Shown: piece by piece, positions 1-64,000 of the stretch
How the letters are laid out: each line of letters opens with the position of its first letter
How positions within the stretch are numbered: position 1 is the first letter of the stretch
Assembly: GCF_023195885.1 (NCBI RefSeq)
Contig: NZ_JALPKO010000001.1
Location: 186,001-250,000 of the forward strand
Reading direction: 5' to 3'
From: Methylonatrum kenyense
GTDB lineage: Bacteria; Pseudomonadota; Gammaproteobacteria; Nitrococcales; Aquisalimonadaceae
DNA length: 64,000 bases
Notes under the pieces: model-generated
Databases searched by the model: none
Told to the model about the DNA's origin: nothing
Seen by the model: the letters and a program-made list of their open reading frames with translations, nothing else
Program-made: the position numbers and the translations under genes

Positions 1-1280
1 AGCAGGCGCTGACGCGCCTGTCCCGACAATGCCGGCTCGATCATGTCGTCCAGCACCTCGTTGGCAAAGGCGAAGGTCAGCAGGGCCTGCGCATCGTCAA
101 GGCCGATGCCGCGGCTGCGCAGATAGAACATCGCGTCCTCGTCGAGTTCGCCAACCGTGGAGCCATGCGCGCATTTCACGTCGTCGGCATAGATTTCCAG
201 CCGCGGATTGGAATGCGCCAGCGCCATCGGGTTGAGTAGCAGATTGCTGTTCTGCTGCTCGGAGTCGGTCTGCTGCGCATCCCGCGCCACGTGGATCGTG
301 CCGTCGAAAACCGCCTCGCCACGACCACCAAGGATGCCCTTGAACAACTGCTGGCTCTGGCTATGATCGGTGACGTGCCGCACCACGGTGTGATAGTCGG
401 CGTAGCGCTTGCCATCGACCATGTACAGACCGTTCATGCGCAAATCGGCACCCGGCTCCACCAGGTCCACCTGCACATCGGTGCGGGCAAACCGGCTTCC
501 GGCCGAAACGGTATGCAGCGCAAAGCGGGCATCGCGCGGCACGCGTGCACTGATCGCCCCCAGGTGCCAGGCACCCGGGCCGTCATCCTGGAAATGCTGG
601 AGGCTGACGCCGGAGTTGTCCCGCAACACCAGTTCGGTAACCGGCGCCACCAGGTGGGTATCGTCGACGTCGCCCAGATGTTGCTGCACCAGTCGCACCT
701 CGGATCCCTGGCCGGCGCGCAGCAGGATGCGCGGATAGGCAGCATGGCCGGCCAGCTGGCTGCTGCTGGCGAATATCACCACCACCGGCGCGTCCATGAC
801 CACGTTATCGGCAATATCGATCACCGCTCCGTCGGCAGAGAAGGCCGTGTTCAACGCTGCGAAGGCATGCCCATCGACATCCACCACCCGGGCGAACTGC
901 TCCCGCACCAGATCAGTGTCCTCGCGCAGGGCGGCATCCAGCGATTGCACACGAACACCGGCTGGCGCCGCACTCAGGTCCGAATGCCGGCTGCTGAAAT
1001 GGCCATCGACAAACACCAGGCGCACGGCACCCGCCACATCCGCAAACCGGGAAACCACGGCCGGCGACAACTCACCGCCCGGGGCCGCCGGCGGAAAAAC
1101 CTGGCGGGTCAGCGGGTCAAGCTTGGCGTGCTTCCACGCCTCCATGCGGCGGGTCGGAAAGCCCAGCCGCTCGAAGGAATCGATCGCCTGCCGGCGCCGT
1201 TCGCCGAGCATACCGCCAGCTTGGGCCGCCGCCTCGAAGATCTCCATGTAGGCGCTTTTCAGTTCGGTTACCGCTTCCAT
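1..1280 (-). CDS. sufD: Fe-S cluster assembly protein SufD (partial, 3' end outside window)
   Basis: SufD pairs with SufB in the SufBC2D scaffold that builds Fe-S clusters in the cytoplasm. The frame is open from ATG 1280 down to base 1 (about 426 residues), so only the C-terminal end is missing. The start follows a good AGGGAGG ribosome site and lies 10 bases after the sufC stop. The middle and C-terminal part has the beta-helix repeat character of the SufBD family, and the motif near the cut end (KCAHGSTVGELDE) holds the Cys and His that SufD uses at the SufB interface. It is the last visible gene of the Rrf2-sufB-sufC-sufD operon; sufS and sufE/U would be expected further left. Confidence 0.93.
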   Translation of the reverse strand, partial: MEAVTELKSAYMEIFEAAAQAGGMLGERRRQAIDSFERLGFPTRRMEAWKHAKLDPLTRQVFPPAAPGGELSPAVVSRFADVAGAVRLVFVDGHFSSRHSDLSAAPAGVRVQSLDAALREDTDLVREQFARVVDVDGHAFAALNTAFSADGAVIDIADNVVMDAPVVVIFASSSQLAGHAAYPRILLRAGQGSEVRLVQQHLGDVDDTHLVAPVTELVLRDNSGVSLQHFQDDGPGAWHLGAISARVPRDARFALHTVSAGSRFARTDVQVDLVEPGADLRMNGLYMVDGKRYADYHTVVRHVTDHSQSQQLFKGILGGRGEAVFDGTIHVARDAQQTDSEQQNSNLLLNPMALAHSNPRLEIYADDVKCAHGSTVGELDEDAMFYLRSRGIGLDDAQALLTFAFANEVLDDMIEPALSGQARQRL

Positions 1281-1290
1281 CGGACCTCCC

Positions 1291-2046
1291 TCAGGCCGCA
1301 TTTTCTTCGAACAGGGCATATCCGGAGCGTTCCAGTTCCTCGGCCAACTCCTTGCCGCCGGACTGCCGAATCCGGCCGTTGACCAGCACATGCACGTAAT
1401 CCGGCTCGATATGGTCAAGCAACCGCTGGTAGTGCGTGATCAGCAGGAACGCGCGGTCCGGGTCGCGCATGGCGTTCACTCCCTGGGCAACGATGCGCAG
1501 GGCATCGATATCCAGGCCCGAATCGGTCTCGTCAAGAATGGCCAACTGCGGCTCCAGCACCGCCATCTGGAAGATTTCGTTCCGCTTCTTCTCACCACCG
1601 GAGAAACCTTCGTTGACCGCACGCTTGAGCAGGTTCTCGTCCATGTTCACCAGGCTGGCGCGCTCGCGAATCCGCTTGAGAAAGGCGACCGCGTCAAGCT
1701 CATCCTCGCCGCGATGCTTGCGAATCGCGTTCAGTGCCGCTTTCAGGAAATAGGTATTGGCAACGCCCGGGATCTCCACCGGGTACTGGAAGCCCAGGAA
1801 CACACCCAGACGGGCCCGGTCCTCGGCCTCCATGTCCAGCAGGTCCTTGCCGTCGTACAGCACCTGACCGCCCGTAACCTCATAGCCATCATGGCCGGCC
1901 AGCACCTTGGACAGCGTGCTCTTGCCGGAGCCATTGGGGCCCATCACAGCGTGCACTTCGCCGCGATCGACACTGAGGTTGATGCCGCGAAGAATCTCCT
2001 CGCCTTCAACGGCTGCGTGCAGATTCTTGATTTCAAGCAATGCCAT
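1291..2046 (-). CDS. sufC: Fe-S assembly ATPase SufC
   Basis: This is the ABC-type ATPase of the SUF complex; it drives conformational change in SufB-SufD during cluster assembly. The 251 residues match the family length. Visible motifs are Walker A (GPNGSGKST, about 36-44), the signature FSGGEKKR (about 148-155), Walker B ending in ILDE (about 170) and the switch His in LLITHYQ (about 205). It has no membrane segments, as expected for SufC. It lies between sufB and sufD in one transcription unit, with an intergenic gap of about 110 bases behind sufB and 10 bases to sufD. Confidence 0.97.
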   Translation of the reverse strand: MALLEIKNLHAAVEGEEILRGINLSVDRGEVHAVMGPNGSGKSTLSKVLAGHDGYEVTGGQVLYDGKDLLDMEAEDRARLGVFLGFQYPVEIPGVANTYFLKAALNAIRKHRGEDELDAVAFLKRIRERASLVNMDENLLKRAVNEGFSGGEKKRNEIFQMAVLEPQLAILDETDSGLDIDALRIVAQGVNAMRDPDRAFLLITHYQRLLDHIEPDYVHVLVNGRIRQSGGKELAEELERSGYALFEENAA

Positions 2047-2155
2047 TCCGTCTCTCCTGATCTGTTGAGCTGCCGCATCAGGGCGGCGACGCGGCCGTTC
2101 GGACCGCGGCTTTGCATGTTCGTCGTTGTCTTGCAGCGACTGGCGCCGGCTGCGA

Positions 2156-3625
2156 TCAGCCGACGCTGTCCTCCAGCGTGACTTCCAGCAGCTTCTGCGC
2201 CTCGACGGCGAATTCCATCGGTAGTTTCTTGAACACGTCCCGGCAGAAGCCGTTGACGATCAGCGAAACCGCCTCTTCCTCGCCGATGCCGCGCTGCTTG
2301 CAATAGAACAGCTGGTCTTCGCTGATGCGCGAGGTCGTTGCCTCGTGCTCGATCTGCGCACCCGGATGCTGGGCATCGATGTACGGGAAGGTGTGCGCCG
2401 CACATTGGTCGCCGATCAGCATTGAGTCACACTGCGAATAGTTGCGGGCATCCTTGGCCGTCGGCGCCACGCGCACCAAACCCCGGTAGCTCTGTTCGCC
2501 ATGGCCGGCCGAGATACCCTTGGCGATGATCGTGCTGCGGGTGTTCTTGCCCATATGGATCATCTTGGTGCCGGTATCGGCCTGCTGGTAACCGCGGGTC
2601 ACCGCCACCGAGTAGAACTCACCCACCGAGTCGTCGCCCTTGAGCACACAACTCGGGTATTTCCAGGTAATGGCCGAACCGGTTTCCACCTGGGTCCATG
2701 CGATGCGCGAACGCTTGCCGGCACACAGCCCGCGCTTGGTCACGAAGTTGAAAATGCCGCCGACGCCATTCTCGTCGCCGGGATACCAGTTCTGCACCGT
2801 CGAATACTTGATATCGGCATCGTCCAGCGCGACCAGCTCGACCACCGCCGCGTGCAGCTGGTTCTCGTCGCGCATCGGCGCCGTGCAGCCCTCAAGGTAG
2901 GACACCGAGGCGCCCTCCTCGGCGATGATCAGCGTACGCTCGAACTGACCGGTATGACCGGCATTGATGCGGAAGTACGTGGACAGCTCCATCGGGCACT
3001 TGACGCCCTTCGGAATGAACACGAAGGAGCCGTCGGAAAACACCGCCGAGTTGAGCGCCGCGAAGTAGTTATCCTTGCGCGGGACCACGGTGCCCAGATA
3101 CTGCTTCACCAGTTCCGGATGCTCCTTCACCGCCTCGGACATGGAGCAGAAAATAATGCCCTGCTCGGCCAGCTTGTCCTTGTAGGTCGTGCCCACCGAG
3201 ACGCTGTCGAACACGGCATCCACCGCGACTTCCGGCTTCCGGTCCGAGGTGTCGACACCGGCAAGCACCTCCTGTTCATGCATCGGAATACCCAGCTTCT
3301 CGTAGGTTTCGAGCAGCTTGGGATCCACCTCGTCCAGGCTCTTCGGCTGATTCTTCGGCGCCGCGTAATAGCTGATCGCCTGGAAATCGATCGGCGGATA
3401 CTTCACATGGGCCCAATTCGGGTGCTCCATCTCCATGAAGCCGCGCAACGCTTCCAGGCGCCACTCGAGCAGCCATTCCGGCTCGTCCTTCTTGGCCGAG
3501 ATGAAACGCACCGTGTCCTCGTTGAGGCCGGGCGGTGCCCATTCCTGCTCGATATCCGTGACAAACCCGTACTCGTAGCCGCGTTTGCCGGTGATTTCTT
3601 CGATGGTCTTGCTGCTGGCAGACAT
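2156..3625 (-). CDS. sufB: Fe-S cluster assembly scaffold SufB
   Basis: SufB is the scaffold subunit on which the SUF system assembles nascent clusters. The protein is about 489 residues from the chosen ATG at 3625, which has GACAGGAG seven bases upstream. An in-frame ATG at 3649 would add eight residues but has a poorer ribosome site. Typical SufB features are the N-terminal [11 protein letters not shown] motif, the central FNFVTKRG and [22 protein letters not shown]-like stretch, the [16 protein letters not shown]-like region with the conserved Cys, and the C-terminal [14 protein letters not shown]. It is the first structural gene after the Rrf2-family regulator. Confidence 0.97.
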
Positions 3626-3679
3626 GGAACTGCTCCTGTCAGGATCCAATGCGAGTCATGGGGAGTAATGCGAACCGAA

Positions 3680-4186
3680 TCAACCGTGATCGAATCGAAA
3701 GGCCTTGGCCTGTCCGGCGGAACCACCCAAGCTGTCCCGGACATGCCTGCCCAGATTGCGCAGCCCCGGGTGATCATCCGTTAACGGCTCAATCATGTCC
3801 TTGATGCTGACGTCCTGAAGCGCGCGATAAATGGCGTCATTGATCCGGGACCAGTTCGTGCTCAGTACACAATGCGCATGAAACTGGCAGGCCTCGCCGC
3901 CACCTTCGATGCAATCGGTGAGCGCGATCGGCCCCTCCATGGCCATAATGACTTCCGCGATCGAAATCGCCCCGGCGTCGCGGGCCAGGCTATAGCCACC
4001 CTTGGCTCCGCGGTGCGATCGCAACAGCCCGCCACGCACCAGCTGTTTCAGGATCTTGCTGACCACCGGACCCGGCAGGCCACGCCGTGCCGCAAGACCT
4101 GAGGCGCTGAAACGCTCGTCCGGTTCCGCGGCCATGACGCCGAGGATCGCGGTCGCGTAATCCGTTTCACGGTTGATTCGAATCAT
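3680..4186 (-). CDS. Rrf2-family SUF operon regulator (IscR/SufR-like)
   Basis: This 168-residue Rrf2-family transcription factor probably senses Fe-S status and controls the suf genes behind it. It has an N-terminal winged helix (residues 1-65, with the AKGGYSLAR wing typical of the family). The three cluster-ligand cysteines are Cys92, Cys100 and Cys106, arranged as in IscR (92/98/104) but with seven rather than five residues in the first gap. Its position directly ahead of sufB fits the SUF-linked Rrf2 subgroup. A palindrome at 4219-4235, just upstream of the start, is a candidate autoregulatory operator. Confidence 0.9.
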   Translation of the reverse strand: MIRINRETDYATAILGVMAAEPDERFSASGLAARRGLPGPVVSKILKQLVRGGLLRSHRGAKGGYSLARDAGAISIAEVIMAMEGPIALTDCIEGGGEACQFHAHCVLSTNWSRINDAIYRALQDVSIKDMIEPLTDDHPGLRNLGRHVRDSLGGSAGQAKAFRFDHG

Positions 4187-4218
4187 GTCCTGATTCTAAC
4201 CGAAATGGGACCGATTTG

Positions 4219-4235
4219 GTACGGTTTGAGCGTAC
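4219..4235. promoter_or_regulatory. Palindrome upstream of the suf regulator, candidate operator
   Basis: GTACG-N7-CGTAC forms a perfect 5-bp inverted repeat 33 bases before the regulator start codon at 4186. Rrf2 regulators usually bind such a repeat over their own promoter, so autoregulation is a reasonable guess. I do not see a convincing -35/-10 pair around it. Binding is inferred from position only. Confidence 0.35.
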
Positions 4236-4332
4236 TATTTTGCAACAATTCCAATCTTGACGGAAATGCTGACTTACTCATGCGTTTGTCTTGTCGTCCG
4301 CAGCGTTCCGAGGCAAGGCGCGCCGCACCGCC

Positions 4333-5661
4333 CTACTGGCTGACCACCACGCCGAACAGTGTCAGGCAGATCACCACCGCGGCAGCCACGGCCACCATGT
4401 CTGCGGTCAGGGCCGCGGCCAGTGTATGGCGAATGCGCTTCACCTGGATCGCGCCGAAATAAACCGCGAGGACGTAGAAGGTGGTCTCGGTCGAGCCCTG
4501 CAGGGTACTGACCAGGATGCCCGTGTAGCTGTCAGGACCAATGCTGGGATCATTGATGATCGACGCCAGAATGCCGTAGGCGCCGGACCCGGATAGCGGC
4601 CGCAGCAGGGCCATGGGCAGGGCTTCCGCCGGCAGACCGATCCGCTCGGTCCAGACACCGATCGTCCCAACCATCACATCCATCGCGCCGCTGGCGCGGA
4701 ACATGCCAACGGCGACCAGGATGGCCACAAGGTATGGAATGATGCGCACCGCGACCTGGAAGCCGTCCTTCGCCCCCTCCACGAACACCTCGTAGATCCG
4801 CACCCCGCGCAGCACGCCGAAGCCCAGGAAGAACACCATCAGGCCCGGAATGATCCACGGCGCGATCACGCGACCATAGATGATCGACAGGGGAATCAAC
4901 GACAGTATCGCAAGCAGGGCCAGGGCCGAGACCCAGCCGGGATAGGCATCGGAGGCCGAGTCCGGTAAGGCTTCCTCCTCCTCGGCCTGGGTCTGCTGCT
5001 GCCCGACCCCGGCGGCGGGATCCTCGTGCTCCCGAATCGGGTAGTTCTCGATCGGGAAAAACCGCCGGTAGAACTTGGCGGCGCAGATCGCGGCGATGGT
5101 CGCGCAGACCGTCGCGAACAGCGTGGTCGGAAGAATCGCCGCGGGCGAGGTGGAACCGGCCGCTGCCCGCAACGCAATCACCCCCGTGGGCAACAGGGTA
5201 ATGCTCGAGGTGTTGATCGCCAGGAACAGGGCCATTGAATCCGAGGCAGTGCCCTTGCGCGGATTGAGCTTGTCCAGCTCCTGCATGGCGCGAATGCCGA
5301 ACGGCGTCGCCGCATTGCCAAGCCCCAGGGCATTGGCCGAGAAGTTCAGGATCATCGCCCCCATGGCCGGATGATTGCCCGGCACCTCGGGGAACAGACG
5401 CACCATCAGCGGCCGGATCAGCTTGGCGATGATGGTCAGCATGCCGCCCGCCTCGGCGACCTTCATCAGGCCCAGGAACAGCGTCATCACGCCGATCAGG
5501 CCGATGGCCAGTTCCACGGCACCACCGGCGGACTCCACCATCGCGGTGGACAGCGCCTCCATCGGCGTATCCTCGCCCTCCTCCGCCGGACCATGGCGAA
5601 GCTGGAAAAAGGCCGCGGTGAGGAAGGCCACCAGCACGATGGCAAGAAAAATTCCGTTCAT
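4333..5661 (-). CDS. SpmA-SpmB fused nucleoside-recognition (gate) domain membrane protein
   Basis: A 442-residue inner-membrane protein with two nucleoside-recognition (gate) domains. The N-terminal half (about 1-190) resembles SpmA, with the FSANALGLGNAATPFGI-type motif and PRKGTASD. The C-terminal half (about 235-442) resembles SpmB, with RPLSGSGAYGIL and GSTETTFYVLAVYFG. Bacilli encode these as two proteins; in many proteobacteria they are fused, as here. An acidic, low-complexity linker (about residues 215-235, EEEEAL) joins the halves. The transported or sensed ligand is unknown. It is a monocistronic gene with its start 154 bases from the divergent small gene at 5816. Confidence 0.88.
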   Translation of the reverse strand: MNGIFLAIVLVAFLTAAFFQLRHGPAEEGEDTPMEALSTAMVESAGGAVELAIGLIGVMTLFLGLMKVAEAGGMLTIIAKLIRPLMVRLFPEVPGNHPAMGAMILNFSANALGLGNAATPFGIRAMQELDKLNPRKGTASDSMALFLAINTSSITLLPTGVIALRAAAGSTSPAAILPTTLFATVCATIAAICAAKFYRRFFPIENYPIREHEDPAAGVGQQQTQAEEEEALPDSASDAYPGWVSALALLAILSLIPLSIIYGRVIAPWIIPGLMVFFLGFGVLRGVRIYEVFVEGAKDGFQVAVRIIPYLVAILVAVGMFRASGAMDVMVGTIGVWTERIGLPAEALPMALLRPLSGSGAYGILASIINDPSIGPDSYTGILVSTLQGSTETTFYVLAVYFGAIQVKRIRHTLAAALTADMVAVAAAVVICLTLFGVVVSQ

Positions 5662-5815
5662 GACTCATCCCGAGACGAACACCCGCGCATCATGCAGGCC
5701 GCGTCGGCAAGCGGTAAAGCCTGAACATTCCGCCCCGTGGCCACGGGGATTTTCCGGGCACGCCGGTTCAGGCTATGCTCGACACCGATCTCCCGAGCAG
5801 AACTGGATCTTGACC

Positions 5816-6130
5816 ATGCGGATTACCGGATTCATCGCCCTGGCCCTGGTCGTGACCGTGGCCATCGCCACCATCATCGCCAGCCGGCTTGCGGCCGGTA
5901 TTCCCGAACCCCACGCCAGCTGCGTTGCTGCCTGGCAGGAGGAACCGGATTCCCCGCTTCGACCGTTCGGCGGTGCCGATCTGCGCCTGGACGATGACGG
6001 TTCGTCGGTGGAAGGCGACCAGATCGTAACCCGCATCGGCCCGGTGACCCGCTCCTCCGGTCAGCCCGTGAACCTTCCCTGCATCAAGGACGGCGACACG
6101 GTCATCGCTGCCACGGATGAGGTTGACTGA
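5816..6130 (+). CDS. Small secreted or membrane-anchored protein of unknown function
   Basis: A 104-residue protein starting at ATG 5816. Residues about 5-28 form a hydrophobic N-terminal segment, a signal peptide or membrane anchor, followed by a short polar domain with two cysteines (one near residue 36, one near residue 89) that could pair in the periplasm. No family is recognised. No strong ribosome site precedes the start, so confidence is moderate. It lies alone between spmAB and the tRNA-Pro gene. Confidence 0.5.
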   Translation: MRITGFIALALVVTVAIATIIASRLAAGIPEPHASCVAAWQEEPDSPLRPFGGADLRLDDDGSSVEGDQIVTRIGPVTRSSGQPVNLPCIKDGDTVIAATDEVD

Positions 6131-6156
6131 AACGGCGCCAGCCGGGTCGGAGCGCT

Positions 6157-6184
6157 TTGCTCCCACTGCACACTGCGGTATCCT
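6157..6184 (+). promoter_or_regulatory. Possible sigma-70 promoter for tRNA-Pro
   Basis: TTGCTC (6157-6162) and TATCCT (6179-6184) are 16 bases apart, placing transcription start just ahead of the tRNA at 6197. Both boxes are only moderate matches. Confidence 0.35.
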
Positions 6185-6196
6185 TCGCACCGGTTT

Positions 6197-6273
6197 CGGG
6201 GTGTAGCGCAGCCTGGTAGCGCACCTGCATGGGGTGCAGGTGGTCGGGGGTTCAAATCCCTCCACCCCGACCA
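6197..6273 (+). tRNA. tRNA-Pro (anticodon GGG)
   Basis: A complete 77-base cloverleaf. The acceptor stem CGGGGTG pairs with CACCCCG at 6263-6269, followed by discriminator A and an encoded CCA (6271-6273). The D stem is GCGC/GCGC. The anticodon stem CCTGC/GCAGG encloses the loop ATGGGGT, giving anticodon GGG. The T loop is TTCAAAT. All stems pair apart from one G-T in the T stem. Confidence 0.97.
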
Positions 6274-6281
6274 GTCAAATC

Positions 6282-6312
6282 AAGGGCTTATCGGTTTTCC
6301 GGTAAGCCCTTT
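6282..6312 (+). terminator. Intrinsic terminator after tRNA-Pro
   Basis: AAGGGCTTA (6282-6290) pairs with TAAGCCCTT (6303-6311) around a short loop, followed by a T-rich stretch (TTTCTTCT). It lies nine bases after the tRNA CCA end. Confidence 0.8.
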
Positions 6313-6628
6313 CTTCTACTAAACCGCGAACTTCTACATACACGGAGAGAACGCGTCTCCCTGATGTTGCCGGCAGGCTGATCAGCCTGGATGGCCCACA
6401 ACTGCCCTTTCAACCCCCAGTCGGCTGCCCTGACGCCCACGACTGCTCAGCGCTACCCAACCGGCAGGGAGCGCCAGCAAATTGCGGCGTCGCACTGCTG
6501 GCCCGCAGAATGGTTACGGTACGGCACAGTGCCTGCGCAGCCTTGCGGATCCCGGGGCAACCGCAGGACGGCGGCTCCAGGCCTCCCTGTAGTGCCGGCC
6601 ACGAACTGTCCGCTCGCAGGAGAATGCC
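6313..6628. other. Intergenic stretch before the cardiolipin synthase gene
   Basis: About 315 bases with no convincing gene on either strand. The open frames here are short, overlap each other and lack ribosome sites. It ends in the ribosome site AGGAG (6618-6622) of the next gene. A promoter for that gene is presumably here but I cannot point to a clear one. Confidence 0.6.
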
Positions 6629-8080
6629 GTGGGGGTCAAGCCAAAACGTCGCCGTCGCGGGTGGTCCCTGGTTCTGGGTGTTGCCGCCATTGCCCATCTT
6701 CTGGGTTTCGTGTCGTCCGTGGACGCGCTGATGTCAACGCGCACGGCGCAGGGAACGGTGGCCTGGGTCGTGTCGCTCAACGCGCTGCCATATGTCGCGG
6801 TTCCGACCTACTGGGTGTTCGGCCGGTCGCGCTTTCAGGGTTATGTGATTGCACGCCGGGATGAGGATTCCGAACTGGCGCAGGCGCTGGCGGGAAAGAC
6901 CTCGGAATTGCGACTGCATCGCTTCGAGACGGCGACGCCGACCAAGGAACTGACGGGTATTGAAAGACTTGCAAAGTTGCCGGTCCTTGCCGGCAACGAG
7001 GTCGAACTGCTTGTTGACGGGGAACAGGCCTTCAACAGCCTGTTCGAGGGAATCGATGCCGCCGAGCGGTATCTCCTGGTGCAGTTCTACATCGTCCGGG
7101 CCGACACGCTCGGCATGGCCCTGAAAGAGCGCCTGATCGCCCGCGCACGTGCCGGCGTGGAGGTTTATTTTCTCTATGACGAGATCGGCAGTTATCGGCT
7201 GCCCTCCAGCTATATCGCAGGCCTGGAAGAGGCAGGCGTCAATGTGCACCACTTTCACTCCACGCGAGGACCCGGCAACCGCTTTCAGATCAATTTCCGC
7301 AATCACCGGAAAATAATGGTCTCGGATGGCCGCGAGGCATGGGTCGGTGGCGTCAATATCGGTGACGAATACCTGGAGGGCCATCCCACCCTGGGCCCGT
7401 GGCGAGACACCCACCTTCGCATCGAAGGACCGGCAGCCCTGGCCCTGCAACTGGTCTTCGTTGAGGACTGGCACTGGGCAACAGAGGACATCCTCGACCT
7501 GCCGTGGACGCCCGTTACCGAGTCCGCCCGGGGTGTTCCCGTGCTGGTGCTGCCCTCCGGTCCGGCGGACAGTTTCGAAACCGCCAGCCTGATGATGCAG
7601 CAGGCGCTGCATGCGGCAGACGAGCGAATCTGGATCTCAAGCCCCTATTTCGTGCCCGACGAGGGCGTGCTGAACATGCTCAAGCTGGCAGCTCTCAGCG
7701 GAGTCGATGTCCGCGTATTGATACCCGAGCGTCCCGACAACCGGCTGACCTATTTCGCCGCCTACGCCTTCATCGGACCGCTACTTGACGCCGGTGTCGA
7801 GGTATATCGCTATCAGGACGGTTTTCTTCATGGCAAATCGTTTCTGGTGGATGACGTCGGTGCGGCCGTGGGAACCGTGAATCTAGACAACCGTTCGTTC
7901 CGACTGAATTTCGAGGTGACCGCTCTGGTTTTCGACGAGGCGTTCGCGGCAGACGTGAAACAGATGTTCGAAACGGATTTCGAGCGCTCGCGACGGATGA
8001 CACGGGCAGATATTGATGAGCACCCGCTCTGGCATCGCGTCGCCGCGCGGGCAGCCTACCTGTTCGCCCCGATCCTATGA
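6629..8080 (+). CDS. cls: Cardiolipin synthase (phospholipase D family)
   Basis: This enzyme condenses two phosphatidylglycerol molecules into cardiolipin at the inner membrane. It has 483 residues, the usual Cls length. Two N-terminal membrane segments (about 12-32 and 45-63) precede two HKD catalytic motifs: His226-x-Lys228-x4-Asp233 and His401-x-Lys403-x4-Asp408. A GTG start at 6629 was chosen because AGGAG lies six bases upstream; a nearby ATG at 6624 is in another frame. It appears monocistronic. The E. coli-type paralogues ClsA, ClsB and ClsC cannot be told apart with certainty here, but the two membrane segments favour the ClsA type. Confidence 0.93.
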   Translation: MGVKPKRRRRGWSLVLGVAAIAHLLGFVSSVDALMSTRTAQGTVAWVVSLNALPYVAVPTYWVFGRSRFQGYVIARRDEDSELAQALAGKTSELRLHRFETATPTKELTGIERLAKLPVLAGNEVELLVDGEQAFNSLFEGIDAAERYLLVQFYIVRADTLGMALKERLIARARAGVEVYFLYDEIGSYRLPSSYIAGLEEAGVNVHHFHSTRGPGNRFQINFRNHRKIMVSDGREAWVGGVNIGDEYLEGHPTLGPWRDTHLRIEGPAALALQLVFVEDWHWATEDILDLPWTPVTESARGVPVLVLPSGPADSFETASLMMQQALHAADERIWISSPYFVPDEGVLNMLKLAALSGVDVRVLIPERPDNRLTYFAAYAFIGPLLDAGVEVYRYQDGFLHGKSFLVDDVGAAVGTVNLDNRSFRLNFEVTALVFDEAFAADVKQMFETDFERSRRMTRADIDEHPLWHRVAARAAYLFAPIL

Positions 8081-8094
8081 GTTACCAGGACACT

Positions 8095-8301
8095 TCATTT
8101 GAATCTGCGGTGCGCCGGCCATTGTGAAAATGCCAGAAAATAAAGAAAAATCAGGTTGACCAACGGGATCAGGATCAGAATGCCGAGCCACCCCGGATAG
8201 CCGGCCTTGCTGCAAATCCGCCAGAACGGAATCACCATGACCAGCGCCATGAAAAGCATCCAGAGCAGATGCCCTCCCATCATCCCCTCATGCATCATCA
8301 T
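8095..8301 (-). CDS. Small membrane protein of unknown function
   Basis: A 68-residue protein with a His/Met-rich N-terminus (MMMHEGMMGGH) and two hydrophobic segments (about 11-29 and 38-58) separated by a KAGYPGWLG motif. This motif recurs in small inner-membrane proteins of proteobacteria that have no assigned role. It converges on the cardiolipin synthase gene with a 14-base gap. The Met/His N-terminus could bind metal, but that is a guess. Confidence 0.6.
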   Translation of the reverse strand: MMMHEGMMGGHLLWMLFMALVMVIPFWRICSKAGYPGWLGILILIPLVNLIFLYFLAFSQWPAHRRFK

Positions 8302-8700
8302 CGCTTGGTTTCCCCACGTTCGCTGTTACCCGGTCGAATTTCCCTACCCCGGTCAATTGTCTTCCCGCGCAGGCCACCATGCTTTGCAGCATAGGAGTAA
8401 CGCCCGCAACGGACCAAACAGATGTTGAGACGGCAAGCCGTTGGCATCACTTGGCAGAGCCCTCGGCAAGGCGCTCAGCCCATCCGCCGCTACTGATCGG
8501 AAGTCTGCTGACACTGCAGAATAAGATGCCCTCGGCGTCGGCTTCGGATTACTGTCCTGCAGGACCAGTCAAGAAGAGTAGCAGTTGCCCCTTATACACC
8601 TTTTCATGCACCACCACGGGGAGTTGCCCCACATGCACGACTGAAAACAGCCTTGTAACGCGCCCGTTTCCGCCGAACGCCGTAGCTGCCGCTGGTGCCT
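8302..8700. other. Gene-free stretch between small membrane gene and sulP
   Basis: About 400 bases with lower coding character than its surroundings. The open frames on the plus strand have no ribosome site and run antisense into the end of sulP. I see no RNA gene, repeat or strong terminator. It may hold decayed sequence, but no parent gene is recognisable. Confidence 0.5.
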
Positions 8701-10311
8701 TCAGTTCGCGCTGGCAGTCGCCAGGCGTATCGGATCGAAATCGATGTTGGCGGATACCGCACGCTCGATATTGTCGTAGATTACTTCGTCACGCAGGTGG
8801 GGCGTGTCGATCTGGCGTAACTGCTTGCAGACATCCGCCTTCGCCACGACCCGGGAGGCCACGCCTCGCGCCAGCAACTGAGCGGCCAGGTCGTCCAGCG
8901 TAAAGATCGCCGTGAGATCCATGTAAGCCGCCTTGCGGCAATCGAAGACAATCACCTTTGTCCCCATCACGGCGTCCACTTTTTCGATCCGGTCCAGCAC
9001 CTGACTGGTGGTGCCAAAGAACAGGGCCCCCTTGACCTGCACCACGCGGACGCCGCGGCGGATAGTCGGCAGGTCACTGCTTGCGCCATTGCCGTCATCC
9101 AGCGCTATGTTCGACTCCCGCGCCACCCGCCAGGTGAGCAAACCCATGGCCAGCACCACGCCGACTCCGACCGCGACGACCAGATCCACCAGCACGGTCA
9201 GGAAGAAGACCACGGCCATGATCATGGTCTCGAGCTGCGGCACCCGTCGCACCAGGCGCAGCAGCCGGTAGTCAAGAATGTCGATACCGACCTTGATCAG
9301 GATTCCCGCCAGCACGGCCAGAGGGATCTGCGCGGCCAGCGGTGCCAGCCCCATGACCAGGGCCAACAGAAACAGCGCATGGACCACGCCACTGACCCGC
9401 GTGGTCCCGCCGGAATTGACGTTGACCACGGTGCGCATGGTCGCCCCGGCCCCGGGCAGAGCGCCGACGAAGGAGCACATCACGTTACCAATACCCTGCC
9501 CCACCAGTTCCCGGTTCGGCTTGTGCCGTGTCTGTGTGATGGAATCCGCCACCAGCGCCGTCAGCAGGCTGTCGATGCTCCCGAGCAGGGCCAGCGTCAG
9601 CCCCAGTGTGAAGATCAGGCTCCAGTCCGCCAGGGAGAACTGCGGAATATGCAGCTCCGGCAAGCTGGTCGGGATCTCCCCGATCATCGGCACATTCATG
9701 CCCAGCAACACAGCCAGCCCCGTGCCGGCGACCAGGGCCAGCAACGGCGAGGGCACAAACCGGCTGATCCGGATCGGCGTCAGGAAGACAATGAGTAGCG
9801 TCAGCGCGCCAAGCGCCAGGGCCTGCAGGTTCAGCCCGGCGATGGAGTCGCCGACACCGGCCAGCGCCCGCAGGGGCGACGCGTAGGGATCGGCACCCAG
9901 CAGCGGCGCGATCTGAAGAATAATAATGATCGCACCGATGCCGCTCATGAAACCGGAGATCACCGGATACGGGATATACCGTACCAGGACCCCGGTCTTA
10001 ACCAAGCCGAACAGGATCTGGAGGATCCCGCCCACCAGCACGACGGCCATGGCCATCTCGATGCTGCCGCCGAGGGCGGCCAGGGCCGAGGCAAAAACCA
10101 CGGTCATCGGCCCGGTCGGGCCGGAAATCTGGACCCGGGTGCCGCCCAGAATTGCCGCAACGAAGCCCAGCACGATGGCGCCATACAGGCCAGCTGCCGC
10201 ACCGGCACCGGAAACCACACCGAAGGCCAGGGCCAGTGGCAACGCCACGATCCCAGCGGTCAGACCGCCGAACAAATCACCACGTAGGGTATGTAGCGAA
10301 ATCCCGGCCAT
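8701..10311 (-). CDS. SulP-family inorganic anion transporter
   Basis: A 536-residue SulP/SLC26 permease. The first roughly 420 residues form 10-14 membrane segments, with the family stretches DLFGGLTAGIVALPLALAFG and VQISGPTGPMTVV. A cytoplasmic STAS domain follows (about 430-530, with the VFDCRKAAYMDLT core). Relatives carry sulfate, bicarbonate or dicarboxylates, and the ion cannot be told from sequence. The start at 10311 has a weak ribosome site, but the N-terminus fits the family. The upstream DNA is very AT-rich and contains a strong Fur-box match, so iron control is possible. Confidence 0.9.
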   Translation of the reverse strand: MAGISLHTLRGDLFGGLTAGIVALPLALAFGVVSGAGAAAGLYGAIVLGFVAAILGGTRVQISGPTGPMTVVFASALAALGGSIEMAMAVVLVGGILQILFGLVKTGVLVRYIPYPVISGFMSGIGAIIIILQIAPLLGADPYASPLRALAGVGDSIAGLNLQALALGALTLLIVFLTPIRISRFVPSPLLALVAGTGLAVLLGMNVPMIGEIPTSLPELHIPQFSLADWSLIFTLGLTLALLGSIDSLLTALVADSITQTRHKPNRELVGQGIGNVMCSFVGALPGAGATMRTVVNVNSGGTTRVSGVVHALFLLALVMGLAPLAAQIPLAVLAGILIKVGIDILDYRLLRLVRRVPQLETMIMAVVFFLTVLVDLVVAVGVGVVLAMGLLTWRVARESNIALDDGNGASSDLPTIRRGVRVVQVKGALFFGTTSQVLDRIEKVDAVMGTKVIVFDCRKAAYMDLTAIFTLDDLAAQLLARGVASRVVAKADVCKQLRQIDTPHLRDEVIYDNIERAVSANIDFDPIRLATASAN

Positions 10312-10326
10312 TGGGCATCACTATTA

Positions 10327-10345
10327 GCTAATGATTATTAATATT
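10327..10345 (-). promoter_or_regulatory. Fur-box-like site upstream of sulP
   Basis: Read on the minus strand, this 19-mer matches the Fur consensus GATAATGATAATCATTATC at 15 of 19 positions. A weaker match (12 of 19) lies near 10362-10380 on the plus strand. Both lie within about 70 bases of the sulP start, in a strikingly AT-rich block (10322-10375). Confidence 0.5.
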
Positions 10346-10500
10346 TATTCTTATATTTCTTAATACTAATCATCCTTGACGCTAGCAGAGAATATCCGCC
10401 GGCGCACATTTCCGGTGCAGGCGCATCAGGGGTTCTCGGGTAGAAGGAAACAGGATGGGGGTGGGGATTGCGTTGAGGGACACCGGCCGGCAGGCGGCGA

Positions 10501-11328
10501 TCAGAAGTGCCCTTCCGAGGTCTCCGGGCTCGGCGCGCCATCGCTGTCCGAATCGGTGTAGCGGTAGCTGACACGGCCGTCGGTGATGTCGTAATGCACC
10601 GGGTCGGCGCTGGCCGTGTTGCGCACGACCTGACCGCGTTCAAGGTCAATGATCTGCAGCGTCTCACCACGATCGCCTCGCAGCCAGCGGACTACGGCAT
10701 GGGTTCGCTGGCTGTCCTGGTGGGTGAACAGGCTCGATTCGAGAAAGCCGTCGCTGAGCGCCGGGCGGCTCTCGGCGTAACGCAGATCCTCGTTGACAAA
10801 CACGCAGTAACGATCCGTTCCGGATTGCTGGCTCACCAGCATGCGGTATTCCTGGTCACCGATGACCTCGACGCTGTCGTGCACGGTTCGCACCGGCACC
10901 TCGGGTTGCCAGCGAGGACGCCACAAGGGGTCGAATTCGTCAGTCAGCAGATCCAGGCCGGCGGCGCGGGCATCGACCAGAAAGCGGTCACAGTTACAGG
11001 CGATTTCCGAACGCGCCTCGCGCCCGCCCTGCAACGCGGTCGGCATGGCCTCGTCCGCCGCCTTCTCCAGCTTTGCCTCCAGCAGTTTTCCGAAGCGGCA
11101 ATAGGCGCGCTCATCGCCGGCCTGCAGGCTCCGCGCGGCCATCTCCGCGACCACGCGGAGATGCATCTCCTGCGAGGTGCGCGAAGCAAGGCACCTCCCC
11201 AAAAGGCTCAACGCCTGCTCCTGATCATCCAGTTGTCTTGAGCGAGTCAGCACGTCATCGCAAGGCGCCTGTGCCATCTCTGCCTGAGCCCCAAGGAGTA
11301 AAAGCGAGAAAAAAAAGGCGGACAACAT
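10501..11328 (-). CDS. Secreted protein of unknown function
   Basis: A 275-residue protein with a clear N-terminal signal peptide (hydrophobic residues 3-13, likely cleavage after AQA near residue 16). The mature part is soluble, has four or five cysteines in its first 120 residues and a Ser/Asp-rich C-terminus, and shows no recognised domain. The first 100 residues look helical. It is alone between sulP and the catabolic block; its promoter would lie around 11330-11430. Confidence 0.6.
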   Translation of the reverse strand: MLSAFFFSLLLLGAQAEMAQAPCDDVLTRSRQLDDQEQALSLLGRCLASRTSQEMHLRVVAEMAARSLQAGDERAYCRFGKLLEAKLEKAADEAMPTALQGGREARSEIACNCDRFLVDARAAGLDLLTDEFDPLWRPRWQPEVPVRTVHDSVEVIGDQEYRMLVSQQSGTDRYCVFVNEDLRYAESRPALSDGFLESSLFTHQDSQRTHAVVRWLRGDRGETLQIIDLERGQVVRNTASADPVHYDITDGRVSYRYTDSDSDGAPSPETSEGHF

Positions 11329-11432
11329 GCAGAGCGCTCCAGAAGAATCCCGCCGGCGGGTAATCAGTTACTTCAAGTTGCCCAATTTACCGGAAGACGC
11401 GGCAGGGGAATAGAATGCGCCCACCACACTAA

Positions 11433-11470
11433 GCGTCTGCGTCCCGAGAAGACTCCCCAGGCGCAGACGC
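11433..11470 (-). terminator. Hairpin downstream of the flavoprotein at 11507
   Basis: GCGTCTGCG (11433-11441) pairs perfectly with CGCAGACGC (11462-11470) around a 20-base loop, 37 bases after the stop at 11507. No good T run follows, so termination may be Rho-assisted. Confidence 0.45.
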
Positions 11471-11506
11471 GGGGCTAAATCGGTGTTCCCTTAACTCAGT
11501 GCCTGC

Positions 11507-13564
11507 CTAGAGGCGACGGCCCAGCGTTTCCGCATCATGCGTCAGGGCAGCGGGCCGACGTGGGGCGACGCAATCACCCACCCGCTCCAGTTGCGGGAAC
11601 TGCCCCTTGCAGGCCCGGTACAGTGATTCCTCGGGGACGCGGTTGATGGAAATCACCACGCTGTCCACTTCCGTAGTGCGCGGCTCGCCGCCCCAGACCG
11701 GATACAGGTCCACCTGTCGTTCGCGAATGGCCTCGACGAACACCTGGGTGCTGAGCTTGACCCCTGCCCCGGTGATGCGCGGAATCACGTGTGGATACTC
11801 CAGCCGCCGCAGGACATCCTCGCCAACCATTTCGTAGGGCGTCAGCAGCTCCACTTCAGCCTCGCCCCTGGTCGCCAGCAATTCGGCCAGCCCCACCGGC
11901 AGGTAGTCACCGGTCTGGTCGACGATCAGCACCCTCCGGCCCAGCGATTCCGGATCGCCCAGCGCGCGTTCCGCCGCGGTGCCCACATCCAGCACATGGG
12001 GCTGATCATGCCCCGGAATCGAACGACGCTCCGGCCGGTACTGGCTATAGCCGTCGGTGGTGAACGCGGACCCGGTGGCAATGACTACGGCATCCGGCGC
12101 CTCGGCCTTCAGGCTGTCCAGGGTGGCGGTGAAATTCAGCCGCACGTCCACACCATGGTTGTCCATGGCCCGGCGCAGATTGTCGATGGCAATGGCCCAT
12201 TCCTTGCGGGTGGGCAACTGCTGCAGCAGGTTCAGATGACCTCCGAGGCGGTCGCTGGCCTCCCAGAGGGTGACATGGTGCCCGCGGCGGGCGGCAATCT
12301 GTGCCGTATGCATGCCGGACAGGCCACCGCCCACAACGATGATGCGCTTGCGCTGGTCATCGGAAACCGGGTTCAGCTTGTCACTGCCCCACTGGCGCTC
12401 ACGTCCCACGGTGGGGTTCACCAGGCATACCGATGGCCGGTTCTCGAAACTGCGGGCGACACACTCATTGGCCCCCATGCAGCCGAAGATTTCCTGCTGC
12501 CGCCCCTCACGGGTCTTCTTGATCAGGTGCGGCTCGGCCATTTGCGCCCGCGTCATCGCGATCATGTCGGCACAACCATCCGCGAGCGCTTCCTCTGCCA
12601 TTTCCAGGTCGACGATGCGACCGACGATGAAGACCTTTGCCCGGTCGCCGACCACGGCCTTCGCGCGTTTGCCGAACGGCAGCATGAAGCCGTAATCCAC
12701 GGACATGGGCGCCACTGCCATGTGCAGGGTGTGGTAGCCGCCGCCGCTGATGTTGAAGAAATCGAAATACCCGGTGGCAGCCAGGATTTCCAGTACCTCC
12801 TCGGTCTGCTCCGGGGTAATGCCCGCCTCGCCAATGAACTCGTCAAAAGACAGTCGCACCCCGACAGTGAAGTCGGTACCCACCCGCTTGCGGATCGCGT
12901 CGCCGAGTTCGACCAGCACTCGAGCCCGGTTGGCAACAGAGCCGCCGTACTCGTCGGTACGGAAGTTGTAGGCCGGGCTGAGGAACTGGCCGAACAGATA
13001 GCTGTGGGCGGCATGCAGCTCGACGCCGTCACAGCCCGCGCACTTCACGTTCAGCGCCGACTGGGCGAAGGCATCCACCAGCTCGGCAATGTCCTCCTTC
13101 TCCATGACATAGGGCACCTCCTTGTGCACCACCGATGTGGTCCGCGACACCGCCCACAGGGGATGCCAGTGGTCCATGATCATGTTGCCCTTGTCGTGGA
13201 CCCCCGGTGCGAACAGCTGCACGAACTGGCGGCCGCCATGCTCGTGCACCGCCTCAGCCAGCTTGGCGTACTGGGGAATCGAGCGCGGGTCGTAGGCCGA
13301 GCAGCCGCTGTGGAATGATCCGGTGGCAATGGGATGCCCACCCTGCTGCTCGCAGATGAACAGCGCGCAACCACCCCGAGCCCGTTCCCGGTAGTACTCC
13401 ACATGGCGATCCCCCAGCAGGTGATTCTCCCCGTAGAGAATGCTCTGGGCCGTCATCATGATGCGGTTCTTGACCGTCGTCGTGCCGATGGTCAGAGGCT
13501 CCCAGACCCGGCTCAGCCGTTCCGGATTGACCCGGGCGGACCGGGCTTCGGTGATGTCTGTCAT
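11507..13564 (-). CDS. Two-domain OYE/dienoyl-CoA-reductase-like flavoprotein with incomplete Fe-S motif
   Basis: A 685-residue FMN/FAD oxidoreductase. An Old-Yellow-Enzyme TIM barrel (about 15-360) precedes a NAD(P)/FAD Rossmann domain (GGGLSGMHTA, about 415). ATG 13564 was chosen for its GAGGAG site; an upstream ATG at 13633 would overlap the Ohr gene. The barrel keeps H184-x2-H187 and the catalytic-type Tyr189. Relatives such as 2,4-dienoyl-CoA reductase and trimethylamine dehydrogenase have four cluster cysteines, but here the motif reads Cys362-x2-Ala365-x2-Cys368-x11-Cys380, so the second Cys is missing. It is closest in the window to the flavoprotein at 36240. It follows the Ohr gene by 11 bases. 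The substrate is unknown. Confidence 0.88.
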   Translation of the reverse strand: MTDITEARSARVNPERLSRVWEPLTIGTTTVKNRIMMTAQSILYGENHLLGDRHVEYYRERARGGCALFICEQQGGHPIATGSFHSGCSAYDPRSIPQYAKLAEAVHEHGGRQFVQLFAPGVHDKGNMIMDHWHPLWAVSRTTSVVHKEVPYVMEKEDIAELVDAFAQSALNVKCAGCDGVELHAAHSYLFGQFLSPAYNFRTDEYGGSVANRARVLVELGDAIRKRVGTDFTVGVRLSFDEFIGEAGITPEQTEEVLEILAATGYFDFFNISGGGYHTLHMAVAPMSVDYGFMLPFGKRAKAVVGDRAKVFIVGRIVDLEMAEEALADGCADMIAMTRAQMAEPHLIKKTREGRQQEIFGCMGANECVARSFENRPSVCLVNPTVGRERQWGSDKLNPVSDDQRKRIIVVGGGLSGMHTAQIAARRGHHVTLWEASDRLGGHLNLLQQLPTRKEWAIAIDNLRRAMDNHGVDVRLNFTATLDSLKAEAPDAVVIATGSAFTTDGYSQYRPERRSIPGHDQPHVLDVGTAAERALGDPESLGRRVLIVDQTGDYLPVGLAELLATRGEAEVELLTPYEMVGEDVLRRLEYPHVIPRITGAGVKLSTQVFVEAIRERQVDLYPVWGGEPRTTEVDSVVISINRVPEESLYRACKGQFPQLERVGDCVAPRRPAALTHDAETLGRRL

Positions 13565-13575
13565 GGCGATGCTCC

Positions 13576-13989
13576 TCAGACGATGGAGATCTGCACCGGA
13601 ATGTTGCCGCGGACGGCGTTGGAATAGGGACACAGGCGGTCCGCCTCGGCCACCACCGACTCCAACTCAGCGCCCTCGATACCCTTGCCGCTGACGTCGA
13701 GCCATACTTCCAGGCCGAAGCGCCCGTCGTCGTGCTGGCCCATGGCAACCCGCGCGGTGACCCGGGTGTCCTCTAGCGGCAGCTTCTGCTGCTGGGCGAC
13801 GAAGATAACGGCATTCTCGAAGCAGGCCGCGTAACCGGCGCCAAACAGTTGCTCCGGGTTGGTCTTCGCACCGTCGCCGCCCATGCTCTTCGGCAGGCTC
13901 AGGGCCAGGTCCAGTACGCCGTCGTCTGAACGGGCGGCGCCAGCGCGGCCGCCGGAGGCGGTCACTTCCGCGGTATAGAAAGTCTTCAT
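13576..13989 (-). CDS. ohr: Organic hydroperoxide resistance protein (Ohr, OsmC family)
   Basis: A 137-residue Ohr-type peroxidase. It reduces organic and lipid hydroperoxides using two cysteines, visible here in GYAACFENAV (about residue 56) and in RLCPYSNAVRGN (about residue 120). The Ohr-type N-terminus (YTAEVTASGGRAGAARSDDG) and the ISIV end fit the family. It is the first gene of a two-gene unit with the flavoprotein at 13564 and probably protects against by-products of the flavoenzymes. A GATAAT -10-like box lies about 20 bases upstream, without a good -35. No regulator of the OhrR type is nearby. Confidence 0.93.
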   Translation of the reverse strand: MKTFYTAEVTASGGRAGAARSDDGVLDLALSLPKSMGGDGAKTNPEQLFGAGYAACFENAVIFVAQQQKLPLEDTRVTARVAMGQHDDGRFGLEVWLDVSGKGIEGAELESVVAEADRLCPYSNAVRGNIPVQISIV

Positions 13990-14048
13990 AGTCAGTCCCC
14001 TTGTGATGGATTATCCGTTCCTGTCCGGGCAGCGCAGCTATCCGGGAT

Positions 14049-14084
14049 GAAAAACGGGAGATGGCGATAGCGCCGATCTCCCGT
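14049..14084 (-). terminator. Intrinsic terminator after fadE
   Basis: On the minus strand ACGGGAGAT (14084-14076) pairs with ATCTCCCGT (14062-14054) and is followed by TTTT. It lies just after the FadE stop at 14097 and separates that operon from ohr. Confidence 0.8.
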
Positions 14085-14096
14085 CATGTGGGCCCC

Positions 14097-16568
14097 TCAG
14101 CCCTGGGCAACCTGCCCCGCCACCGGCTCGGTGGCTGCCTCCCGCCCATGACCGGAGGCCAATTCCGCCTTGTCGAAGGCGTCAGTGACGATGCAGTCCA
14201 ACCGAATGGCGTCGTACTCCGCAAGCTGACGTGCCTCGTCCTCGGTAAGCAGTCCCTGCGTGACACCGGAGTCCAGGCGCTCCTGGAGCGTAAAGCCATT
14301 GATCTCGCGTTTCGCCACCAGCTTCAGGAAGCGATCGTAAAGCGGCTCCATCCGGTCCAACACCTCCATGGCATGCTCCATGCGCCCCATGCAGTCATTG
14401 GGGTCATCGGCACTCCAACTGCCGAAGCGGGTCAGCTGATCCCGCACGCCACCGGACTGCATCATGCTCTCGGCAATGGCCTGACCGTCGGCATCCTCCG
14501 GCGCGTGGTAGGGCCGCCCCAGGGGGAACACCAGCCAGCGCATGCCGGCGGCCATCAGGCGCCGGGGGAAGTTGCGGAAGAACCCGTCGAAAGCGTCATA
14601 GATTCGGCTAAGGGACTCGTCCAGGGCCCAGCGCACGTAGGGAAGCTGTTCCTGCGGCCGTCCGGCGTCGTGGTACATCTTCAACACGGCGGTGGCCAGA
14701 TAGAGCTCGCTCAACACATCGCCGAGGCGGGCGGACAGCCGCTCACGACGTTTCAGCTCGCCGCCCAGCACGCCCATGGCCACGTCGGAGACGAAGGCCA
14801 GGGCCGAACTCATGCGCTCCAGCTGCCGGTAGTACCGGGCCGTGTCATCACTGACCGGCGCCGTCGCCAGACGCGCCCCGGTCAGACCGAGGACGAAGGC
14901 CCGCACACCGCGGTTGATGGAATAGCCGACATGCCGCGTCAGCAGCCGGTCGAACTCGGCAAGGTCATCGGCGCGTGCCGCTTCCATCTCCGCGAACACA
15001 TAGGGGTGACAGCGGATAGCTCCCTGGCCGAATATCATCAGGTTACGGGTCAGGATGTTGGCGCCTTCGACGGTGATACCCACCGGAATGGACTGATAGC
15101 TGTAACCCAGGTAATTGCGCGGTCCGAAGATGATGCCGCGCCCGCCATGCACATCCATGGCATCGTTGACCACCACCCGCATCATCTCGGTCATGTGGAA
15201 CTTGGCAATGGCCGCCACCACCGACGGCCGGTAACCCATATCGCCAGCCGCGGCGGTGAGACGCCGACCGGCTTCGATGCGATAGGTGTGGCCACCGATC
15301 CGCGCCATGGCCTCCTGGACGCCCTCGAACTTGCCGATGGGCAGGCGGAACTGACGGCGGATCCGGGCATAGGCGCCGGTCATGCGATAGGCCATCTTGC
15401 CGGCACCCGTTCCCAGCGCCGGCAGGGAGATTCCCCTGCCCACGGACAGGCACTCCATCAGCATGCGCCAGCCCTTGCCGGCCATGTCCGGCCCGCCGAT
15501 GATCCAGTCCAGGGGGATGAACACGTCCTGCCCCTGCACCGGTCCATTCATGAACGACAGGGCCATCGGGAAATGACGTCGCCCCACCCGGATTCCCTCG
15601 TGGCTGGTGGGCACCAGCGCGCAGGTGATGCCGTACTCCTTCTGCTCTCCCAGCAGCTGATCCGGATCATGCATCTTGAAGGCCAGGCCCAGCACTGTCG
15701 CCACCGGCGACAGCGTGATATAGCGCTTGTCGAAGCTCAGGCGAATACCCAGGGTCTTCCTGCCCTGGTATTCCTGCTCGCAGACGATACCCACGTCCTG
15801 CATGGCAGCCGCGTCGGAGCCGGCCTCGGTACCAGTCAGGGCAAAGCACGGAATCTCCCGACCATCGGCCAGCCGCGGCAGCCAATGGTCCTTCTGCTCG
15901 TCGGTGCCGTACTGCATCAGCAACTCACCCGGGCCGAGGGAGTTCGGCACCATCACCGTTACCGCCGCCGAGAAGCTGCGCGAGGCAATCTTGGAAACGA
16001 TGCAGCTCTGCGCGTATGCGGAAAAGTGCAACCCGCCGTACTGTTCGGGAATGATGAAGCTGAAGAAACCATTCTTGAGCGCAAAATCCCACGCCTCCGG
16101 AGTCATGTCATGGTCACTGCGCTCCATGCGATCCTGGTCCAGGAGTCGACAGAACCGCTCGGTTTCGTTATCGATAAACGATTGCTCGCGCTCGCTGAGT
16201 TCCCCAACCGGCATGTCATGCAACTGGCTCCAGTCCGGCCGCCCCTTGAACAACTCGCCTTCCCACCAGGTATCCCCGGCTTCCAGGGCATCGCGTTCGG
16301 TTCGGCTCATGGGGGGCAGGACCCGCTTGAACAGTGAGAACAGGCGTCCCGTGAGCACCGTCCGGCGTACCGACGGTGCCAGCAACAGCAGGGACACGGG
16401 CAGGGTCAGTGCCAGGCCCACCAACAAGCCGGCCGTGCCGATTACACCCGTAACGAGCAACACCACCGGCACCGCCGGCAGCACGCCGCTCCAGACAGTG
16501 GCCGATGCCTCGCGGTAGGCAAGGGCCAGCAGTGCAATGGCAATCAACAGCAGTATGACCAACGTCAC
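14097..16568 (-). CDS. fadE: Acyl-CoA dehydrogenase, FadE type
   Basis: An 823-residue FAD-dependent acyl-CoA dehydrogenase, close to the length of E. coli FadE (814). It catalyses the first step of beta-oxidation, making trans-2-enoyl-CoA. The N-terminus has two or three hydrophobic segments (about 1-75) that anchor it to the membrane. The dehydrogenase core runs about 120-560, with FALTGTEAGSDA and the VHGGRGIIFGPRNY flavin-binding stretch, followed by the FadE-specific C-terminal domain. The GTG start at 16568 follows AAGGAGG. It is co-transcribed with the FadN-like gene 39 bases upstream, and a strong terminator follows it. Here it probably acts on side chains of the block's substrate. 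Confidence 0.93.
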   Translation of the reverse strand: MTLVILLLIAIALLALAYREASATVWSGVLPAVPVVLLVTGVIGTAGLLVGLALTLPVSLLLLAPSVRRTVLTGRLFSLFKRVLPPMSRTERDALEAGDTWWEGELFKGRPDWSQLHDMPVGELSEREQSFIDNETERFCRLLDQDRMERSDHDMTPEAWDFALKNGFFSFIIPEQYGGLHFSAYAQSCIVSKIASRSFSAAVTVMVPNSLGPGELLMQYGTDEQKDHWLPRLADGREIPCFALTGTEAGSDAAAMQDVGIVCEQEYQGRKTLGIRLSFDKRYITLSPVATVLGLAFKMHDPDQLLGEQKEYGITCALVPTSHEGIRVGRRHFPMALSFMNGPVQGQDVFIPLDWIIGGPDMAGKGWRMLMECLSVGRGISLPALGTGAGKMAYRMTGAYARIRRQFRLPIGKFEGVQEAMARIGGHTYRIEAGRRLTAAAGDMGYRPSVVAAIAKFHMTEMMRVVVNDAMDVHGGRGIIFGPRNYLGYSYQSIPVGITVEGANILTRNLMIFGQGAIRCHPYVFAEMEAARADDLAEFDRLLTRHVGYSINRGVRAFVLGLTGARLATAPVSDDTARYYRQLERMSSALAFVSDVAMGVLGGELKRRERLSARLGDVLSELYLATAVLKMYHDAGRPQEQLPYVRWALDESLSRIYDAFDGFFRNFPRRLMAAGMRWLVFPLGRPYHAPEDADGQAIAESMMQSGGVRDQLTRFGSWSADDPNDCMGRMEHAMEVLDRMEPLYDRFLKLVAKREINGFTLQERLDSGVTQGLLTEDEARQLAEYDAIRLDCIVTDAFDKAELASGHGREAATEPVAGQVAQG

Positions 16569-16607
16569 AATGACCTCCTTGGAAATGCTCCGGCGCTACC
16601 CCGGCGC

Positions 16608-18965
16608 TCAATTGCGCAGCGGTTTGCCCGTGCGCAGCATGTGTTCAATACGATCCTGGGTCGCCGGCATCGCCGCCAGGGCGAGAAAGCCCTCAAGTTC
16701 CAGATCCATGAAATGGGTCTCCGGCAACAGACTGTCCGGGGCCACGTCACCACCGCAGATGGCGGTAGCGGAACGAGTCCCTATGGCGAGGTCGTGATCG
16801 CTCAGGCGACCCTGCTCATGCCCCAGCTCCAGTTCCTGAACCAGCTTGCGCAGCAGATCCCTGCCCTGGGCCCGGATCCGTCCGAAAGCCGGCGGCACGT
16901 AGCCGCTCTCGGCGGCAGCCCGCGCCTGCGTCTCCGCCACGTGCAGCAGTTCGTCCCGATGCGCGACAATCTGGCTGCATTCCGGCAGCAGACCCAGGTC
17001 CCGTGCCTCCAGCGCGCTGGTCGAACGCCGCGCCGCGGAGAGCGTGCGGAAATAGGCCTGCGCCACATCGGCCGGTCGGCGCCCCGGTCCGGCACGTTGG
17101 GCCCTTGCCGCGAGCATCGTGCAACCACGACCGGCGGGAATCACGCCCACGGCGGCTTCCACCAGCCCGATGTTGGCCTCCTGGTGGACCACCGCGCGAT
17201 CGCAGTGGAGGAGCAGTTCGCAGCCGCCCCCGAGTGCCATTCCGCGGACTGCGGCCACCACCGGAATACGGACATCACGGATAGCCTGGCCCGCCTGCTG
17301 GAAACCCCGGATAAATCGTTCGATGGCGGGCTGATCGCCGGCACGGGCGGCAGCGAGCACTGCCTTGAGGTCGGCACCAACGCTGAAGTGGCCGGACGGC
17401 TGCCAGATCACCAGGCCGCGATACTCCCGTTCCGCCCGTTCCAGCAGCTCCTGGATTCCGTCCAGCACGGCCTGCGAACAGCTGTTGCCCTTGCTGAGGA
17501 AGCTGAGAATCCCGACCTCCGGATCGCGGTGCCAGAGCCGCACCGCCGCGGTTTCGGCACAGACCGCGCCGCTCTGCGCGGCAGGCTCGCCACGGAGTCG
17601 CGACGGAAAGGCCTGGCGCCGGTACACCGGCAAGTCGGACCGGGCCCGCCAGCGGTTCTCCGACGCCGACCAGGAGCCCTCCGGGCCATGGACGGCTGAC
17701 ACCTGCCGCACCCAACCCGGTAGCTCGACGTCGGCGATACCTTCCTCATCCTCCCGCAGCCACTCTGCAACGGTCTGCCAGCCAATCGACTGCCAGATCT
17801 CGAAGGGGCCTTCTCTCCAGGCAAAGCCATTGCGCAACGCGCGGTCAACCTCGGCGGCGGAAGGCGCAATCTCGGCCAGGGTCCAGGCCGCATACAGGAA
17901 AAGTTCGCGATGAACGGCCCAGAGGAACCGGGCCTGGTCGTCCTCCATCTCCCGTAACCGGCGCCAGCGCTCCGCCGGCTCGGCGATGGCCAGGACCTCC
18001 TGCACCGCCGGCGAGACTTGCGCTGCCTGGGCTCGATAGTCGCCCAGCTCCGGATCGTACACCTCGATGCCGTCGGCGCCCTTGCGATAGACACCGGCAC
18101 CGGACTTGGCCCCCAGCCGTCCCTGGGCAATCAATTCATGGATCCAGTCCGGCAACTGCAGGCAGCGGACCCACGGATCGTGCTGCAGCCGGGGCACCGG
18201 CCCCTCCACCACATGCACCATGGTATCCAGTCCGACAACGTCGGCGGTGCGGTAGGTACCGGACTTCGGGCGCCCGATAAGGGGTCCGGTGAGGGCATCC
18301 ACCAGATCCGGGCTGAGGCCCAGTCGGCGCCCGTGCCAGACCGAGGCCATCAGGGAGAAAAGCCCCACCCGGTTACCAATGAAGTTGGGAGTGTCGTTCG
18401 CACGCACCACATCCTTGCCCAGCACCGAGGTCAGGAAGGTTTCCAGCCCGTCCAGCACGGAGCCGTCGGTGGCGGACCCCGGAATGAGCTCCACCAATGC
18501 CATGTAGCGGGGCGGATTAAAGAAATGCACGCCGCAGAAACGGTTGCGGACCATCTCCGGCAGATGCGTGGCGAGCCCGTCGATGGAGAGCCCCGACGTG
18601 TTGCTGGCAAACAGCGCATGATCGGCCAGGTGCGGCACCACACGCTGGTAGAGCGCCGCCTTCAGGTCATCCCGCTCGGCGATGGCCTCGATCACCAGGT
18701 CACAGCCCGCCAGCAACGGCAACCCCGTATCGTAGCTGGCGGCATGGATGCGGTCGGCACACCCGGCAGTCGCCAGGGGTGCCGGTCGCATGCCGGCCAA
18801 CTGCTGAACCGCTTCGCGGGCCCGGGCATCAGGATCATTGCCCTCGGCAGGCAGTTCCAGGAGCACGGTATCCAGCCCGCAGTTGGCACAGTGGGCGGCG
18901 ATCTGGGCACCCATCACGCCGGCACCCAGAACGGCGACGCGCCGGATCGGCAAAGTGTTCTGCAT
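16608..18965 (-). CDS. 3-hydroxyacyl-CoA dehydrogenase / enoyl-CoA hydratase (FadN-like domain order)
   Basis: A 785-residue bifunctional beta-oxidation enzyme. The dehydrogenase is N-terminal (GAGVMGAQIA at about 14-23; catalytic pair His147 and Glu159 in GVHFFNPPRYM...E) and the hydratase C-terminal (about 470-680, with GGGCELLLHCD and GLVEAAVGVIPAGRG, keeping both catalytic glutamates). This order is the reverse of FadB/FadJ and matches Bacillus FadN. The start at 18965 follows GGAGGAAG. It lies directly ahead of fadE. No thiolase (FadA/FadI) is in the window, so the final cleavage must be encoded elsewhere. Confidence 0.9.
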   Translation of the reverse strand: MQNTLPIRRVAVLGAGVMGAQIAAHCANCGLDTVLLELPAEGNDPDARAREAVQQLAGMRPAPLATAGCADRIHAASYDTGLPLLAGCDLVIEAIAERDDLKAALYQRVVPHLADHALFASNTSGLSIDGLATHLPEMVRNRFCGVHFFNPPRYMALVELIPGSATDGSVLDGLETFLTSVLGKDVVRANDTPNFIGNRVGLFSLMASVWHGRRLGLSPDLVDALTGPLIGRPKSGTYRTADVVGLDTMVHVVEGPVPRLQHDPWVRCLQLPDWIHELIAQGRLGAKSGAGVYRKGADGIEVYDPELGDYRAQAAQVSPAVQEVLAIAEPAERWRRLREMEDDQARFLWAVHRELFLYAAWTLAEIAPSAAEVDRALRNGFAWREGPFEIWQSIGWQTVAEWLREDEEGIADVELPGWVRQVSAVHGPEGSWSASENRWRARSDLPVYRRQAFPSRLRGEPAAQSGAVCAETAAVRLWHRDPEVGILSFLSKGNSCSQAVLDGIQELLERAEREYRGLVIWQPSGHFSVGADLKAVLAAARAGDQPAIERFIRGFQQAGQAIRDVRIPVVAAVRGMALGGGCELLLHCDRAVVHQEANIGLVEAAVGVIPAGRGCTMLAARAQRAGPGRRPADVAQAYFRTLSAARRSTSALEARDLGLLPECSQIVAHRDELLHVAETQARAAAESGYVPPAFGRIRAQGRDLLRKLVQELELGHEQGRLSDHDLAIGTRSATAICGGDVAPDSLLPETHFMDLELEGFLALAAMPATQDRIEHMLRTGKPLRN

Positions 18966-19079
18966 TCTTCCTCCAGTCGATCAAGCCGACGGGCTCAGCC
19001 CCGCCGGCGGGAAAAGAACGACGCCGGACGGAGGGAGAAATCGGACAAGGCGGCCTCCGGCAGGGCGTCGGCAGGCCGG

Positions 19080-20675
19080 TCAGAGCCCCAGGGAACCGGG
19101 GTTCATTCGACCTTCGGGATCCACCAGGCGTTTCACACCCTGCAGCAGTTCCCAGGTCTCGTTGCTGGCCATGACATCGCGGAACGGGTAGTACTTGCCG
19201 ATCTGCAGATGGCAGGCCCCATGCTGGTCGAAAAGATCGCGCAATTCAGCGCGCAGGCGCAGCACGACCTGACGCGTGTCCAGATCCTCCGGGATATCCT
19301 TCCACTTCGCACGGAATTCCGGCTCGATCAGGTCCAGTCGAAAGTCGCCCAGGCGGTCGAACCAGTAGAAGCTGGGCTCGATCACGAACTCCGAACCGGA
19401 GAACGCGGTAAGGTAGGAAGTCTTGATGCCGTGGCGCTCCATCAGTGCCTGGTTGTCACGAATGAATTGCTCGGTAGCCTCGGCGGCCTGCCGAGCCCGG
19501 GACAGCGGGAAAAAACCGTGTACCGGGAGCCAGATCTCGCCCTTCGCGCCCAGCAGAATGGTGCGCACGCCGTTGAACGGCTCGGCCCGAAAGGCTACCG
19601 GAATGGAATGGTCGATCTCGCGGCCGCCGGCCGCCTCGCAGAGCTCGAAGGCCGCCCTCTGGCCACTGCGGGCCGCAGCGGCATCAATACCGTCGAAGGT
19701 CATGTGCAGGGAGTAATTGACCTTGCTCAGGACCTTGCGGCCCGAGACCGCCACCTTCAGCGAGTTCACCAGACCCTTGACCCCACCGCTGGTGGCGATC
19801 TTGCCCAGCATCTTCATCCCCTCCCCCAGGGTGAAGCCCATGTCCTCGAAACTGCTGTTGTAGTACGGGTCGAAGCCGTAGCATTCGGAGGCGATCCGCA
19901 GCCGTGCAATGTCCGTCTGGGCCTTGAGCATGGCGTCCAAGCTCTCGAAGCCGAAGGACAGATATTCCGTGGCCCGGGGGCTGGGGATCAGGCGCAGCGT
20001 AGCCACGGCCTTGAAGCCGAAGGCACCGGTGTCTGCGGTGAACAGGCCGGTGAGATCAGGACCGAAGTGTCGATAGAAGCCGTTACTGTGCTTCTGGGCA
20101 CCGGACCCCGTCTGCACCAGACGACCGTCGGCCATCACCACCTGCAGGCCCAGGCAACTCTCCGCCGCCGTGTTGTAGAGACCGGACCCCAGGAACAGGC
20201 TGTTCTGGGACAGGGCGCCGCCCACGGTGGCATACATCCCGGACAGCGGGCCGTAATAAGGCGTCCGCACGCCCTGCTCCTGCAGCGCCTCGTAGAGCTG
20301 CTTCCAGGTGCACCCGCATTCCACCGTGACGTACATGTCATCGGCATTGATTTCCAGGATCCGGTTCATGCGTCGCATGTCCACCAGCACCGAACGACCC
20401 TGCTCCGGCACGTAGCCCCTGGTGTAGGACATGCCGCCTCCGCGCGGCACTACAGGCACCCCGGCCTCGGCGCACAGCCGAACCGCATCCGACAGCTCCT
20501 CCGTGGAGCCCGGTCGGATCACGCAATCGGCCAACTCACCGGGCTGGAAACTCAAATCCGTGGAGAAATAGCGACGTTCCTCATCGCCGGTCAGCACATG
20601 CTCCGCGCCCAAGCGCTCGGCCAGCCGCGCCGGGAGGGCGGCAACGCCCTCCCGGGATTCCATCTGACTGCTCAT
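19080..20675 (-). CDS. FAD-linked oxidase (VAO/GlcD superfamily)
   Basis: A 531-residue flavoprotein with an N-terminal PCMH-type FAD-binding domain (about 40-220, with VVPRGGGMSYTRGY and GPLSGMYATVGGALSQN) and a C-terminal FAD-oxidase domain ending RLVDPEGRMNPGSLGL, which is typical of D-lactate/glycolate-dehydrogenase-like and vanillyl-alcohol-oxidase-like enzymes. No signal peptide is seen, so it is probably cytoplasmic. The start at ATG 20675 avoids a long Arg-rich extension and lies 13 bases after the methyltransferase stop. It may oxidise an alcohol or hydroxy acid in the pathway; the substrate is not predictable. Confidence 0.85.
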   Translation of the reverse strand: MSSQMESREGVAALPARLAERLGAEHVLTGDEERRYFSTDLSFQPGELADCVIRPGSTEELSDAVRLCAEAGVPVVPRGGGMSYTRGYVPEQGRSVLVDMRRMNRILEINADDMYVTVECGCTWKQLYEALQEQGVRTPYYGPLSGMYATVGGALSQNSLFLGSGLYNTAAESCLGLQVVMADGRLVQTGSGAQKHSNGFYRHFGPDLTGLFTADTGAFGFKAVATLRLIPSPRATEYLSFGFESLDAMLKAQTDIARLRIASECYGFDPYYNSSFEDMGFTLGEGMKMLGKIATSGGVKGLVNSLKVAVSGRKVLSKVNYSLHMTFDGIDAAAARSGQRAAFELCEAAGGREIDHSIPVAFRAEPFNGVRTILLGAKGEIWLPVHGFFPLSRARQAAEATEQFIRDNQALMERHGIKTSYLTAFSGSEFVIEPSFYWFDRLGDFRLDLIEPEFRAKWKDIPEDLDTRQVVLRLRAELRDLFDQHGACHLQIGKYYPFRDVMASNETWELLQGVKRLVDPEGRMNPGSLGL

Positions 20676-20688
20676 CGCGGCCCGCCCT

Positions 20689-21849
20689 CTACTTGGTGGC
20701 GGCGAACAGGAACCACTCGCCGGAGCCGGCAAAGTCGCCCCCCTGGTGCAGCGTGGTCCGTGCCTTGGCCTTCTCGCCGAGGGCACTGGGCACCATCTTG
20801 GTGATCACCTTGTCCCCGTCGAAGCCCACACTCTCCGCCAGACGGTTGTAATCAACGCTGTGGGACGCCCGCCAGAACGGCTCATTGTTGTTGAACGTAT
20901 CCCAATCCAGCATGAAGGCATCATAGGGGTGCATGCCCTCGTAGGGCTTCGCTTCCACATGCACCATCATGCCGCCCGGCTTCAGCAGCCGGTGACATTC
21001 CTCCAGAATGTTCCGTAGCGCCTGGGACGAGGTCTCGTGGAACAGGATGTGGGAGACGATCAGGTCGAAGCTTTCGTCCTCGAAGTTCGTCCGCTCCGCA
21101 TTCTGCTGGGAGAAATGCACCTTCTTGCCCAGGGCCTCGGCACGGGCATGCGCATAGCGCAGCACCGGCGCACCAACGTCGATGGCGTGGACCTCCGCAT
21201 CCGGATAGGCGTCAACCCAGGGCATGGTGCTGTGGCCGACGGTACAACCCATGTCCAGAATACGCCTGGGCTGGAAAGCCGCCTGCTCGTTCTTCATCCA
21301 GAGCACCGGCGTCTGGCCCATGTCGTCGTTGAGCTCACCCAGTCGACCCATGGCATAGATGTGCACGGCGCGGTCATAGGTGGCACCGGCGGTGACATCA
21401 TCCTCGGCGAAATCCGTGTGGTAACCGCCCGGCATGCAGTGGATGTCCACTGCCTTGTGGTAACGCGGAATCTCCAGGGAAGGGTCCAGGGTCAGGGAAC
21501 CACCGGCCTTGCCACTCAGCGCGCGGGCACCGTCAATCAACTCGTCCCGCTGCCGGTCCACGGCACTGGAAACCGCATCCCACATCATTTCCTGACTGGT
21601 CCGCTGCAGCGAGCTCCACATCTGGTAGTAAGGCTGGCGCGCCATCGCCTTGCCCACCTCACGGTGGTCCTTCGGCTTGCGACCGTGCTCCTTCTCGAAT
21701 TCCGGCTCGGCGCGGGTGTCATAAATAGCCCGGTTGCCGGGAGACACACGGGACGCGAGATGAATCTTGAAACTGCGGACGAATTCCTGGCGCGCCAGTT
21801 CATCGTGATTGGCCTGCGGCAGAATGCCGTGCTGTGTTTGCGTGGACAT
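20689..21849 (-). CDS. SAM-dependent methyltransferase (class I) with long N-terminal region
   Basis: A 386-residue protein with a class I methyltransferase domain from about 195. Motif I is ILDMGCTVGHS (about 197-207), the acidic loop is VHAIDVG, and motif IV-like DLIVSHILFHET and LKPGGMMVHVE follow. The first roughly 190 residues are helical and charged and show no known domain. AGGAGGAAG precedes the ATG. It sits between the small protein at 22230 and the FAD oxidase, in one run of genes. A methyltransferase is unusual in a degradative operon, and its acceptor is unknown. Confidence 0.82.
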   Translation of the reverse strand: MSTQTQHGILPQANHDELARQEFVRSFKIHLASRVSPGNRAIYDTRAEPEFEKEHGRKPKDHREVGKAMARQPYYQMWSSLQRTSQEMMWDAVSSAVDRQRDELIDGARALSGKAGGSLTLDPSLEIPRYHKAVDIHCMPGGYHTDFAEDDVTAGATYDRAVHIYAMGRLGELNDDMGQTPVLWMKNEQAAFQPRRILDMGCTVGHSTMPWVDAYPDAEVHAIDVGAPVLRYAHARAEALGKKVHFSQQNAERTNFEDESFDLIVSHILFHETSSQALRNILEECHRLLKPGGMMVHVEAKPYEGMHPYDAFMLDWDTFNNNEPFWRASHSVDYNRLAESVGFDGDKVITKMVPSALGEKAKARTTLHQGGDFAGSGEWFLFAATK

Positions 21850-21876
21850 GGTTCTTCCTCCTACGGAATCGAACGT

Positions 21877-22230
21877 TCAGGTCAGCTTTTCACTCAGCTC
21901 TTTCTGGTGTTCCTTCACCGTATCCTCATACTGCTGGCGGGACTCACCGGAGGCCTCGGATTCCAGCTCGTGGTGCACCACCCGCAGCACGCGTTCCAGA
22001 TATTCTGACCGCCAGGCCTGCCGTTCTTCTTCAACGGCATCATCCGGCCGGTACGCCTCGATATCGTCCCGGGTCAGCACACCGCGGCTGTCCAGCAGAC
22101 GCTCCATGGTGTCCAGCCGGTCCCGCAGCACCGACACCTCGCCGGCCACCGCCATGATGATGGCCAGCACACGATCAACTTCCGGATTCTCGAAAAAATT
22201 CGGGCGCTTGCCCTTGGCCTTGCGTGACAT
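21877..22230 (-). CDS. Small charged, helical protein of unknown function
   Basis: A 117-residue protein from ATG 22230, preceded by GAGAGGGGAGA. Its basic N-terminus (SRKAKGKRP) is followed by a hydrophobic stretch (VLAIIMAVAGEVSVL, about 22-36) with heptad character continuing into LRDRLDTMERLL, and then acidic helices to the end. This suggests an oligomerising coiled coil rather than an enzyme. No family is recognised. It is the first gene before the methyltransferase (27-base gap), behind a candidate sigma-54 promoter at 22317-22332. A longer in-frame reading from 22434 has no support. Confidence 0.65.
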   Translation of the reverse strand: MSRKAKGKRPNFFENPEVDRVLAIIMAVAGEVSVLRDRLDTMERLLDSRGVLTRDDIEAYRPDDAVEEERQAWRSEYLERVLRVVHHELESEASGESRQQYEDTVKEHQKELSEKLT

Positions 22231-22316
22231 CTGTCGTTCTCCCCTCTCTCGCGTCAATCGCGCGCATGACACGCTTGTGTTGCTTGCACGCGTGTTTGTC
22301 GTTCTAGCCCGGGAAT

Positions 22317-22332
22317 CGCAAGGAACGTGCCG
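22317..22332 (-). promoter_or_regulatory. Candidate sigma-54 promoter for the 22230-14097 operon
   Basis: On the minus strand CGGCAC-GTTCC-TTGCG keeps the invariant GG and GC of the -24/-12 elements with correct spacing, but the outer bases differ from TGGCAC/TTGCW. It lies about 85 bases before the start at 22230. An imperfect repeat (GTTTCA-GCGT-TGTGAC, 22449-22464) lies about 117 bases further upstream. Confidence 0.4.
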
Positions 22333-22451
22333 CCCCGCCCAGGACCCGACGAAGAATCGCAACCCATTGTGATAATTTGTTTTTTCCCTTTTCCATTGCG
22401 CCGCACGGAAGCCAACCTGGCGAACGGGTTGCAAGCACTAAACCCCCGGTT

Positions 22452-23267
22452 TCAGCGTTGTGACACCGCTTCACGCTGTCGGGCACCGTTCTGGCCCAGG
22501 AACGCCTCGTAGGCCCGGGCACTGCTGGAAGCGTCCAGATCCGGTTCGAAGTTGGCTCCCTGCACCACCTCCAGCAGCGCATCCGGACGCGCTTCGGCGG
22601 CCCGCTGAAAATAGGGCCAGAGCACGTCGTCCCGGGCGCAAAGCAAGAGCATCGGGCATGTGACCTGCTCGAGAAATGCCGGGAAATCCTGTTCCCAGAC
22701 CGCAGCGTATGCCTGCACCCGGCCATGCCAGGCGCGCAAAGTGTCCACCACCTCGCGGTGATGGAGATCGAGGGCCTTGTTCGCGCCCAGCCCGGCCAGA
22801 TAGTCCCAGGTGGCTTTCAGGTAGGCGCCGTCTGCATCCGGCGCGAAAGGCGTCGAGAAGTGCGGGCGAAACTGATCCCTCTCATCCTGCGTCAGCTGCG
22901 GTGGGCCGAACATGGTCAGGCTGAGCACCCGGCCGGGCATTGCCGCAGCCATCTCCACGGCAATACACGATCCGGTGTGGTGTCCACACAGGTGAAACTC
23001 GCGAACACCCAGGGCATCCAGCGCCTCGGTCATGACCTGCGCGTAATAGCCAATGTCCGGGACGTCTTCCGGATCATAGGAGCCACCAAAGCCCGGCGTG
23101 TCCGGCGCAATACAGCGACGCCCCTCCATGATGGTCATCATCCCTTTCCACATGGCCGAGGAACTGGCGGTCTGGTGCAGGAACACGACCGGCGGACCAG
23201 CTCCCTGGGTGGACCGATAATGTACCTGCCCCTCGGCGGTATCCACGTATCCTTTGCGAATTTGCAT
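22452..23267 (-). CDS. Alpha/beta-hydrolase-fold protein lacking the usual triad
   Basis: A 271-residue alpha/beta-hydrolase-fold protein from ATG 23267 (GGAGAG eight bases upstream). Fold motifs include VVFLHQTASSSAMW (oxyanion region) and APDTPGFGGS. The nucleophile elbow reads Gly95-His-His97-Thr-Gly99, with His where Ser, Asp or Cys should be. The C-terminal His is also absent (QGANFEPD instead of a GxGH motif), while the acid-loop Asp (ARDDVLWPY) remains. It shares length and most motifs with the protein at 39134, so the two are paralogues. It may be a lyase, a binding protein or an unusual hydrolase. A strong sigma-54 promoter lies upstream. Confidence 0.85.
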   Translation of the reverse strand: MQIRKGYVDTAEGQVHYRSTQGAGPPVVFLHQTASSSAMWKGMMTIMEGRRCIAPDTPGFGGSYDPEDVPDIGYYAQVMTEALDALGVREFHLCGHHTGSCIAVEMAAAMPGRVLSLTMFGPPQLTQDERDQFRPHFSTPFAPDADGAYLKATWDYLAGLGANKALDLHHREVVDTLRAWHGRVQAYAAVWEQDFPAFLEQVTCPMLLLCARDDVLWPYFQRAAEARPDALLEVVQGANFEPDLDASSSARAYEAFLGQNGARQREAVSQR

Positions 23268-23420
23268 GCCATTGCTCTCCGTTGCGGGGACGCCGCCAGA
23301 CCCGCGATCCCGGGCGGCGGCACCCTTACCCGCATCTCCCGATCCGTGCCGCACCCGCTACCAGGCGCGAGCGACACCGTTCACATGCCAGGCCGTCTGG
23401 CCCGATCCTGGCCCGTATGC

Positions 23421-23436
23421 AGCAATGCCTGTGCCA
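23421..23436 (-). promoter_or_regulatory. Sigma-54 promoter driving the hydrolase-fold gene at 23267
   Basis: On the minus strand TGGCAC-AGGCA-TTGCT is an exact match to the -24/-12 consensus TGGCAC-N5-TTGCW. It predicts a leader of about 140 bases before ATG 23267. It faces away from a second sigma-54 promoter at 23697, and the two share the repeat region at 23559-23596. Confidence 0.75.
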
Positions 23437-23558
23437 GACTGCGTTTCGCTTTCGAAAACCGCGGCCGCTGACATCAATGCAACCCGCACCGGCATATCCA
23501 TGGCGGCTCCCATCGCGTTCCGCCCCTGGATCCGCAAACGACTCGGCAGTGACGCGCT

Positions 23559-23596
23559 GTTTCCTCGCGGAACGCCCGTGGTTTCAGGGGTGAAAC
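23559..23596. promoter_or_regulatory. Tandem palindromes, candidate enhancer (UAS) between divergent sigma-54 promoters
   Basis: GTTTCA-GGGG-TGAAAC (23581-23596) is a perfect 6-bp inverted repeat. A degenerate copy, GTTTCC-TCGC-GGAACG, starts 22 bases earlier (23559-23574), exactly two helical turns. The pair lies about 100 bases upstream of one -24 element and about 125 upstream of the other, a typical position for a sigma-54 activator. Confidence 0.6.
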
Positions 23597-23696
23597 AGCT
23601 ACGATTCCATTACGGCAACCCGGCTCGGACCAGGTGAGCCCCGAGCGCCCGCTGCTGCAACGATACTGCCGATGACTGACCGCACGGCCCGAAGAC

Positions 23697-23712
23697 TGGC
23701 ATCGGGGTTGCA
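23697..23712 (+). promoter_or_regulatory. Sigma-54 promoter driving the flavoprotein operon at 23781
   Basis: TGGCAT-CGGGG-TTGCA matches the -24/-12 consensus with a single change (C to T at the last base of the -24 box). It predicts a start near 23723 and a leader of about 58 bases. Confidence 0.75.
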
Positions 23713-23780
23713 ACTCGTTTCGGGTCAGCCGTCGACGGCAGAATCGACGGCACACACAGCACGGAGAGAGGATTCGAAGA

Positions 23781-25913
23781 ATGAGTGACAGCAAGCCCGG
23801 CCTGGAAAAATACCCCCACCTGCTTTCACCGCTGAAGATCGGTGGCTTCACCGTTCGCAACCGGCTCATGCAGACCGCACACGCCAAGGGCTATCATTCT
23901 AGGGATGGTCTGACCAACAATCGGGACATCTACTATCAGGCGGCGCGTGCCCAGGGAGGTTGCGGCTTGCTGGTGACCGGTGGACGCCACGTTCACCCGA
24001 CCTCCACCGGCCCCGGCCGCACACTAGTGCGCGGCAACCGCCACGAAAATATCGAGCGGGACTCCGAAATGGCTCGGGCGGTGCATGCCTTCGGCGGCCG
24101 AATCGTTGCCCAGATCATGCATTTTGGCCCACAGGGCCGCTCCGGCGCACTCGATGACTACCGGGTACTCTGGGCACCGTCGGCTATGAAGTCCCCGGCC
24201 TACAACGAATGCTCCAAGGAGATTACCAAGGCGGAGATGGACGAGGTGTCGGCGCATTTCGCGCAGGCTGCCATCAACGCCAAGGCCGCCGGCCTGGATG
24301 GCGTGGAACTGCATTACTCCCACGGCTATCTGCACCAGCAATTCCTGTCCTTCGTCTACAACAAGCGGACCGACGAGTACGGCGGCAGCCTCGAGAACAT
24401 CGTGCGCTTCCCGATTGAGACAATCGAGGCGGTACGCAAGGCCGTGGGACCGGAGTTCACGGTGGGCATCCGGGTGTCCATGGACGAGTGCACGGTGGAC
24501 GGCATGCAAGCCGACCAGGCCATAGAGATGACCAAGCTGATGGTGGCCACGGGCATGGTCGACTACGTGAGCGCCACCGCCGGCACCTATGCCGCCCATG
24601 CCGACCAGATCCCCCCTGGCGATTATGAAGAGAACTGGCTGGTGGAACGCGGCGCGAAAATGCGCGCCGCGATCCGTTCCGTACGGGACATCCCCATGTT
24701 CATCGTCGGTCACATCGTGGACCCGGCCAGGGCCGAGGAGCTGGTGGAAGCCGGAGCCGCGGACATGATCGCCATGACCCGCACCCAGATCGCGGACCCG
24801 GAGTTTGCCAACAAGCTTCTGCAAGGCCGCGAGGACGAAATCAACAACTGCATCCGTTGCAACCAGGCCTGTATCGCCAGGCTGATGGTCGGCAATGCCA
24901 TTTCCTGCGTGGTGAACCCCGCGGCCGGCCGTGAGCAGCGCTTCGGGCCCCATACGCTGGAGCCGGCGGGCCGATCGGCCCACTGGCTAGTCGTGGGCGG
25001 CGGGCCTGCCGGCATGAAGGCGGCCCTGGCCCTGCGACAGCGTGGCCACCGCGTGACCCTGCTGGAGAAATCCGAGCGCCTCGGCGGCCAGGTCAACCTG
25101 GCGGCAATGCTACCGCGGCGGCAGAAGTTCGCCTTCGTCACGGAGGACCTGGAACGACAGATCCGCAAGGCCGGAGTCGAGGTACGCCTCAATACGCCCG
25201 CCGATGCCGAGACCGTGAAGGCCTTCGGTGCCGACGGCGTGCTGCTGGCCACCGGATCCGTCCCCCTGAAAACGGGCTTCACCTCCACCCGGCCGGCGGT
25301 GGACGTCGTGCCCGGCATGGACCAGCAAAACGTGCTTAGCGTGCCGGAAGTGCTGCAGGACTCCTCGGCCGTGGGCAAGCGGGTGGTGCTGTTCGACGAG
25401 GATGGTGGCCGCTACGCCCTCGGAACCGCCGAGTACCTGTTGGACCGTGGCCACAGCGTGCATCTGGTGAGTCGCTTCAACGCCCTTTCTCCCAATCTGG
25501 CCCTGACCCTGGACTTGCCGGTGAACTACCAGCATGTGTTTCGCAAGGGCCTGGAGTACACGATCAACTCCTGGGTGCGGCGCGTGGAAGGTGAAAAGGC
25601 GCAGTTGTTCAATCTTTTCACCGATCAGGACAGTGAAGTCCTGGAGGCTGACACCTTCATCATCGCCGCCGGGCACGAAGCGGACGACGCCCTGTTCCGG
25701 GAGCTGGACGGTCAGGTGGAGAATCTGCACCGGATCGGCGACTGCCTGCTGCCCCGTCAGCTCCAGGATGTGATTTACGAAGGCATGCTGGCAGGGCGCG
25801 AATTGTTCGATCACTCGCGCTACATCGAGCAGGGCGAACTGGAGGAATTCGACGATTCCTGGGAACGGGCCATGCTCGGTACAACGACGGCACCGCCCGC
25901 CATGAAGGGCTGA
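23781..25913 (+). CDS. Two-domain OYE/dienoyl-CoA-reductase-like Fe-S flavoprotein
   Basis: A 710-residue oxidoreductase expected to bind FMN, FAD and one [4Fe-4S] cluster. The TIM barrel covers about 10-350, with H-Y-S-H and Tyr in HGYLHQQFLS. Cluster ligands are Cys357-x2-Cys360-x3-Cys364-x11-Cys376, the full DCR pattern. The NAD(P)/FAD domain starts at GGGPAGMKAA (about 406). Relatives include 2,4-dienoyl-CoA reductase, N-methylproline demethylase and trimethylamine dehydrogenase, so it could reduce a conjugated C=C or oxidise an N-methyl group. It is the first gene of the operon 23781-28358 behind a sigma-54 promoter and is paired with a close paralogue at 25988. Confidence 0.88.
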   Translation: MSDSKPGLEKYPHLLSPLKIGGFTVRNRLMQTAHAKGYHSRDGLTNNRDIYYQAARAQGGCGLLVTGGRHVHPTSTGPGRTLVRGNRHENIERDSEMARAVHAFGGRIVAQIMHFGPQGRSGALDDYRVLWAPSAMKSPAYNECSKEITKAEMDEVSAHFAQAAINAKAAGLDGVELHYSHGYLHQQFLSFVYNKRTDEYGGSLENIVRFPIETIEAVRKAVGPEFTVGIRVSMDECTVDGMQADQAIEMTKLMVATGMVDYVSATAGTYAAHADQIPPGDYEENWLVERGAKMRAAIRSVRDIPMFIVGHIVDPARAEELVEAGAADMIAMTRTQIADPEFANKLLQGREDEINNCIRCNQACIARLMVGNAISCVVNPAAGREQRFGPHTLEPAGRSAHWLVVGGGPAGMKAALALRQRGHRVTLLEKSERLGGQVNLAAMLPRRQKFAFVTEDLERQIRKAGVEVRLNTPADAETVKAFGADGVLLATGSVPLKTGFTSTRPAVDVVPGMDQQNVLSVPEVLQDSSAVGKRVVLFDEDGGRYALGTAEYLLDRGHSVHLVSRFNALSPNLALTLDLPVNYQHVFRKGLEYTINSWVRRVEGEKAQLFNLFTDQDSEVLEADTFIIAAGHEADDALFRELDGQVENLHRIGDCLLPRQLQDVIYEGMLAGRELFDHSRYIEQGELEEFDDSWERAMLGTTTAPPAMKG

Positions 25914-25934
25914 GCCAGAACAGGAACGCTATCC

Positions 25935-25964
25935 GGCCGCCTGGGCAGATCCCGCCCAGGCGGC
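25935..25964. other. Strong intergenic hairpin between the two flavoprotein genes
   Basis: GGCCGCCTGGGC (25935-25946) pairs perfectly with GCCCAGGCGGCC (25953-25964) around a six-base loop. No T run follows, so it is more likely an mRNA-stability or partial-attenuation element than a full terminator. Confidence 0.6.
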
Positions 25965-25987
25965 CCCTTACACGGGGTTGATTATCC

Positions 25988-28087
25988 ATGAGCAATGACA
26001 CGTTTCGACATCTGCTGTCACCTCTGCAGATCGGCAACATCACGGTCCCCAACAGGATCTTCCAGACAGCCCATGTCAAGGCCTATGACATCGACGGCAT
26101 GACCAACCAGCGGCACATCGACTACAAGGTGGAGCGTGCCCGGGGCGGCATGGGGTTGATGATCGCCGGCAACCGGCTGGTACATCCGACGTCCACCACC
26201 GGTATGCGCAACTTCGGCTGGGGCTTCCGCAAGGAGATCATCAAACGCGACCGCATGCTGACCGACGGCGTGCACCAGTACGGCAGCAAGATCTTCGCCC
26301 AGCTGAACCACTTCGGACTCAACGCCACCAGCACGCCGATGGACGATTACCGCATTCTCTGGGGGCCCTCACAGGTGCGTTCGCCGGCTACCCACGAGAT
26401 CCCCAAGGCCATGGAAAAGGCCGACATCGAGGAACTCAAGCGCTGGTGGGCCCAGAGTGCGGCCTACTGCCGGGAGTCCGGCTTCGACGGCACCGAGGTG
26501 CATATCGGCCACAGCTATCTGCTGCATCAGTTCCTGTCGCCACTGTTCAACAAGCGCACCGACGAGTACGGCGGCAGTCTCGACAACCGCCTGCGGCTGG
26601 CCATCAAGGTGATCGAGGCGGTCCGGGAAAAGGTGGGCCCGGACTTCGTGGTCGGCGTGCGGATCCCGGTCAGCGACTTCGTGCCCGGCGGCCTCACGGC
26701 CGACGATTGCATCGAGGTGGCCAAGAAGCTCAAGGCCACCGGCCTGGTGGACTTCATCAACACGACGGCGGGTACGTATCACAGCATCACCTACGCCATC
26801 GGCCCCTCGGATCTGCCCGACGGCTGGCTGCTGGAGAAGACCGCTCAGTTGAAGCGGGAAGTGGGCGACATCCCGGTCTTCCTCGTCGGCGGCATGAAGG
26901 ACGTCTACAGCGCCGAGGACATCGTCGCCCAGGGCGAGGCCGACATGGTGGCCATGACCCGCGCCCAGATCACCGACCCGGAAATCGTCAAGAAGATGAA
27001 GGAAGGCCGGGTTGAGGATGTCTATCACTGCATCCGCTGCAACCAGGGCTGCATCGGCCGCATCTTCCAGGGCCAGCCAACCACCTGCATCCTCAACCCC
27101 GCCGCTGGACGGGAGGGGCGTTTCGGCCTGCAGACCCTGAAACAGGCGGAAACGGCGAAGAAATACGTTGTCGTGGGCGGCGGTCCGGCGGGAATGAAAG
27201 CCGCCGAAGTGCTCTCCTCCCGGGGCCACAACGTGACCCTGCTGGAGAAATCCGACGCATTGGGCGGCCAGGTCCAGATGATTCTGCGCACTCCACGTCG
27301 TCACACCTTCGGCTGGATCATCCGCGATCTTGACCACCACATGCGAAAGAACGGCGTGGATATCCGCCTCAATACCGAGGCCGGTGTGGACATGATCCGG
27401 GACATGGAACCGGACGGCGTTATAGTGGCCACCGGCTCCACGCCTGCCCGGGACGGCTTTAGCAGCGTCAACCCGACGGTCCACGAACTGCCCGGCGTCA
27501 ACCAGCCCAACGTTGTGACCTTCTACGAGGTCCTGCTGCAGAATCAAGAAATTGGTAGACGCGTGCTGGTGCTGGATGACGACGGCACCCGTTACACCGC
27601 CGGCGCTACCGAACTGCTGCTGGATCGGGGCCACGAGGTGGAACTGGTCACCCGGCATACATCACTGTTCCCCATGATGGCACCAACCCTGGATCTGCCG
27701 GTACTGTACAAGGAACTGTTCACCAAGGGCCTGAAACACCGAACCGTTACCTGGGCGAAGGAGATCGACGGCAACCGGGTAACCCTTTTCAGCCTGTTCA
27801 ATGGGCACGAGGAGGTATTGGAGGGCATCGATACCGTGGTGCTGTCCACCGGTCACAAGTCGGACAACAGTCTGTACATTGCGCTCAAGGAGGCAATGCC
27901 GGAGATCACGGTGCACGGCATCGGTGATTGCATGGCACCGCGCCAGATCCAGCACGCCATCTACGAGGGCATGCTTGCGGGGCGGGAACTGTTTGAGAAC
28001 AAGGAACGGTACATCATGCCTGGGGACCTGGAGCAGCTCGAAAACTTCGAGGCGCCTGCCCGCCCGGCGGTGTTCGACGACTTCTGA
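25988..28087 (+). CDS. Two-domain OYE/dienoyl-CoA-reductase-like Fe-S flavoprotein (second copy)
   Basis: A 699-residue paralogue of the protein at 23781 with the same layout: TIM barrel (His-x2-His and Tyr in HIGHSYLLHQFLSP), complete cluster motif Cys348-x2-Cys351-x3-Cys355-x11-Cys367, then a Rossmann/FAD domain beginning GGGPAGMKAA (about 397). Both carry the unusual barrel motif TAGTY, where the relatives at 11507 and 36240 have GGGYH. The pairing suggests two subunits or two related steps on one substrate. It is 74 bases after the first flavoprotein, with a hairpin between. Confidence 0.88.
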   Translation: MSNDTFRHLLSPLQIGNITVPNRIFQTAHVKAYDIDGMTNQRHIDYKVERARGGMGLMIAGNRLVHPTSTTGMRNFGWGFRKEIIKRDRMLTDGVHQYGSKIFAQLNHFGLNATSTPMDDYRILWGPSQVRSPATHEIPKAMEKADIEELKRWWAQSAAYCRESGFDGTEVHIGHSYLLHQFLSPLFNKRTDEYGGSLDNRLRLAIKVIEAVREKVGPDFVVGVRIPVSDFVPGGLTADDCIEVAKKLKATGLVDFINTTAGTYHSITYAIGPSDLPDGWLLEKTAQLKREVGDIPVFLVGGMKDVYSAEDIVAQGEADMVAMTRAQITDPEIVKKMKEGRVEDVYHCIRCNQGCIGRIFQGQPTTCILNPAAGREGRFGLQTLKQAETAKKYVVVGGGPAGMKAAEVLSSRGHNVTLLEKSDALGGQVQMILRTPRRHTFGWIIRDLDHHMRKNGVDIRLNTEAGVDMIRDMEPDGVIVATGSTPARDGFSSVNPTVHELPGVNQPNVVTFYEVLLQNQEIGRRVLVLDDDGTRYTAGATELLLDRGHEVELVTRHTSLFPMMAPTLDLPVLYKELFTKGLKHRTVTWAKEIDGNRVTLFSLFNGHEEVLEGIDTVVLSTGHKSDNSLYIALKEAMPEITVHGIGDCMAPRQIQHAIYEGMLAGRELFENKERYIMPGDLEQLENFEAPARPAVFDDF

Positions 28088-28100
28088 GGAGCCTACGGCA

Positions 28101-28358
28101 ATGAAAACCGGCAATCACTTCAAGCTGTCCCGGCGGCGCTTTTTACAGGCCTCCGCTTTCGGCACCGCCAGCCTGGCCGTGCCTACCATGGCCCTTGGTC
28201 GCAGCGCCCCGGAAACCGGGCCGGCCACCCGACCGGTGGGAGATGACGAACTGCGACGCCTCTACAAGGAAGACGCCCGCTGGGCGGGCTGCTGCGATCT
28301 ACCCACCACCGCCACCACAAGTGTGGTGGCACCGGTCGGCTATTTTGCAATGAGCTGA
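28101..28358 (+). CDS. Small twin-arginine (Tat) signal protein with Cys-Cys motif
   Basis: An 85-residue protein with a twin-arginine signal, Ser10-Arg-Arg-Arg-Phe-Leu-Gln16, followed by a short hydrophobic stretch ending ALG near residue 33. The remaining roughly 50 residues contain one Cys-Cys pair (64-65) and end GYFAMS. GAGGAG nine bases before ATG 28101 supports real translation, and a strong terminator follows directly. It is far too short for a normal Tat-exported enzyme. It could be a Tat escort for a partner, a small periplasmic factor or a truncated relic. No family is recognised. Co-transcribed with two flavoproteins. Confidence 0.65.
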   Translation: MKTGNHFKLSRRRFLQASAFGTASLAVPTMALGRSAPETGPATRPVGDDELRRLYKEDARWAGCCDLPTTATTSVVAPVGYFAMS

Positions 28359-28371
28359 ATCGACACCGGAT

Positions 28372-28409
28372 CCCGCCATCCCGAGTCACAACTCGGCGAT
28401 GGCGGGTTT
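28372..28409 (+). terminator. Intrinsic terminator of the 23781-28358 operon
   Basis: CCCGCCATC-CCGAGT pairs with ACTCGG-C-GATGGCGGG (one bulged base) around a four-base loop, followed by TTT. It lies 13 bases after the small Tat gene. Confidence 0.85.
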
Positions 28410-28496
28410 CCCAACCGAAACGGGCATCCACCTCTGCCGGCTCCGCACTACCTCATCCTGCCCCGACATCCGACCCGCAATGATCTCACGCCTTAC

Positions 28497-28512
28497 GTTT
28501 CACGCCTGAAAC
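28497..28512. promoter_or_regulatory. Palindrome GTTTCA-CGCC-TGAAAC, candidate enhancer (UAS)
   Basis: It has the same perfect half-sites and four-base spacer as the site at 23581-23596. It lies 130 bases upstream of the sigma-54 -24 element at 28643 and 85 bases after the preceding terminator, so it belongs to the racemase operon. Confidence 0.6.
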
Positions 28513-28553
28513 CAGCAAGCCCAATGCGCAACAAAGCCGAGGCCTGAAAGTTT

Positions 28554-28577
28554 ATTTGACGTCAAATCACCCCGTTA
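28554..28577. promoter_or_regulatory. 14-bp palindrome and IHF-like site between enhancer and promoter
   Basis: ATTTGACGTCAAAT (28554-28567) is a perfect palindrome. Overlapping it, 28565-28577 fits the IHF consensus WATCAA-N4-TTR with one mismatch. A bend site between enhancer and sigma-54 promoter is the usual arrangement; the palindrome could also be a separate repressor operator. Confidence 0.35.
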
Positions 28578-28642
28578 AAAGCGACGACAAGCTCTTGTCC
28601 GCACAGTATTTCCCGTGATCCGCATCAGGACGCCAGCCGTAC

Positions 28643-28658
28643 TGGCCCGGGTTTTGCT
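28643..28658 (+). promoter_or_regulatory. Sigma-54 promoter driving the 28729-32925 operon
   Basis: TGGCCC-GGGTT-TTGCT matches the -24/-12 consensus with one change. It predicts a start near 28669, 60 bases before the racemase-like gene. Confidence 0.7.
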
Positions 28659-28728
28659 CCCGTTCCGGGGACTAAAAGGGGGACTTGAGCAGTCCGCCCG
28701 AATACCAGCAAAAATCCCCGGAGGAACC

Positions 28729-29475
28729 ATGACCAAGCGCGTCAAGATCATTGTGCCGATTCCCATGGACGAGGACAGCGTTGCCAACCGTTCCAAGCAA
28801 CTGCCCGACGAGATCATCGCGCCCGGCTACGCGGCGGAATTCGTCTCGGTGAAGGCCGGTGCGGCCTTCGGCGACAGCTACCATGACGCCCTGCTGATGG
28901 ACTTTTCCGTGATGGAAGCGGGCCTGGCGGCCCAGAATGAGGGCTATGCCGCCGTGTGCATCGACACGGTAAGCGATTCCGCCTTGTATCCGCTGCGCTC
29001 CCGCCTGGACATCCCGGTTTTCGGACCCGGCGGTCTGGGCTACTACGCCGCCTGCATGCTGGGCCAGAAATTCTCAATCATCAGCATGTGGGACAAGTGG
29101 TATCACTTCTACAAAAAGAATCTTAATGAATACAAGCTGTGGGACCGGTTGGCTTCCATGCGCAACATCGACACCCGCCCCGATCTCAAGGAACTTCTGG
29201 CCGGCAAGGAAGAGGTGATCTTCCGGAAACTGGAAGAGGAGTCCCTGCGGGCCATCGAGGAAGACGGTGCCGATGTCATCGTGCTGGGCTCCACCACCAT
29301 GCACCAGTCACACGCCTACCTGGCCGAACGTCTGCCGGTACCGGTGATCAACCCGGGATTGGTCATGTACAAGTTCTGCGAGGCGATGCTTGCGATGAAC
29401 CTGAGCCACAGCAAGCGCGCCTTCCCCCAGCCGGAAGCACCCAACGACGCCCTCTTCCACAGCTTCGGCAATTGA
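28729..29475 (+). CDS. Aspartate/glutamate/hydantoin racemase-superfamily protein missing one catalytic Cys
   Basis: A 248-residue member of the Asp/Glu racemase superfamily, which includes hydantoin racemase, maleate isomerase and arylmalonate decarboxylase. GGAGGAACC precedes ATG 28729. The first catalytic Cys is present (Cys77 in AAVCIDTVSD). The second, normally in an LGC(T/A)GM motif, is replaced by Ser188 (VLGSTTM). A one-Cys enzyme resembles the decarboxylase-like or other one-base members rather than a true two-base racemase. It is the first gene of a six-gene operon with NTF2-like, RidA-like, SDR, aminotransferase and SDR genes. The substrate is unknown. Confidence 0.8.
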   Translation: MTKRVKIIVPIPMDEDSVANRSKQLPDEIIAPGYAAEFVSVKAGAAFGDSYHDALLMDFSVMEAGLAAQNEGYAAVCIDTVSDSALYPLRSRLDIPVFGPGGLGYYAACMLGQKFSIISMWDKWYHFYKKNLNEYKLWDRLASMRNIDTRPDLKELLAGKEEVIFRKLEEESLRAIEEDGADVIVLGSTTMHQSHAYLAERLPVPVINPGLVMYKFCEAMLAMNLSHSKRAFPQPEAPNDALFHSFGN

Positions 29476-29518
29476 TTCCCGGAACCAAGGATCACAACAA
29501 ACCACGAGGAAAAAAACC

Positions 29519-29905
29519 ATGATCGACCGCGACTACCTGATCGACCTGGCCGTGAACCGTTATTTCGCCAATGTCGACAAGAAGAATCTGGAGCCGGTGC
29601 TGGACTGCTTCAACGCGGATGCCTTCCTCTGTGTCCAGACGCAGCCCATCGTTCATGAAGGCCGCGACCAGGGCATCAAGAACATGTTCGAAACCCTGTT
29701 CAGCTCCTACACCAAGATCTGGCACGGCAATTTCGAACACACCGTGGACGCGGAAGCGGAGCGCATTTCCTCCCGCTTCGACGTGATTCTGGAAGACGAG
29801 AAAGGCGGCAAGGTGGAACTGCACAACTGCAACCACTGGTACTGCAAGGATGGCCGCTTCCAGCGCGTCTATGTGTTCATGAGTGGCGAGAACGTGCTGC
29901 GCTGA
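29519..29905 (+). CDS. NTF2-like / SnoaL-like protein
   Basis: A 128-residue protein of the nuclear-transport-factor-2-like fold, in the size range of small isomerases, dehydratases and cyclases of the SnoaL/ketosteroid-isomerase type. The N-terminal helix pattern (NRYFANVDKKNLEPVLDCFNADA) and the closing strands (VELHNCNHWYCKDGRFQRVYVFM) are typical. It has polar residues in the expected cavity but no clear catalytic dyad that I can assign. The start at 29519 follows GAGG across an A-rich spacer. It lies between the racemase-like and RidA-like genes. Confidence 0.8.
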   Translation: MIDRDYLIDLAVNRYFANVDKKNLEPVLDCFNADAFLCVQTQPIVHEGRDQGIKNMFETLFSSYTKIWHGNFEHTVDAEAERISSRFDVILEDEKGGKVELHNCNHWYCKDGRFQRVYVFMSGENVLR

Positions 29906-30005
29906 TCGCGCTGCACAACGAATGCTTCGGGGCGCATGCCCCTTCCTCCGCCCGAGCGGGCAACTTGGGGCGCCGCCCGGCGCCCATTTTTTTGGGGTTC
30001 GTCAC

Positions 30006-30395
30006 ATGAAAGACATTCAGCACTGCCAAGCCGAACTCGATTGGCATAAGCCATTCAATATGTCCCAAGCAACCATTGTAGATCGGACAGTGTATGTCTC
30101 CGGGCAAGCATCCATTGATTCCGCAGGCAACATTGTCGGCGCGGATGACTTCCAGGCCCAGGCACGCCAGGTCTTCAGCAATCTGGAGCATGTGCTGCGC
30201 CAGGCCGGATCCGGCCTTGACCGGGTGTTCAAGGTCAACATTTACCTTACCGACGTTCGGTATTTCGACCATATCGTTGAATGCCGCAAGCGCTATTTCA
30301 CGCCTCCCTATCCGGCGGATACCACCGTGGAGGTCAGCAGTCTGGCCCTGCCCGGCCTGATGCTGGAAATCGACGTAATGGCGCGCTGCGACTGA
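30006..30395 (+). CDS. RidA/YjgF-family protein without the catalytic Arg
   Basis: A 129-residue Rid-family protein. RidA hydrolyses reactive enamine/imine intermediates, using an Arg at position 105 in a PAR motif. Here the aligned motif is Pro103-Ala104-Asp105, so the Arg is replaced by Asp. The rest of the fold is intact (YVSGQASID, QARQVFSNLEHVLRQAG, KVNIYLTDV, LEIDVMA). That places it outside the active imine-deaminase subgroup. It may bind a pathway intermediate or perform other chemistry. It sits between the NTF2-like and SDR genes with short gaps. Confidence 0.85.
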   Translation: MKDIQHCQAELDWHKPFNMSQATIVDRTVYVSGQASIDSAGNIVGADDFQAQARQVFSNLEHVLRQAGSGLDRVFKVNIYLTDVRYFDHIVECRKRYFTPPYPADTTVEVSSLALPGLMLEIDVMARCD

Positions 30396-30409
30396 AGGAG
30401 TCCGGGTTC

Positions 30410-31165
30410 ATGGCCAAGCTCGACAACCGATTTGCACTGATCACCGGCGCCAGCAGCGGCATCGGCCGCGGCGTGGCCCTCGCCTTCGCCCGGGAGGGCG
30501 CCCATGTGGCGCTGAACTATCCCCACGCGGGGGAACAGGACGCCACCGAGGCACTGGCCGGGGAACTGCGCACCCTGGGCCGCCGGGCCCTGGCGGTGCA
30601 GGCGGACGTGTCCGACGAGCAGCAGGTGCAAGACATGGTTCGCCAGGTAGAGGCGGAGTTCGGCCGAATCGACATCCTGGTCAACAACGCCGGCATCGCC
30701 AGCATGTCGCCGGTCCATGAAATGCCCACCGAGATGTGGGATCAGCTGATGTCCATCAACCTGCGGGGTGTGTTCCTGTGCACCCGTGCGGTGCTGCCCG
30801 GGATGTACGATCGGGATGACGGCAAGATCATAAACACCGCCTCCCAACTAGCCTACAAGGGCGCACCGGCCTTCTCCCACTACACCGCCGCCAAGGCCGC
30901 CATGATCAGTTTCACGCGCTCCCTCAGCCTGGAGATCGGCAGCCGAAACATCAGCGCCAACTGCGTCGCGCCCGGCACCACGGACACACCGATTCTGGCC
31001 AATGTGGACCCACAGGTCCTGGACCAGATCCGGGCCTCGATCCCGAAGGGCAGGATCGCGCCCATCGACGACATCGTGCCGGCCTACGTGTTTCTGGCCA
31101 GTGACGATTCAAGGCATTTCGTCGGCCAGACCCTGAGCCCCAATGGCGGCGACGTGTTTCTCTAG
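30410..31165 (+). CDS. Short-chain dehydrogenase/reductase (first)
   Basis: A 251-residue classical SDR using NAD(P)(H). Visible are the cofactor motif TGASSGIG (about 14-21), NNAG (about 92-95), the catalytic Ser in NTASQLAYKG (about 145) and Tyr-x3-Lys in HYTAAKAA (about 160-164). The start at ATG 30410 lies 14 bases after the RidA-like stop, with GAAGGAG upstream. It probably oxidises an alcohol or reduces a ketone in the pathway. FabG-like relatives are numerous, so the substrate cannot be inferred. Confidence 0.9.
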   Translation: MAKLDNRFALITGASSGIGRGVALAFAREGAHVALNYPHAGEQDATEALAGELRTLGRRALAVQADVSDEQQVQDMVRQVEAEFGRIDILVNNAGIASMSPVHEMPTEMWDQLMSINLRGVFLCTRAVLPGMYDRDDGKIINTASQLAYKGAPAFSHYTAAKAAMISFTRSLSLEIGSRNISANCVAPGTTDTPILANVDPQVLDQIRASIPKGRIAPIDDIVPAYVFLASDDSRHFVGQTLSPNGGDVFL

Positions 31166-31216
31166 ATTCGCGGCGTAAAACATCGGGGCCGGCCTGCCCC
31201 GGCAAGGGAGAAAATC

Positions 31217-32113
31217 ATGCAGCAGGACCAGCAGGAACCCGTTGTCTACCTGAATGGCGAGTACCTTCCGGCATCCCGGGCCGGGATTTCGGTGTTTGAT
31301 CAGGGCTTCCTGCTCGGGGATGGCGTATTCGACGTCGTCTCGGCCTGGAAGGGCAGCATCTTCAAGCTCCGGCAGCATGTGAATCGCTTCTTCGATTCCC
31401 TGCAGGCGGCGCATCTGCACACCTCGCTGAATCGCGAACAGTGGGGCGAGGCCATCATCGAAACGGTCCGACGCAACGGCCTGGATGATGCCAGCATCCG
31501 CTTCATCATCACGCGCGGCGTTCCTGAACAGGTGGTCGCCGACCCCCGGGTACATCAGCCCACGGAAGTGATCTGGGCCGCCCCCTATATCTTCCTTGGC
31601 GACGAGCAGCAGCGGTCACAGGGTATTCGGCTTATGGTGTCGCAGCTGCGGGGCTTCGCGTCGGACACCCTGGACCCCCGCTACAAGTGCCTGAGTCGAA
31701 TGCATTTCCAGCTGGCCAAGGTGGAGGCCAGCGCGGCCGGCTACGATGATCTTGTCTGGCTCAACAAGGACGGTTTCGTGGCAGAGGGACCCGCCTCCAA
31801 CCTGTTCATGATCCGCGACGGCATCCTGTACACCCCGGCCGTGGACATACTCCACGGCATCACCCGGCAGACCTTTCTCGAACTCGCCGAGCGCGCCGGC
31901 GTACCGGTCGAACTGCGACAGCTCACGGTCTATGACCTGTGCACCGCGGATGAAGTGTTCACCACCAGTACCGCCGGCGGCGCACTCCCCGTTCGGGAGA
32001 TTAGCGGCCGAACACTGCGCGGCCCGGCTCCGGGACCGATCACGCGGGAGCTGGACCGCCTTTACTGGGCCAGCCGTGAAGCCGGCGAGCACGGCACCCC
32101 CATCCATTCATGA
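31217..32113 (+). CDS. Class IV (fold-type IV) aminotransferase
   Basis: A 298-residue PLP enzyme of the branched-chain/D-amino-acid aminotransferase class. The PLP-binding Lys is Lys157 (RYKCLSRM) and the conserved Glu is Glu190 in VAEGPASNLFMI. The N-terminus (YLNGEYLPASRAGISVFDQGFLLGDGVFD) is typical. It could act on a branched-chain acid, a D-amino acid or an amine; subtype residues do not settle it. AAGGGAG precedes ATG 31217. The following SDR reading frame begins within its last codons (ATGA) or 26 bases later. Confidence 0.88.
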   Translation: MQQDQQEPVVYLNGEYLPASRAGISVFDQGFLLGDGVFDVVSAWKGSIFKLRQHVNRFFDSLQAAHLHTSLNREQWGEAIIETVRRNGLDDASIRFIITRGVPEQVVADPRVHQPTEVIWAAPYIFLGDEQQRSQGIRLMVSQLRGFASDTLDPRYKCLSRMHFQLAKVEASAAGYDDLVWLNKDGFVAEGPASNLFMIRDGILYTPAVDILHGITRQTFLELAERAGVPVELRQLTVYDLCTADEVFTTSTAGGALPVREISGRTLRGPAPGPITRELDRLYWASREAGEHGTPIHS

Positions 32114-32139
32114 ATCCGACAACCGTGGAGAATTCAGCC

Positions 32140-32925
32140 ATGTCCTTCGACAACCAGGTGGTGCTCGTCACCGGCGCCGCCAGCCAGATCGGCATCGGTT
32201 GCCATGCAGCCCGGCGTTTCGCCGAGCTGGGTGCCCGGGTCGCCATCTGCGATACCGACGCCGAGGGACTGGCCCAGACCCGGAAGGCCATCGAAAGTCG
32301 TGGCGGCCAGGCCAAAAGCTACACCCTGAGCGTCGCTGATACCTCGGCGGTGGATGCCATGGTGGCTGAGCTGGAGGAAACCTGGGGTAGCGTCGACGTG
32401 CTGGTCAACAATGCCGGCATTGCGCGCACCGCACCGTTCACGGAAATGACCGACGAGCAGTTGAACCAGACCATGGATGTCAATTTCGGTGGCACAGTGC
32501 GGTGTTCCCGGGCCGTTGCCCCAGGAATGATCCGCCGCAACTCCGGGGTGATCCTGTCGGTATCATCTATCGAGGGCCACGCCTGGGGCTGGCCCGCCCA
32601 CGGGCACTACTGTGCCTCCAAGGGCGCCATCGAGGGCCTGACCCGGGCCCTGGCCGTGGAACTGGGCCCCCATTGCATCCGGGTCAACGCAGTGGCACCC
32701 GGATTGATCTGGACCGCACAGTCCACCGACCCGGTGAACTCCGTGGGCCCGGACGGGCTGGAAAAGCTTACCGCCGCCGTCCCTCTGCGACGCGTGGCCA
32801 GACCCGAGGAGATGGCCGAGTTTCTGGCAACCCTCGCCTCGCCGGCGGCCGGTTACATGACCGGCCAGACTGTCGTTTTCGACGGCGGCATTACCCTGGG
32901 TGAACTGACGCCTCTGCTGACCTGA
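32140..32925 (+). CDS. Short-chain dehydrogenase/reductase (second)
   Basis: A 261-residue SDR. ATG 32140 was chosen because GGAG lies at good distance. An upstream in-frame ATG at 32110 overlaps the aminotransferase stop as ATGA and would give 271 residues by translational coupling, so the start is uncertain. The cofactor motif is TGAASQIGIG, with Gln in place of the usual Gly of TGxxxGIG, which may alter cofactor binding. NNAG, SSIEGHA and Tyr-x3-Lys (HYCASKGA) are intact. It is the last gene of the operon and converges on the activator gene. Confidence 0.88.
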   Translation: MSFDNQVVLVTGAASQIGIGCHAARRFAELGARVAICDTDAEGLAQTRKAIESRGGQAKSYTLSVADTSAVDAMVAELEETWGSVDVLVNNAGIARTAPFTEMTDEQLNQTMDVNFGGTVRCSRAVAPGMIRRNSGVILSVSSIEGHAWGWPAHGHYCASKGAIEGLTRALAVELGPHCIRVNAVAPGLIWTAQSTDPVNSVGPDGLEKLTAAVPLRRVARPEEMAEFLATLASPAAGYMTGQTVVFDGGITLGELTPLLT

Positions 32926-32964
32926 GACCGAGCAAACCTTCGATCCGGCGAGACGGCAACCAAC

Positions 32965-34935
32965 TCAGTCGTTCCTCGCCCGGGCTGCATTGGCCCGATT
33001 CAGCTTGCGCCACAGCGTGGTGCGACTGACGCCCAGTCGCTTGGCCGCCTCCGGCAGACTGCCGTCACACTCCGCCACCACCCGCTGGATGTGGTTCAGC
33101 TCGATCCGTTCCCGCTCCGCCTTGAGGGACTTCGGATCATCCGTGACGACCTCGGTGACCAGTTCCGGGACCACCGAATACAGGGCCCGCCGGTACTGCT
33201 CCCGGGACCAGCCATCGGCGTGCATGAAGAACACCGCCAGGCGTTCCGCCAGGTTTTCCAACTCCCGCACGTTGCCGGGCCAGGAATAGGACCGCAACTT
33301 GTCCTCCAGCATTTCAAGCAACTGCCGGGGATCGCGGTCGCAACCCATTTGGGTGAGATGCCGACGCAGCAGATAGTCCGCCAGCACCAAGACATCATCC
33401 CCCCGCTCTCGCAGCGGCGGGATCTGCAGTACAAGAATATTCAGCCGGTAGTACAGGTCCTCCCGCATCTCACCGCTGATCATCCGCTCCTTGAGGTCAA
33501 CATTGGTTGCGGCGATGACCCGCACGTCGACCGGCGCGGCCAGCGTGCCGCCCAGCCGCATGACTTCCCTCTCCTGCAACACCCGCAGCAGGCGTGTCTG
33601 CAGGTTGATGGGCATGTCCCCTATCTCGTCCAGGAAGAGCGTGCCACCGTGCGCGGCCTCTATCAGGCCGGTCCGCCCGCCCTTGCGCGCCCCGGTGAAG
33701 GCACCCTCCTCATAGCCGAACAACTCGCTTTCCAGCAGGCTCTCGGCAAAAGCGGCGCAGTTCACGGCCACGAACCGACCCCCTGCCCGGGGGCTGGCAT
33801 TGTGGATCCCCTGGGCGAACAGTTCCTTGCCGGTGCCGCTGTCACCCGTCAGGAGCACGGTGGACTCGGATGCCGCATATTGGCGGGCCAGCTCGCAGAC
33901 CCGGCCCAGGGACCGGGACTCGCCAATGATTTCCTCAAGATGGTACTTGGCAGTGTAGTGACGGGTACGGCGTTGGGAGCGGATGTTGCGGTCGGCATTC
34001 TCGATGCTGGTGGAATCCTGGAAGGTGATGACCGCACCGCTGTTGACGCCGTATTCCATCAGGGGCACACGACTCGCCATCAGCAGCCGGGAGCCCACCC
34101 GGATAATCTGATGCAGATCCACTTCCTGACTGGCCAGGGTATCCCGCAGGCCCATGGACGGCAGCAATTCGCTGAGGCGCCGATTCAGCATCTTGTCGGC
34201 ACTGACGCCGAGAATGCGTTCCGAGGCCGGATTGAAGCATTGCACCCGTTCGTCCGGGTCCACGGCGATGACCCCTTCGTTAAGGTGCCGGATCACCTGA
34301 TCGAGCCAGTTGCGGCGGGTTTTCTCGATGTGTTGTGTCCGCGCCACCTCGATGGCAGCGTCCACGGCCTGATGCACCGCCTGGGGCGAATAGGCCAGGA
34401 TCCCGGTAAGTCCCTCGCTCTCGGAGAGATCCGTGATGAAGCTGGAACCAACAATGACACCGTAGCCCTCAGCCTTGAGTTCGCGGAACTGCAGGCGGGC
34501 GTCCTCAATCGTGGTGTAGGAACGCTGCTCGATGTCCAGATTGATGAGCTGCTTCACTTCCTGCAGTTCGGCATCGGTTTCCCGGTAGGTGATAAGCGCT
34601 ACCTTGTCGGAAAGATTCCGTGCCTTGAGCATGGCCCGCAGGATGTCGAAGGCGGAGACATTGATACGGATCACCGGCGCCGACAAGCGTTCTCGGAGGT
34701 AGGAGGCGTTGGCACCAGCGCTGATGATGACATCGACCTCGTTGGCGGCAATCAACCCCTCGGCTGCGGCGACGGCTTCGTCGAAAACCTTGTCGACAGT
34801 GCGTATCGACGCTATGCCCCGATAATGCGGAATAACACTGTTGATCAGCCGGGTCAGTCCCTTGTAGCTGATCGCCACAATGCGGGGAATACGAGGGACG
34901 CCAGCCTTGGGGCCGACCTGATCTGCTCCAACCAC
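32965..34935 (-). CDS. Sigma-54-dependent activator with PrpR-type sensor domain
   Basis: A 656-residue enhancer-binding protein. An N-terminal PrpR-type sensor (about 15-195), a PAS-like segment (about 205-320), a AAA+ domain (Walker A GDSGTGKE at about 364-371, GAFTGA loop at 411-416, Walker [10 protein letters not shown] at about 432-440) and a C-terminal Fis-type helix-turn-helix (about 620-650) are all visible. PrpR itself senses 2-methylcitrate; the ligand here is unknown. The GTG start at 34935 has GGGAGAG upstream. It lies 39 bases after the quinone oxidoreductase gene, whose sigma-54 promoter implies positive autoregulation. It is the obvious candidate to bind the GTTTCA/TGAAAC sites. 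Confidence 0.93.
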
Positions 34936-34974
34936 ACTTTCTCTCCCGGCGGGCGAGGTGCCCGCACGTTCCTA

Positions 34975-35946
34975 TCAGACCAATAGAATCGTGGAACCGG
35001 TGGTACGCCGGGCTTCCACGTCGCGGTGCGCCAGTGCTGCCTCCCGCAAGGGGTGCCGGGCCTGGATTTCGACCCTGATATCGCCGGACCGGATCAAGCC
35101 GAACAGCCGATCGGCGGCTTGCAGGAGCCAGTCCCTTCGACTGACATAGACAAAAACGGCCGGACGGGTGAGGAAGTAGGACTTGTCCAGGCCCATGCGC
35201 ATAAGATAGTAGGGGTCAGGCTCCCCGGAGGCCATGCCGTACAGCGCCATTGTGCCGGTCGGTGCCAGACATGCCATCGAGCGATCGAATGTATCCCGGC
35301 CCACCGAGTCGTAGACCACCGGAAGGCCGGCATCACCCACAACCTCGCGGACGGTATCAACGAAATTATCCCGGGTGTAGACCACCGGATAGTCACAGCC
35401 ATGGTCCCGCGCCACCGCAGCCTTCTCGTCAGTGCCGACGGTTCCGATCACGGTTGCGCCGAGGGCCTTGGCCCACTGACACATCAGCAACCCGGTTCCA
35501 CCGGCAGCCGCATGGACCAGAATCGTCTCACCCGCCTGCACGGGGTGCACGCGCTCAACAAGCATCCAGGCGGTGAGGCCCTTCATGAACACCGCTCCCG
35601 CGGTTTCGTCGTCGATATCATCAGGCAGCGGTACAAGAAACTCCGCCGGGAAAACCCGCTGCTCGGCGTAACTGCCAAGCGGTGGGTAGGCGTACACAAC
35701 CCGCTGCCCCACTTTTACCTGATCCACGCCCGGCCCTACGGCCTCCACCACACCAACGCCTTCGAATCCGGGAACGAAGGGCGGATTCGGCCCGGGATAG
35801 GCCCCCTGCCGCATCCCGATCTCTATCAGATTGACACCCACGACGGTCTGCCGCAGCAATGCCTCGCCCCGTCCCGGAGAGCCGGGGTCATGATCGCGCC
35901 ACTCCAGAGCCTCGGGCCCACCAAGGGCGTTCTGAACAATCGCCAT
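34975..35946 (-). CDS. Quinone oxidoreductase-like MDR enzyme
   Basis: A 323-residue zinc-independent medium-chain dehydrogenase/reductase of the quinone oxidoreductase (QOR) group: GFEGVGVVEAVGPGV, the NADPH-site HAAAGGTGLLMCQWAKALGA and a C-terminal LREAALAHRDVEARRTTGSTILLV. Zinc-ligand cysteines are absent. The start could be ATG 35946 or a GTG six bases upstream at 35952; the AGGAG site spaces better with the GTG, but the ATG gives the family N-terminus MAIVQ. It probably reduces an alpha,beta-unsaturated carbonyl or quinone. It is co-transcribed with the activator gene behind a sigma-54 promoter. Confidence 0.88.
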   Translation of the reverse strand: MAIVQNALGGPEALEWRDHDPGSPGRGEALLRQTVVGVNLIEIGMRQGAYPGPNPPFVPGFEGVGVVEAVGPGVDQVKVGQRVVYAYPPLGSYAEQRVFPAEFLVPLPDDIDDETAGAVFMKGLTAWMLVERVHPVQAGETILVHAAAGGTGLLMCQWAKALGATVIGTVGTDEKAAVARDHGCDYPVVYTRDNFVDTVREVVGDAGLPVVYDSVGRDTFDRSMACLAPTGTMALYGMASGEPDPYYLMRMGLDKSYFLTRPAVFVYVSRRDWLLQAADRLFGLIRSGDIRVEIQARHPLREAALAHRDVEARRTTGSTILLV

Positions 35947-36010
35947 GCTCACATCGTTCTCCTCGCTCTCAACATGCAACGTCGATTTTTTCGTTTACCA
36001 AATTGAAACC

Positions 36011-36026
36011 AGCAAGTGACATGCCA
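36011..36026 (-). promoter_or_regulatory. Sigma-54 promoter driving the QOR-activator operon
   Basis: On the minus strand TGGCAT-GTCAC-TTGCT matches the -24/-12 consensus with one change. It predicts a start near 35999 and a leader of about 53 bases. A near-palindrome, GTTTACCAAATTGAAAC (35993-36009), overlaps the predicted start. Only single half-sites (GTTTCG at 36105 and TGAAAC at 36146) lie upstream of it. Confidence 0.7.
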
Positions 36027-36187
36027 GGCACCTGCACCACCAGGATGCGCTCCTGTCGCGCCGAACCCGCGGCCGGGACAAGAGCACCAGAAGGAACTGT
36101 TTTAGTTTCGCAACCAATTTTCCATTTTTTCAACAGGCATTGGTCTGAAACAGGCACTACGCCCGGCTTTCGTTCGAATGGATTCTT

Positions 36188-36203
36188 CGGCATGCGGTTT
36201 GCA
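36188..36203 (+). promoter_or_regulatory. Candidate sigma-54 promoter for the flavoprotein at 36240
   Basis: CGGCAT-GCGGT-TTGCA keeps the invariant GG and GC with correct spacing. It predicts a start near 36214, 26 bases before ATG 36240. It is divergent from the promoter at 36011-36026 with about 160 bases between them. Confidence 0.5.
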
Positions 36204-36239
36204 GCAACCTGCATGCCATTCGCCGCAGGAGCAAACGCG

Positions 36240-38270
36240 ATGCCGACCGTCTCTCGCTGGCCCGAGCTGTGGTCACCGCTGACCATCGGTCCAACCCGCG
36301 TATCCCATCGCATCATGGCCTCGGCGCATGCGCAGCTCTACGCCGACGACGGCCTGATAAGCCAGCGCCATATCGACTACTACGCCGAGCGTGCGCGGGG
36401 AGGCTGTGCGCTGCTCGTGCTTGAACAACAGGCGGCGCATCCGGCAGGCCACAACTACCTGGGCGGCAGCAACGCCTATGAGCGGCGTGTCATTCCCCGA
36501 TACGAGGCATTGGCCAACGCAGTCCATGCGCATGACGGCCGGATATTCGTCCAACTTTTCGCCAGCGGCGCCCAGGGCAAGGGAATGCTGCATATCGACG
36601 ACTGGCGCCCGCTCTGGGCCTCCAGCGCCATGCCGTCCGCGTTTTCCAGCGAAACACCCATGGAAGTCGGCGAGGCGGAAATTCGCGAGGTCATCGACGG
36701 GTTCGCGCGCTCCGCCGAGAACGCCGCGGTAGCCGGTACGGATGGCGTGGAGATCCACGGGGCCCATGCCCAGTTCGTCGGCGAGTTCCTGAGTCCGTCC
36801 TTCAACCGTCGAACCGATGCCTACGGCGGCTCGGTCGAGAATCGGTGCCGCCTGTTGCTGCAGATCGGCGACGCCATCCGCAATCGGGTCGGCAACCGCA
36901 TCACGGTCGGGGTACGCCTATCGTTCGACGAGTTCATCGGCGAGGCGGGCATTACCGGTGAAGATGCCAGCGCCCAACTGGAGATCCTCGCCGCCTCCGG
37001 CCTGTTCGACTATTTCAGCATAACCGGCGGTGGCTATCACGCACTGCACATCGCAGTGGCCCCGATGGGAAGCCTGCCCGAAGGCTTCATGGCCGACTTC
37101 GGACGCCAGGCCAAGGCCGTGGTCGGCGACCGGGCCAGAGTCTTTATTGTCGGCCGCATTCTCAGTGGCGACACGGCGAACCGGATCATCGCCGACGGCT
37201 GGGCCGATATGGTGGCAATGACGCGGACCCAGTTGGCCGACCCGGAGCTGGTCAACAAGCTGCGGCAGGGCCGGCCCGAGGAAATTCGCCGTTGCGTGGG
37301 CGCCAACATCTGCATCAAGCATCAACTGGATCAGCAGGGCGTCATCTGTGCCTTGAATCCTGCCGCGGGACGTGAGGCGGAATGGGGTGCGGGCCGCTTG
37401 CGCCCGGTCCGCGCCGGACAGGACAAGCGTATTGCCGTTATCGGCGCCGGCCCCGCCGGCATGACTGCCGCCGCACGTCTCGCCGAACGCGGCCATCGGG
37501 TCACGCTGTTCGAGGCGGAAGAGGAATGCGGTGGTCGCCTGGCACTGCTTCGCCGCCTACCGGGCAGGGAAAACTGGGGCATGGCCGTGGAGGACATGCA
37601 GCAGGCGGCGGAGCGAGCCGGCGTCACACTCCGACTGGCGACACGGGTTACGGCGGATACGCTGTCGGGCGGCGACTGGGACACCGTGGTCTGTGCCACC
37701 GGAGCGCGTTTCGAACGTTCCGGCTACAGCCCCAGCAGGCCCGACCGCTTCACGCTGCCCGGCGCCGATGCCGACCATGTCACGGATGTGGAAACCGCGC
37801 TGCGCGATGCACTTGAGGATCCAGCGGTCTTCGGCCAACGAACCCTGATCATCGACGAGACCGGTGAACACCTGCCCTTCTGTCTCGCGGAATTGCTGGC
37901 CGGGGCCGGCTGCCAGGTGCAACTCGTCACGCCGAAGCTGTTCGCCGGCGAGGGGCTGCTCAAGACTCTGGACCTGCCCCATGTACTGCCGCGCCTGCAG
38001 CAACTCGGCGTCGTGATCCGCGGCCAGACCTTTGTCGAACGCATCACCGGCGGCGGTGCCGAGATCTACGGCATCTGGGGCGGCAAGCCGGAGCCGGTGG
38101 CGGCGGACCGCGTGGTGCTGGCCCTGGGCCGACGCAGCAATGACGTGCTCTACCGTGAGCTGGAGGAAACACGGCAAGGTAACCTGCACCGCATCGGTGA
38201 CTGTGTCGCGCCGCGGGCCATCGAGGCAGTGATTTACGAGGGCGAGCGGCTGGGTCGGGAACTCGCCTAG
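36240..38270 (+). CDS. Two-domain OYE-like flavoprotein with altered active site and Fe-S motif
   Basis: A 676-residue flavoprotein most like the one at 11507 (shared GGGYH barrel motif and SFDEFIGEAGIT). The cluster motif is Cys352-x2-Ala355-x2-Cys358-x11-Cys370, so one of four cysteines is missing. In the barrel the conserved Tyr after His-x2-His is replaced: His173-x2-His176-Ala-Gln178, where relatives have (G/S)-Tyr. Loss of the proton-donor-type Tyr suggests different chemistry from C=C reduction. The Rossmann/FAD domain (GAGPAGMTAA, about 404) is intact. ATG 36240 follows AGGAG. It is a single gene ending at a hairpin. Confidence 0.87.
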   Translation: MPTVSRWPELWSPLTIGPTRVSHRIMASAHAQLYADDGLISQRHIDYYAERARGGCALLVLEQQAAHPAGHNYLGGSNAYERRVIPRYEALANAVHAHDGRIFVQLFASGAQGKGMLHIDDWRPLWASSAMPSAFSSETPMEVGEAEIREVIDGFARSAENAAVAGTDGVEIHGAHAQFVGEFLSPSFNRRTDAYGGSVENRCRLLLQIGDAIRNRVGNRITVGVRLSFDEFIGEAGITGEDASAQLEILAASGLFDYFSITGGGYHALHIAVAPMGSLPEGFMADFGRQAKAVVGDRARVFIVGRILSGDTANRIIADGWADMVAMTRTQLADPELVNKLRQGRPEEIRRCVGANICIKHQLDQQGVICALNPAAGREAEWGAGRLRPVRAGQDKRIAVIGAGPAGMTAAARLAERGHRVTLFEAEEECGGRLALLRRLPGRENWGMAVEDMQQAAERAGVTLRLATRVTADTLSGGDWDTVVCATGARFERSGYSPSRPDRFTLPGADADHVTDVETALRDALEDPAVFGQRTLIIDETGEHLPFCLAELLAGAGCQVQLVTPKLFAGEGLLKTLDLPHVLPRLQQLGVVIRGQTFVERITGGGAEIYGIWGGKPEPVAADRVVLALGRRSNDVLYRELEETRQGNLHRIGDCVAPRAIEAVIYEGERLGRELA

Positions 38271-38289
38271 CTGCCGGCTCGACCGGTTC

Positions 38290-38311
38290 GGCGCCCGGTC
38301 ATGCGGGCGCC
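38290..38311. terminator. Hairpin between convergent genes, possible bidirectional terminator
   Basis: GGCGCCCG (38290-38297) pairs with CGGGCGCC (38304-38311) around six bases. It lies in the 48-base gap between the stops at 38270 and 38319. There is no T run on either strand. Confidence 0.5.
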
Positions 38312-38318
38312 GCAGGGA

Positions 38319-39134
38319 TTACTGCCGGCGGAGAAACCCGCGCACGGCATCCGCCACGCCGTCCGGATCCCGGTCGCATTGCCAGTCCAGACCGCGGACC
38401 GTGGCGCTGGCGGAGTCCGGTCGCTCGCGCAGGGCGCGCTGGTGGAACGGCCAGAGCACGTCATCCTCGGAACAGATATTCATCAGCGGCACGTCAACGG
38501 CCCGATACAGGGCCTCGAAATCCTGGTCCCAGACCGCGCTGAAGGTCTGTGGCAACGCCCGCCAGGCACGCAGGTGATCCACCATTTCCCGATTGTGCAC
38601 CTCGACGCTGACATCGGCACCCAGACCGGCCAGGTAGTCCCAGGCGGTTTTCAGATAGTCACCGTCCTTATCAGGCGCGTACGGCGCGGTAAAGGTCTTG
38701 CGATACTCGGCCCGCTCCTCGGCGGTCGCAAGCACCGCACCGATGATGGTCAGGGAACGCACCTGCGGCTTGTGCGCCACGGCCATTTCCAGAGCGATGC
38801 AGCCCCCGGTGTGATGACCCAGCAGATGCACCGGCGTCAGCTGGAGCGCGGTGACCGCCTGCCAGAGCACATCGGCAAGCCAGCGCACCGACGGAATCGT
38901 CGTCGGCTCGAAGGAACCGCCGAATCCCGGCGTATCAAACGCGACCAGGTCGTAGTCGCCGGCCAACCGGGCCATGACCTGCTCGAACATGGCCGACGAG
39001 CTTGCTGTCTGGTGGAACAGGGCAACGGTCGGTTTACCCGGGGCCGGAAGGTGCCGGTAATGGACCTGGCCGGCGTCGGTCCGCACATAGCCCTTTTCGA
39101 TCCCGTCCACGACCTGATTCGAATTGCTCACCAT
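38319..39134 (-). CDS. Alpha/beta-hydrolase-fold protein, second paralogue without triad
   Basis: A 271-residue paralogue of the protein at 23267, with the same length and motifs (FHQTASSSAM, FDTPGFGGS, AWDYLAGLGA, DDVLWPF). The nucleophile elbow is again Gly106-His-His108-Thr-Gly110, and the catalytic His position near the C-terminus reads GLDW. Two independent copies with the same substitution argue for a conserved, non-standard function. ATG 39134 follows GGAG. It is the last gene behind the leuCD-VOC run but has its own sigma-54 promoter at 39172, so it can be expressed separately. Confidence 0.85.
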   Translation of the reverse strand: MVSNSNQVVDGIEKGYVRTDAGQVHYRHLPAPGKPTVALFHQTASSSAMFEQVMARLAGDYDLVAFDTPGFGGSFEPTTIPSVRWLADVLWQAVTALQLTPVHLLGHHTGGCIALEMAVAHKPQVRSLTIIGAVLATAEERAEYRKTFTAPYAPDKDGDYLKTAWDYLAGLGADVSVEVHNREMVDHLRAWRALPQTFSAVWDQDFEALYRAVDVPLMNICSEDDVLWPFHQRALRERPDSASATVRGLDWQCDRDPDGVADAVRGFLRRQ

Positions 39135-39171
39135 GAATTTCTCCACTGCCGGTTGCTGTCCTTTGGCATGC

Positions 39172-39187
39172 AGCAAGAACGCTGCCA
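39172..39187 (-). promoter_or_regulatory. Sigma-54 promoter driving the hydrolase-fold gene at 39134
   Basis: On the minus strand TGGCAG-CGTTC-TTGCT differs from consensus at one base. It predicts a start near 39160, 26 bases before the ATG. No GTTTCA/TGAAAC repeat was found upstream. Confidence 0.6.
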
Positions 39188-39282
39188 GACGGCACGCCGG
39201 CAGCAGCGGCGCGGTGCGGGAGATGTCAATCAGAAAATGCGTCGAGGAATCGAATCGTCCGCGTGCAGAACTGCAACGGGAA

Positions 39283-39687
39283 TCAGTCAGCGTCGCGCTG
39301 GATGAGATGCATCGGAATGCCGCCGGTATCCTCGCTGCGAAGATAGGCGATTTCCCAGTCACGGAAGGCCACATACGGCGGCGAACGCATACCGATGCCT
39401 TGACCCTCAAGTCGGGCGGCGGCAGCGGCCACGTCATCGACACCGAACGCGAGATGGAAAAAGCCCTCGCCATGGGCGTCCAGGTGCGCCGCCAGCGAGC
39501 CCCCGGGGTCGGTGGGGGCCACCACCTCGATGTTCAGGTTGTCCAGCTTGAAAACCGCAACTTCGGCGCCCCGGGTGGAAACCGGCCCGCGATGGGCCGG
39601 CTCACGCCCGGTAAGGCGCTGGAACAGCGCGATACCCCGTTCCAGCTCGCGCACGGCGAAGGCGAGGTGGTGTACCGAGGTCAGCAC
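39283..39687 (-). CDS. VOC-superfamily protein, methylmalonyl-CoA-epimerase-like
   Basis: A 134-residue vicinal-oxygen-chelate protein. A GTG start at 39687, six bases after GGGGAG and 16 bases after the leuD stop, gives the standard N-terminus TSVHHLAFAVREL. The two-betaalphabetabetabeta layout, metal-ligand-type His in VHHLAFAV and FFHLAFGV, and Glu in LNIEVVAP resemble methylmalonyl-CoA epimerase and glyoxalase. It could epimerise a branched acyl-CoA or act as a dioxygenase-like enzyme. Its place after leuCD in the hyu operon suggests a step on a branched C4-C6 acid. Confidence 0.82.
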   Translation of the reverse strand: MLTSVHHLAFAVRELERGIALFQRLTGREPAHRGPVSTRGAEVAVFKLDNLNIEVVAPTDPGGSLAAHLDAHGEGFFHLAFGVDDVAAAAARLEGQGIGMRSPPYVAFRDWEIAYLRSEDTGGIPMHLIQRDAD

Positions 39688-39703
39688 AAACCGCTCCCCG
39701 GCC

Positions 39704-40354
39704 TCAGGCTGGCTCGGTGTAGAGCCACGGCTTCTCCTGCTTCCGGCGTTGCTCATAATCGCGGATGGCATCGGCGGACTGCAGCGTGATCCCGATATCG
39801 TCCAGCCCGTTGAGCAGACGATGACGGATGCCGTCCTCGACCTCGAAGGCGATGGCTTCGCCACCTGGCGTCTCGATCGTCCGCGCCTCAAGATCGACGG
39901 TCAGCCGGTAGCCCTCGGCCGAGAAACACTCCTGGAACAGCCGCTCCACGGTCTCGGCGTCAAGCCGAACCGGCAGGATGCCGTTGCTGACCGCATTGCC
40001 GTGAAAGATGTCGGCAAAGCTCGGCGCGATGACACAGCGAAAGCCGTAGTCGGCCAGTGCCCAGGCCGCATGCTCCCGTGACGAACCACAACCGAAATTG
40101 TCGCGGGTCAGCAGGATGCTGGCGCCCTGATAGCGCGTCTGGTTGAGCACGAAATCCGGGTTCAGCGGCCGCTGCGAGCAGTCCTGCCCCGGCATGCCGC
40201 CGCCATCAGTGTAACGCCAGTCATCGAACAGGAACGGTCCATAACCGGTCTTGCTGATGGCCTTCAAAAACTGCTTCGGGATGATGGCGTCGGTATCCAC
40301 ATTGGGCCGATCCAGTGGTGCCACCAGCCCCTGATGCTGGGTAAACGCTTTCAT
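39704..40354 (-). CDS. leuD: 3-isopropylmalate dehydratase small subunit, or related hydro-lyase subunit
   Basis: A 216-residue LeuD-type swivel subunit (E. coli LeuD is about 201). Family motifs are [47 protein letters not shown] and SNGILPV. ATG 40354 follows GAGGGAG. It is paired with leuC 38 bases upstream. Sequence supports an isopropylmalate isomerase. However, leuA and leuB are absent and the pair is embedded in a hyuAB/lyase operon, so a catabolic role on a substituted malate remains open. Confidence 0.88.
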
Positions 40355-40392
40355 GATTTCGCTCCCTCGATCCGCAAACTTGCGAACCGGAC

Positions 40393-41793
40393 TTACTGCA
40401 ACTGCGAGACGTCGACGAAATGTCCGTGAATGGCGGCGGCAGCCGCCATCGCCGGACTGGCCAGGTGGGTCCGGCCGCCAGCACCCTGGCGTCCCTCGAA
40501 ATTGCGGTTGGAGGTCGAGGCGCAGCGTTCGCCGGCGCCAAGCTTGTCCGGATTCATGCCCAGGCACATGGAGCAACCGGGCTCGCGCCATTCGAAACCG
40601 GCCTCGGTGAAAATCCGGTCCAGCCCCTCCTTCTCCGCCTGCAGCCGAACCAGACCGGAACCCGGCACCACGATGGCCTCCTTGATCGTCGCCGCCACCT
40701 TGTGGCCCTTGACGATCTCGGCCACCGCGCGCAGATCCTCGATCCGCGAATTGGTGCAGGAACCGATGAAGATCTTGTCCAGCGGAATTTCCGCCATCGG
40801 CGTCCCCGGCTTCAGGTCCATGTAACGCAATGCCTGCTCCATGGCCTGCCGCTTGACCGGATCGGCTTCCTCAGCCGGATCCGGTACCGAGGTGCTGACC
40901 GGCACGACCATTTCCGGCGAGGTGCCCCAGCTGACCTGCGGCTGGATGTCTTCGGCACGCAGCGTGATTTCCTTGTCGAACACGGCGTCCGGGTCACTGA
41001 CCAGGGTCCTCCAATAGGCGACCGCCTGATCCCACAGGTCGTCCCTGGGCGCCATCGGCTTGTCACGCAGATAGTCGATGGTCTTGTCATCCACCGCGAC
41101 CAGTCCCGCCCTGGCGCCGGCCTCGATGCTCATGTTGCAGATGGTCATCCGACCCTCGATCGACAGGTCGCGGATTGCCTCGCCAGCGTACTCGATGGTG
41201 TAGCCGGTCGCGCCGGCCGTGCCGATCCTGCCGATTACCGCGAGGATAATGTCCTTGGCCGTTACTCCCTTGCCAAGCTTGCCGTCGACCGTGACCCGCA
41301 TGTTCTTCGACTTTTTCATGAGCAGGGTCTGGGTCGCCAGCACATGCTCCACATCCGACGTGCCGATGCCGAAGCCGAGCGCCGCGAGCGCTCCATGAGT
41401 GGCCGTGTGCGAATCACCGCAGACGATGGTCACACCGGGCTGGGTGAAGCCCTGTTCCGGGCCAATCACGTGCACGATACCCTGGCGGGAATCGTTCAGC
41501 GGAAACTCCCGCAAACCAAAGTGGGCCACATTCTTGTCCAGCGTCTCCAACTGCATGCGCGAGACCGGATCCTCGATGGTATGACGCATGAACGTGGGAA
41601 CATTGTGGTCCGGCACCGCCAGGATACTATCCTTGCGCCAGGGCTCCCGATCGGCCAGGCGCAGGCCCTCGAAGGCCTGCGGCGAGGTCACCTCGTGGAC
41701 CAGGTGCCTGTCGATATAGAGAAGAACGGTGCCGTCCTCGTTCCGCTGCACCGTATGGTCATCCCAGAGCTTGTCGTAAAGCGTCTTGCCCAT
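40393..41793 (-). CDS. leuC: 3-isopropylmalate dehydratase large subunit, or related hydro-lyase subunit
   Basis: A 466-residue aconitase-family subunit with a [4Fe-4S] cluster held by Cys in [12 protein letters not shown] (about 347) and the pair in [13 protein letters not shown] (about 407 and 410). Length and N-terminus ([15 protein letters not shown]) are those of proteobacterial LeuC, longer than the archaeal/clostridial type that includes dimethylmaleate hydratase. ATG 41793 was chosen over 41814. It forms the enzyme with leuD. The operon context is unusual for leucine biosynthesis. Confidence 0.9.
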
Positions 41794-41847
41794 TGCCTTG
41801 TTACCCCTCATCACGCACCGGTCCAGTGGACCCAGGCGGTTCCAACG

Positions 41848-42786
41848 TCAATTATCCTGTCGCGCCACGCGACGCCCACTCAGCTGCCAGGCGCCCAGCA
41901 GCACAATGGCAAAACCCAGCCATTGCAGCGGTCGCAACTGTTCTCCTAGCAATACCCAGGCCAAAATAAAGGTGAAGCCGGGACCGGCCAGATTCAAGAC
42001 CGCCGACGTCTCGGTGCCGACCCGCCGCATTCCCTCGACGATGAGGATGAGCGGCAGCACCGTTGCGACCACGGCCATTGCGAGTGCCAACCCGTAGACG
42101 ATCCAGGGCTGCCCCCAGAGAGCGTCCAGCGGATGCAGCAGAACGTAATGTGCAGCGATTCCGATCGTCGCGATGGTCATGACCCGCGCGGAAAAGCGCC
42201 TGGTGCCGAGTTTGCGGCCCAGATCACCGGCGATCACGTAATAGGTGGCGAAAAGCGCTGCGCTCGCCAGCATCATCAACACGCCGCTCCAGGTAGCGCG
42301 CAATTCCTCCATGCCGCCACCGACCAGTGCCAGCGCCAGACCGCCGTAGCTGAATGCCAACAACACGACGACCCGTCCCTCCAGCCAGCGTCGACCAAGC
42401 AGCGCCAGCAGGATGACGATGAAGCACGGGTAGGTGAAGACGATCAGCCGACCCAGTGTCGCCGACACCGTCTGCAACGCAATCAGGTCGAGCAACTGCG
42501 CCACATAATAGCCCACCAGCCCGGCCCACAGCAGCCGCCAGCCATCGACGCGCGGACGCCAGTCCTCGGTGACCGGTTCACCGCGCCACAGCAACAACAA
42601 CCAGAACAGCGGGATCGCCAGGCTCATGCGCATCAGCATGAACGCGGCCGGCTCGACGCCGTGCGGATAGGCCAGCTTGGCGAACACACCCTTGCTGGAG
42701 AAGGCGATCACGCCGAGCAGGGTCAGAACGACGCCGGAGCGCCACCGTGCCGCGTCCGCCCCGTTACCGGCCGGCAGGGCGTTCAC
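41848..42786 (-). CDS. EamA-family (DMT) transporter
   Basis: A 312-residue inner-membrane protein with ten predicted membrane segments in two EamA halves (about 18-150 and 165-305), ending in a basic tail. The GTG start at 42786 overlaps the stop of the lyase gene as GTGA, showing translational coupling. EamA proteins export metabolites or take up small solutes; coupling to catabolic genes suggests movement of the substrate or an intermediate. The frame is open far upstream, but that extension is antisense-like Gly/Arg-rich sequence and is not part of the gene. Confidence 0.85.
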   Translation of the reverse strand: MNALPAGNGADAARWRSGVVLTLLGVIAFSSKGVFAKLAYPHGVEPAAFMLMRMSLAIPLFWLLLLWRGEPVTEDWRPRVDGWRLLWAGLVGYYVAQLLDLIALQTVSATLGRLIVFTYPCFIVILLALLGRRWLEGRVVVLLAFSYGGLALALVGGGMEELRATWSGVLMMLASAALFATYYVIAGDLGRKLGTRRFSARVMTIATIGIAAHYVLLHPLDALWGQPWIVYGLALAMAVVATVLPLILIVEGMRRVGTETSAVLNLAGPGFTFILAWVLLGEQLRPLQWLGFAIVLLGAWQLSGRRVARQDN

Positions 42787-43673
42787 CGCTCCGGGCCGGC
42801 CAGATCCCGTGCCGCCCGGATGTAATCCTCCAGTCCCATCAGCTGATTGAAGGTGCCGAAATCCACATAGGCCGTCTCGCCCGTCAGTCGGCCCTGGTCG
42901 CGAATCTCGCGCAGCCCCGCGGCCATCGCTCGGGTCGCCGCCAGCAGGCTGCTGATCGGGAAGATCGCCAGCCGGAATCCCATGGCCTGCAGTTCGCCGG
43001 CCGCGTGGTAGGGCGTCTTGCCGGCCTCCACCACATTCGCGAGCAGCCATTCTCCGCGAAAGGCGTCGCAGACCGCCTGCAGCTCGGCATCACTCTGCGG
43101 TGCCTCGACAAAAAGCACGTCGGCGCCGGCTGCCAGATACTGCTCGCCCCGACGCAGCGCTTCGTCAAGACCGTCGGTGGCGCGGGCGTCGGTGCGCGCG
43201 ATGATTACCATGTCCGGATCCGAGCAGGCCTCGCGGGCGGCACGAATCCGCTTGACCATTTCCGGCGCGGGCACAACCTGCTTGTCCTCCATGTGGCCGC
43301 AGCGCTTGGGAGAGACCTGGTCCTCAAGCTGGATCGCGCCGACCCCGGCCCGTTCATACAGGCGCATGGTCCGTTGCACGTTGAGCAGATCCCCGAAGCC
43401 GGTGTCGGCATCGGCAATCACCGGCACGGAGACAGCCTGTGACAGGCGCGAGGCGTGATCCGCCATCTCCGTTGCGGTGACCAGCCCGAGGTCCGGCACG
43501 CCGAGCAGGCTGGCGGCGGTGCCGAAGCCCGTCATATAGACCGATTCGAAGCCGCCACGCTCGGTCAGCCGGGCGCTCCAGGCATCGAATACGCCCGGGG
43601 CGACCAGTATCTCCCGCTCCGAAAGCCGCTGGCGAAGCCTTGCCGCTGGCGAGACGAATACCGCCTCGCTCAT
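42783..43673 (-). CDS. Isocitrate lyase/PEP mutase-family carbon-carbon lyase
   Basis: A 296-residue member of the ICL/PEPM superfamily, which includes 2-methylisocitrate lyase, 2,3-dimethylmalate lyase and oxaloacetate decarboxylase. The barrel shows GFGTAASLLG, DADTGFG (Mg-binding) and Lys123-Arg-Cys125-Gly-His127, the Cys-containing loop of true lyases. It would cleave a substituted malate to pyruvate or glyoxylate plus an acid. The start at 43673 overlaps the amidase stop (ATGA). Lying beside leuCD-type hydro-lyase genes, it recalls the dimethylmaleate hydratase/dimethylmalate lyase pair of nicotinate fermentation, but that link is inference. Confidence 0.85.
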   Translation of the reverse strand: MSEAVFVSPAARLRQRLSEREILVAPGVFDAWSARLTERGGFESVYMTGFGTAASLLGVPDLGLVTATEMADHASRLSQAVSVPVIADADTGFGDLLNVQRTMRLYERAGVGAIQLEDQVSPKRCGHMEDKQVVPAPEMVKRIRAAREACSDPDMVIIARTDARATDGLDEALRRGEQYLAAGADVLFVEAPQSDAELQAVCDAFRGEWLLANVVEAGKTPYHAAGELQAMGFRLAIFPISSLLAATRAMAAGLREIRDQGRLTGETAYVDFGTFNQLMGLEDYIRAARDLAGPER

Positions 43674-44263
43674 GACGCGAGCAACTCCCTGGTTTCGGCC
43701 AGGCTGAGCACATCCGTGTACTTGACCCCGAGATCCCGCAGATTCGCGTAATGCGCCCGCAAGTCCCGGTCACCGACGGCCTCGCGCGGCACCACCACAC
43801 GGTAGTTGTACTGCAGGGCGTCCACCGCCGTGGCGCGCACGCAACCGCTGGTCGTGAGGCCGGTGACGATGACGCCATCGACATCCAGGGCCTGCAGCCG
43901 TTCATGCAGATCGGTACCGAAAAAACCGCTGGCGGCGTGCTTGACGATCACGGGTTCGCCATCCCGAGGCAGGAGACGCGGATCGATGTCCTCCAGGCCG
44001 GACCCGGCCGCCAGCTCGTTCAGCACGGGCAGTTTTTCCCGGAACACCGATGACTGCTCCGGCGCGTTATAGGCCACCGTGGTGTAGACCACCGGCCAGC
44101 CTCGCTCGCGGAACAAATCGAGCAATTCCCGGTTTGCGGCGACCACGTCATCGCACTCGGCGGCCAGCGGACTGCGCGCCGGATCGGTAAAACCGATACT
44201 CAGGTCCACCAGCACCAGCGCATAGCGCTTCGCCCGTGTCAGGCGCTTGCTGTCGAGCACCAT
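43670..44263 (-). CDS. Cysteine hydrolase (isochorismatase-like amidase)
   Basis: A 197-residue isochorismatase-fold hydrolase with the complete amidase triad Asp20 (LVLVDLSIGFTD), Lys108 (VIVKHAASGFFGT) and Cys141 (TTSGCVRATAVDA). It resembles N-carbamoylsarcosine amidase and maleamate amidase, which remove ammonia (and CO2) from ring-opened products. It directly follows hyuB (nine-base gap), and its stop overlaps the start of the lyase gene. Together with HyuAB it suggests ring opening of a cyclic amide, imide or hydantoin followed by deamidation. Confidence 0.9.
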   Translation of the reverse strand: MVLDSKRLTRAKRYALVLVDLSIGFTDPARSPLAAECDDVVAANRELLDLFRERGWPVVYTTVAYNAPEQSSVFREKLPVLNELAAGSGLEDIDPRLLPRDGEPVIVKHAASGFFGTDLHERLQALDVDGVIVTGLTTSGCVRATAVDALQYNYRVVVPREAVGDRDLRAHYANLRDLGVKYTDVLSLAETRELLAS

Positions 44264-44272
44264 GGCGACCCC

Positions 44273-46132
44273 CTAATGTTCCCACTCGGGAGTGGTCGGC
44301 GCCTCCAGGCCAGTGTCTTCCAGACAGCGGGCCTTCAGTTCCTCCAGGGTGCCGCCTCGATTGAAGATGCCGATTTCGCCGCGGGCCTGGCGCATCTCCT
44401 TGCGCAGCGAGTCGGTCGCCTGCTGATCGACCACACCGGCCGCCGAAATGACCACGCCGAACCGGCGGGCGCCCCCCGGCGACACCAGCTCACGCTCCAC
44501 ATCCCGGACCACGGCCTCGATATCGCGCTCAAGCGGATCGCCACAACCGCCGCCCCCCCAAGTGTCGAACAGCAGCAGGTCGCCCTTCTCCACCTGCACG
44601 CGGTCACACTTGGACGGCAGCACCTGGCGCTCGCCACTTGCCTTGATCAGTTCCTTGTGACCTCGCTGGCCCGGTTCGCCACCATTAACGCCCCAGGGAT
44701 AGGTCAGCCAGCGGTCGTCATGGATCGAGATCTGGCCGTTGGCCAACAGCCGATAACCGACGCGCAGCCCGTTGCCGCCACGATGCTTGCCTGCGCCACC
44801 GGAGTCGATAATGGTCTCGTAGGTCTCGATGCGCAGCGGGAAATAGGCCTCGACGAATTCGTTCGGCACGTTGGTGAAACCCGGCCACAGCGAATGACCG
44901 TCCATACCGTCGCCGAGTGGCCGGCCCGGTACGCCACCGAATCCGATCTGGAACAGCTGGAACCACTCGCCGTTGTCGTCGTAGCCAGAGTACATCAGGT
45001 GCGGCGAATCGGAGAATCCGGCGCCACTCATGGCATCCGGCGATCCCTGTCCAAGCAGCCCGCTCATGACGTCAAATATCCGGCCGAGCAGGTGCGTCCG
45101 GCAGGACAGCGGCGCCGGGAACTTCGGCTTCAGGATCGATCCCTCGGGGATGCGCACATCCACCAGGTCGTAGAACCCGTCATTGAACAGGATCGACGGA
45201 TCGAACAGGTTGATGGTGAAGGCGCCGAAGAACATCTTGAACATCTCCTCGTTGAGGTAGAAGTTCACTGATGACGGTGCCTGCGGGTCGGTGCCGGTGA
45301 AATCGAAAATAGCCTTGTCACCCTCGCGCCACAGCGTGCAGCGAATGGTGTAGGGGCCGAGTCCGGCGCCGTCGTCGCAGATGTAGTCCTCGAAGGACTG
45401 CTTTGTCTCCGGCACCACCTTGCGAATGATCTCGCGCATCGCGATGTAGTTCCGGTCCAGCATCTCGCCCAGCGAACTGGTATAGACATCGTCGCCGAAA
45501 CGTTCGGCCAGTTCCTGGCAGCGCCGACCGGCGGTCTTGCATGCCGCGACAATGGCGTTGAAATCCGACCGGTTCCAGTGCGGCATGCGCACGTTGTGCA
45601 GGATCAGTTCCAGCAGATCCTGGTTCATGACCCCGTTCTTGTAGATCTTGGTCGGCGGAATCCGGATACCTTCCTCGAAAATCGTGCGCGCGTCGGTGGG
45701 CAGACTGCCCGGCACCTTGCCGCCGACATCCGACATGTGACCAAACATGGCCGACCAGTTGATGATCCGGCCGTCCTTGAAGATCGGCATCAGGATCAGC
45801 CAGTCGGGAAGGTGGCTGACGGCCCCGGCACACATGTACGGATCGTTGGTCAGGAAGATGTCGCCTTCCTCCACGGTCCCGTCATAGGCCTCGAGGAAGC
45901 CATAGATGAAGGAGCCGAACTGGCCCACCACCATCTTGCCCTCGTGGTTCGCGATCATCGGGAAGGCATCGCCCTGCTCGCGGATACCCGGCGACATGGC
46001 CGTGCGCATCAGCACGGCGTCCATTTCGTTGCGGGCGTTGGACATGGCGTTCTCGATGATGTCGAGGGTCACCGTATCCACCGCGACCTTCTTGAACGGC
46101 TGGTTATTCGGCTGAATCAGACTCGCAGGCAT
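44273..46132 (-). CDS. hyuB: Hydantoinase/oxoprolinase B-family subunit
   Basis: A 619-residue HyuB-family protein. HyuA and HyuB together hydrolyse a cyclic amide with ATP (N-methylhydantoinase, 5-oxoprolinase, caprolactamase) or, in other members, carboxylate acetone or acetophenone. Family blocks include IIENAMSNARNEMDAVLMRTAMSP near residue 26, the metal-site-type LTNDPYMCAGAVSHLPD and the Gly-rich GGNGLRVGYRL. The start lies five bases after the hyuA stop. The exact ring substrate is not predictable. Confidence 0.9.
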   Translation of the reverse strand: MPASLIQPNNQPFKKVAVDTVTLDIIENAMSNARNEMDAVLMRTAMSPGIREQGDAFPMIANHEGKMVVGQFGSFIYGFLEAYDGTVEEGDIFLTNDPYMCAGAVSHLPDWLILMPIFKDGRIINWSAMFGHMSDVGGKVPGSLPTDARTIFEEGIRIPPTKIYKNGVMNQDLLELILHNVRMPHWNRSDFNAIVAACKTAGRRCQELAERFGDDVYTSSLGEMLDRNYIAMREIIRKVVPETKQSFEDYICDDGAGLGPYTIRCTLWREGDKAIFDFTGTDPQAPSSVNFYLNEEMFKMFFGAFTINLFDPSILFNDGFYDLVDVRIPEGSILKPKFPAPLSCRTHLLGRIFDVMSGLLGQGSPDAMSGAGFSDSPHLMYSGYDDNGEWFQLFQIGFGGVPGRPLGDGMDGHSLWPGFTNVPNEFVEAYFPLRIETYETIIDSGGAGKHRGGNGLRVGYRLLANGQISIHDDRWLTYPWGVNGGEPGQRGHKELIKASGERQVLPSKCDRVQVEKGDLLLFDTWGGGGCGDPLERDIEAVVRDVERELVSPGGARRFGVVISAAGVVDQQATDSLRKEMRQARGEIGIFNRGGTLEELKARCLEDTGLEAPTTPEWEH

Positions 46133-46137
46133 GACGC

Positions 46138-48210
46138 TTACTCCTCACCCTGACCCTTGCGGGGTTCAATCAACAGGTTGCCGACCTTGTCCACGGTGGC
46201 CCGGTAACCGGGGAAGACCACGGTCGTGGAATCCATCTCCATGACAATGGCCGGACCGTCGACCCGGTGTCCCGGATACAACTGGTCCCGCTGGTACAAC
46301 GTGGCGTCGTGCATCTCGCCCTCGTAGTAGATCGGGCTGGTGCCCACGGCCGCCTGCTCGACACCGCCCTTGGCACTGGCATAATCGCGCTCGGCAATAT
46401 TTGGTCGCGGCGCGCGTGCAACGGCGCGCAGGTTGACGAGCTCATGCTCCTCGTTGAGATTGAAGCTGAACAGTTTCTCGTGCTCGGCATCGAAGGCCTC
46501 CTTGAGCACGTCGAGACCGCGTTGCTTCAACTCCTCCGGCGTCACATCCAGCGTCAGCAGCAGGGCCTGGCCCTGATAGCGGACATCGGCCTGCCAGGTA
46601 ATGGTCTGCTGGTCCTCCTTGATGTACTGCCGGGCCAGGGAGGCCTGCACGGTTCCGGTGAGGTCCTCAAGAATGCGGGTGACGCCGGCGTTGTCCAGCG
46701 AATTAAAGCCTTTGACCAGGGACCGCGCCGCCTCGTCCTTGACCCGGGTCGTCGCGTCTCCGTAGGCGCAGAGCACACCGGGTCCGGGCGGCACGATGAC
46801 CGGCCAGGCATTCATCAGGATCCCCAACGCATTGGCATGCAGCGGACCTGCGCCGCCAAAGCCGCAGAGGGCAAAATCGCGTGGATCGTAGCCCTGTTCC
46901 ACGGAGATCAGGCGCAAGGCACCGAACATGTGCTCGTTGGCGATGCGAGTGATGCCCTCGGCCGCCTCGTAGATGGAAATGCCCATCGCATCGGCCACCT
47001 TCTGCACCGCCTGCTCCGCGAGATCCTTGCGGATTTCCATGTCGCCACCGAGTTTCTGGCCGGCCGGCAGATAACCGAGCACGACGTTGGCGTCGGTGAC
47101 GGTCGGTTCCTCGCCCCCCATGTTGTAGGCCGCCGGGCCCGGATCGGCCCCGGCACTTGCAGGTCCGACCCGCAGCGCCTTGGTCAACTCGGGCGAAAAG
47201 GCAATGGAACCGCCGCCTGCACCGACCGTACGCACGTCCACTGAAGGTGCGCGGACGGCGACATCGCCAACGCGAGTCTCGCGCCGCAGCCGCGCGGTAC
47301 TGTTCTCGATCAGCGCCACGTCGGTCGAGGTCCCGCCGACGTCAAACGTCAGCACATTGTCGAACCCGCCCCGGCTGCAGAACCAGATCGCCCCGGCGAC
47401 ACCACCGGCCGGACCGGACAGCAGCAGGTTGACCGGCGCGTCGGCAGCGGAATCACTGGTCGCAAGACCACCATCGGACCGCAGGATGGCCAACTGCACA
47501 TCATCGGCCAGGCGCGCCTTCAACTCCCGCTCGAGGTGGTGCAGGTAGCTGGAGACCCGCGGACGCACGTAGCTGTTCACGACGGTCGTCTCGGTCCGTT
47601 CGTATTCCTGCATCTCGGGTACCACGTCCGAGGACAGGGAGACCGGAATACCGGGCAGGACATCGGCGGCAATCCTGGCCACCTGCTGCTCGGTCTTGCC
47701 ATTGCTGTAGGCGTTTATCAGGCACACGGTCAGCGCCTCGATATCTGCATCGCGGAGCTTTTCCAGATTCTTGCGCAGCGCGGCCTCGTCCAGGGGCTTG
47801 ACCACCTCCCCGGACGCGCTCATGCGCTCGTCGGCCTCGACGGTCAGTTCCAGCGGTGCCAGCAGCTCCCGCTTGTTGAAAATGATCCAGCCACCGATGC
47901 CGCCGGGCACATAGGAGCGGGCGATATGCAGCACCTGCCGGTATCCCTTCGTCGTGACCAGCCCGACCTTTGCCCCGGTGCGGGTCAGGATGGTGTTGGT
48001 CGCCACCGTGGTGCCGTGCATCACGTAGCGGATCTGCTTCGGATCGACACCCGAGGTCCGGCAGATTTTCTCGATGCCGTTCAGCACACCTTTGGAAGAG
48101 TCATGGGGCGTCGACGGCACCTTGGCGGTAAACGTTTCCCCAGTGTCGTCATTGATGAGCAGCAGGTCGGTGAATGTTCCACCGACGTCAACTCCCAGTC
48201 GGAAAGTCAT
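46138..48210 (-). CDS. hyuA: Hydantoinase/oxoprolinase A-family subunit
   Basis: A 690-residue ATP-binding subunit of the ASKHA fold: phosphate 1 motif DVGGTFTD (about 6-13), the central VLTFDVGGTSTDVALI and GAGGGSIAF. ATG 48210 follows GGAG; an upstream ATG would add 57 low-complexity residues. It is the first gene of a run of nine genes on the minus strand (hyuA to 38319). No sigma-54 promoter match was found ahead of it; instead an inverted repeat at 48347-48380 may be an operator. Confidence 0.92.
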   Translation of the reverse strand: MTFRLGVDVGGTFTDLLLINDDTGETFTAKVPSTPHDSSKGVLNGIEKICRTSGVDPKQIRYVMHGTTVATNTILTRTGAKVGLVTTKGYRQVLHIARSYVPGGIGGWIIFNKRELLAPLELTVEADERMSASGEVVKPLDEAALRKNLEKLRDADIEALTVCLINAYSNGKTEQQVARIAADVLPGIPVSLSSDVVPEMQEYERTETTVVNSYVRPRVSSYLHHLERELKARLADDVQLAILRSDGGLATSDSAADAPVNLLLSGPAGGVAGAIWFCSRGGFDNVLTFDVGGTSTDVALIENSTARLRRETRVGDVAVRAPSVDVRTVGAGGGSIAFSPELTKALRVGPASAGADPGPAAYNMGGEEPTVTDANVVLGYLPAGQKLGGDMEIRKDLAEQAVQKVADAMGISIYEAAEGITRIANEHMFGALRLISVEQGYDPRDFALCGFGGAGPLHANALGILMNAWPVIVPPGPGVLCAYGDATTRVKDEAARSLVKGFNSLDNAGVTRILEDLTGTVQASLARQYIKEDQQTITWQADVRYQGQALLLTLDVTPEELKQRGLDVLKEAFDAEHEKLFSFNLNEEHELVNLRAVARAPRPNIAERDYASAKGGVEQAAVGTSPIYYEGEMHDATLYQRDQLYPGHRVDGPAIVMEMDSTTVVFPGYRATVDKVGNLLIEPRKGQGEE

Positions 48211-48346
48211 AGCGCGTCTCCAGTACGGCCGTTTTTCGTTGGTTGCGGGCGCCCAGGGCCCGCCGACGTGCCGCGATCCCGGCCTGCTGCCGGGACCGTT
48301 CGAGTTCAGGGTCACGCGGGGACGTGGCCAGCCCCCCGTGAACCAC

Positions 48347-48380
48347 TGACCGATGCACACGCGAACATGCGAATCGGTCA
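48347..48380. promoter_or_regulatory. Inverted repeat upstream of hyuA, candidate operator
   Basis: TGACCGAT (48347-48354) and ATCGGTCA (48373-48380) form a perfect 8-bp inverted repeat with an 18-base spacer, 137 bases before the hyuA start. The 26-base centre spacing (2.5 turns) is typical of some dimer or tetramer repressors. No cognate regulator is adjacent. Confidence 0.4.
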
Positions 48381-48402
48381 ATGGTCGGCAATCCTCGGAA
48401 AG

Positions 48403-48427
48403 ACCGGGGCGCCTGGGGCGCCCCGGT
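48403..48427 (-). terminator. Intrinsic terminator of the 56922-48473 operon
   Basis: On the minus strand ACCGGGGCGCC pairs perfectly with GGCGCCCCGGT around three bases and is followed by CTTT. It lies 46 bases after the DUF1329 stop. Confidence 0.8.
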
Positions 48428-48472
48428 TTCCATGCTCAGTCGGACGACTCGTCCGACCGGTCCAGCCGGGTC

Positions 48473-49738
48473 TTAACGACGACCCGCACGCTGCAGTGCA
48501 CCACGGCTCACATCATCGGCCGACAGATCGCCACCGAGGACCCAGTCCGGATGCGACTGGAAGATGGTGGCGTGACGCGCCTTGAAGTCCACGGTCTGAC
48601 CCCAGGCGGAAATCAGGCCCCAGCCACCGTCTTCCGTCTGATAGGGACGCAATGCGAAGTTCAGCCACTTCCAGAAGTCACCACCCTGGTCATAGGTCTC
48701 CGAGAAGTAGAAACGCGGGTATTCGGTTTCCATGTACATGACCTTGCGGCTGTACGGATGCTCGGACGGCGGTGTGGCCTCGATCACCCAGACCTTGCGC
48801 GGCTCCCAGCGATCGACGGGATTCCAGTGCGGTGCATTGGCAAGGTCGACCCGTGGATGCTGGGAATTCGTGCTGGAGGCATCCTCATCCCAGGTCGGCT
48901 CCTCACTGTGCGCGACAGCAAGCACCCAACGCTTATCCACCACCTTGAAATCCTCGAACCAGGTCGGATGGGCATTGAAGATCTCGATGTCCGACTGCAG
49001 CTGGTCGGTGCCACCGATCGGATCCATCCAGGCCCCACCGGACAGGGTCCGCACCCGGCGCACTGCCGGCACATAAGCCCAGGTGTCATCCAGACGGCCG
49101 TCATTGTGGCGGATCGTCAGCGTGCCGAGACCGGAGATGTCGCGCGGATAGGTCGCGAACAGCAGGGTCCGGTGATGCGGCGCATCCATGCCGCATGACT
49201 CCGGCGGATCGACCCGGCCGGTTTCGAAAAACCGCTGGTAGCGCCAGTGCTGCCTGCGCTCAAGGCCGCCATCCTCGTCAATCAGCAGGAAGGCGAATCG
49301 CCGATAGTCCTGGGCACCACCGGTGGGCTGGCCGAAGTGATGGTTCCAGATCAGCTTCCAGGCGGCATCCGGATCGTCCTTACTGACATCCGGGAACGGC
49401 AGACCGGTGCAGTAGTTCTCGATCATGCCGGTGTCCCGGTTGAACGTGACGGTGCCGGCATGCTCCTCGGTCAGACGATCGTAGTTCGGATCGCGCGGCA
49501 GCTCCTCGGAGTGCTTGAGCTCAATGCGCAGACCGTATTCACGAATCTGCCATTCCAGACGCTCAGGAAGCATGCTCTGGATAGTTTTTCCCTCAAATTT
49601 GCGGTCCAGCATCTCGTCGATGTTGCCCGCATGAATCATCGTGCCTTCAGTCAGTTCCTCGGCCAGGACCATCGATGAGGCCGTGCCGAGGGCCAGGGCG
49701 AGCAGGCCGCCCATTGCCGTCTTGTGTAGATTCAACAT
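48473..49738 (-). CDS. DUF1329 outer-membrane-associated protein
   Basis: A 421-residue protein with a signal peptide (cleavage after VLA near residue 26) and the DUF1329 domain, a LolA/LolB-like fold thought to bind lipids or hydrophobic ligands. Typical motifs are RTLLFATYPRDISGLGTLTIRHND and the C-terminal stretch with PRFYFSETYDQGG. DUF1329 genes regularly sit with DUF1302, MMPL/RND and YCF48 genes, exactly as here. I infer a periplasmic carrier in uptake or export of the block's hydrophobic substrate. Confidence 0.88.
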   Translation of the reverse strand: MLNLHKTAMGGLLALALGTASSMVLAEELTEGTMIHAGNIDEMLDRKFEGKTIQSMLPERLEWQIREYGLRIELKHSEELPRDPNYDRLTEEHAGTVTFNRDTGMIENYCTGLPFPDVSKDDPDAAWKLIWNHHFGQPTGGAQDYRRFAFLLIDEDGGLERRQHWRYQRFFETGRVDPPESCGMDAPHHRTLLFATYPRDISGLGTLTIRHNDGRLDDTWAYVPAVRRVRTLSGGAWMDPIGGTDQLQSDIEIFNAHPTWFEDFKVVDKRWVLAVAHSEEPTWDEDASSTNSQHPRVDLANAPHWNPVDRWEPRKVWVIEATPPSEHPYSRKVMYMETEYPRFYFSETYDQGGDFWKWLNFALRPYQTEDGGWGLISAWGQTVDFKARHATIFQSHPDWVLGGDLSADDVSRGALQRAGRR

Positions 49739-49755
49739 CTGTTACGTCCTCCGGC

Positions 49756-51321
49756 TCAGAAGTTGTAGGTGAAGCGCGCGTACAGCTGATTGTTACGATC
49801 GAAATAGCCGATGGTGCGGGTATCGCGGGAGCCATCAAGATCATCCGACGACTTTTTGCGATTACCGAGTGGGAAGAACAAGTCGGCTTCAACCAAAACG
49901 CGCCAATTATCGCCGTAGGCGAACTCGACGCTGGGAATAACAAAGAAAGCGCCGCCGTTGTTCAGGTCCGAACCCACGGCCAGCTGCGGGTTGATCCGGT
50001 CATTGTTGTAGTTCAGCCCGAGGATACCGGTGACGAAGGTCTCAAACCGCTCCTGCCGGGCTTCGTACCCGACCAGGCTCACCAGATTGTCCGACCGGCT
50101 GTAGCTGGGAATCCAGGTGTTGAACAGCTGGATGGACGCAAACGAGGGCCGGCTGGTGCGCAGGAAGGTGTTGGTCAGATCCACGATTTTGTCCATGCGG
50201 AACATAATGGATACGGTGTCTTTCTCTTTGATGCCGCTGGAGCCTTCCCCGCCGGCGAAGATCGGCTGCCCCCGGTCGGAACTGAAATTGTACGGCTTGT
50301 CAAAGGTATAGGCGATTTCGGTCGAGAACACCGCATCCGCCCAGGCCGCATAACCCGATGCCGTTGCACCGATGGTGTCAACAATCGGGAAAATGAATGA
50401 ACCCGCAGCACCGACATTGCCAACCCGTCCTTTATACGGATTGAATTCTCCAACCACCCCGGCTGCGTTATGCACCGGGTCCGGATTGTGGTGCCGCAGA
50501 TACATCAACGAGTAGTCGATACCGCCCGGCGTCAGCGCCGACCAGCGGACGCCGAACGTCTGCTCGTCAAAGCGGCCTTCCGGATGCTCGTAATCGTAGG
50601 GAATGAAGTCCCTGGATCCACCAGAGCCCTGAAAATCGACACCCTTGTTCGGCTGGAGGGCCCAGCGACCGCCTTCGATGTCGAAGGTATTGCCGATGTC
50701 CTGCTTGCGGTCGAATCCGGGGCGGAAGAACAGTTGCAGATTGCCGTCCACCTCGGGCACGTCGATGTCGAAGGTGGCCATGATCAGCGGCTTGCGTAGT
50801 TCCTCGTTCTCTCCTTCCAGGAACGAACGCCAGGAGAAATCAAAACCGTGGATCAGGTCATTGGCCTGGAAGAAATCGGTCTCGCCCCAGGCCAACTGCT
50901 GCTTGCCGATCCGGGTCGAAATGCGGCGAGTCAGCGGAAGATCCATGTAGGCTTCGCGAATCTCGGCGTTATTGTAGTAATCCTCGATCCTGTCGTTGCT
51001 GCTGTCGAATGCCCCAGCTCGCTCGAGACGACGCAGATAGGGCGTCCGGTATTCCCGGTCGCCCCGGGCAATGATCGTGAAGCTGACGTCATCAAAGTTG
51101 ATACGCGTATCCAGCCGCATGGTGCTGCGGGACATGGACAGCCGATAGGCGTCGTTCGTGTCGGTTTCACGGGGGTTCTGCAGGTTCATGGAAAGGCCCT
51201 GCCGAACATAGCCTTCCATTTCCACCTCAAAGGCGGCGGCGGTGGCCGGCAGAGCACCGATGGCGGCTGCCATGGGTGCTGCCAACATGAGAGCCAGCGG
51301 TGATGTTGTGTTCCGTCGCAT
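49756..51321 (-). CDS. DUF1302 outer-membrane beta-barrel protein
   Basis: A 521-residue protein with a signal peptide (about 1-29, ending ATAAA) and the DUF1302 domain. Alternating polar/aromatic strands and a C-terminal aromatic residue (ARFTYNF) fit an outer-membrane barrel of the channel type. It is separated from the DUF1329 gene by 17 bases and from the MMPL gene by 62. Its likely role is a substrate-specific porin for a hydrophobic compound, inferred from the conserved neighbourhood. Confidence 0.88.
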   Translation of the reverse strand: MRRNTTSPLALMLAAPMAAAIGALPATAAAFEVEMEGYVRQGLSMNLQNPRETDTNDAYRLSMSRSTMRLDTRINFDDVSFTIIARGDREYRTPYLRRLERAGAFDSSNDRIEDYYNNAEIREAYMDLPLTRRISTRIGKQQLAWGETDFFQANDLIHGFDFSWRSFLEGENEELRKPLIMATFDIDVPEVDGNLQLFFRPGFDRKQDIGNTFDIEGGRWALQPNKGVDFQGSGGSRDFIPYDYEHPEGRFDEQTFGVRWSALTPGGIDYSLMYLRHHNPDPVHNAAGVVGEFNPYKGRVGNVGAAGSFIFPIVDTIGATASGYAAWADAVFSTEIAYTFDKPYNFSSDRGQPIFAGGEGSSGIKEKDTVSIMFRMDKIVDLTNTFLRTSRPSFASIQLFNTWIPSYSRSDNLVSLVGYEARQERFETFVTGILGLNYNNDRINPQLAVGSDLNNGGAFFVIPSVEFAYGDNWRVLVEADLFFPLGNRKKSSDDLDGSRDTRTIGYFDRNNQLYARFTYNF

Positions 51322-51383
51322 GATCTTCTACCTCGCGCAAGGTTTGTGGAACGATTTTTTATGTGCCCAATTGAGCCGAGTCA

Positions 51384-53744
51384 TCAAGCCGTCGCGGCGG
51401 CCGGCTCCCCGGACTCTTTCCTCTTTTCCGCAGAGAGACTCTGCAGGACGAACGATGGCCGGAAGATATACACCAGGGACGGCATCACGTAGATCGCCGT
51501 CACTGCCGACACGAACAGCCACAGGGCCAGCAGCATCCCCATCTCGGCCTGGAATTTCAGGGACGAGAAGGACCACAGAAGCACTGCGACGATCAGGGTC
51601 GTAGCGGTAATCATTACCCCCTTGCCGGCCGTATGCACGGAGCGCTTGATCGCATCCAGCAGATCATTGCCCCCCGCCAACTCCTCCTTGATTCTGTCCA
51701 CCACGTAGAGGGCGTAATCCACCCCCAGACCGATGCCCAGCGCGGCCACCGGTACGGTGTTGATGTTCATGCCGATATCCCGCCAGGCCATGAAGCTGAA
51801 GGTCAGCGTGTTGGCGAGCACCACCGGAACCATGAAGAACAGCCCGGCCATGGTGGAGCGGTAGACGACGGTGCAGAGGATCACCAGCACCAGCAGGGCC
51901 AGGGCAATGGACTGGATCTGGCCGGCCAGGATGACCTCGTTGACCGCCGCCAGGACGCCCACGACACCCCCGGCCAGGCGGTACTCGACGGCCTCGACGG
52001 CATTGGCGTCCAGGAATTCGTTGATGCGGGACACGGCCGTGCGAATGGTGTCGCCCTGGCGATCACGGAAAAACAGCGTGATGGCGCCATCCTTGTAGTC
52101 GCCATCGACGAATCGCTCCATGTCCCCCGGAGCCGCATCGGCCTGGTACAGGTACATCAACTCGCCGTTCATCTCGGCCGATTCCCCTAGCTCGAAGAAT
52201 CGCGGATTGCCCTCGAACAGGCTTTGCTTGACGATCGGCACCAGATCGGTGATCGCCATGGTGGCGCCGACCTGGGGTTGCACCTCCATGAAGCGCTGGA
52301 AGTCCTGCATGTGTTCCAGAACTTCCGGCTGCTTCAGGGCATCTTCCTCGCCGGAGACAACAACGAACATGCGGTCCGACCCCGGGAACGTCTCGTTGAT
52401 GCGGGCCGCGTTGACGTTGTACTCCGACTCAGGCCAGAGGATCGGCGAACCGGGATTGGCGTCACCAATCTGCAGATTGGTGGCGTACAACCCAGAGGCC
52501 AGGAAAATTACCGTAACGGACCCCACCAGCCAGTAGCGGCCGCGGGTGGTCACCACATGGTAGGCACCATCCAGAACCCGATGGGCCGGCCGATCCAGGT
52601 CGATCCCGTGGACCCGTGCGTGCGGATCGCGGCACCAGGACAGCAATACCGGGGTCACGATCAGGGCACTGACGATGATGGTGGAAAGCCACACCACACC
52701 GATGATGACAAGCTTCTCCAGCAGGGGGATCGGCGTCAGCGCCACCACCGAGACACAGCCAATGTCAGTCGCCAGGCCCAGCATCCCAGGGCGGAACAAG
52801 CCCTTCAGCGTTCGGTGGGAGGCATCCGCGGAGTCCTTCGCGCCGCTGGCATTCTCATCCTCGAACCGGGTGATCAACTGCACCGAATGGGAAATGGCGC
52901 GGGCGAACAGCAACAACGCCACCACCACAACCAGAGGCTCGAAATGCAGGCCGATCTGTGCCGCCACGCCAAGTGCCCACAAGGCACTTATGCCACCGGA
53001 CAGCATCGGCAGGAAGGTACCCCGCCAGGTGCGGGTAATCAGCAGCAGCAGGGCGAACAGTACAAGGATCACGACGCCGGCAAGCAGGTAGGTCTCGTCC
53101 AGGTAATAGTCCACCCAGCCGTACAGAATCGGATCACCGACGATGGAAACTTCCAGTCCCGCGTCGCGGGCCTGGTCGGTAATCTCGTGGATTTCGTTGA
53201 AGATCTTTTTGTAGTCCACCAGGTGATCATAAAAATCCACGGTAATCAGCGCGGATTTCAGATCCATGGACACGTAGGGACCATAGACCAGACTGTTGCC
53301 CAGCACCTTGTCCCGCAACTCCCTGATGCCCTCATCGGTTTCCGGCAGGTCCGGCCACATCATCGGGCTGGTATCAATACCCGCGGTGGTGGCCCGCACT
53401 TCCTTCATGTGGTTCGAGGCAAGGGAAATGATCTGGAAGCTGTTGACGCCAGTCACTGCCCGAAGGTCCCGGGTGATGCCGCGGATCTGCTCCAGCACCG
53501 GACGCTCGAAGATCTCACCCTCGTCCACGGTGAGCATGATGCTCACCATGTTGGAACTGCCGAAGGTTTCCTTGAACTCTTCGTGCACTTCCACATAGGG
53601 GTGATCCTGCGGCAGCAGGTCCTCGAACACGGTACGCACTTCAATGCGGGAGGCGGACCACGCCATCAGCACGGTGAGAACCGCGATGATCAGCACCACC
53701 CAGGTGCGCCGCGCCATCAGGAAATCAATGAAACGGTCAATCAC
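51384..53744 (-). CDS. MMPL/RND-family transporter
   Basis: A 786-residue inner-membrane transporter of the hydrophobe/MmpL branch of the RND superfamily, with twelve membrane segments in two halves and two large periplasmic loops. Visible are the proton-relay-type GLGVDYALYVVDRI (second half) and the equivalent segment in the first half. The GTG start at 53744 overlaps the YCF48 stop as GTGA and has CAGGAG upstream, so the pair is translationally coupled. With DUF1302 and DUF1329 it forms a transport set for hydrophobic molecules. Confidence 0.9.
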   Translation of the reverse strand: MIDRFIDFLMARRTWVVLIIAVLTVLMAWSASRIEVRTVFEDLLPQDHPYVEVHEEFKETFGSSNMVSIMLTVDEGEIFERPVLEQIRGITRDLRAVTGVNSFQIISLASNHMKEVRATTAGIDTSPMMWPDLPETDEGIRELRDKVLGNSLVYGPYVSMDLKSALITVDFYDHLVDYKKIFNEIHEITDQARDAGLEVSIVGDPILYGWVDYYLDETYLLAGVVILVLFALLLLITRTWRGTFLPMLSGGISALWALGVAAQIGLHFEPLVVVVALLLFARAISHSVQLITRFEDENASGAKDSADASHRTLKGLFRPGMLGLATDIGCVSVVALTPIPLLEKLVIIGVVWLSTIIVSALIVTPVLLSWCRDPHARVHGIDLDRPAHRVLDGAYHVVTTRGRYWLVGSVTVIFLASGLYATNLQIGDANPGSPILWPESEYNVNAARINETFPGSDRMFVVVSGEEDALKQPEVLEHMQDFQRFMEVQPQVGATMAITDLVPIVKQSLFEGNPRFFELGESAEMNGELMYLYQADAAPGDMERFVDGDYKDGAITLFFRDRQGDTIRTAVSRINEFLDANAVEAVEYRLAGGVVGVLAAVNEVILAGQIQSIALALLVLVILCTVVYRSTMAGLFFMVPVVLANTLTFSFMAWRDIGMNINTVPVAALGIGLGVDYALYVVDRIKEELAGGNDLLDAIKRSVHTAGKGVMITATTLIVAVLLWSFSSLKFQAEMGMLLALWLFVSAVTAIYVMPSLVYIFRPSFVLQSLSAEKRKESGEPAAATA

Positions 53745-54748
53745 TGGCGCTCTCCTGCCTGGTCGGTAAAGCTTTGCCATTCGGTCCCCAGCAGACGACC
53801 GAAAGTGGCACCGGAGATGTAAATGGCGTCCCCGTTAACAGCTATCGTGGTATGCCACTCGCGCAGGTCCGGATCCAGGCGATCAGCAACCCATGTGCTG
53901 TTGCCATCATCCTCACCCCGCACCACGACACCGTCTTCACCGACGGCCAGCCACTTGCTTCCATTCCAGGTGACATCGAACAGATGCTCTTCGAAATCGG
54001 TCTCCAGCCGGGCCCAGTCCTCCCCGCCATTGCTGGTGTAAAGCACAATGCCCTCGAGCCCAACGGCTACGCCATGACCGTTGTCCCGGAACCGCACCGC
54101 CATCAGGCTGCTTTCCAGGTCCAGCATTTCCTCCGTCCACGAATTCCCACCATCGGTGCTGTGCAGCAGCATGCCGAATTCGCCAACGGCCCAGGCGCGG
54201 TCATCGTCGACAAAGGCGATCCCGTTCCAGGAAATGTCCTCCTCGTCAACGGTTCGCTCCCAGGTTCGGCCGTAGTCGCGACTGCGGAACACGGCACTCA
54301 TACCGCCGACGGCCCAGGCCTCGCCGTCGGCGCGGGCTATCACGCGTACCAGCTTGTTGAAAATCTCGGAACGTGGCGCCTCCACCTGTTCCCAGGTCTC
54401 GCCGCCATCCTCGGTAACCAACACAACACCTTCGTTGCCGACGGCAACCGCCCGCTCGGTATCCCAGGCGGCAATGGACTGCAGGTTGAGTCGGGTACCG
54501 CTTTGCTGTACTTGCCAGTTCTCACCGGCATCATCGCTGCGCACGATCTTTCCGTCGCTCCCGACGGCCCAGAGGATGCTGCCCTGCTCAAGGACCTCCA
54601 GGCCGTAGAACCGATCGCGGCGCTCAATGGGTGGCGGCTGAACCGACTCGCCAGCCGGCTGGGGCTGAATGAAAACTGCCGCAAAAAGAAGGCCGGCAAT
54701 CACCGCCCATGGCATGACGGCTCCGATACCCTTGATCAGTCGAAGCAT
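53741..54748 (-). CDS. YCF48-type beta-propeller protein
   Basis: A 335-residue protein with an N-terminal membrane anchor or signal (about 8-27) and at least five Asp-box-like repeats ending in (D)GG-x-(T/S/D)-W, as in EDGGETWE, RDYGRTWE, TDGGNSWT and SNGGEDWA. This is a YCF48/Hcf136-like propeller facing the periplasm. In such clusters it accompanies MMPL transporters, perhaps as an assembly or periplasmic partner. ATG 54748 follows AGGGG. Confidence 0.87.
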   Translation of the reverse strand: MLRLIKGIGAVMPWAVIAGLLFAAVFIQPQPAGESVQPPPIERRDRFYGLEVLEQGSILWAVGSDGKIVRSDDAGENWQVQQSGTRLNLQSIAAWDTERAVAVGNEGVVLVTEDGGETWEQVEAPRSEIFNKLVRVIARADGEAWAVGGMSAVFRSRDYGRTWERTVDEEDISWNGIAFVDDDRAWAVGEFGMLLHSTDGGNSWTEEMLDLESSLMAVRFRDNGHGVAVGLEGIVLYTSNGGEDWARLETDFEEHLFDVTWNGSKWLAVGEDGVVVRGEDDGNSTWVADRLDPDLREWHTTIAVNGDAIYISGATFGRLLGTEWQSFTDQAGERQ

Positions 54749-54791
54749 CACCACCGCCCCTCTCGATTCAGTCTGAAGCACTCGACAGCAG

Positions 54792-55715
54792 TCATGCAGG
54801 AACCTCCTCGGTGTTCGCCTGGTCGAGCTGTGTGCGCACCCATGGCATGACGCGCCCGCCAAGGGCCCGCCCGGTTATCTCGGCGGCCACATCGATGGCC
54901 GAGACGACACCACCCAACGAAACTCCGGTCTCGAATCCGCACTGGCGAAGGAACAGGAGCAGATCCTCGGTGGCCAGGTTTCCCGAGGCTCCGGGGGCGA
55001 AGGGGCAGCCACCCAAACCGCCAACTGCGCTATCGAAACGGCGGATTCCCTGCTGCAGCGCTTCCCAGACGTTGGCCAGCGCCATCGCACGCGTGTCGTG
55101 GAAATGGCAGGCGAACCTCTCGGCGCCGAACTCCGGGACCAGCATCGAGAACAGGTCGGATACCTGCGCAGGCGCGGCTGCACCGATGGTGTCGGCGATG
55201 ATCACACGGCCGGCACCCGCCTCGAACATTTCACGTGTCAGATCGACGATCCGCCGGGGGTCCACGCGCCGCTCAAAGGGACATTCGAAGGCCACTGCGA
55301 TATAGGCGTCCGCATTCACCCCCAGCGTCGCCGCATGCTCGATGGTGTCGACACACGTTGCCTTTGCCTCATCCAGGCTCATTCGGATGTTCTTTTCATT
55401 CATCGTGTCGGTGGCCGAAAGCACCAGATTCACTGTCTTGCAGCCCACATCTGCCGCTCGCTCCAGACCCTTCCGATTCGGCACGAGCGCGGAGTACGAC
55501 ACGCCATCCAGGACAGGCAGCCCGGCGAAGACATCACTGGCGTCGGCCATTTGCGGCACCGCCTTCGGCGAGACGAAGCTGGTTACCTCGAAATCCCGAA
55601 TTCCGGCATCGACCAGGCGCTTCAGGAGGCGAAGTTTTTCTGCGGTGGGAACAAATTCCCGGTGCAGTTGCAGCCCGTCGCGCAGCGACACCTCGTTGAT
55701 GACGACGTTTTCCAT
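54792..55715 (-). CDS. Hydroxymethylglutaryl-CoA lyase-like enzyme
   Basis: A 307-residue HMG-CoA-lyase-family protein. Catalytic features are Arg in SLRDGLQ (about 11), metal-ligand His-x-His in CHFHDTRA (about 206-208) and the Cys loop GGLGGCPFAPGASGN. It would split a 3-hydroxy-3-methylacyl-CoA into a ketone body and acetyl-CoA or a related pair. The start at 55715 lies seven bases after the CoA-transferase stop. The two genes together resemble a unit that activates and cleaves a 3-hydroxy-3-methyl dicarboxylate. Confidence 0.9.
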   Translation of the reverse strand: MENVVINEVSLRDGLQLHREFVPTAEKLRLLKRLVDAGIRDFEVTSFVSPKAVPQMADASDVFAGLPVLDGVSYSALVPNRKGLERAADVGCKTVNLVLSATDTMNEKNIRMSLDEAKATCVDTIEHAATLGVNADAYIAVAFECPFERRVDPRRIVDLTREMFEAGAGRVIIADTIGAAAPAQVSDLFSMLVPEFGAERFACHFHDTRAMALANVWEALQQGIRRFDSAVGGLGGCPFAPGASGNLATEDLLLFLRQCGFETGVSLGGVVSAIDVAAEITGRALGGRVMPWVRTQLDQANTEEVPA

Positions 55716-55722
55716 ATCAACC

Positions 55723-56922
55723 TCAGCGAATGATGGCGTGGGTGCGCAACTCATCGAGCTGCGCTTCGTCGAGCCCGAGAAGATCCTGCAGGACCTGGCT
55801 GGTGTGTTGCCCGAGCAACGGCGGCGAGGAAAAGCTGTCCTCGTAGGTCTCGGACAGCTTGACCGGGTTGCCGGGCATCTCCGTCGAACCACCGTCCGGA
55901 TGCTCCACCTCGACCACCATGTTGCGGAAACGAACCTGGGGATCGTTCAATGCCTGCTCGAAGTTGTTCACCGGTGCAACGGGAATGCGCTTCTCCCGAA
56001 GCAGCGCGATCCACTCGTCCGCGGGCCGGGTCAGCAACACCTCCTGGAGGCGTGAATTTATGAATTCGCGGTCCTCGAAGCGGCCCGGCTGGGTGAGGTA
56101 TTTCTCGTCCTTGAATTCAGGCACATCCACGATCTCCGCCAGGTTCTCCCAGAAGGTGTCGAAGATTACCGCGATGATGATCGGTTGGGTGGCGGTGTCG
56201 AAGGTGTTGTACGGAACATGAACAAAATGGCCGTTACCCAGCGGTTCCGGGTTCTCGCCGGACAGGGAGTACATCGTGGCCATGTAATTCAGCATGGAAA
56301 TCTGGCAGTCCAGCATCGAGATATCCACGTGCTGTCCGCGCCCGGTGGACTGGCGCGCGACCAGCGCGGAAAGAATGCCCATCGCGGCGAACATGCCGCC
56401 ACTCAGATCGCCGATCGGAATCCCCGCCCGCAGCGGCCGGCCACCCGGCTCCCCGGTAATGGACATGCCGCCACCCATTCCCTGGATGACCTGGTCGAAG
56501 GCCGGACGCATCGGATCCGGTCCGGCGGAACCGAAGCCGGTAACCGAGCAGGTAACGATTCGCGGATTGATCTTGCTGAGGTGCTCATGGTCTATCTTCA
56601 GACGACTGGTGACGCCGGCACTGAAGTTGTCGATGACGACATCGGCTTCCTCGACCAGACCATAAAAAAGCTCCAGTCCGCGCTCGGACTTGAGATCAAG
56701 ACAGACGCTGCGCTTGTTGCGGTTGAGGGTCAGGAAATAGGCACCCATTCCTTTCAGGGAAAACCTTTCGTTTTTCGCAAGCAGCTTGCGGGTTCCCTCA
56801 CCCGCAGCCGGCGGCTCGACCTTGATCGTGTCCGCGCCCATGTCGGCCAAGAGCATCGCCCCGTAAGGGCCGGACAGCATATGCGTCAGATCAAGTACGC
56901 GAATTCCGTGCAGCGCTTTCAT
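55723..56922 (-). CDS. Class III CoA-transferase (CaiB/BaiF family)
   Basis: A 399-residue family III CoA-transferase. The N-terminal nucleotide-fold motif (GIRVLDLTHMLSGPYGAMLLADMGADTIKVE) and the catalytic Asp in PIGDLSGGMFAAMG (about 170) are present. Next to an HMG-CoA-lyase-like enzyme, it may transfer CoA from succinyl-CoA to hydroxymethylglutarate or a relative. It is the first gene of a six-gene operon with the transport set, behind a candidate sigma-54 promoter at 57032. Confidence 0.9.
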   Translation of the reverse strand: MKALHGIRVLDLTHMLSGPYGAMLLADMGADTIKVEPPAAGEGTRKLLAKNERFSLKGMGAYFLTLNRNKRSVCLDLKSERGLELFYGLVEEADVVIDNFSAGVTSRLKIDHEHLSKINPRIVTCSVTGFGSAGPDPMRPAFDQVIQGMGGGMSITGEPGGRPLRAGIPIGDLSGGMFAAMGILSALVARQSTGRGQHVDISMLDCQISMLNYMATMYSLSGENPEPLGNGHFVHVPYNTFDTATQPIIIAVIFDTFWENLAEIVDVPEFKDEKYLTQPGRFEDREFINSRLQEVLLTRPADEWIALLREKRIPVAPVNNFEQALNDPQVRFRNMVVEVEHPDGGSTEMPGNPVKLSETYEDSFSSPPLLGQHTSQVLQDLLGLDEAQLDELRTHAIIR

Positions 56923-57031
56923 GTATCAAAAATCCTTATTGGGAGTCCCGATGTTTTGACGACGTTCGGCTTTCAGACGGGCGCCAGCGGTCCATGCGGA
57001 AGCCCGTTAACGCCACTTTATCTTTCCGCAA

Positions 57032-57047
57032 CGCAAGACCGATGCCA
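57032..57047 (-). promoter_or_regulatory. Sigma-54 promoter driving the CoA-transferase/transport operon
   Basis: On the minus strand TGGCAT-CGGTC-TTGCG matches the -24/-12 consensus except for the last base of each box. It predicts a start near 57021 and a leader of about 98 bases. Confidence 0.6.
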
Positions 57048-57159
57048 ACCGCGAACGGGAAAAGGCGGACCGGCCGCATGTGCTTGTTTCAAGATTGGTT
57101 TTTTTGCAGCGTGGGAAAGATTGCTGCAACGCAATAACGGCGGGGCACCAACAAGGCTT

Positions 57160-57177
57160 GTTTCAACCAAATGAAAC
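57160..57177. promoter_or_regulatory. Palindrome GTTTCA-N6-TGAAAC, candidate enhancer (UAS)
   Basis: The same half-sites as at 23581 and 28497 but with a six-base spacer (ACCAAA). It lies 113 bases upstream of the -24 box at 57047. A lone GTTTCA half-site follows at 57086. The surrounding 57060-57240 region is notably AT-rich and gene-free. Confidence 0.5.
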
Positions 57178-57323
57178 ACAAATTCAGTTTTGTAACGAAG
57201 CTGGGGAGGGAGGCTAACTATTCCAATTCAAACAATGAACGCTCAATTCCGGCCGCCAGCTGGGGCACCGGCCGACGGAACCCGAGAAACGGCGAAAGCC
57301 CGCTAAAACCGGTGGCGTGTCCG

Positions 57324-57647
57324 TTATTTATGTTTGACGGGGTTGGTGCAGCGATCTGGCAGGACCATGGAAGGCGACATCGGCCAGTCACAGTCCGGGC
57401 AGCGATCCCCGCCCCCGGCCGTCCACTGCACGAAGGCGCGGGCCGCAAGGAAGAATTCCAGCAAGGCAATGAGGCCGGCAATCAGCGCACCGCCGGCGAG
57501 GATCGAGGCGATACCGTTGAGCAGCCCCGCCGACTGCGTTCCGGGTTCGATCAGGCGCACAACGAACAGGGCAAGGAATACGGCCCCGGCGGCAAACGCC
57601 GCCAGGCCCACGGTCGGACGACTGAGTCGCCAGAGTACATCGGCAGT
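57324..57647 (-). CDS. Small membrane protein with zinc-ribbon-like C-terminus
   Basis: A 107-residue protein from GTG 57647 (AGGGG six bases upstream). Two membrane segments (about 13-32 and 48-72) are followed by a C-terminal CPDCDW...C motif that could hold zinc. No family is recognised. It lies downstream of pyk with a 55-base gap and probably belongs to the housekeeping flank, not the catabolic block. A longer start at 57692 is possible but less well placed. Confidence 0.6.
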   Translation of the reverse strand, partial: TADVLWRLSRPTVGLAAFAAGAVFLALFVVRLIEPGTQSAGLLNGIASILAGGALIAGLIALLEFFLAARAFVQWTAGGGDRCPDCDWPMSPSMVLPDRCTNPVKHK

Positions 57648-57702
57648 CACCACATTCCCCTGTATCCGACCCGCCCCTGCCACGCCGGCCACGGCACCGG
57701 CA

Positions 57703-59166
57703 CTATTCGTTGTCTTCGCCGACGCGAACGATTTTCATCGTGTTGGTGCCACCGGCAACGCCGGAGAAATCACCCTTGGTGACCACGACAAGGTCACCAT
57801 CGTGCACCGTATGATCCGGCTTCAGAAGCTCGATCGCATCATGCACCACATGCCTGGGTTCGGCATGTACGATATCAAAGGCCATCGGATAGACGCCGCG
57901 GTACAGGGTGACCCGGCGCCGGGTCGACTGATGCTGGGTACAGGCGAAGATCGGGATTCCCGAACTGATGCGTGACATCCAGCGGGCCGTCGAACCGGAC
58001 TCGGTCAGGGAAACAATAGCTTTCACCGACAGGTGGTTGGCGGTGTACATGGAGGCCATCGCGATGGCTTCGTCGATGCGCTGGAAGGTGCAGTCCATGC
58101 GGTGGGTCGAACGCTGCGTGGACCGCTGGCGCTCGGCGCCCAGGCAGACACGGTCCATGGCCTCGACGGTGCGCACCGGGTAACGGCCGGCCGCGGTTTC
58201 CGCCGACAGCATGACCGCATCGGTACCGTCCATGACCGCATTGGCCACGTCCAGCACCTCGGCCCGTGTCGGCATCGCGTTGGTGATCATCGATTCCATC
58301 ATCTGCGTTGCAGTGATCACCACACGGTCCAGCTCCCTGGAACGGGAAATGATGCGCTTCTGCACGCCCGGCAGCTCCGCATCACCGATCTCCACACCCA
58401 GGTCGCCACGCGCAACCATCACCACATCGGTGGCCAGGATGATCTCGTCGATGCAATCCAGTGCCTCGGCGCGCTCGATCTTGGCCACGATTCCGGCCTT
58501 GCAGCCCTCGGCCTGCAGCAATTGCCGCGCCTCATGGATATCATCCGCCGAGCGCGGGAACGACACGGCCACGTAATCGGCGTCCATCTCGGCAGCGACC
58601 TTGAGGTCGGCCCGATCCTTCTCGGTCAACGCACCAGCAGAAAGCCCGCCGCCCTGGCGGTTGATGCCCTTGTTGTTGGACAGTTCGCCGCCCAGCACCA
58701 CCTTGCAGTGAATGCGCTTGCCCTTGACCCGATCCACCGACAGCACCAGCTGCCCGTCCGCCAGCAGCAACACGTCGCCGGCACTGACGTCGTTCGGCAG
58801 GTCCTTGTAGGTGATGCCCACGCCCTCGACATTGCCCGCATCCGCGGCCAGGTCCGGATCGAGGAAGAAATCGGCGCCTTCTTCCAGCGTAACCGGGCCG
58901 TCGCGGAAGCGCTCGGTGCGGATCTTCGGCCCCTGCAGGTCGGCCAGAACACCGACATCGCGACCGATGGCCTCAGCCTTGGCGCGAACCTCGGTGGCGC
59001 GGCGGACATGGTCCGCTGCTTCGCCATGCGAAAAATTGAGTCGCACCACATCGACGCCGGCGCGTAACAGACCCTCCAGCACGCCGGACCGGTCGGTGGC
59101 CGGCCCCAGGGTGGCGACGATCTTGGTCCGGCGTCGTGTGGCGCGTTCGATGGTGGAGTCGCTCAC
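57703..59166 (-). CDS. pyk: Pyruvate kinase
   Basis: A 487-residue pyruvate kinase that converts phosphoenolpyruvate and ADP to pyruvate and ATP at the end of glycolysis. Motifs are [21 protein letters not shown], the active-site segment [18 protein letters not shown] and [12 protein letters not shown]. The GTG start at 59166 overlaps the gap stop as GTGA. The C-terminal allosteric domain is full length. Coupling to gap fits a glycolytic operon. Confidence 0.95.
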
Positions 59167-60179
59167 TCGGCCGCCTTCAGTAGGGTTACGGTGGTATCCA
59201 GCATCCGGTTGGAGAAGCCCCATTCGTTGTCGTACCAGGAGCAGACCTTGACCAGACGACCCGGCATCACGCGGGTCATGGACGGATCGTAGGTGGACGA
59301 CGCCGGATCATGGTTGAAATCCATGGAGACCAGCGGCTCGTCGCAGTAGGCCAGAATCCCTTTCAGTTCACCCTCGGCGGCCTTGCGCAGGATCTGGTTG
59401 ACCTCGTCCACCGAGGTATCGCGGGCCGGCACGAAGCTCAGGTCCACCAGCGAAACGTTGATGGTCGGCACACGCACCGCGAAGCCGTCCAGCTTGCCGG
59501 CCAGATCCGGCAGCACCAGGCCGACCGCGGCGGCGGCGCCCGTCTTGGTCGGGATCATCGACTGGGTCGCGGAGCGGGCGCGCTTCAGGTCGGAATGATA
59601 GACGTCGGTAAGGACCTGGTCGTTGGTGTAGGAATGGATGGTGGTCATCGCGCCTTCTACCACGCCGATCGCGTCATGCAGCGGCTTGACCAGCGGCGCC
59701 AGGCAGTTGGTCGTGCAGGAGGCATTGGAGATCACGGTATCGTCGGCCTTGAGCACGTCATGGTTGACGCCGTAGACCACGGTGGCATCCACATCCTTGC
59801 CGCCCGGGGCGGAAATCACCACCTTGCGGGCACCGGCCTTGAGGTGCGCGGAGGCCTTTTCCTTGGAGTTGAACAGGCCGGTGCACTCCATCACGGCGTC
59901 CACTTTCAGCTCCGACCAGGGCAGCTTGGACGGATCGCGTTCGGCGAGCACGCGGATGCGCTTGCCGTTGACCACCATGTGATCGCCGTCCACCGAAACG
60001 TCGGCATTGAACCGGCCATGCACCGTGTCGTACTTGGTCAGGTGTGCGTTGGTGTTGGCATCACCAAGGTCATTGATGGCGACGATTTCCAGCTCGTCGG
60101 TGCGACCGGATTCGAACAGGGCGCGCAGCACATTGCGACCAATTCGGCCGTAACCGTTGATAGCGACACGGTAGGTCAT
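59163..60179 (-). CDS. gap: Glyceraldehyde-3-phosphate dehydrogenase
   Basis: A 338-residue NAD-dependent GAPDH. The Rossmann start [14 protein letters not shown], catalytic Cys in [13 protein letters not shown] (about 155), the catalytic-type His in [10 protein letters not shown] and the C-terminal [12 protein letters not shown] are all present. ATG 60179 follows AGGAGG. It is translationally coupled to pyk downstream. An Asp just after the first strand (about 35, AINDLGD) favours NAD. Confidence 0.96.
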
Positions 60180-60508
60180 GGGAGAGATCCTCCTGGTTTC
60201 TGAATTTGGTTTGATGCGTGGCCAGCGCGACGCCGGTACCGTGACCACGCCCTGTGGCCGGGCAACTCGGCGGCCTGGCTCTGCCAGCCCGTCACCGCTG
60301 ACGCATGGTAAGCAATCGTACATGCCACCGGGCGCCACTCTTCTGCGCGTGCGGTCGCCCGGATGGGTGCTCAGTGCCCATTCGTTCTTATCGAAAAGGC
60401 GGCCAATATAAAAGGCCGCTTATGGTCCATCAAGCCCGGCCACGCCGAAAGCCGGCCGCAAGTGCATCGGCAAACGCTTTCACATGCCCTGCCGGAGTCA
60501 ACCGGAAC
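60180..60508. other. Intergenic region between gap and merR, with terminator
   Basis: About 330 bases with no gene. A hairpin, GCGGCC (60399-60404) with GGCCGC (60414-60419), followed on the minus strand by CTTTTCG, is a likely terminator for the merR-ihfA side. The gap promoter must lie between 60180 and 60398, but I see no clear -35/-10 pair. Confidence 0.6.
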
Positions 60509-60865
60509 CTAACGGCGCAGCGCCTGCATCACCTCTTCCAGTTCCAGCCGGATCTGGTGAATCACCTGCTGGCTCTGGTTCAGATCCTCACGCGCACCCT
60601 CGCCGGACAGGCGCTGACGCGCGCCGCCGATGGTGAAGCCCTGCTCGTAGAGCAGCGAGCGGATCTGGCGGATGACGATGACGTCCTGGCGCTGGTAATA
60701 GCGTCGGTTGCCACGCCGCTTGACCGGTTTGACCTGCGGAAATTCCTGCTCCCAGTAACGCAGGACGTGCGGCTTCACACCGCACAATTCGCTGACTTCG
60801 CCAATCGTGAAGTAGCGTTTCGCAGGGATCGGTGGCAGTTCGTTATTGTTCGCTGCTTCCAGCAT
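60509..60865 (-). CDS. MerR-family transcriptional regulator
   Basis: A 118-residue MerR-type regulator: N-terminal winged helix ([24 protein letters not shown], about 16-40, [12 protein letters not shown]) and a C-terminal dimerisation helix. It lacks metal-ligand cysteines, so an organic or unknown signal is likely. It overlaps the end of ihfA by 23 bases, a conserved gammaproteobacterial arrangement downstream of pheST. Confidence 0.9.
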
Positions 60866-61145
60866 AGGCTTCGACCCGTGACTTGAGTTTCTGCCCCGGG
60901 CGGAAGGTCACCACCCGACGCGCCGAGATCGGAATTTCCTCGCCGGTCTTCGGGTTCCGACCCGGGCGCTCACTCTTGTCGCGCAGGTCAAAATTGCCGA
61001 ATCCGGACAACTTCACCGGGGTTCCCTCCTCCAGAGAGGCCCGTATTTCCTCGAAGAAGCACTCGACCAGCTCCTTCGCTTCCCGCTTGTTCAAACCCAC
61101 TTCCTCGAACAGCCGTTCGGCCATGTCCGCCTTGGTTAACGCCAC
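60843..61145 (-). CDS. ihfA: Integration host factor subunit alpha
   Basis: A 100-residue DNA-bending protein of the HU/IHF family; it forms a heterodimer with IhfB. The alpha-type signature is clear ([71 protein letters not shown]). It lies five bases after the pheT stop, and its 3' end overlaps merR. IHF assists sigma-54 promoters, but its place here is standard and says nothing about the catabolic block. Confidence 0.96.
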
Positions 61146-61150
61146 GCGAA

Positions 61151-63532
61151 TTACCCTCTCAAGTGTACGTCGAGTTCACGTTGCAGCGCGTCGGTCACCG
61201 CCGCAACGACCGCTTCCACATCGGCATCCTGAAGAGTGCGCGATAAGTCCTGCATAATCAAGCCTATACCGACACTCCTTCGACCGGCCGCCAGACCCGG
61301 GCCCTGGTAGACGTCGAACAGCGTGAGATCCCGCAGCAGTTCCCCGCCGGCGGCGCGCACGCAAGCCAGCACCGCCGCGAACGGCACGGCATCAGGCACA
61401 GTCAGGGCCAGGTCACGGCGGATGGATGGAAACCGCGACAACGGCTGGAAGGCAGGCAATGCCGCCTGCTGCACCGCCGCCAGCTCCAGCTCGAACAGCA
61501 GCACGCGACCGTCCAGGTCCAGCTCGGCAGCGGTGCCCGGATGCAGGGCACCGATCCAGCCGACTGCGCGCCCCTGATACAGCACCTCGGCACTCTGGCC
61601 GGGGTGCAAGGCCGGGTGTGCCGCGGCGCGCAGGGAGAATGCCGCGCCATTGCCGCCGAGGTCGAGCACCGCCTCCAGATCACCCTTCAGGTCATAAAAA
61701 TCCGCCTCGCGCGGTTTCTCGCCCCACTGCTCGGGCAAGGCGCTGCCGGTCATCACGGCAGCCAGCATGGGCGTCTGCTCCAGCTCTTCCAGTCGTCCAC
61801 GGAAGCGCAGGCCCATCTCGAACAGGCGCACCCGGTTATGCTGCCGGTTGCGGTTCCGCCGCAGCGCTGCCACCAGGCCCGGCCACAGCGAGGTCCGCAT
61901 GACCGACAGGTCGGCCGACAGCGGGTTGGCGAGCGGCAGGGCAGTTTGGCCGGGATCCAGGCGTTGCTGCAATTCCGGCTCCACGAAGCTGTAGGTCACC
62001 GCCTCCTGATAACCACGGTCCACCAGCAGACGACGGATGGTCCGGCGGGACAGGCGCGTCTCCGGCTGCGGCAGCATCTGCAACGGCAGCGCGGGGCGCC
62101 GTGACGGGATGCGGTCATAACCCCAGACCCGGGCGATCTCCTCCACCAGGTCCACTTCCAGCGCGATGTCAAAACGATGGCTCGGCACATCCACCTGCCA
62201 CGGTCCGGCTTCGGGCCCGTCCAGCCGCATCCCCAGCCCCCGTAGGATCGCCGTCATGACCGCTAGCGGCACCTCGACACCGAGCAGCTGATGCACCCGC
62301 TCCGCGCGCAGTGTCAGGGACACCGGCTGTGGCAACGCATCCGCCTGCTCGGCACCGCAAACCGGGCCCGGCTCGCCACCGGCAATGGCAAGCAGCAACT
62401 CCGTGGCCCGCTCCATCGCCTGCACCGGCAGCGCCGGATCGACGCCCCGCTCGAAGCGATGCGAGGAATCGGTATGCAAGCCGTAGCGGCGCGCCCGGCC
62501 GGCGATTGCCGTGGGTGCGAAGAACGCGCTTTCCAGGAAGATGTCATCGGTGTTGTCGGCCACCGCGGAGGCCGCGCCGCCCATCACGCCGGCCAGTGCC
62601 AGCGGACCCCTGTCATCGGCGATGACCAGGCTGTCGTCGTCGAGCTCGGCTGTCTCGCCGTTGAGCAGTTCCAGTGTCTCGCCACCACGCGCCCAGCGCA
62701 CCTGGATGTCACCCTGCAGACGGGCCAGGTCAAAGGCATGCATCGGCTGGCCGAGTTCCAGCATGACGTAGTTGGTGACGTCGACCACCGGTCCGAGACT
62801 GCGCAGGCCCGCACGCCGCAGGCGCTCCTGCAGCCAGATCGGCGTCTCGGCCCGTGGATTGACCCCGCGTATCACCCGACCGACGTAGCGCGGGCAGGCC
62901 TCCGCCGCCTGCAGGCCAACGCCATGCGTCGCATCGTGCTGCGGCTCCACCGGCGTCGGGCTCGGCAATTTCAGCCCCTGCCCAAGCAGGGCCGCCAGCT
63001 CCCGGGTGACGCCGTGCATGCTCAGGCAGTCACCGCGGTTCGGTGTCAGATCGACATCAATGACCGAATCGTCCAGGCCGAGGTACTCACGCAGGTCGGT
63101 GCCGACCGGCGCATTCGCCGGCAACTCCAGCAGCCCGGCGGCATCCTCCGATAGCCCCAGTTCACGCGCCGACGACAGCATGCCGAACGAGGCCACGCCA
63201 CGCAGCTTGGCCTTCTTGATCCTGAAATCCCCTGGCAGTAAGCCACCAACGGTGGCCAGTGGCGCCTTCAGCCCGGGACGGGCATTGGGCGCGCCGCAGA
63301 CGATCTGCACCGGCTCGGCCTCGCCGGCCGCCACCTCGCAGACCTGCAGGCGGTCCGCATCCGGATGCGGCGCGCAGCGCAGGATCTCGGCGACACGGAC
63401 GCCCGAAAACACCGGCGCCGCCGGCTCGATGGCATCGACTTCCAGGCCGGCCATGGTCAACCGATGGGCGATGTCCTCCACCGGCTGCTCCAGGGAAAGC
63501 AGTTCGCGCAGCCACAGCGCACTGATTCGCAT
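61151..63532 (-). CDS. pheT: Phenylalanyl-tRNA synthetase beta subunit
   Basis: A 793-residue beta subunit, the normal length. It shows the N-terminal tRNA-binding EMAP-type domain ([24 protein letters not shown]), the editing domain (about 200-400, [17 protein letters not shown]), the catalytic-like core and the C-terminal FDX-ACB domain ending in LDVHLRG. It follows pheS by about 30 bases. Confidence 0.97.
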
Positions 63533-63565
63533 TGAAAAACCTCGTCTGAGTGGCGAGAGCCTCGA

Positions 63566-64000
<435 letters not shown>

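Follow-up and report, generated by a model that had tools for sequence, protein, structure and literature searches.

Paired dyads between divergent sigma-54 promoters point to a predicted regulon of a PrpR-family activator

Two operons diverge from a single intergenic interval within the 64-kb stretch of DNA analyzed here (the window), which raises the question of whether one set of elements controls both of them and which protein reads it. This interval (region A, 23271-23780) lies between an alpha/beta hydrolase gene (22452-23270, minus), the first gene of the minus operon, and a gene encoding an OYE/TMADH-type FMN/FAD oxidoreductase (23781-25913, plus), the first gene of the plus operon. 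As the initial annotation had described, region A contains divergent sigma-54 promoters around a palindrome and a degenerate copy exactly 22 bases away. The minus promoter (TGGCACAGGCATTGCT, 23421-23436) serves the operon that starts with the hydrolase gene, and the plus promoter (TGGCATCGGGGTTGCA, 23697-23712) serves the OYE-type flavoprotein operon; both have -24 TGGC(A/C) and -12 TTGC(A/T) elements at fixed spacing, and both are conserved in relatives. Between them, with each promoter pointing away, lie two predicted activator sites: site 1, the degenerate partner copy (GTTTCCTCGCGGAACG, 23559-23574), and site 2, the primary dyad (GTTTCAGGGGTGAAAC, 23581-23596), which start 22 bp apart. Measured edge to edge, site 1 is 122 bp from the minus promoter and site 2 is 100 bp from the plus promoter. 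Dimer-type dyads conserved together with a promoter and placed approximately 80-200 bp upstream of it have the layout of a sigma-54 enhancer. Two other candidates in the interval were rejected: a slightly imperfect dyad-like match at 23443-23458, absent from the initial annotation, is not conserved in the congener G001, and a possible third site at 23604 (ATTCCATTACGGCAAC, 23 bp past site 2) was discarded because its offset moves to 18 in G001. Looped sigma-54 promoters of this type often use IHF; a scan of the dyad-promoter intervals revealed no good IHF consensus in region A and one match with a single mismatch in region B (see below).

The initial annotation had proposed an alignment of the orthologous intergenic regions, with loss of the repeats beside conserved genes counting against it; the alignment upheld the layout. 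In G001, where the orthologous flavoprotein is 93% identical, the 38-bp block that holds both sites is identical at 34 of 38 positions, the minus promoter at 15 of 16 and the plus promoter at 16 of 16, compared with 190 of 371 positions (51%) across the remainder of the interval. The dyads are spaced 22 bp apart in both genomes, and in each of them the promoters lie 122 and 100-101 bp away. Site 1 is 16/16 identical in G001, and site 2, the "perfect" palindrome, carries two changes there (GTTGCAGGGATGAAAC); judged by this alignment, the degenerate copy is the more strictly conserved of the two and not a decaying relic. The elements are kept more loosely in G003, a more distant congener (80% identical), with both promoters present (TGGCATGAGGATTGCT for minus and TGGCACCACAGTTGCA for plus) and two sites, GTTGCATACCGGCAAC (the counterpart of site 2) and GTTCCACACCAGCGAC, located 21 bp apart. 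The dyad pair of G003 is displaced relative to the promoters by approximately 41 and 20 bp, near whole helical turns, a single observation that is only suggestive. The close relatives that carry names are metagenome-assembled genomes.

Two further sigma-54 promoter regions of the cluster, region B (28359-28728) and region C (35947-36239), also have this dyad, of consensus GTTKC-N6-GMAAC, paired with a partner at 20-22 bp; there the dyad consensus lies upstream of sigma-54 promoters in three or four genomes. The predicted primary dyad of region B (GTTTCACGCCTGAAAC, 28497-28512) is located upstream of the racemase operon, and its predicted partner (28517-28532), 20 bp from it, has one good half-site (GCAAC), which is conserved. 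The corresponding promoter (TGGCCCGGGTTTTGCT, 28643-28658, plus) precedes the Asp/Glu racemase gene (28729-29475). Both the primary dyad and the promoter are conserved in G001, G002 and G003 (on two different contigs in G002). An extra perfect dyad in this region (GTTTCCCAACCGAAAC, 28406-28421) was rejected as an additional site, being unconserved in relatives.

Region C, like region A, is a divergent promoter pair. Its minus promoter (TGGCATGTCACTTGCT, 36011-36026) serves a quinone-reductase-like gene (34975-35946) and is a candidate origin of a shared transcript running into the activator gene described below. Its probable plus promoter (CGGCATGCGGTTTGCA, 36188-36203) serves OYE3 (36240-38270); the first base of this site (CGGCAT) is off-consensus, and a GGCAY-N5-TTGCA-type core is kept in relatives. 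The predicted primary dyad (GTTTTAGTTTCGCAAC, 36099-36114), clearer as GTTTCCGCGTCGAAAC in G002 and GTTTCCATAACGCAAC in G003 and a weak match in G001, has a predicted partner (TTTCCATTTTTTCAAC, 36119-36134) 20 bp away. A second minus promoter at 36203 was dropped, as it is not conserved.

A sigma-54-like site (TGGCATCGGTCTTGCG, 57032-57047, minus) was also identified upstream of the CoA-transferase operon. Upstream of this site lies a GTTTC-N8-GAAAC palindrome (57160-57177), with the half-sites of the regulon and a spacer of 8 instead of 6, and the operon is a probable further member of the regulon. Spacer length seems variable at this CoA-transferase promoter, the one place where this was seen. 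The arrangement recurs in two other genera of the family, represented by G005 and G006, whose activator is 67-68% identical. In the neighborhood of the activator gene in these genomes, the dyad precedes sigma-54 sites by 108-133 bp at four promoters: those of a TRAP transporter operon and a further operon in G005, and those of CoA-transferase/HMGL operons in both G005 and G006.

A partner site was scored 20-22 bp from the primary dyad in 15 of 15 region copies, whose summed half-site matches reached 110 at offsets 20-22, against 68-82 at windows mostly outside that range. With primary sites picked by inspection before the statistic was computed, six separate promoters gave a partner score of 44 versus a shuffle maximum of 38 (3000 shuffles, p = 0.0003), and the score of all 15 copies together was never reached in 2000 shuffles. 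The weight matrix for one partner-site scan was built partly from the same sites; the shuffle test used plain half-site counts. Taken individually, each partner site of regions B and C is a weak match, agreeing at 6-8 of 10 half-site positions. The partner scores therefore extend the 22-bp phasing from region A to the regulon as a whole, where spacings of 20-22 bp are tolerated. Because the paired-site layout recurs at other cluster promoters and in related bacteria, it is, on the evidence of these sequences, real: a genuine, conserved regulon element that belongs to a generally known class of regulatory device. What began as a motif recognized by eye thereby becomes a predicted regulon, for which an activator can be named and operators defined, with several promoters in six genomes.

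The activator itself had been guessed to be PrpR-like, and a protein of this kind is indeed encoded in the window (32965-34935, minus). It harbors PrpR_N, PAS, AAA+ (with GAFTGA) and Fis-type HTH domains, and thus has the PrpR_N, AAA+ and HTH combination of the PrpR family. It scores 564 bits against TIGR02329 (equivalog cut-off = 499) and 155 bits against PF06506, and it is the sole PrpR_N protein of the genome. Its recognition helix (11 residues) is close to that of E. coli PrpR (GISRTTFWRRL), and the protein is the probable reader of the dyads. A search of 54 genomes of the order and 369 of the class at E<=1e-220 found no orthologues beyond six genomes of three genera, four of which are congeners and not independent.

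Automatic annotation would name this protein the propionate regulator PrpR. Similar to the PrpR/prpBCDE system of Salmonella and E. coli, the cluster combines a PrpR_N-type sigma-54 activator, with a closely similar recognition helix, and GTTTC/GAAAC half-sites in upstream sites, together with a TGGCAC-N5-TTGCT promoter (PMC4987338). However, the half-sites of the Salmonella PrpR enhancer (CGTTTCATGAAACG) are separated by a 2-bp spacer (PMC4987338), whereas the dyads described here have the same half-sites with a 6-bp spacer, and a second dyad 20-22 bp away. The activator also has an extra PAS domain, two of the promoter regions are divergent pairs of enzyme operons, and the predicted targets are OYE flavoproteins, hydrolases and beta-oxidation-like enzymes instead of prpBCDE. 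In addition, the activator gene does not lie beside prpBCDE with sites upstream of prpB, as in a canonical propionate PrpR, which has 2-methylcitrate as its inducer; prpB and prpD are on contig C12, away from the activator. Searches of the prp loci on this contig identified no N6 dyad; the 1.5 kb preceding prpB lack a sigma-54 site, and around prpD there are only loose matches. The activator appears to have been rewired: prpB and prpD are located in another part of the genome and lack these signals, and the GTTTC half-site is retained with a spacer of 6 instead of 2 bp. As its gene is located among other genes, the annotation "propionate catabolism operon regulator" would therefore be misleading; the protein is probably not a propionate regulator and probably controls something else.

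The E. coli prpR-prpB region has several GAAAC half-sites, and classical prp arrays vary in the spacing of GTTTC and GAAAC. Other arrangements of these half-sites occur in order-level relatives whose PrpR diverges from prpBCD, an orientation for which the annotation was checked in G018 and G044. Since the half-site is found in both E. coli and order-level relatives, it is a trait of the PrpR family, while the 6-bp-spacer dyad with a partner at 20-22 bp is, as far as these comparisons indicate, specific to the activator's own branch. A kept half-site with altered spacer and partner spacing would offer a clean system for the study of changes in operator geometry under a constant recognition helix. 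GTTTC half-sites are also present in four PrpR upstream regions of order-level relatives that are divergent from a sigma-54 promoter (L162, L163, L164 and L165); several of these have direct GTTTC repeats and a distant GAAAC, a geometry unlike that of both Salmonella and the present cluster.

Could the elements of region A be a chance resemblance in GC-rich intergenic DNA? The dyad motif alone does match many times per genome (the relaxed GTTKC-N6-GMAAC has 11-29 matches per related genome), and because it is this common, significance rests on clustering, sigma-54 adjacency and conservation. The 2.95-Mb genome contains 11 copies of the exact GTTTC-N6-GAAAC dyad, 3 of which fall within 5 kb at the cluster (Poisson P ~4e-7, with the rate taken from the density elsewhere in the genome). 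TGGCAY-N5-TTGCW, allowing one mismatch at most, matches the window 11 times where 4.05 matches are expected, and 0 of 100 shuffles reached 11. Moreover, conservation far exceeds the intergenic background, and the partner-site score of the independent set was never reached by shuffles. This conservation and these partner-site statistics already contradict a chance origin, the likelihood of which we regard as negligible.

The dyads could instead be read by a different regulator, either another sigma-54 activator or a non-sigma-54 dimeric factor, with the PrpR-like gene nearby by coincidence. The genome encodes 15 other sigma-54 activator domains with strong scores (plus two weak matches), so another activator could fill this role, and of the other 8 copies of the exact motif in the genome, most have no convincing sigma-54 site close by. 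Nevertheless, the dyad, the sigma-54 promoters and the PrpR-like gene remain associated in six genomes representing three genera, and both the half-sites and the recognition helix match those of E. coli/Salmonella PrpR, which leaves a different reader quite improbable. It could also be argued that the four half-sites act together as a single extended operator on which a higher-order oligomer assembles, or that only one dyad matters along with a single extra half-site, in which case two dyads bound cooperatively would be the wrong description. Consistent with this, a partner copy usually has just one good half (GCAAC, GAAC, GTTTC), which is the case in regions B and C and in G005, and the classical prp regions are themselves arrays of such half-sites at varied spacing. 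In region A, however, the weaker copy has both halves recognizable and is conserved at every position in G001, and we find a reading other than two dyads possible but rather doubtful.

Our preferred reading, which we consider likely, is that region A is a bidirectional sigma-54 control region in which activator dimers on the paired dyads co-induce both operons by looping. The elements, their conservation and their recurrence together with the activator gene are seen in the sequences; the binding protein, its cooperativity, the inducer and activation in both directions are inferred, with the mechanism drawn from what is generally known of enhancer-binding proteins. Dimers of the 32965-34935 activator would occupy the dyads at 23559-23574 and 23581-23596, which would lie on one face of the DNA because they are two helical turns apart. 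The PrpR_N domain would bind a metabolite of the cluster, and the adjacent dimers would then nucleate an active AAA+ hexamer. By DNA looping over 100-122 bp, this hexamer could reach sigma-54 RNA polymerase at either -24/-12 promoter, so that the minus operon, of hydrolase/beta-oxidation type, and the plus operon with the OYE flavoprotein would be co-induced.

A comparable arrangement is found in the orp operons of Desulfovibrio vulgaris, which are divergent sigma-54 operons driven by the activator DVU2106 through palindromic sites (PMC3897727). The two systems share the co-activation, predicted in our case, of two divergent sigma-54 operons by one enhancer-binding protein via palindromes. They differ in the activator and in the genes controlled; IHF sites have been shown in orp whereas none is clear in region A, and the orp region also includes the activator's own sigma-70 promoter, unlike the region described here (PMC3897727). 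Dimer dyads upstream of -24/-12 promoters are also shared with FhlA and NifA, whose upstream activating sequences, as cited in PMC6615313, are TGT and ACA repeats with a 10-12 bp spacer; in the form cited there, half-sites and spacer differ from those of the dyads in region A.

The genes neighboring the activator encode four OYE-type flavoproteins, hydrolases, fatty-acid-oxidation-like proteins, an Asp/Glu racemase, an SDR, an aminotransferase and a RidA-like protein (a label assigned by eye). The adjoining long minus operon (38319-57047) encodes a CoA-transferase, HMGL, hydantoinase A/B, an isochorismatase, a PEP-mutase/PrpB-like protein, LeuC and LeuD, a set of enzymes suggestive of a route in which an imide is hydrolyzed and the product then undergoes hydration and C-C cleavage. 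Going by enzyme families, our guess is that the substrate may be an imide or maleimide-type compound giving a dimethylmalate-like acid. A broader scenario would have an Ectothiorhodospiraceae PrpR lineage leave propionate control to become the master activator of a catabolic island (the four OYE-type flavoproteins, hydantoinase A/B, isochorismatase, LeuCD-like hydratase and PrpB/dimethylmalate-lyase-like enzyme); its dyad spacer would have changed, and a two-dimer site at 20-22 bp would have become obligatory. The enzymes would then fit imide/maleimide-type degradation via a dimethylmalate-like intermediate sensed by PrpR_N. We put this scenario forward as speculation and think it unlikely to hold in full.

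The 38319-57047 operon also includes DUF1302, DUF1329, YCF48-like and MMPL membrane genes. A sigma-54-like site (TGGCAGCGTTCTTGCT, 39172-39187, minus) is present upstream of the second alpha/beta hydrolase gene and is conserved as TGGCAGTTTTCTTGC in G001 and TGGCAACGTTCTTGC in G002; no convincing dyad was found upstream of it. Finally, a small ORF at 28101-28358 (plus), without a Pfam match, encodes a protein with a twin-arginine-like start (RRRFLQ). In G001, G002 and G003 this ORF likewise separates OYE2 from the racemase operon, at only 37-65% identity.
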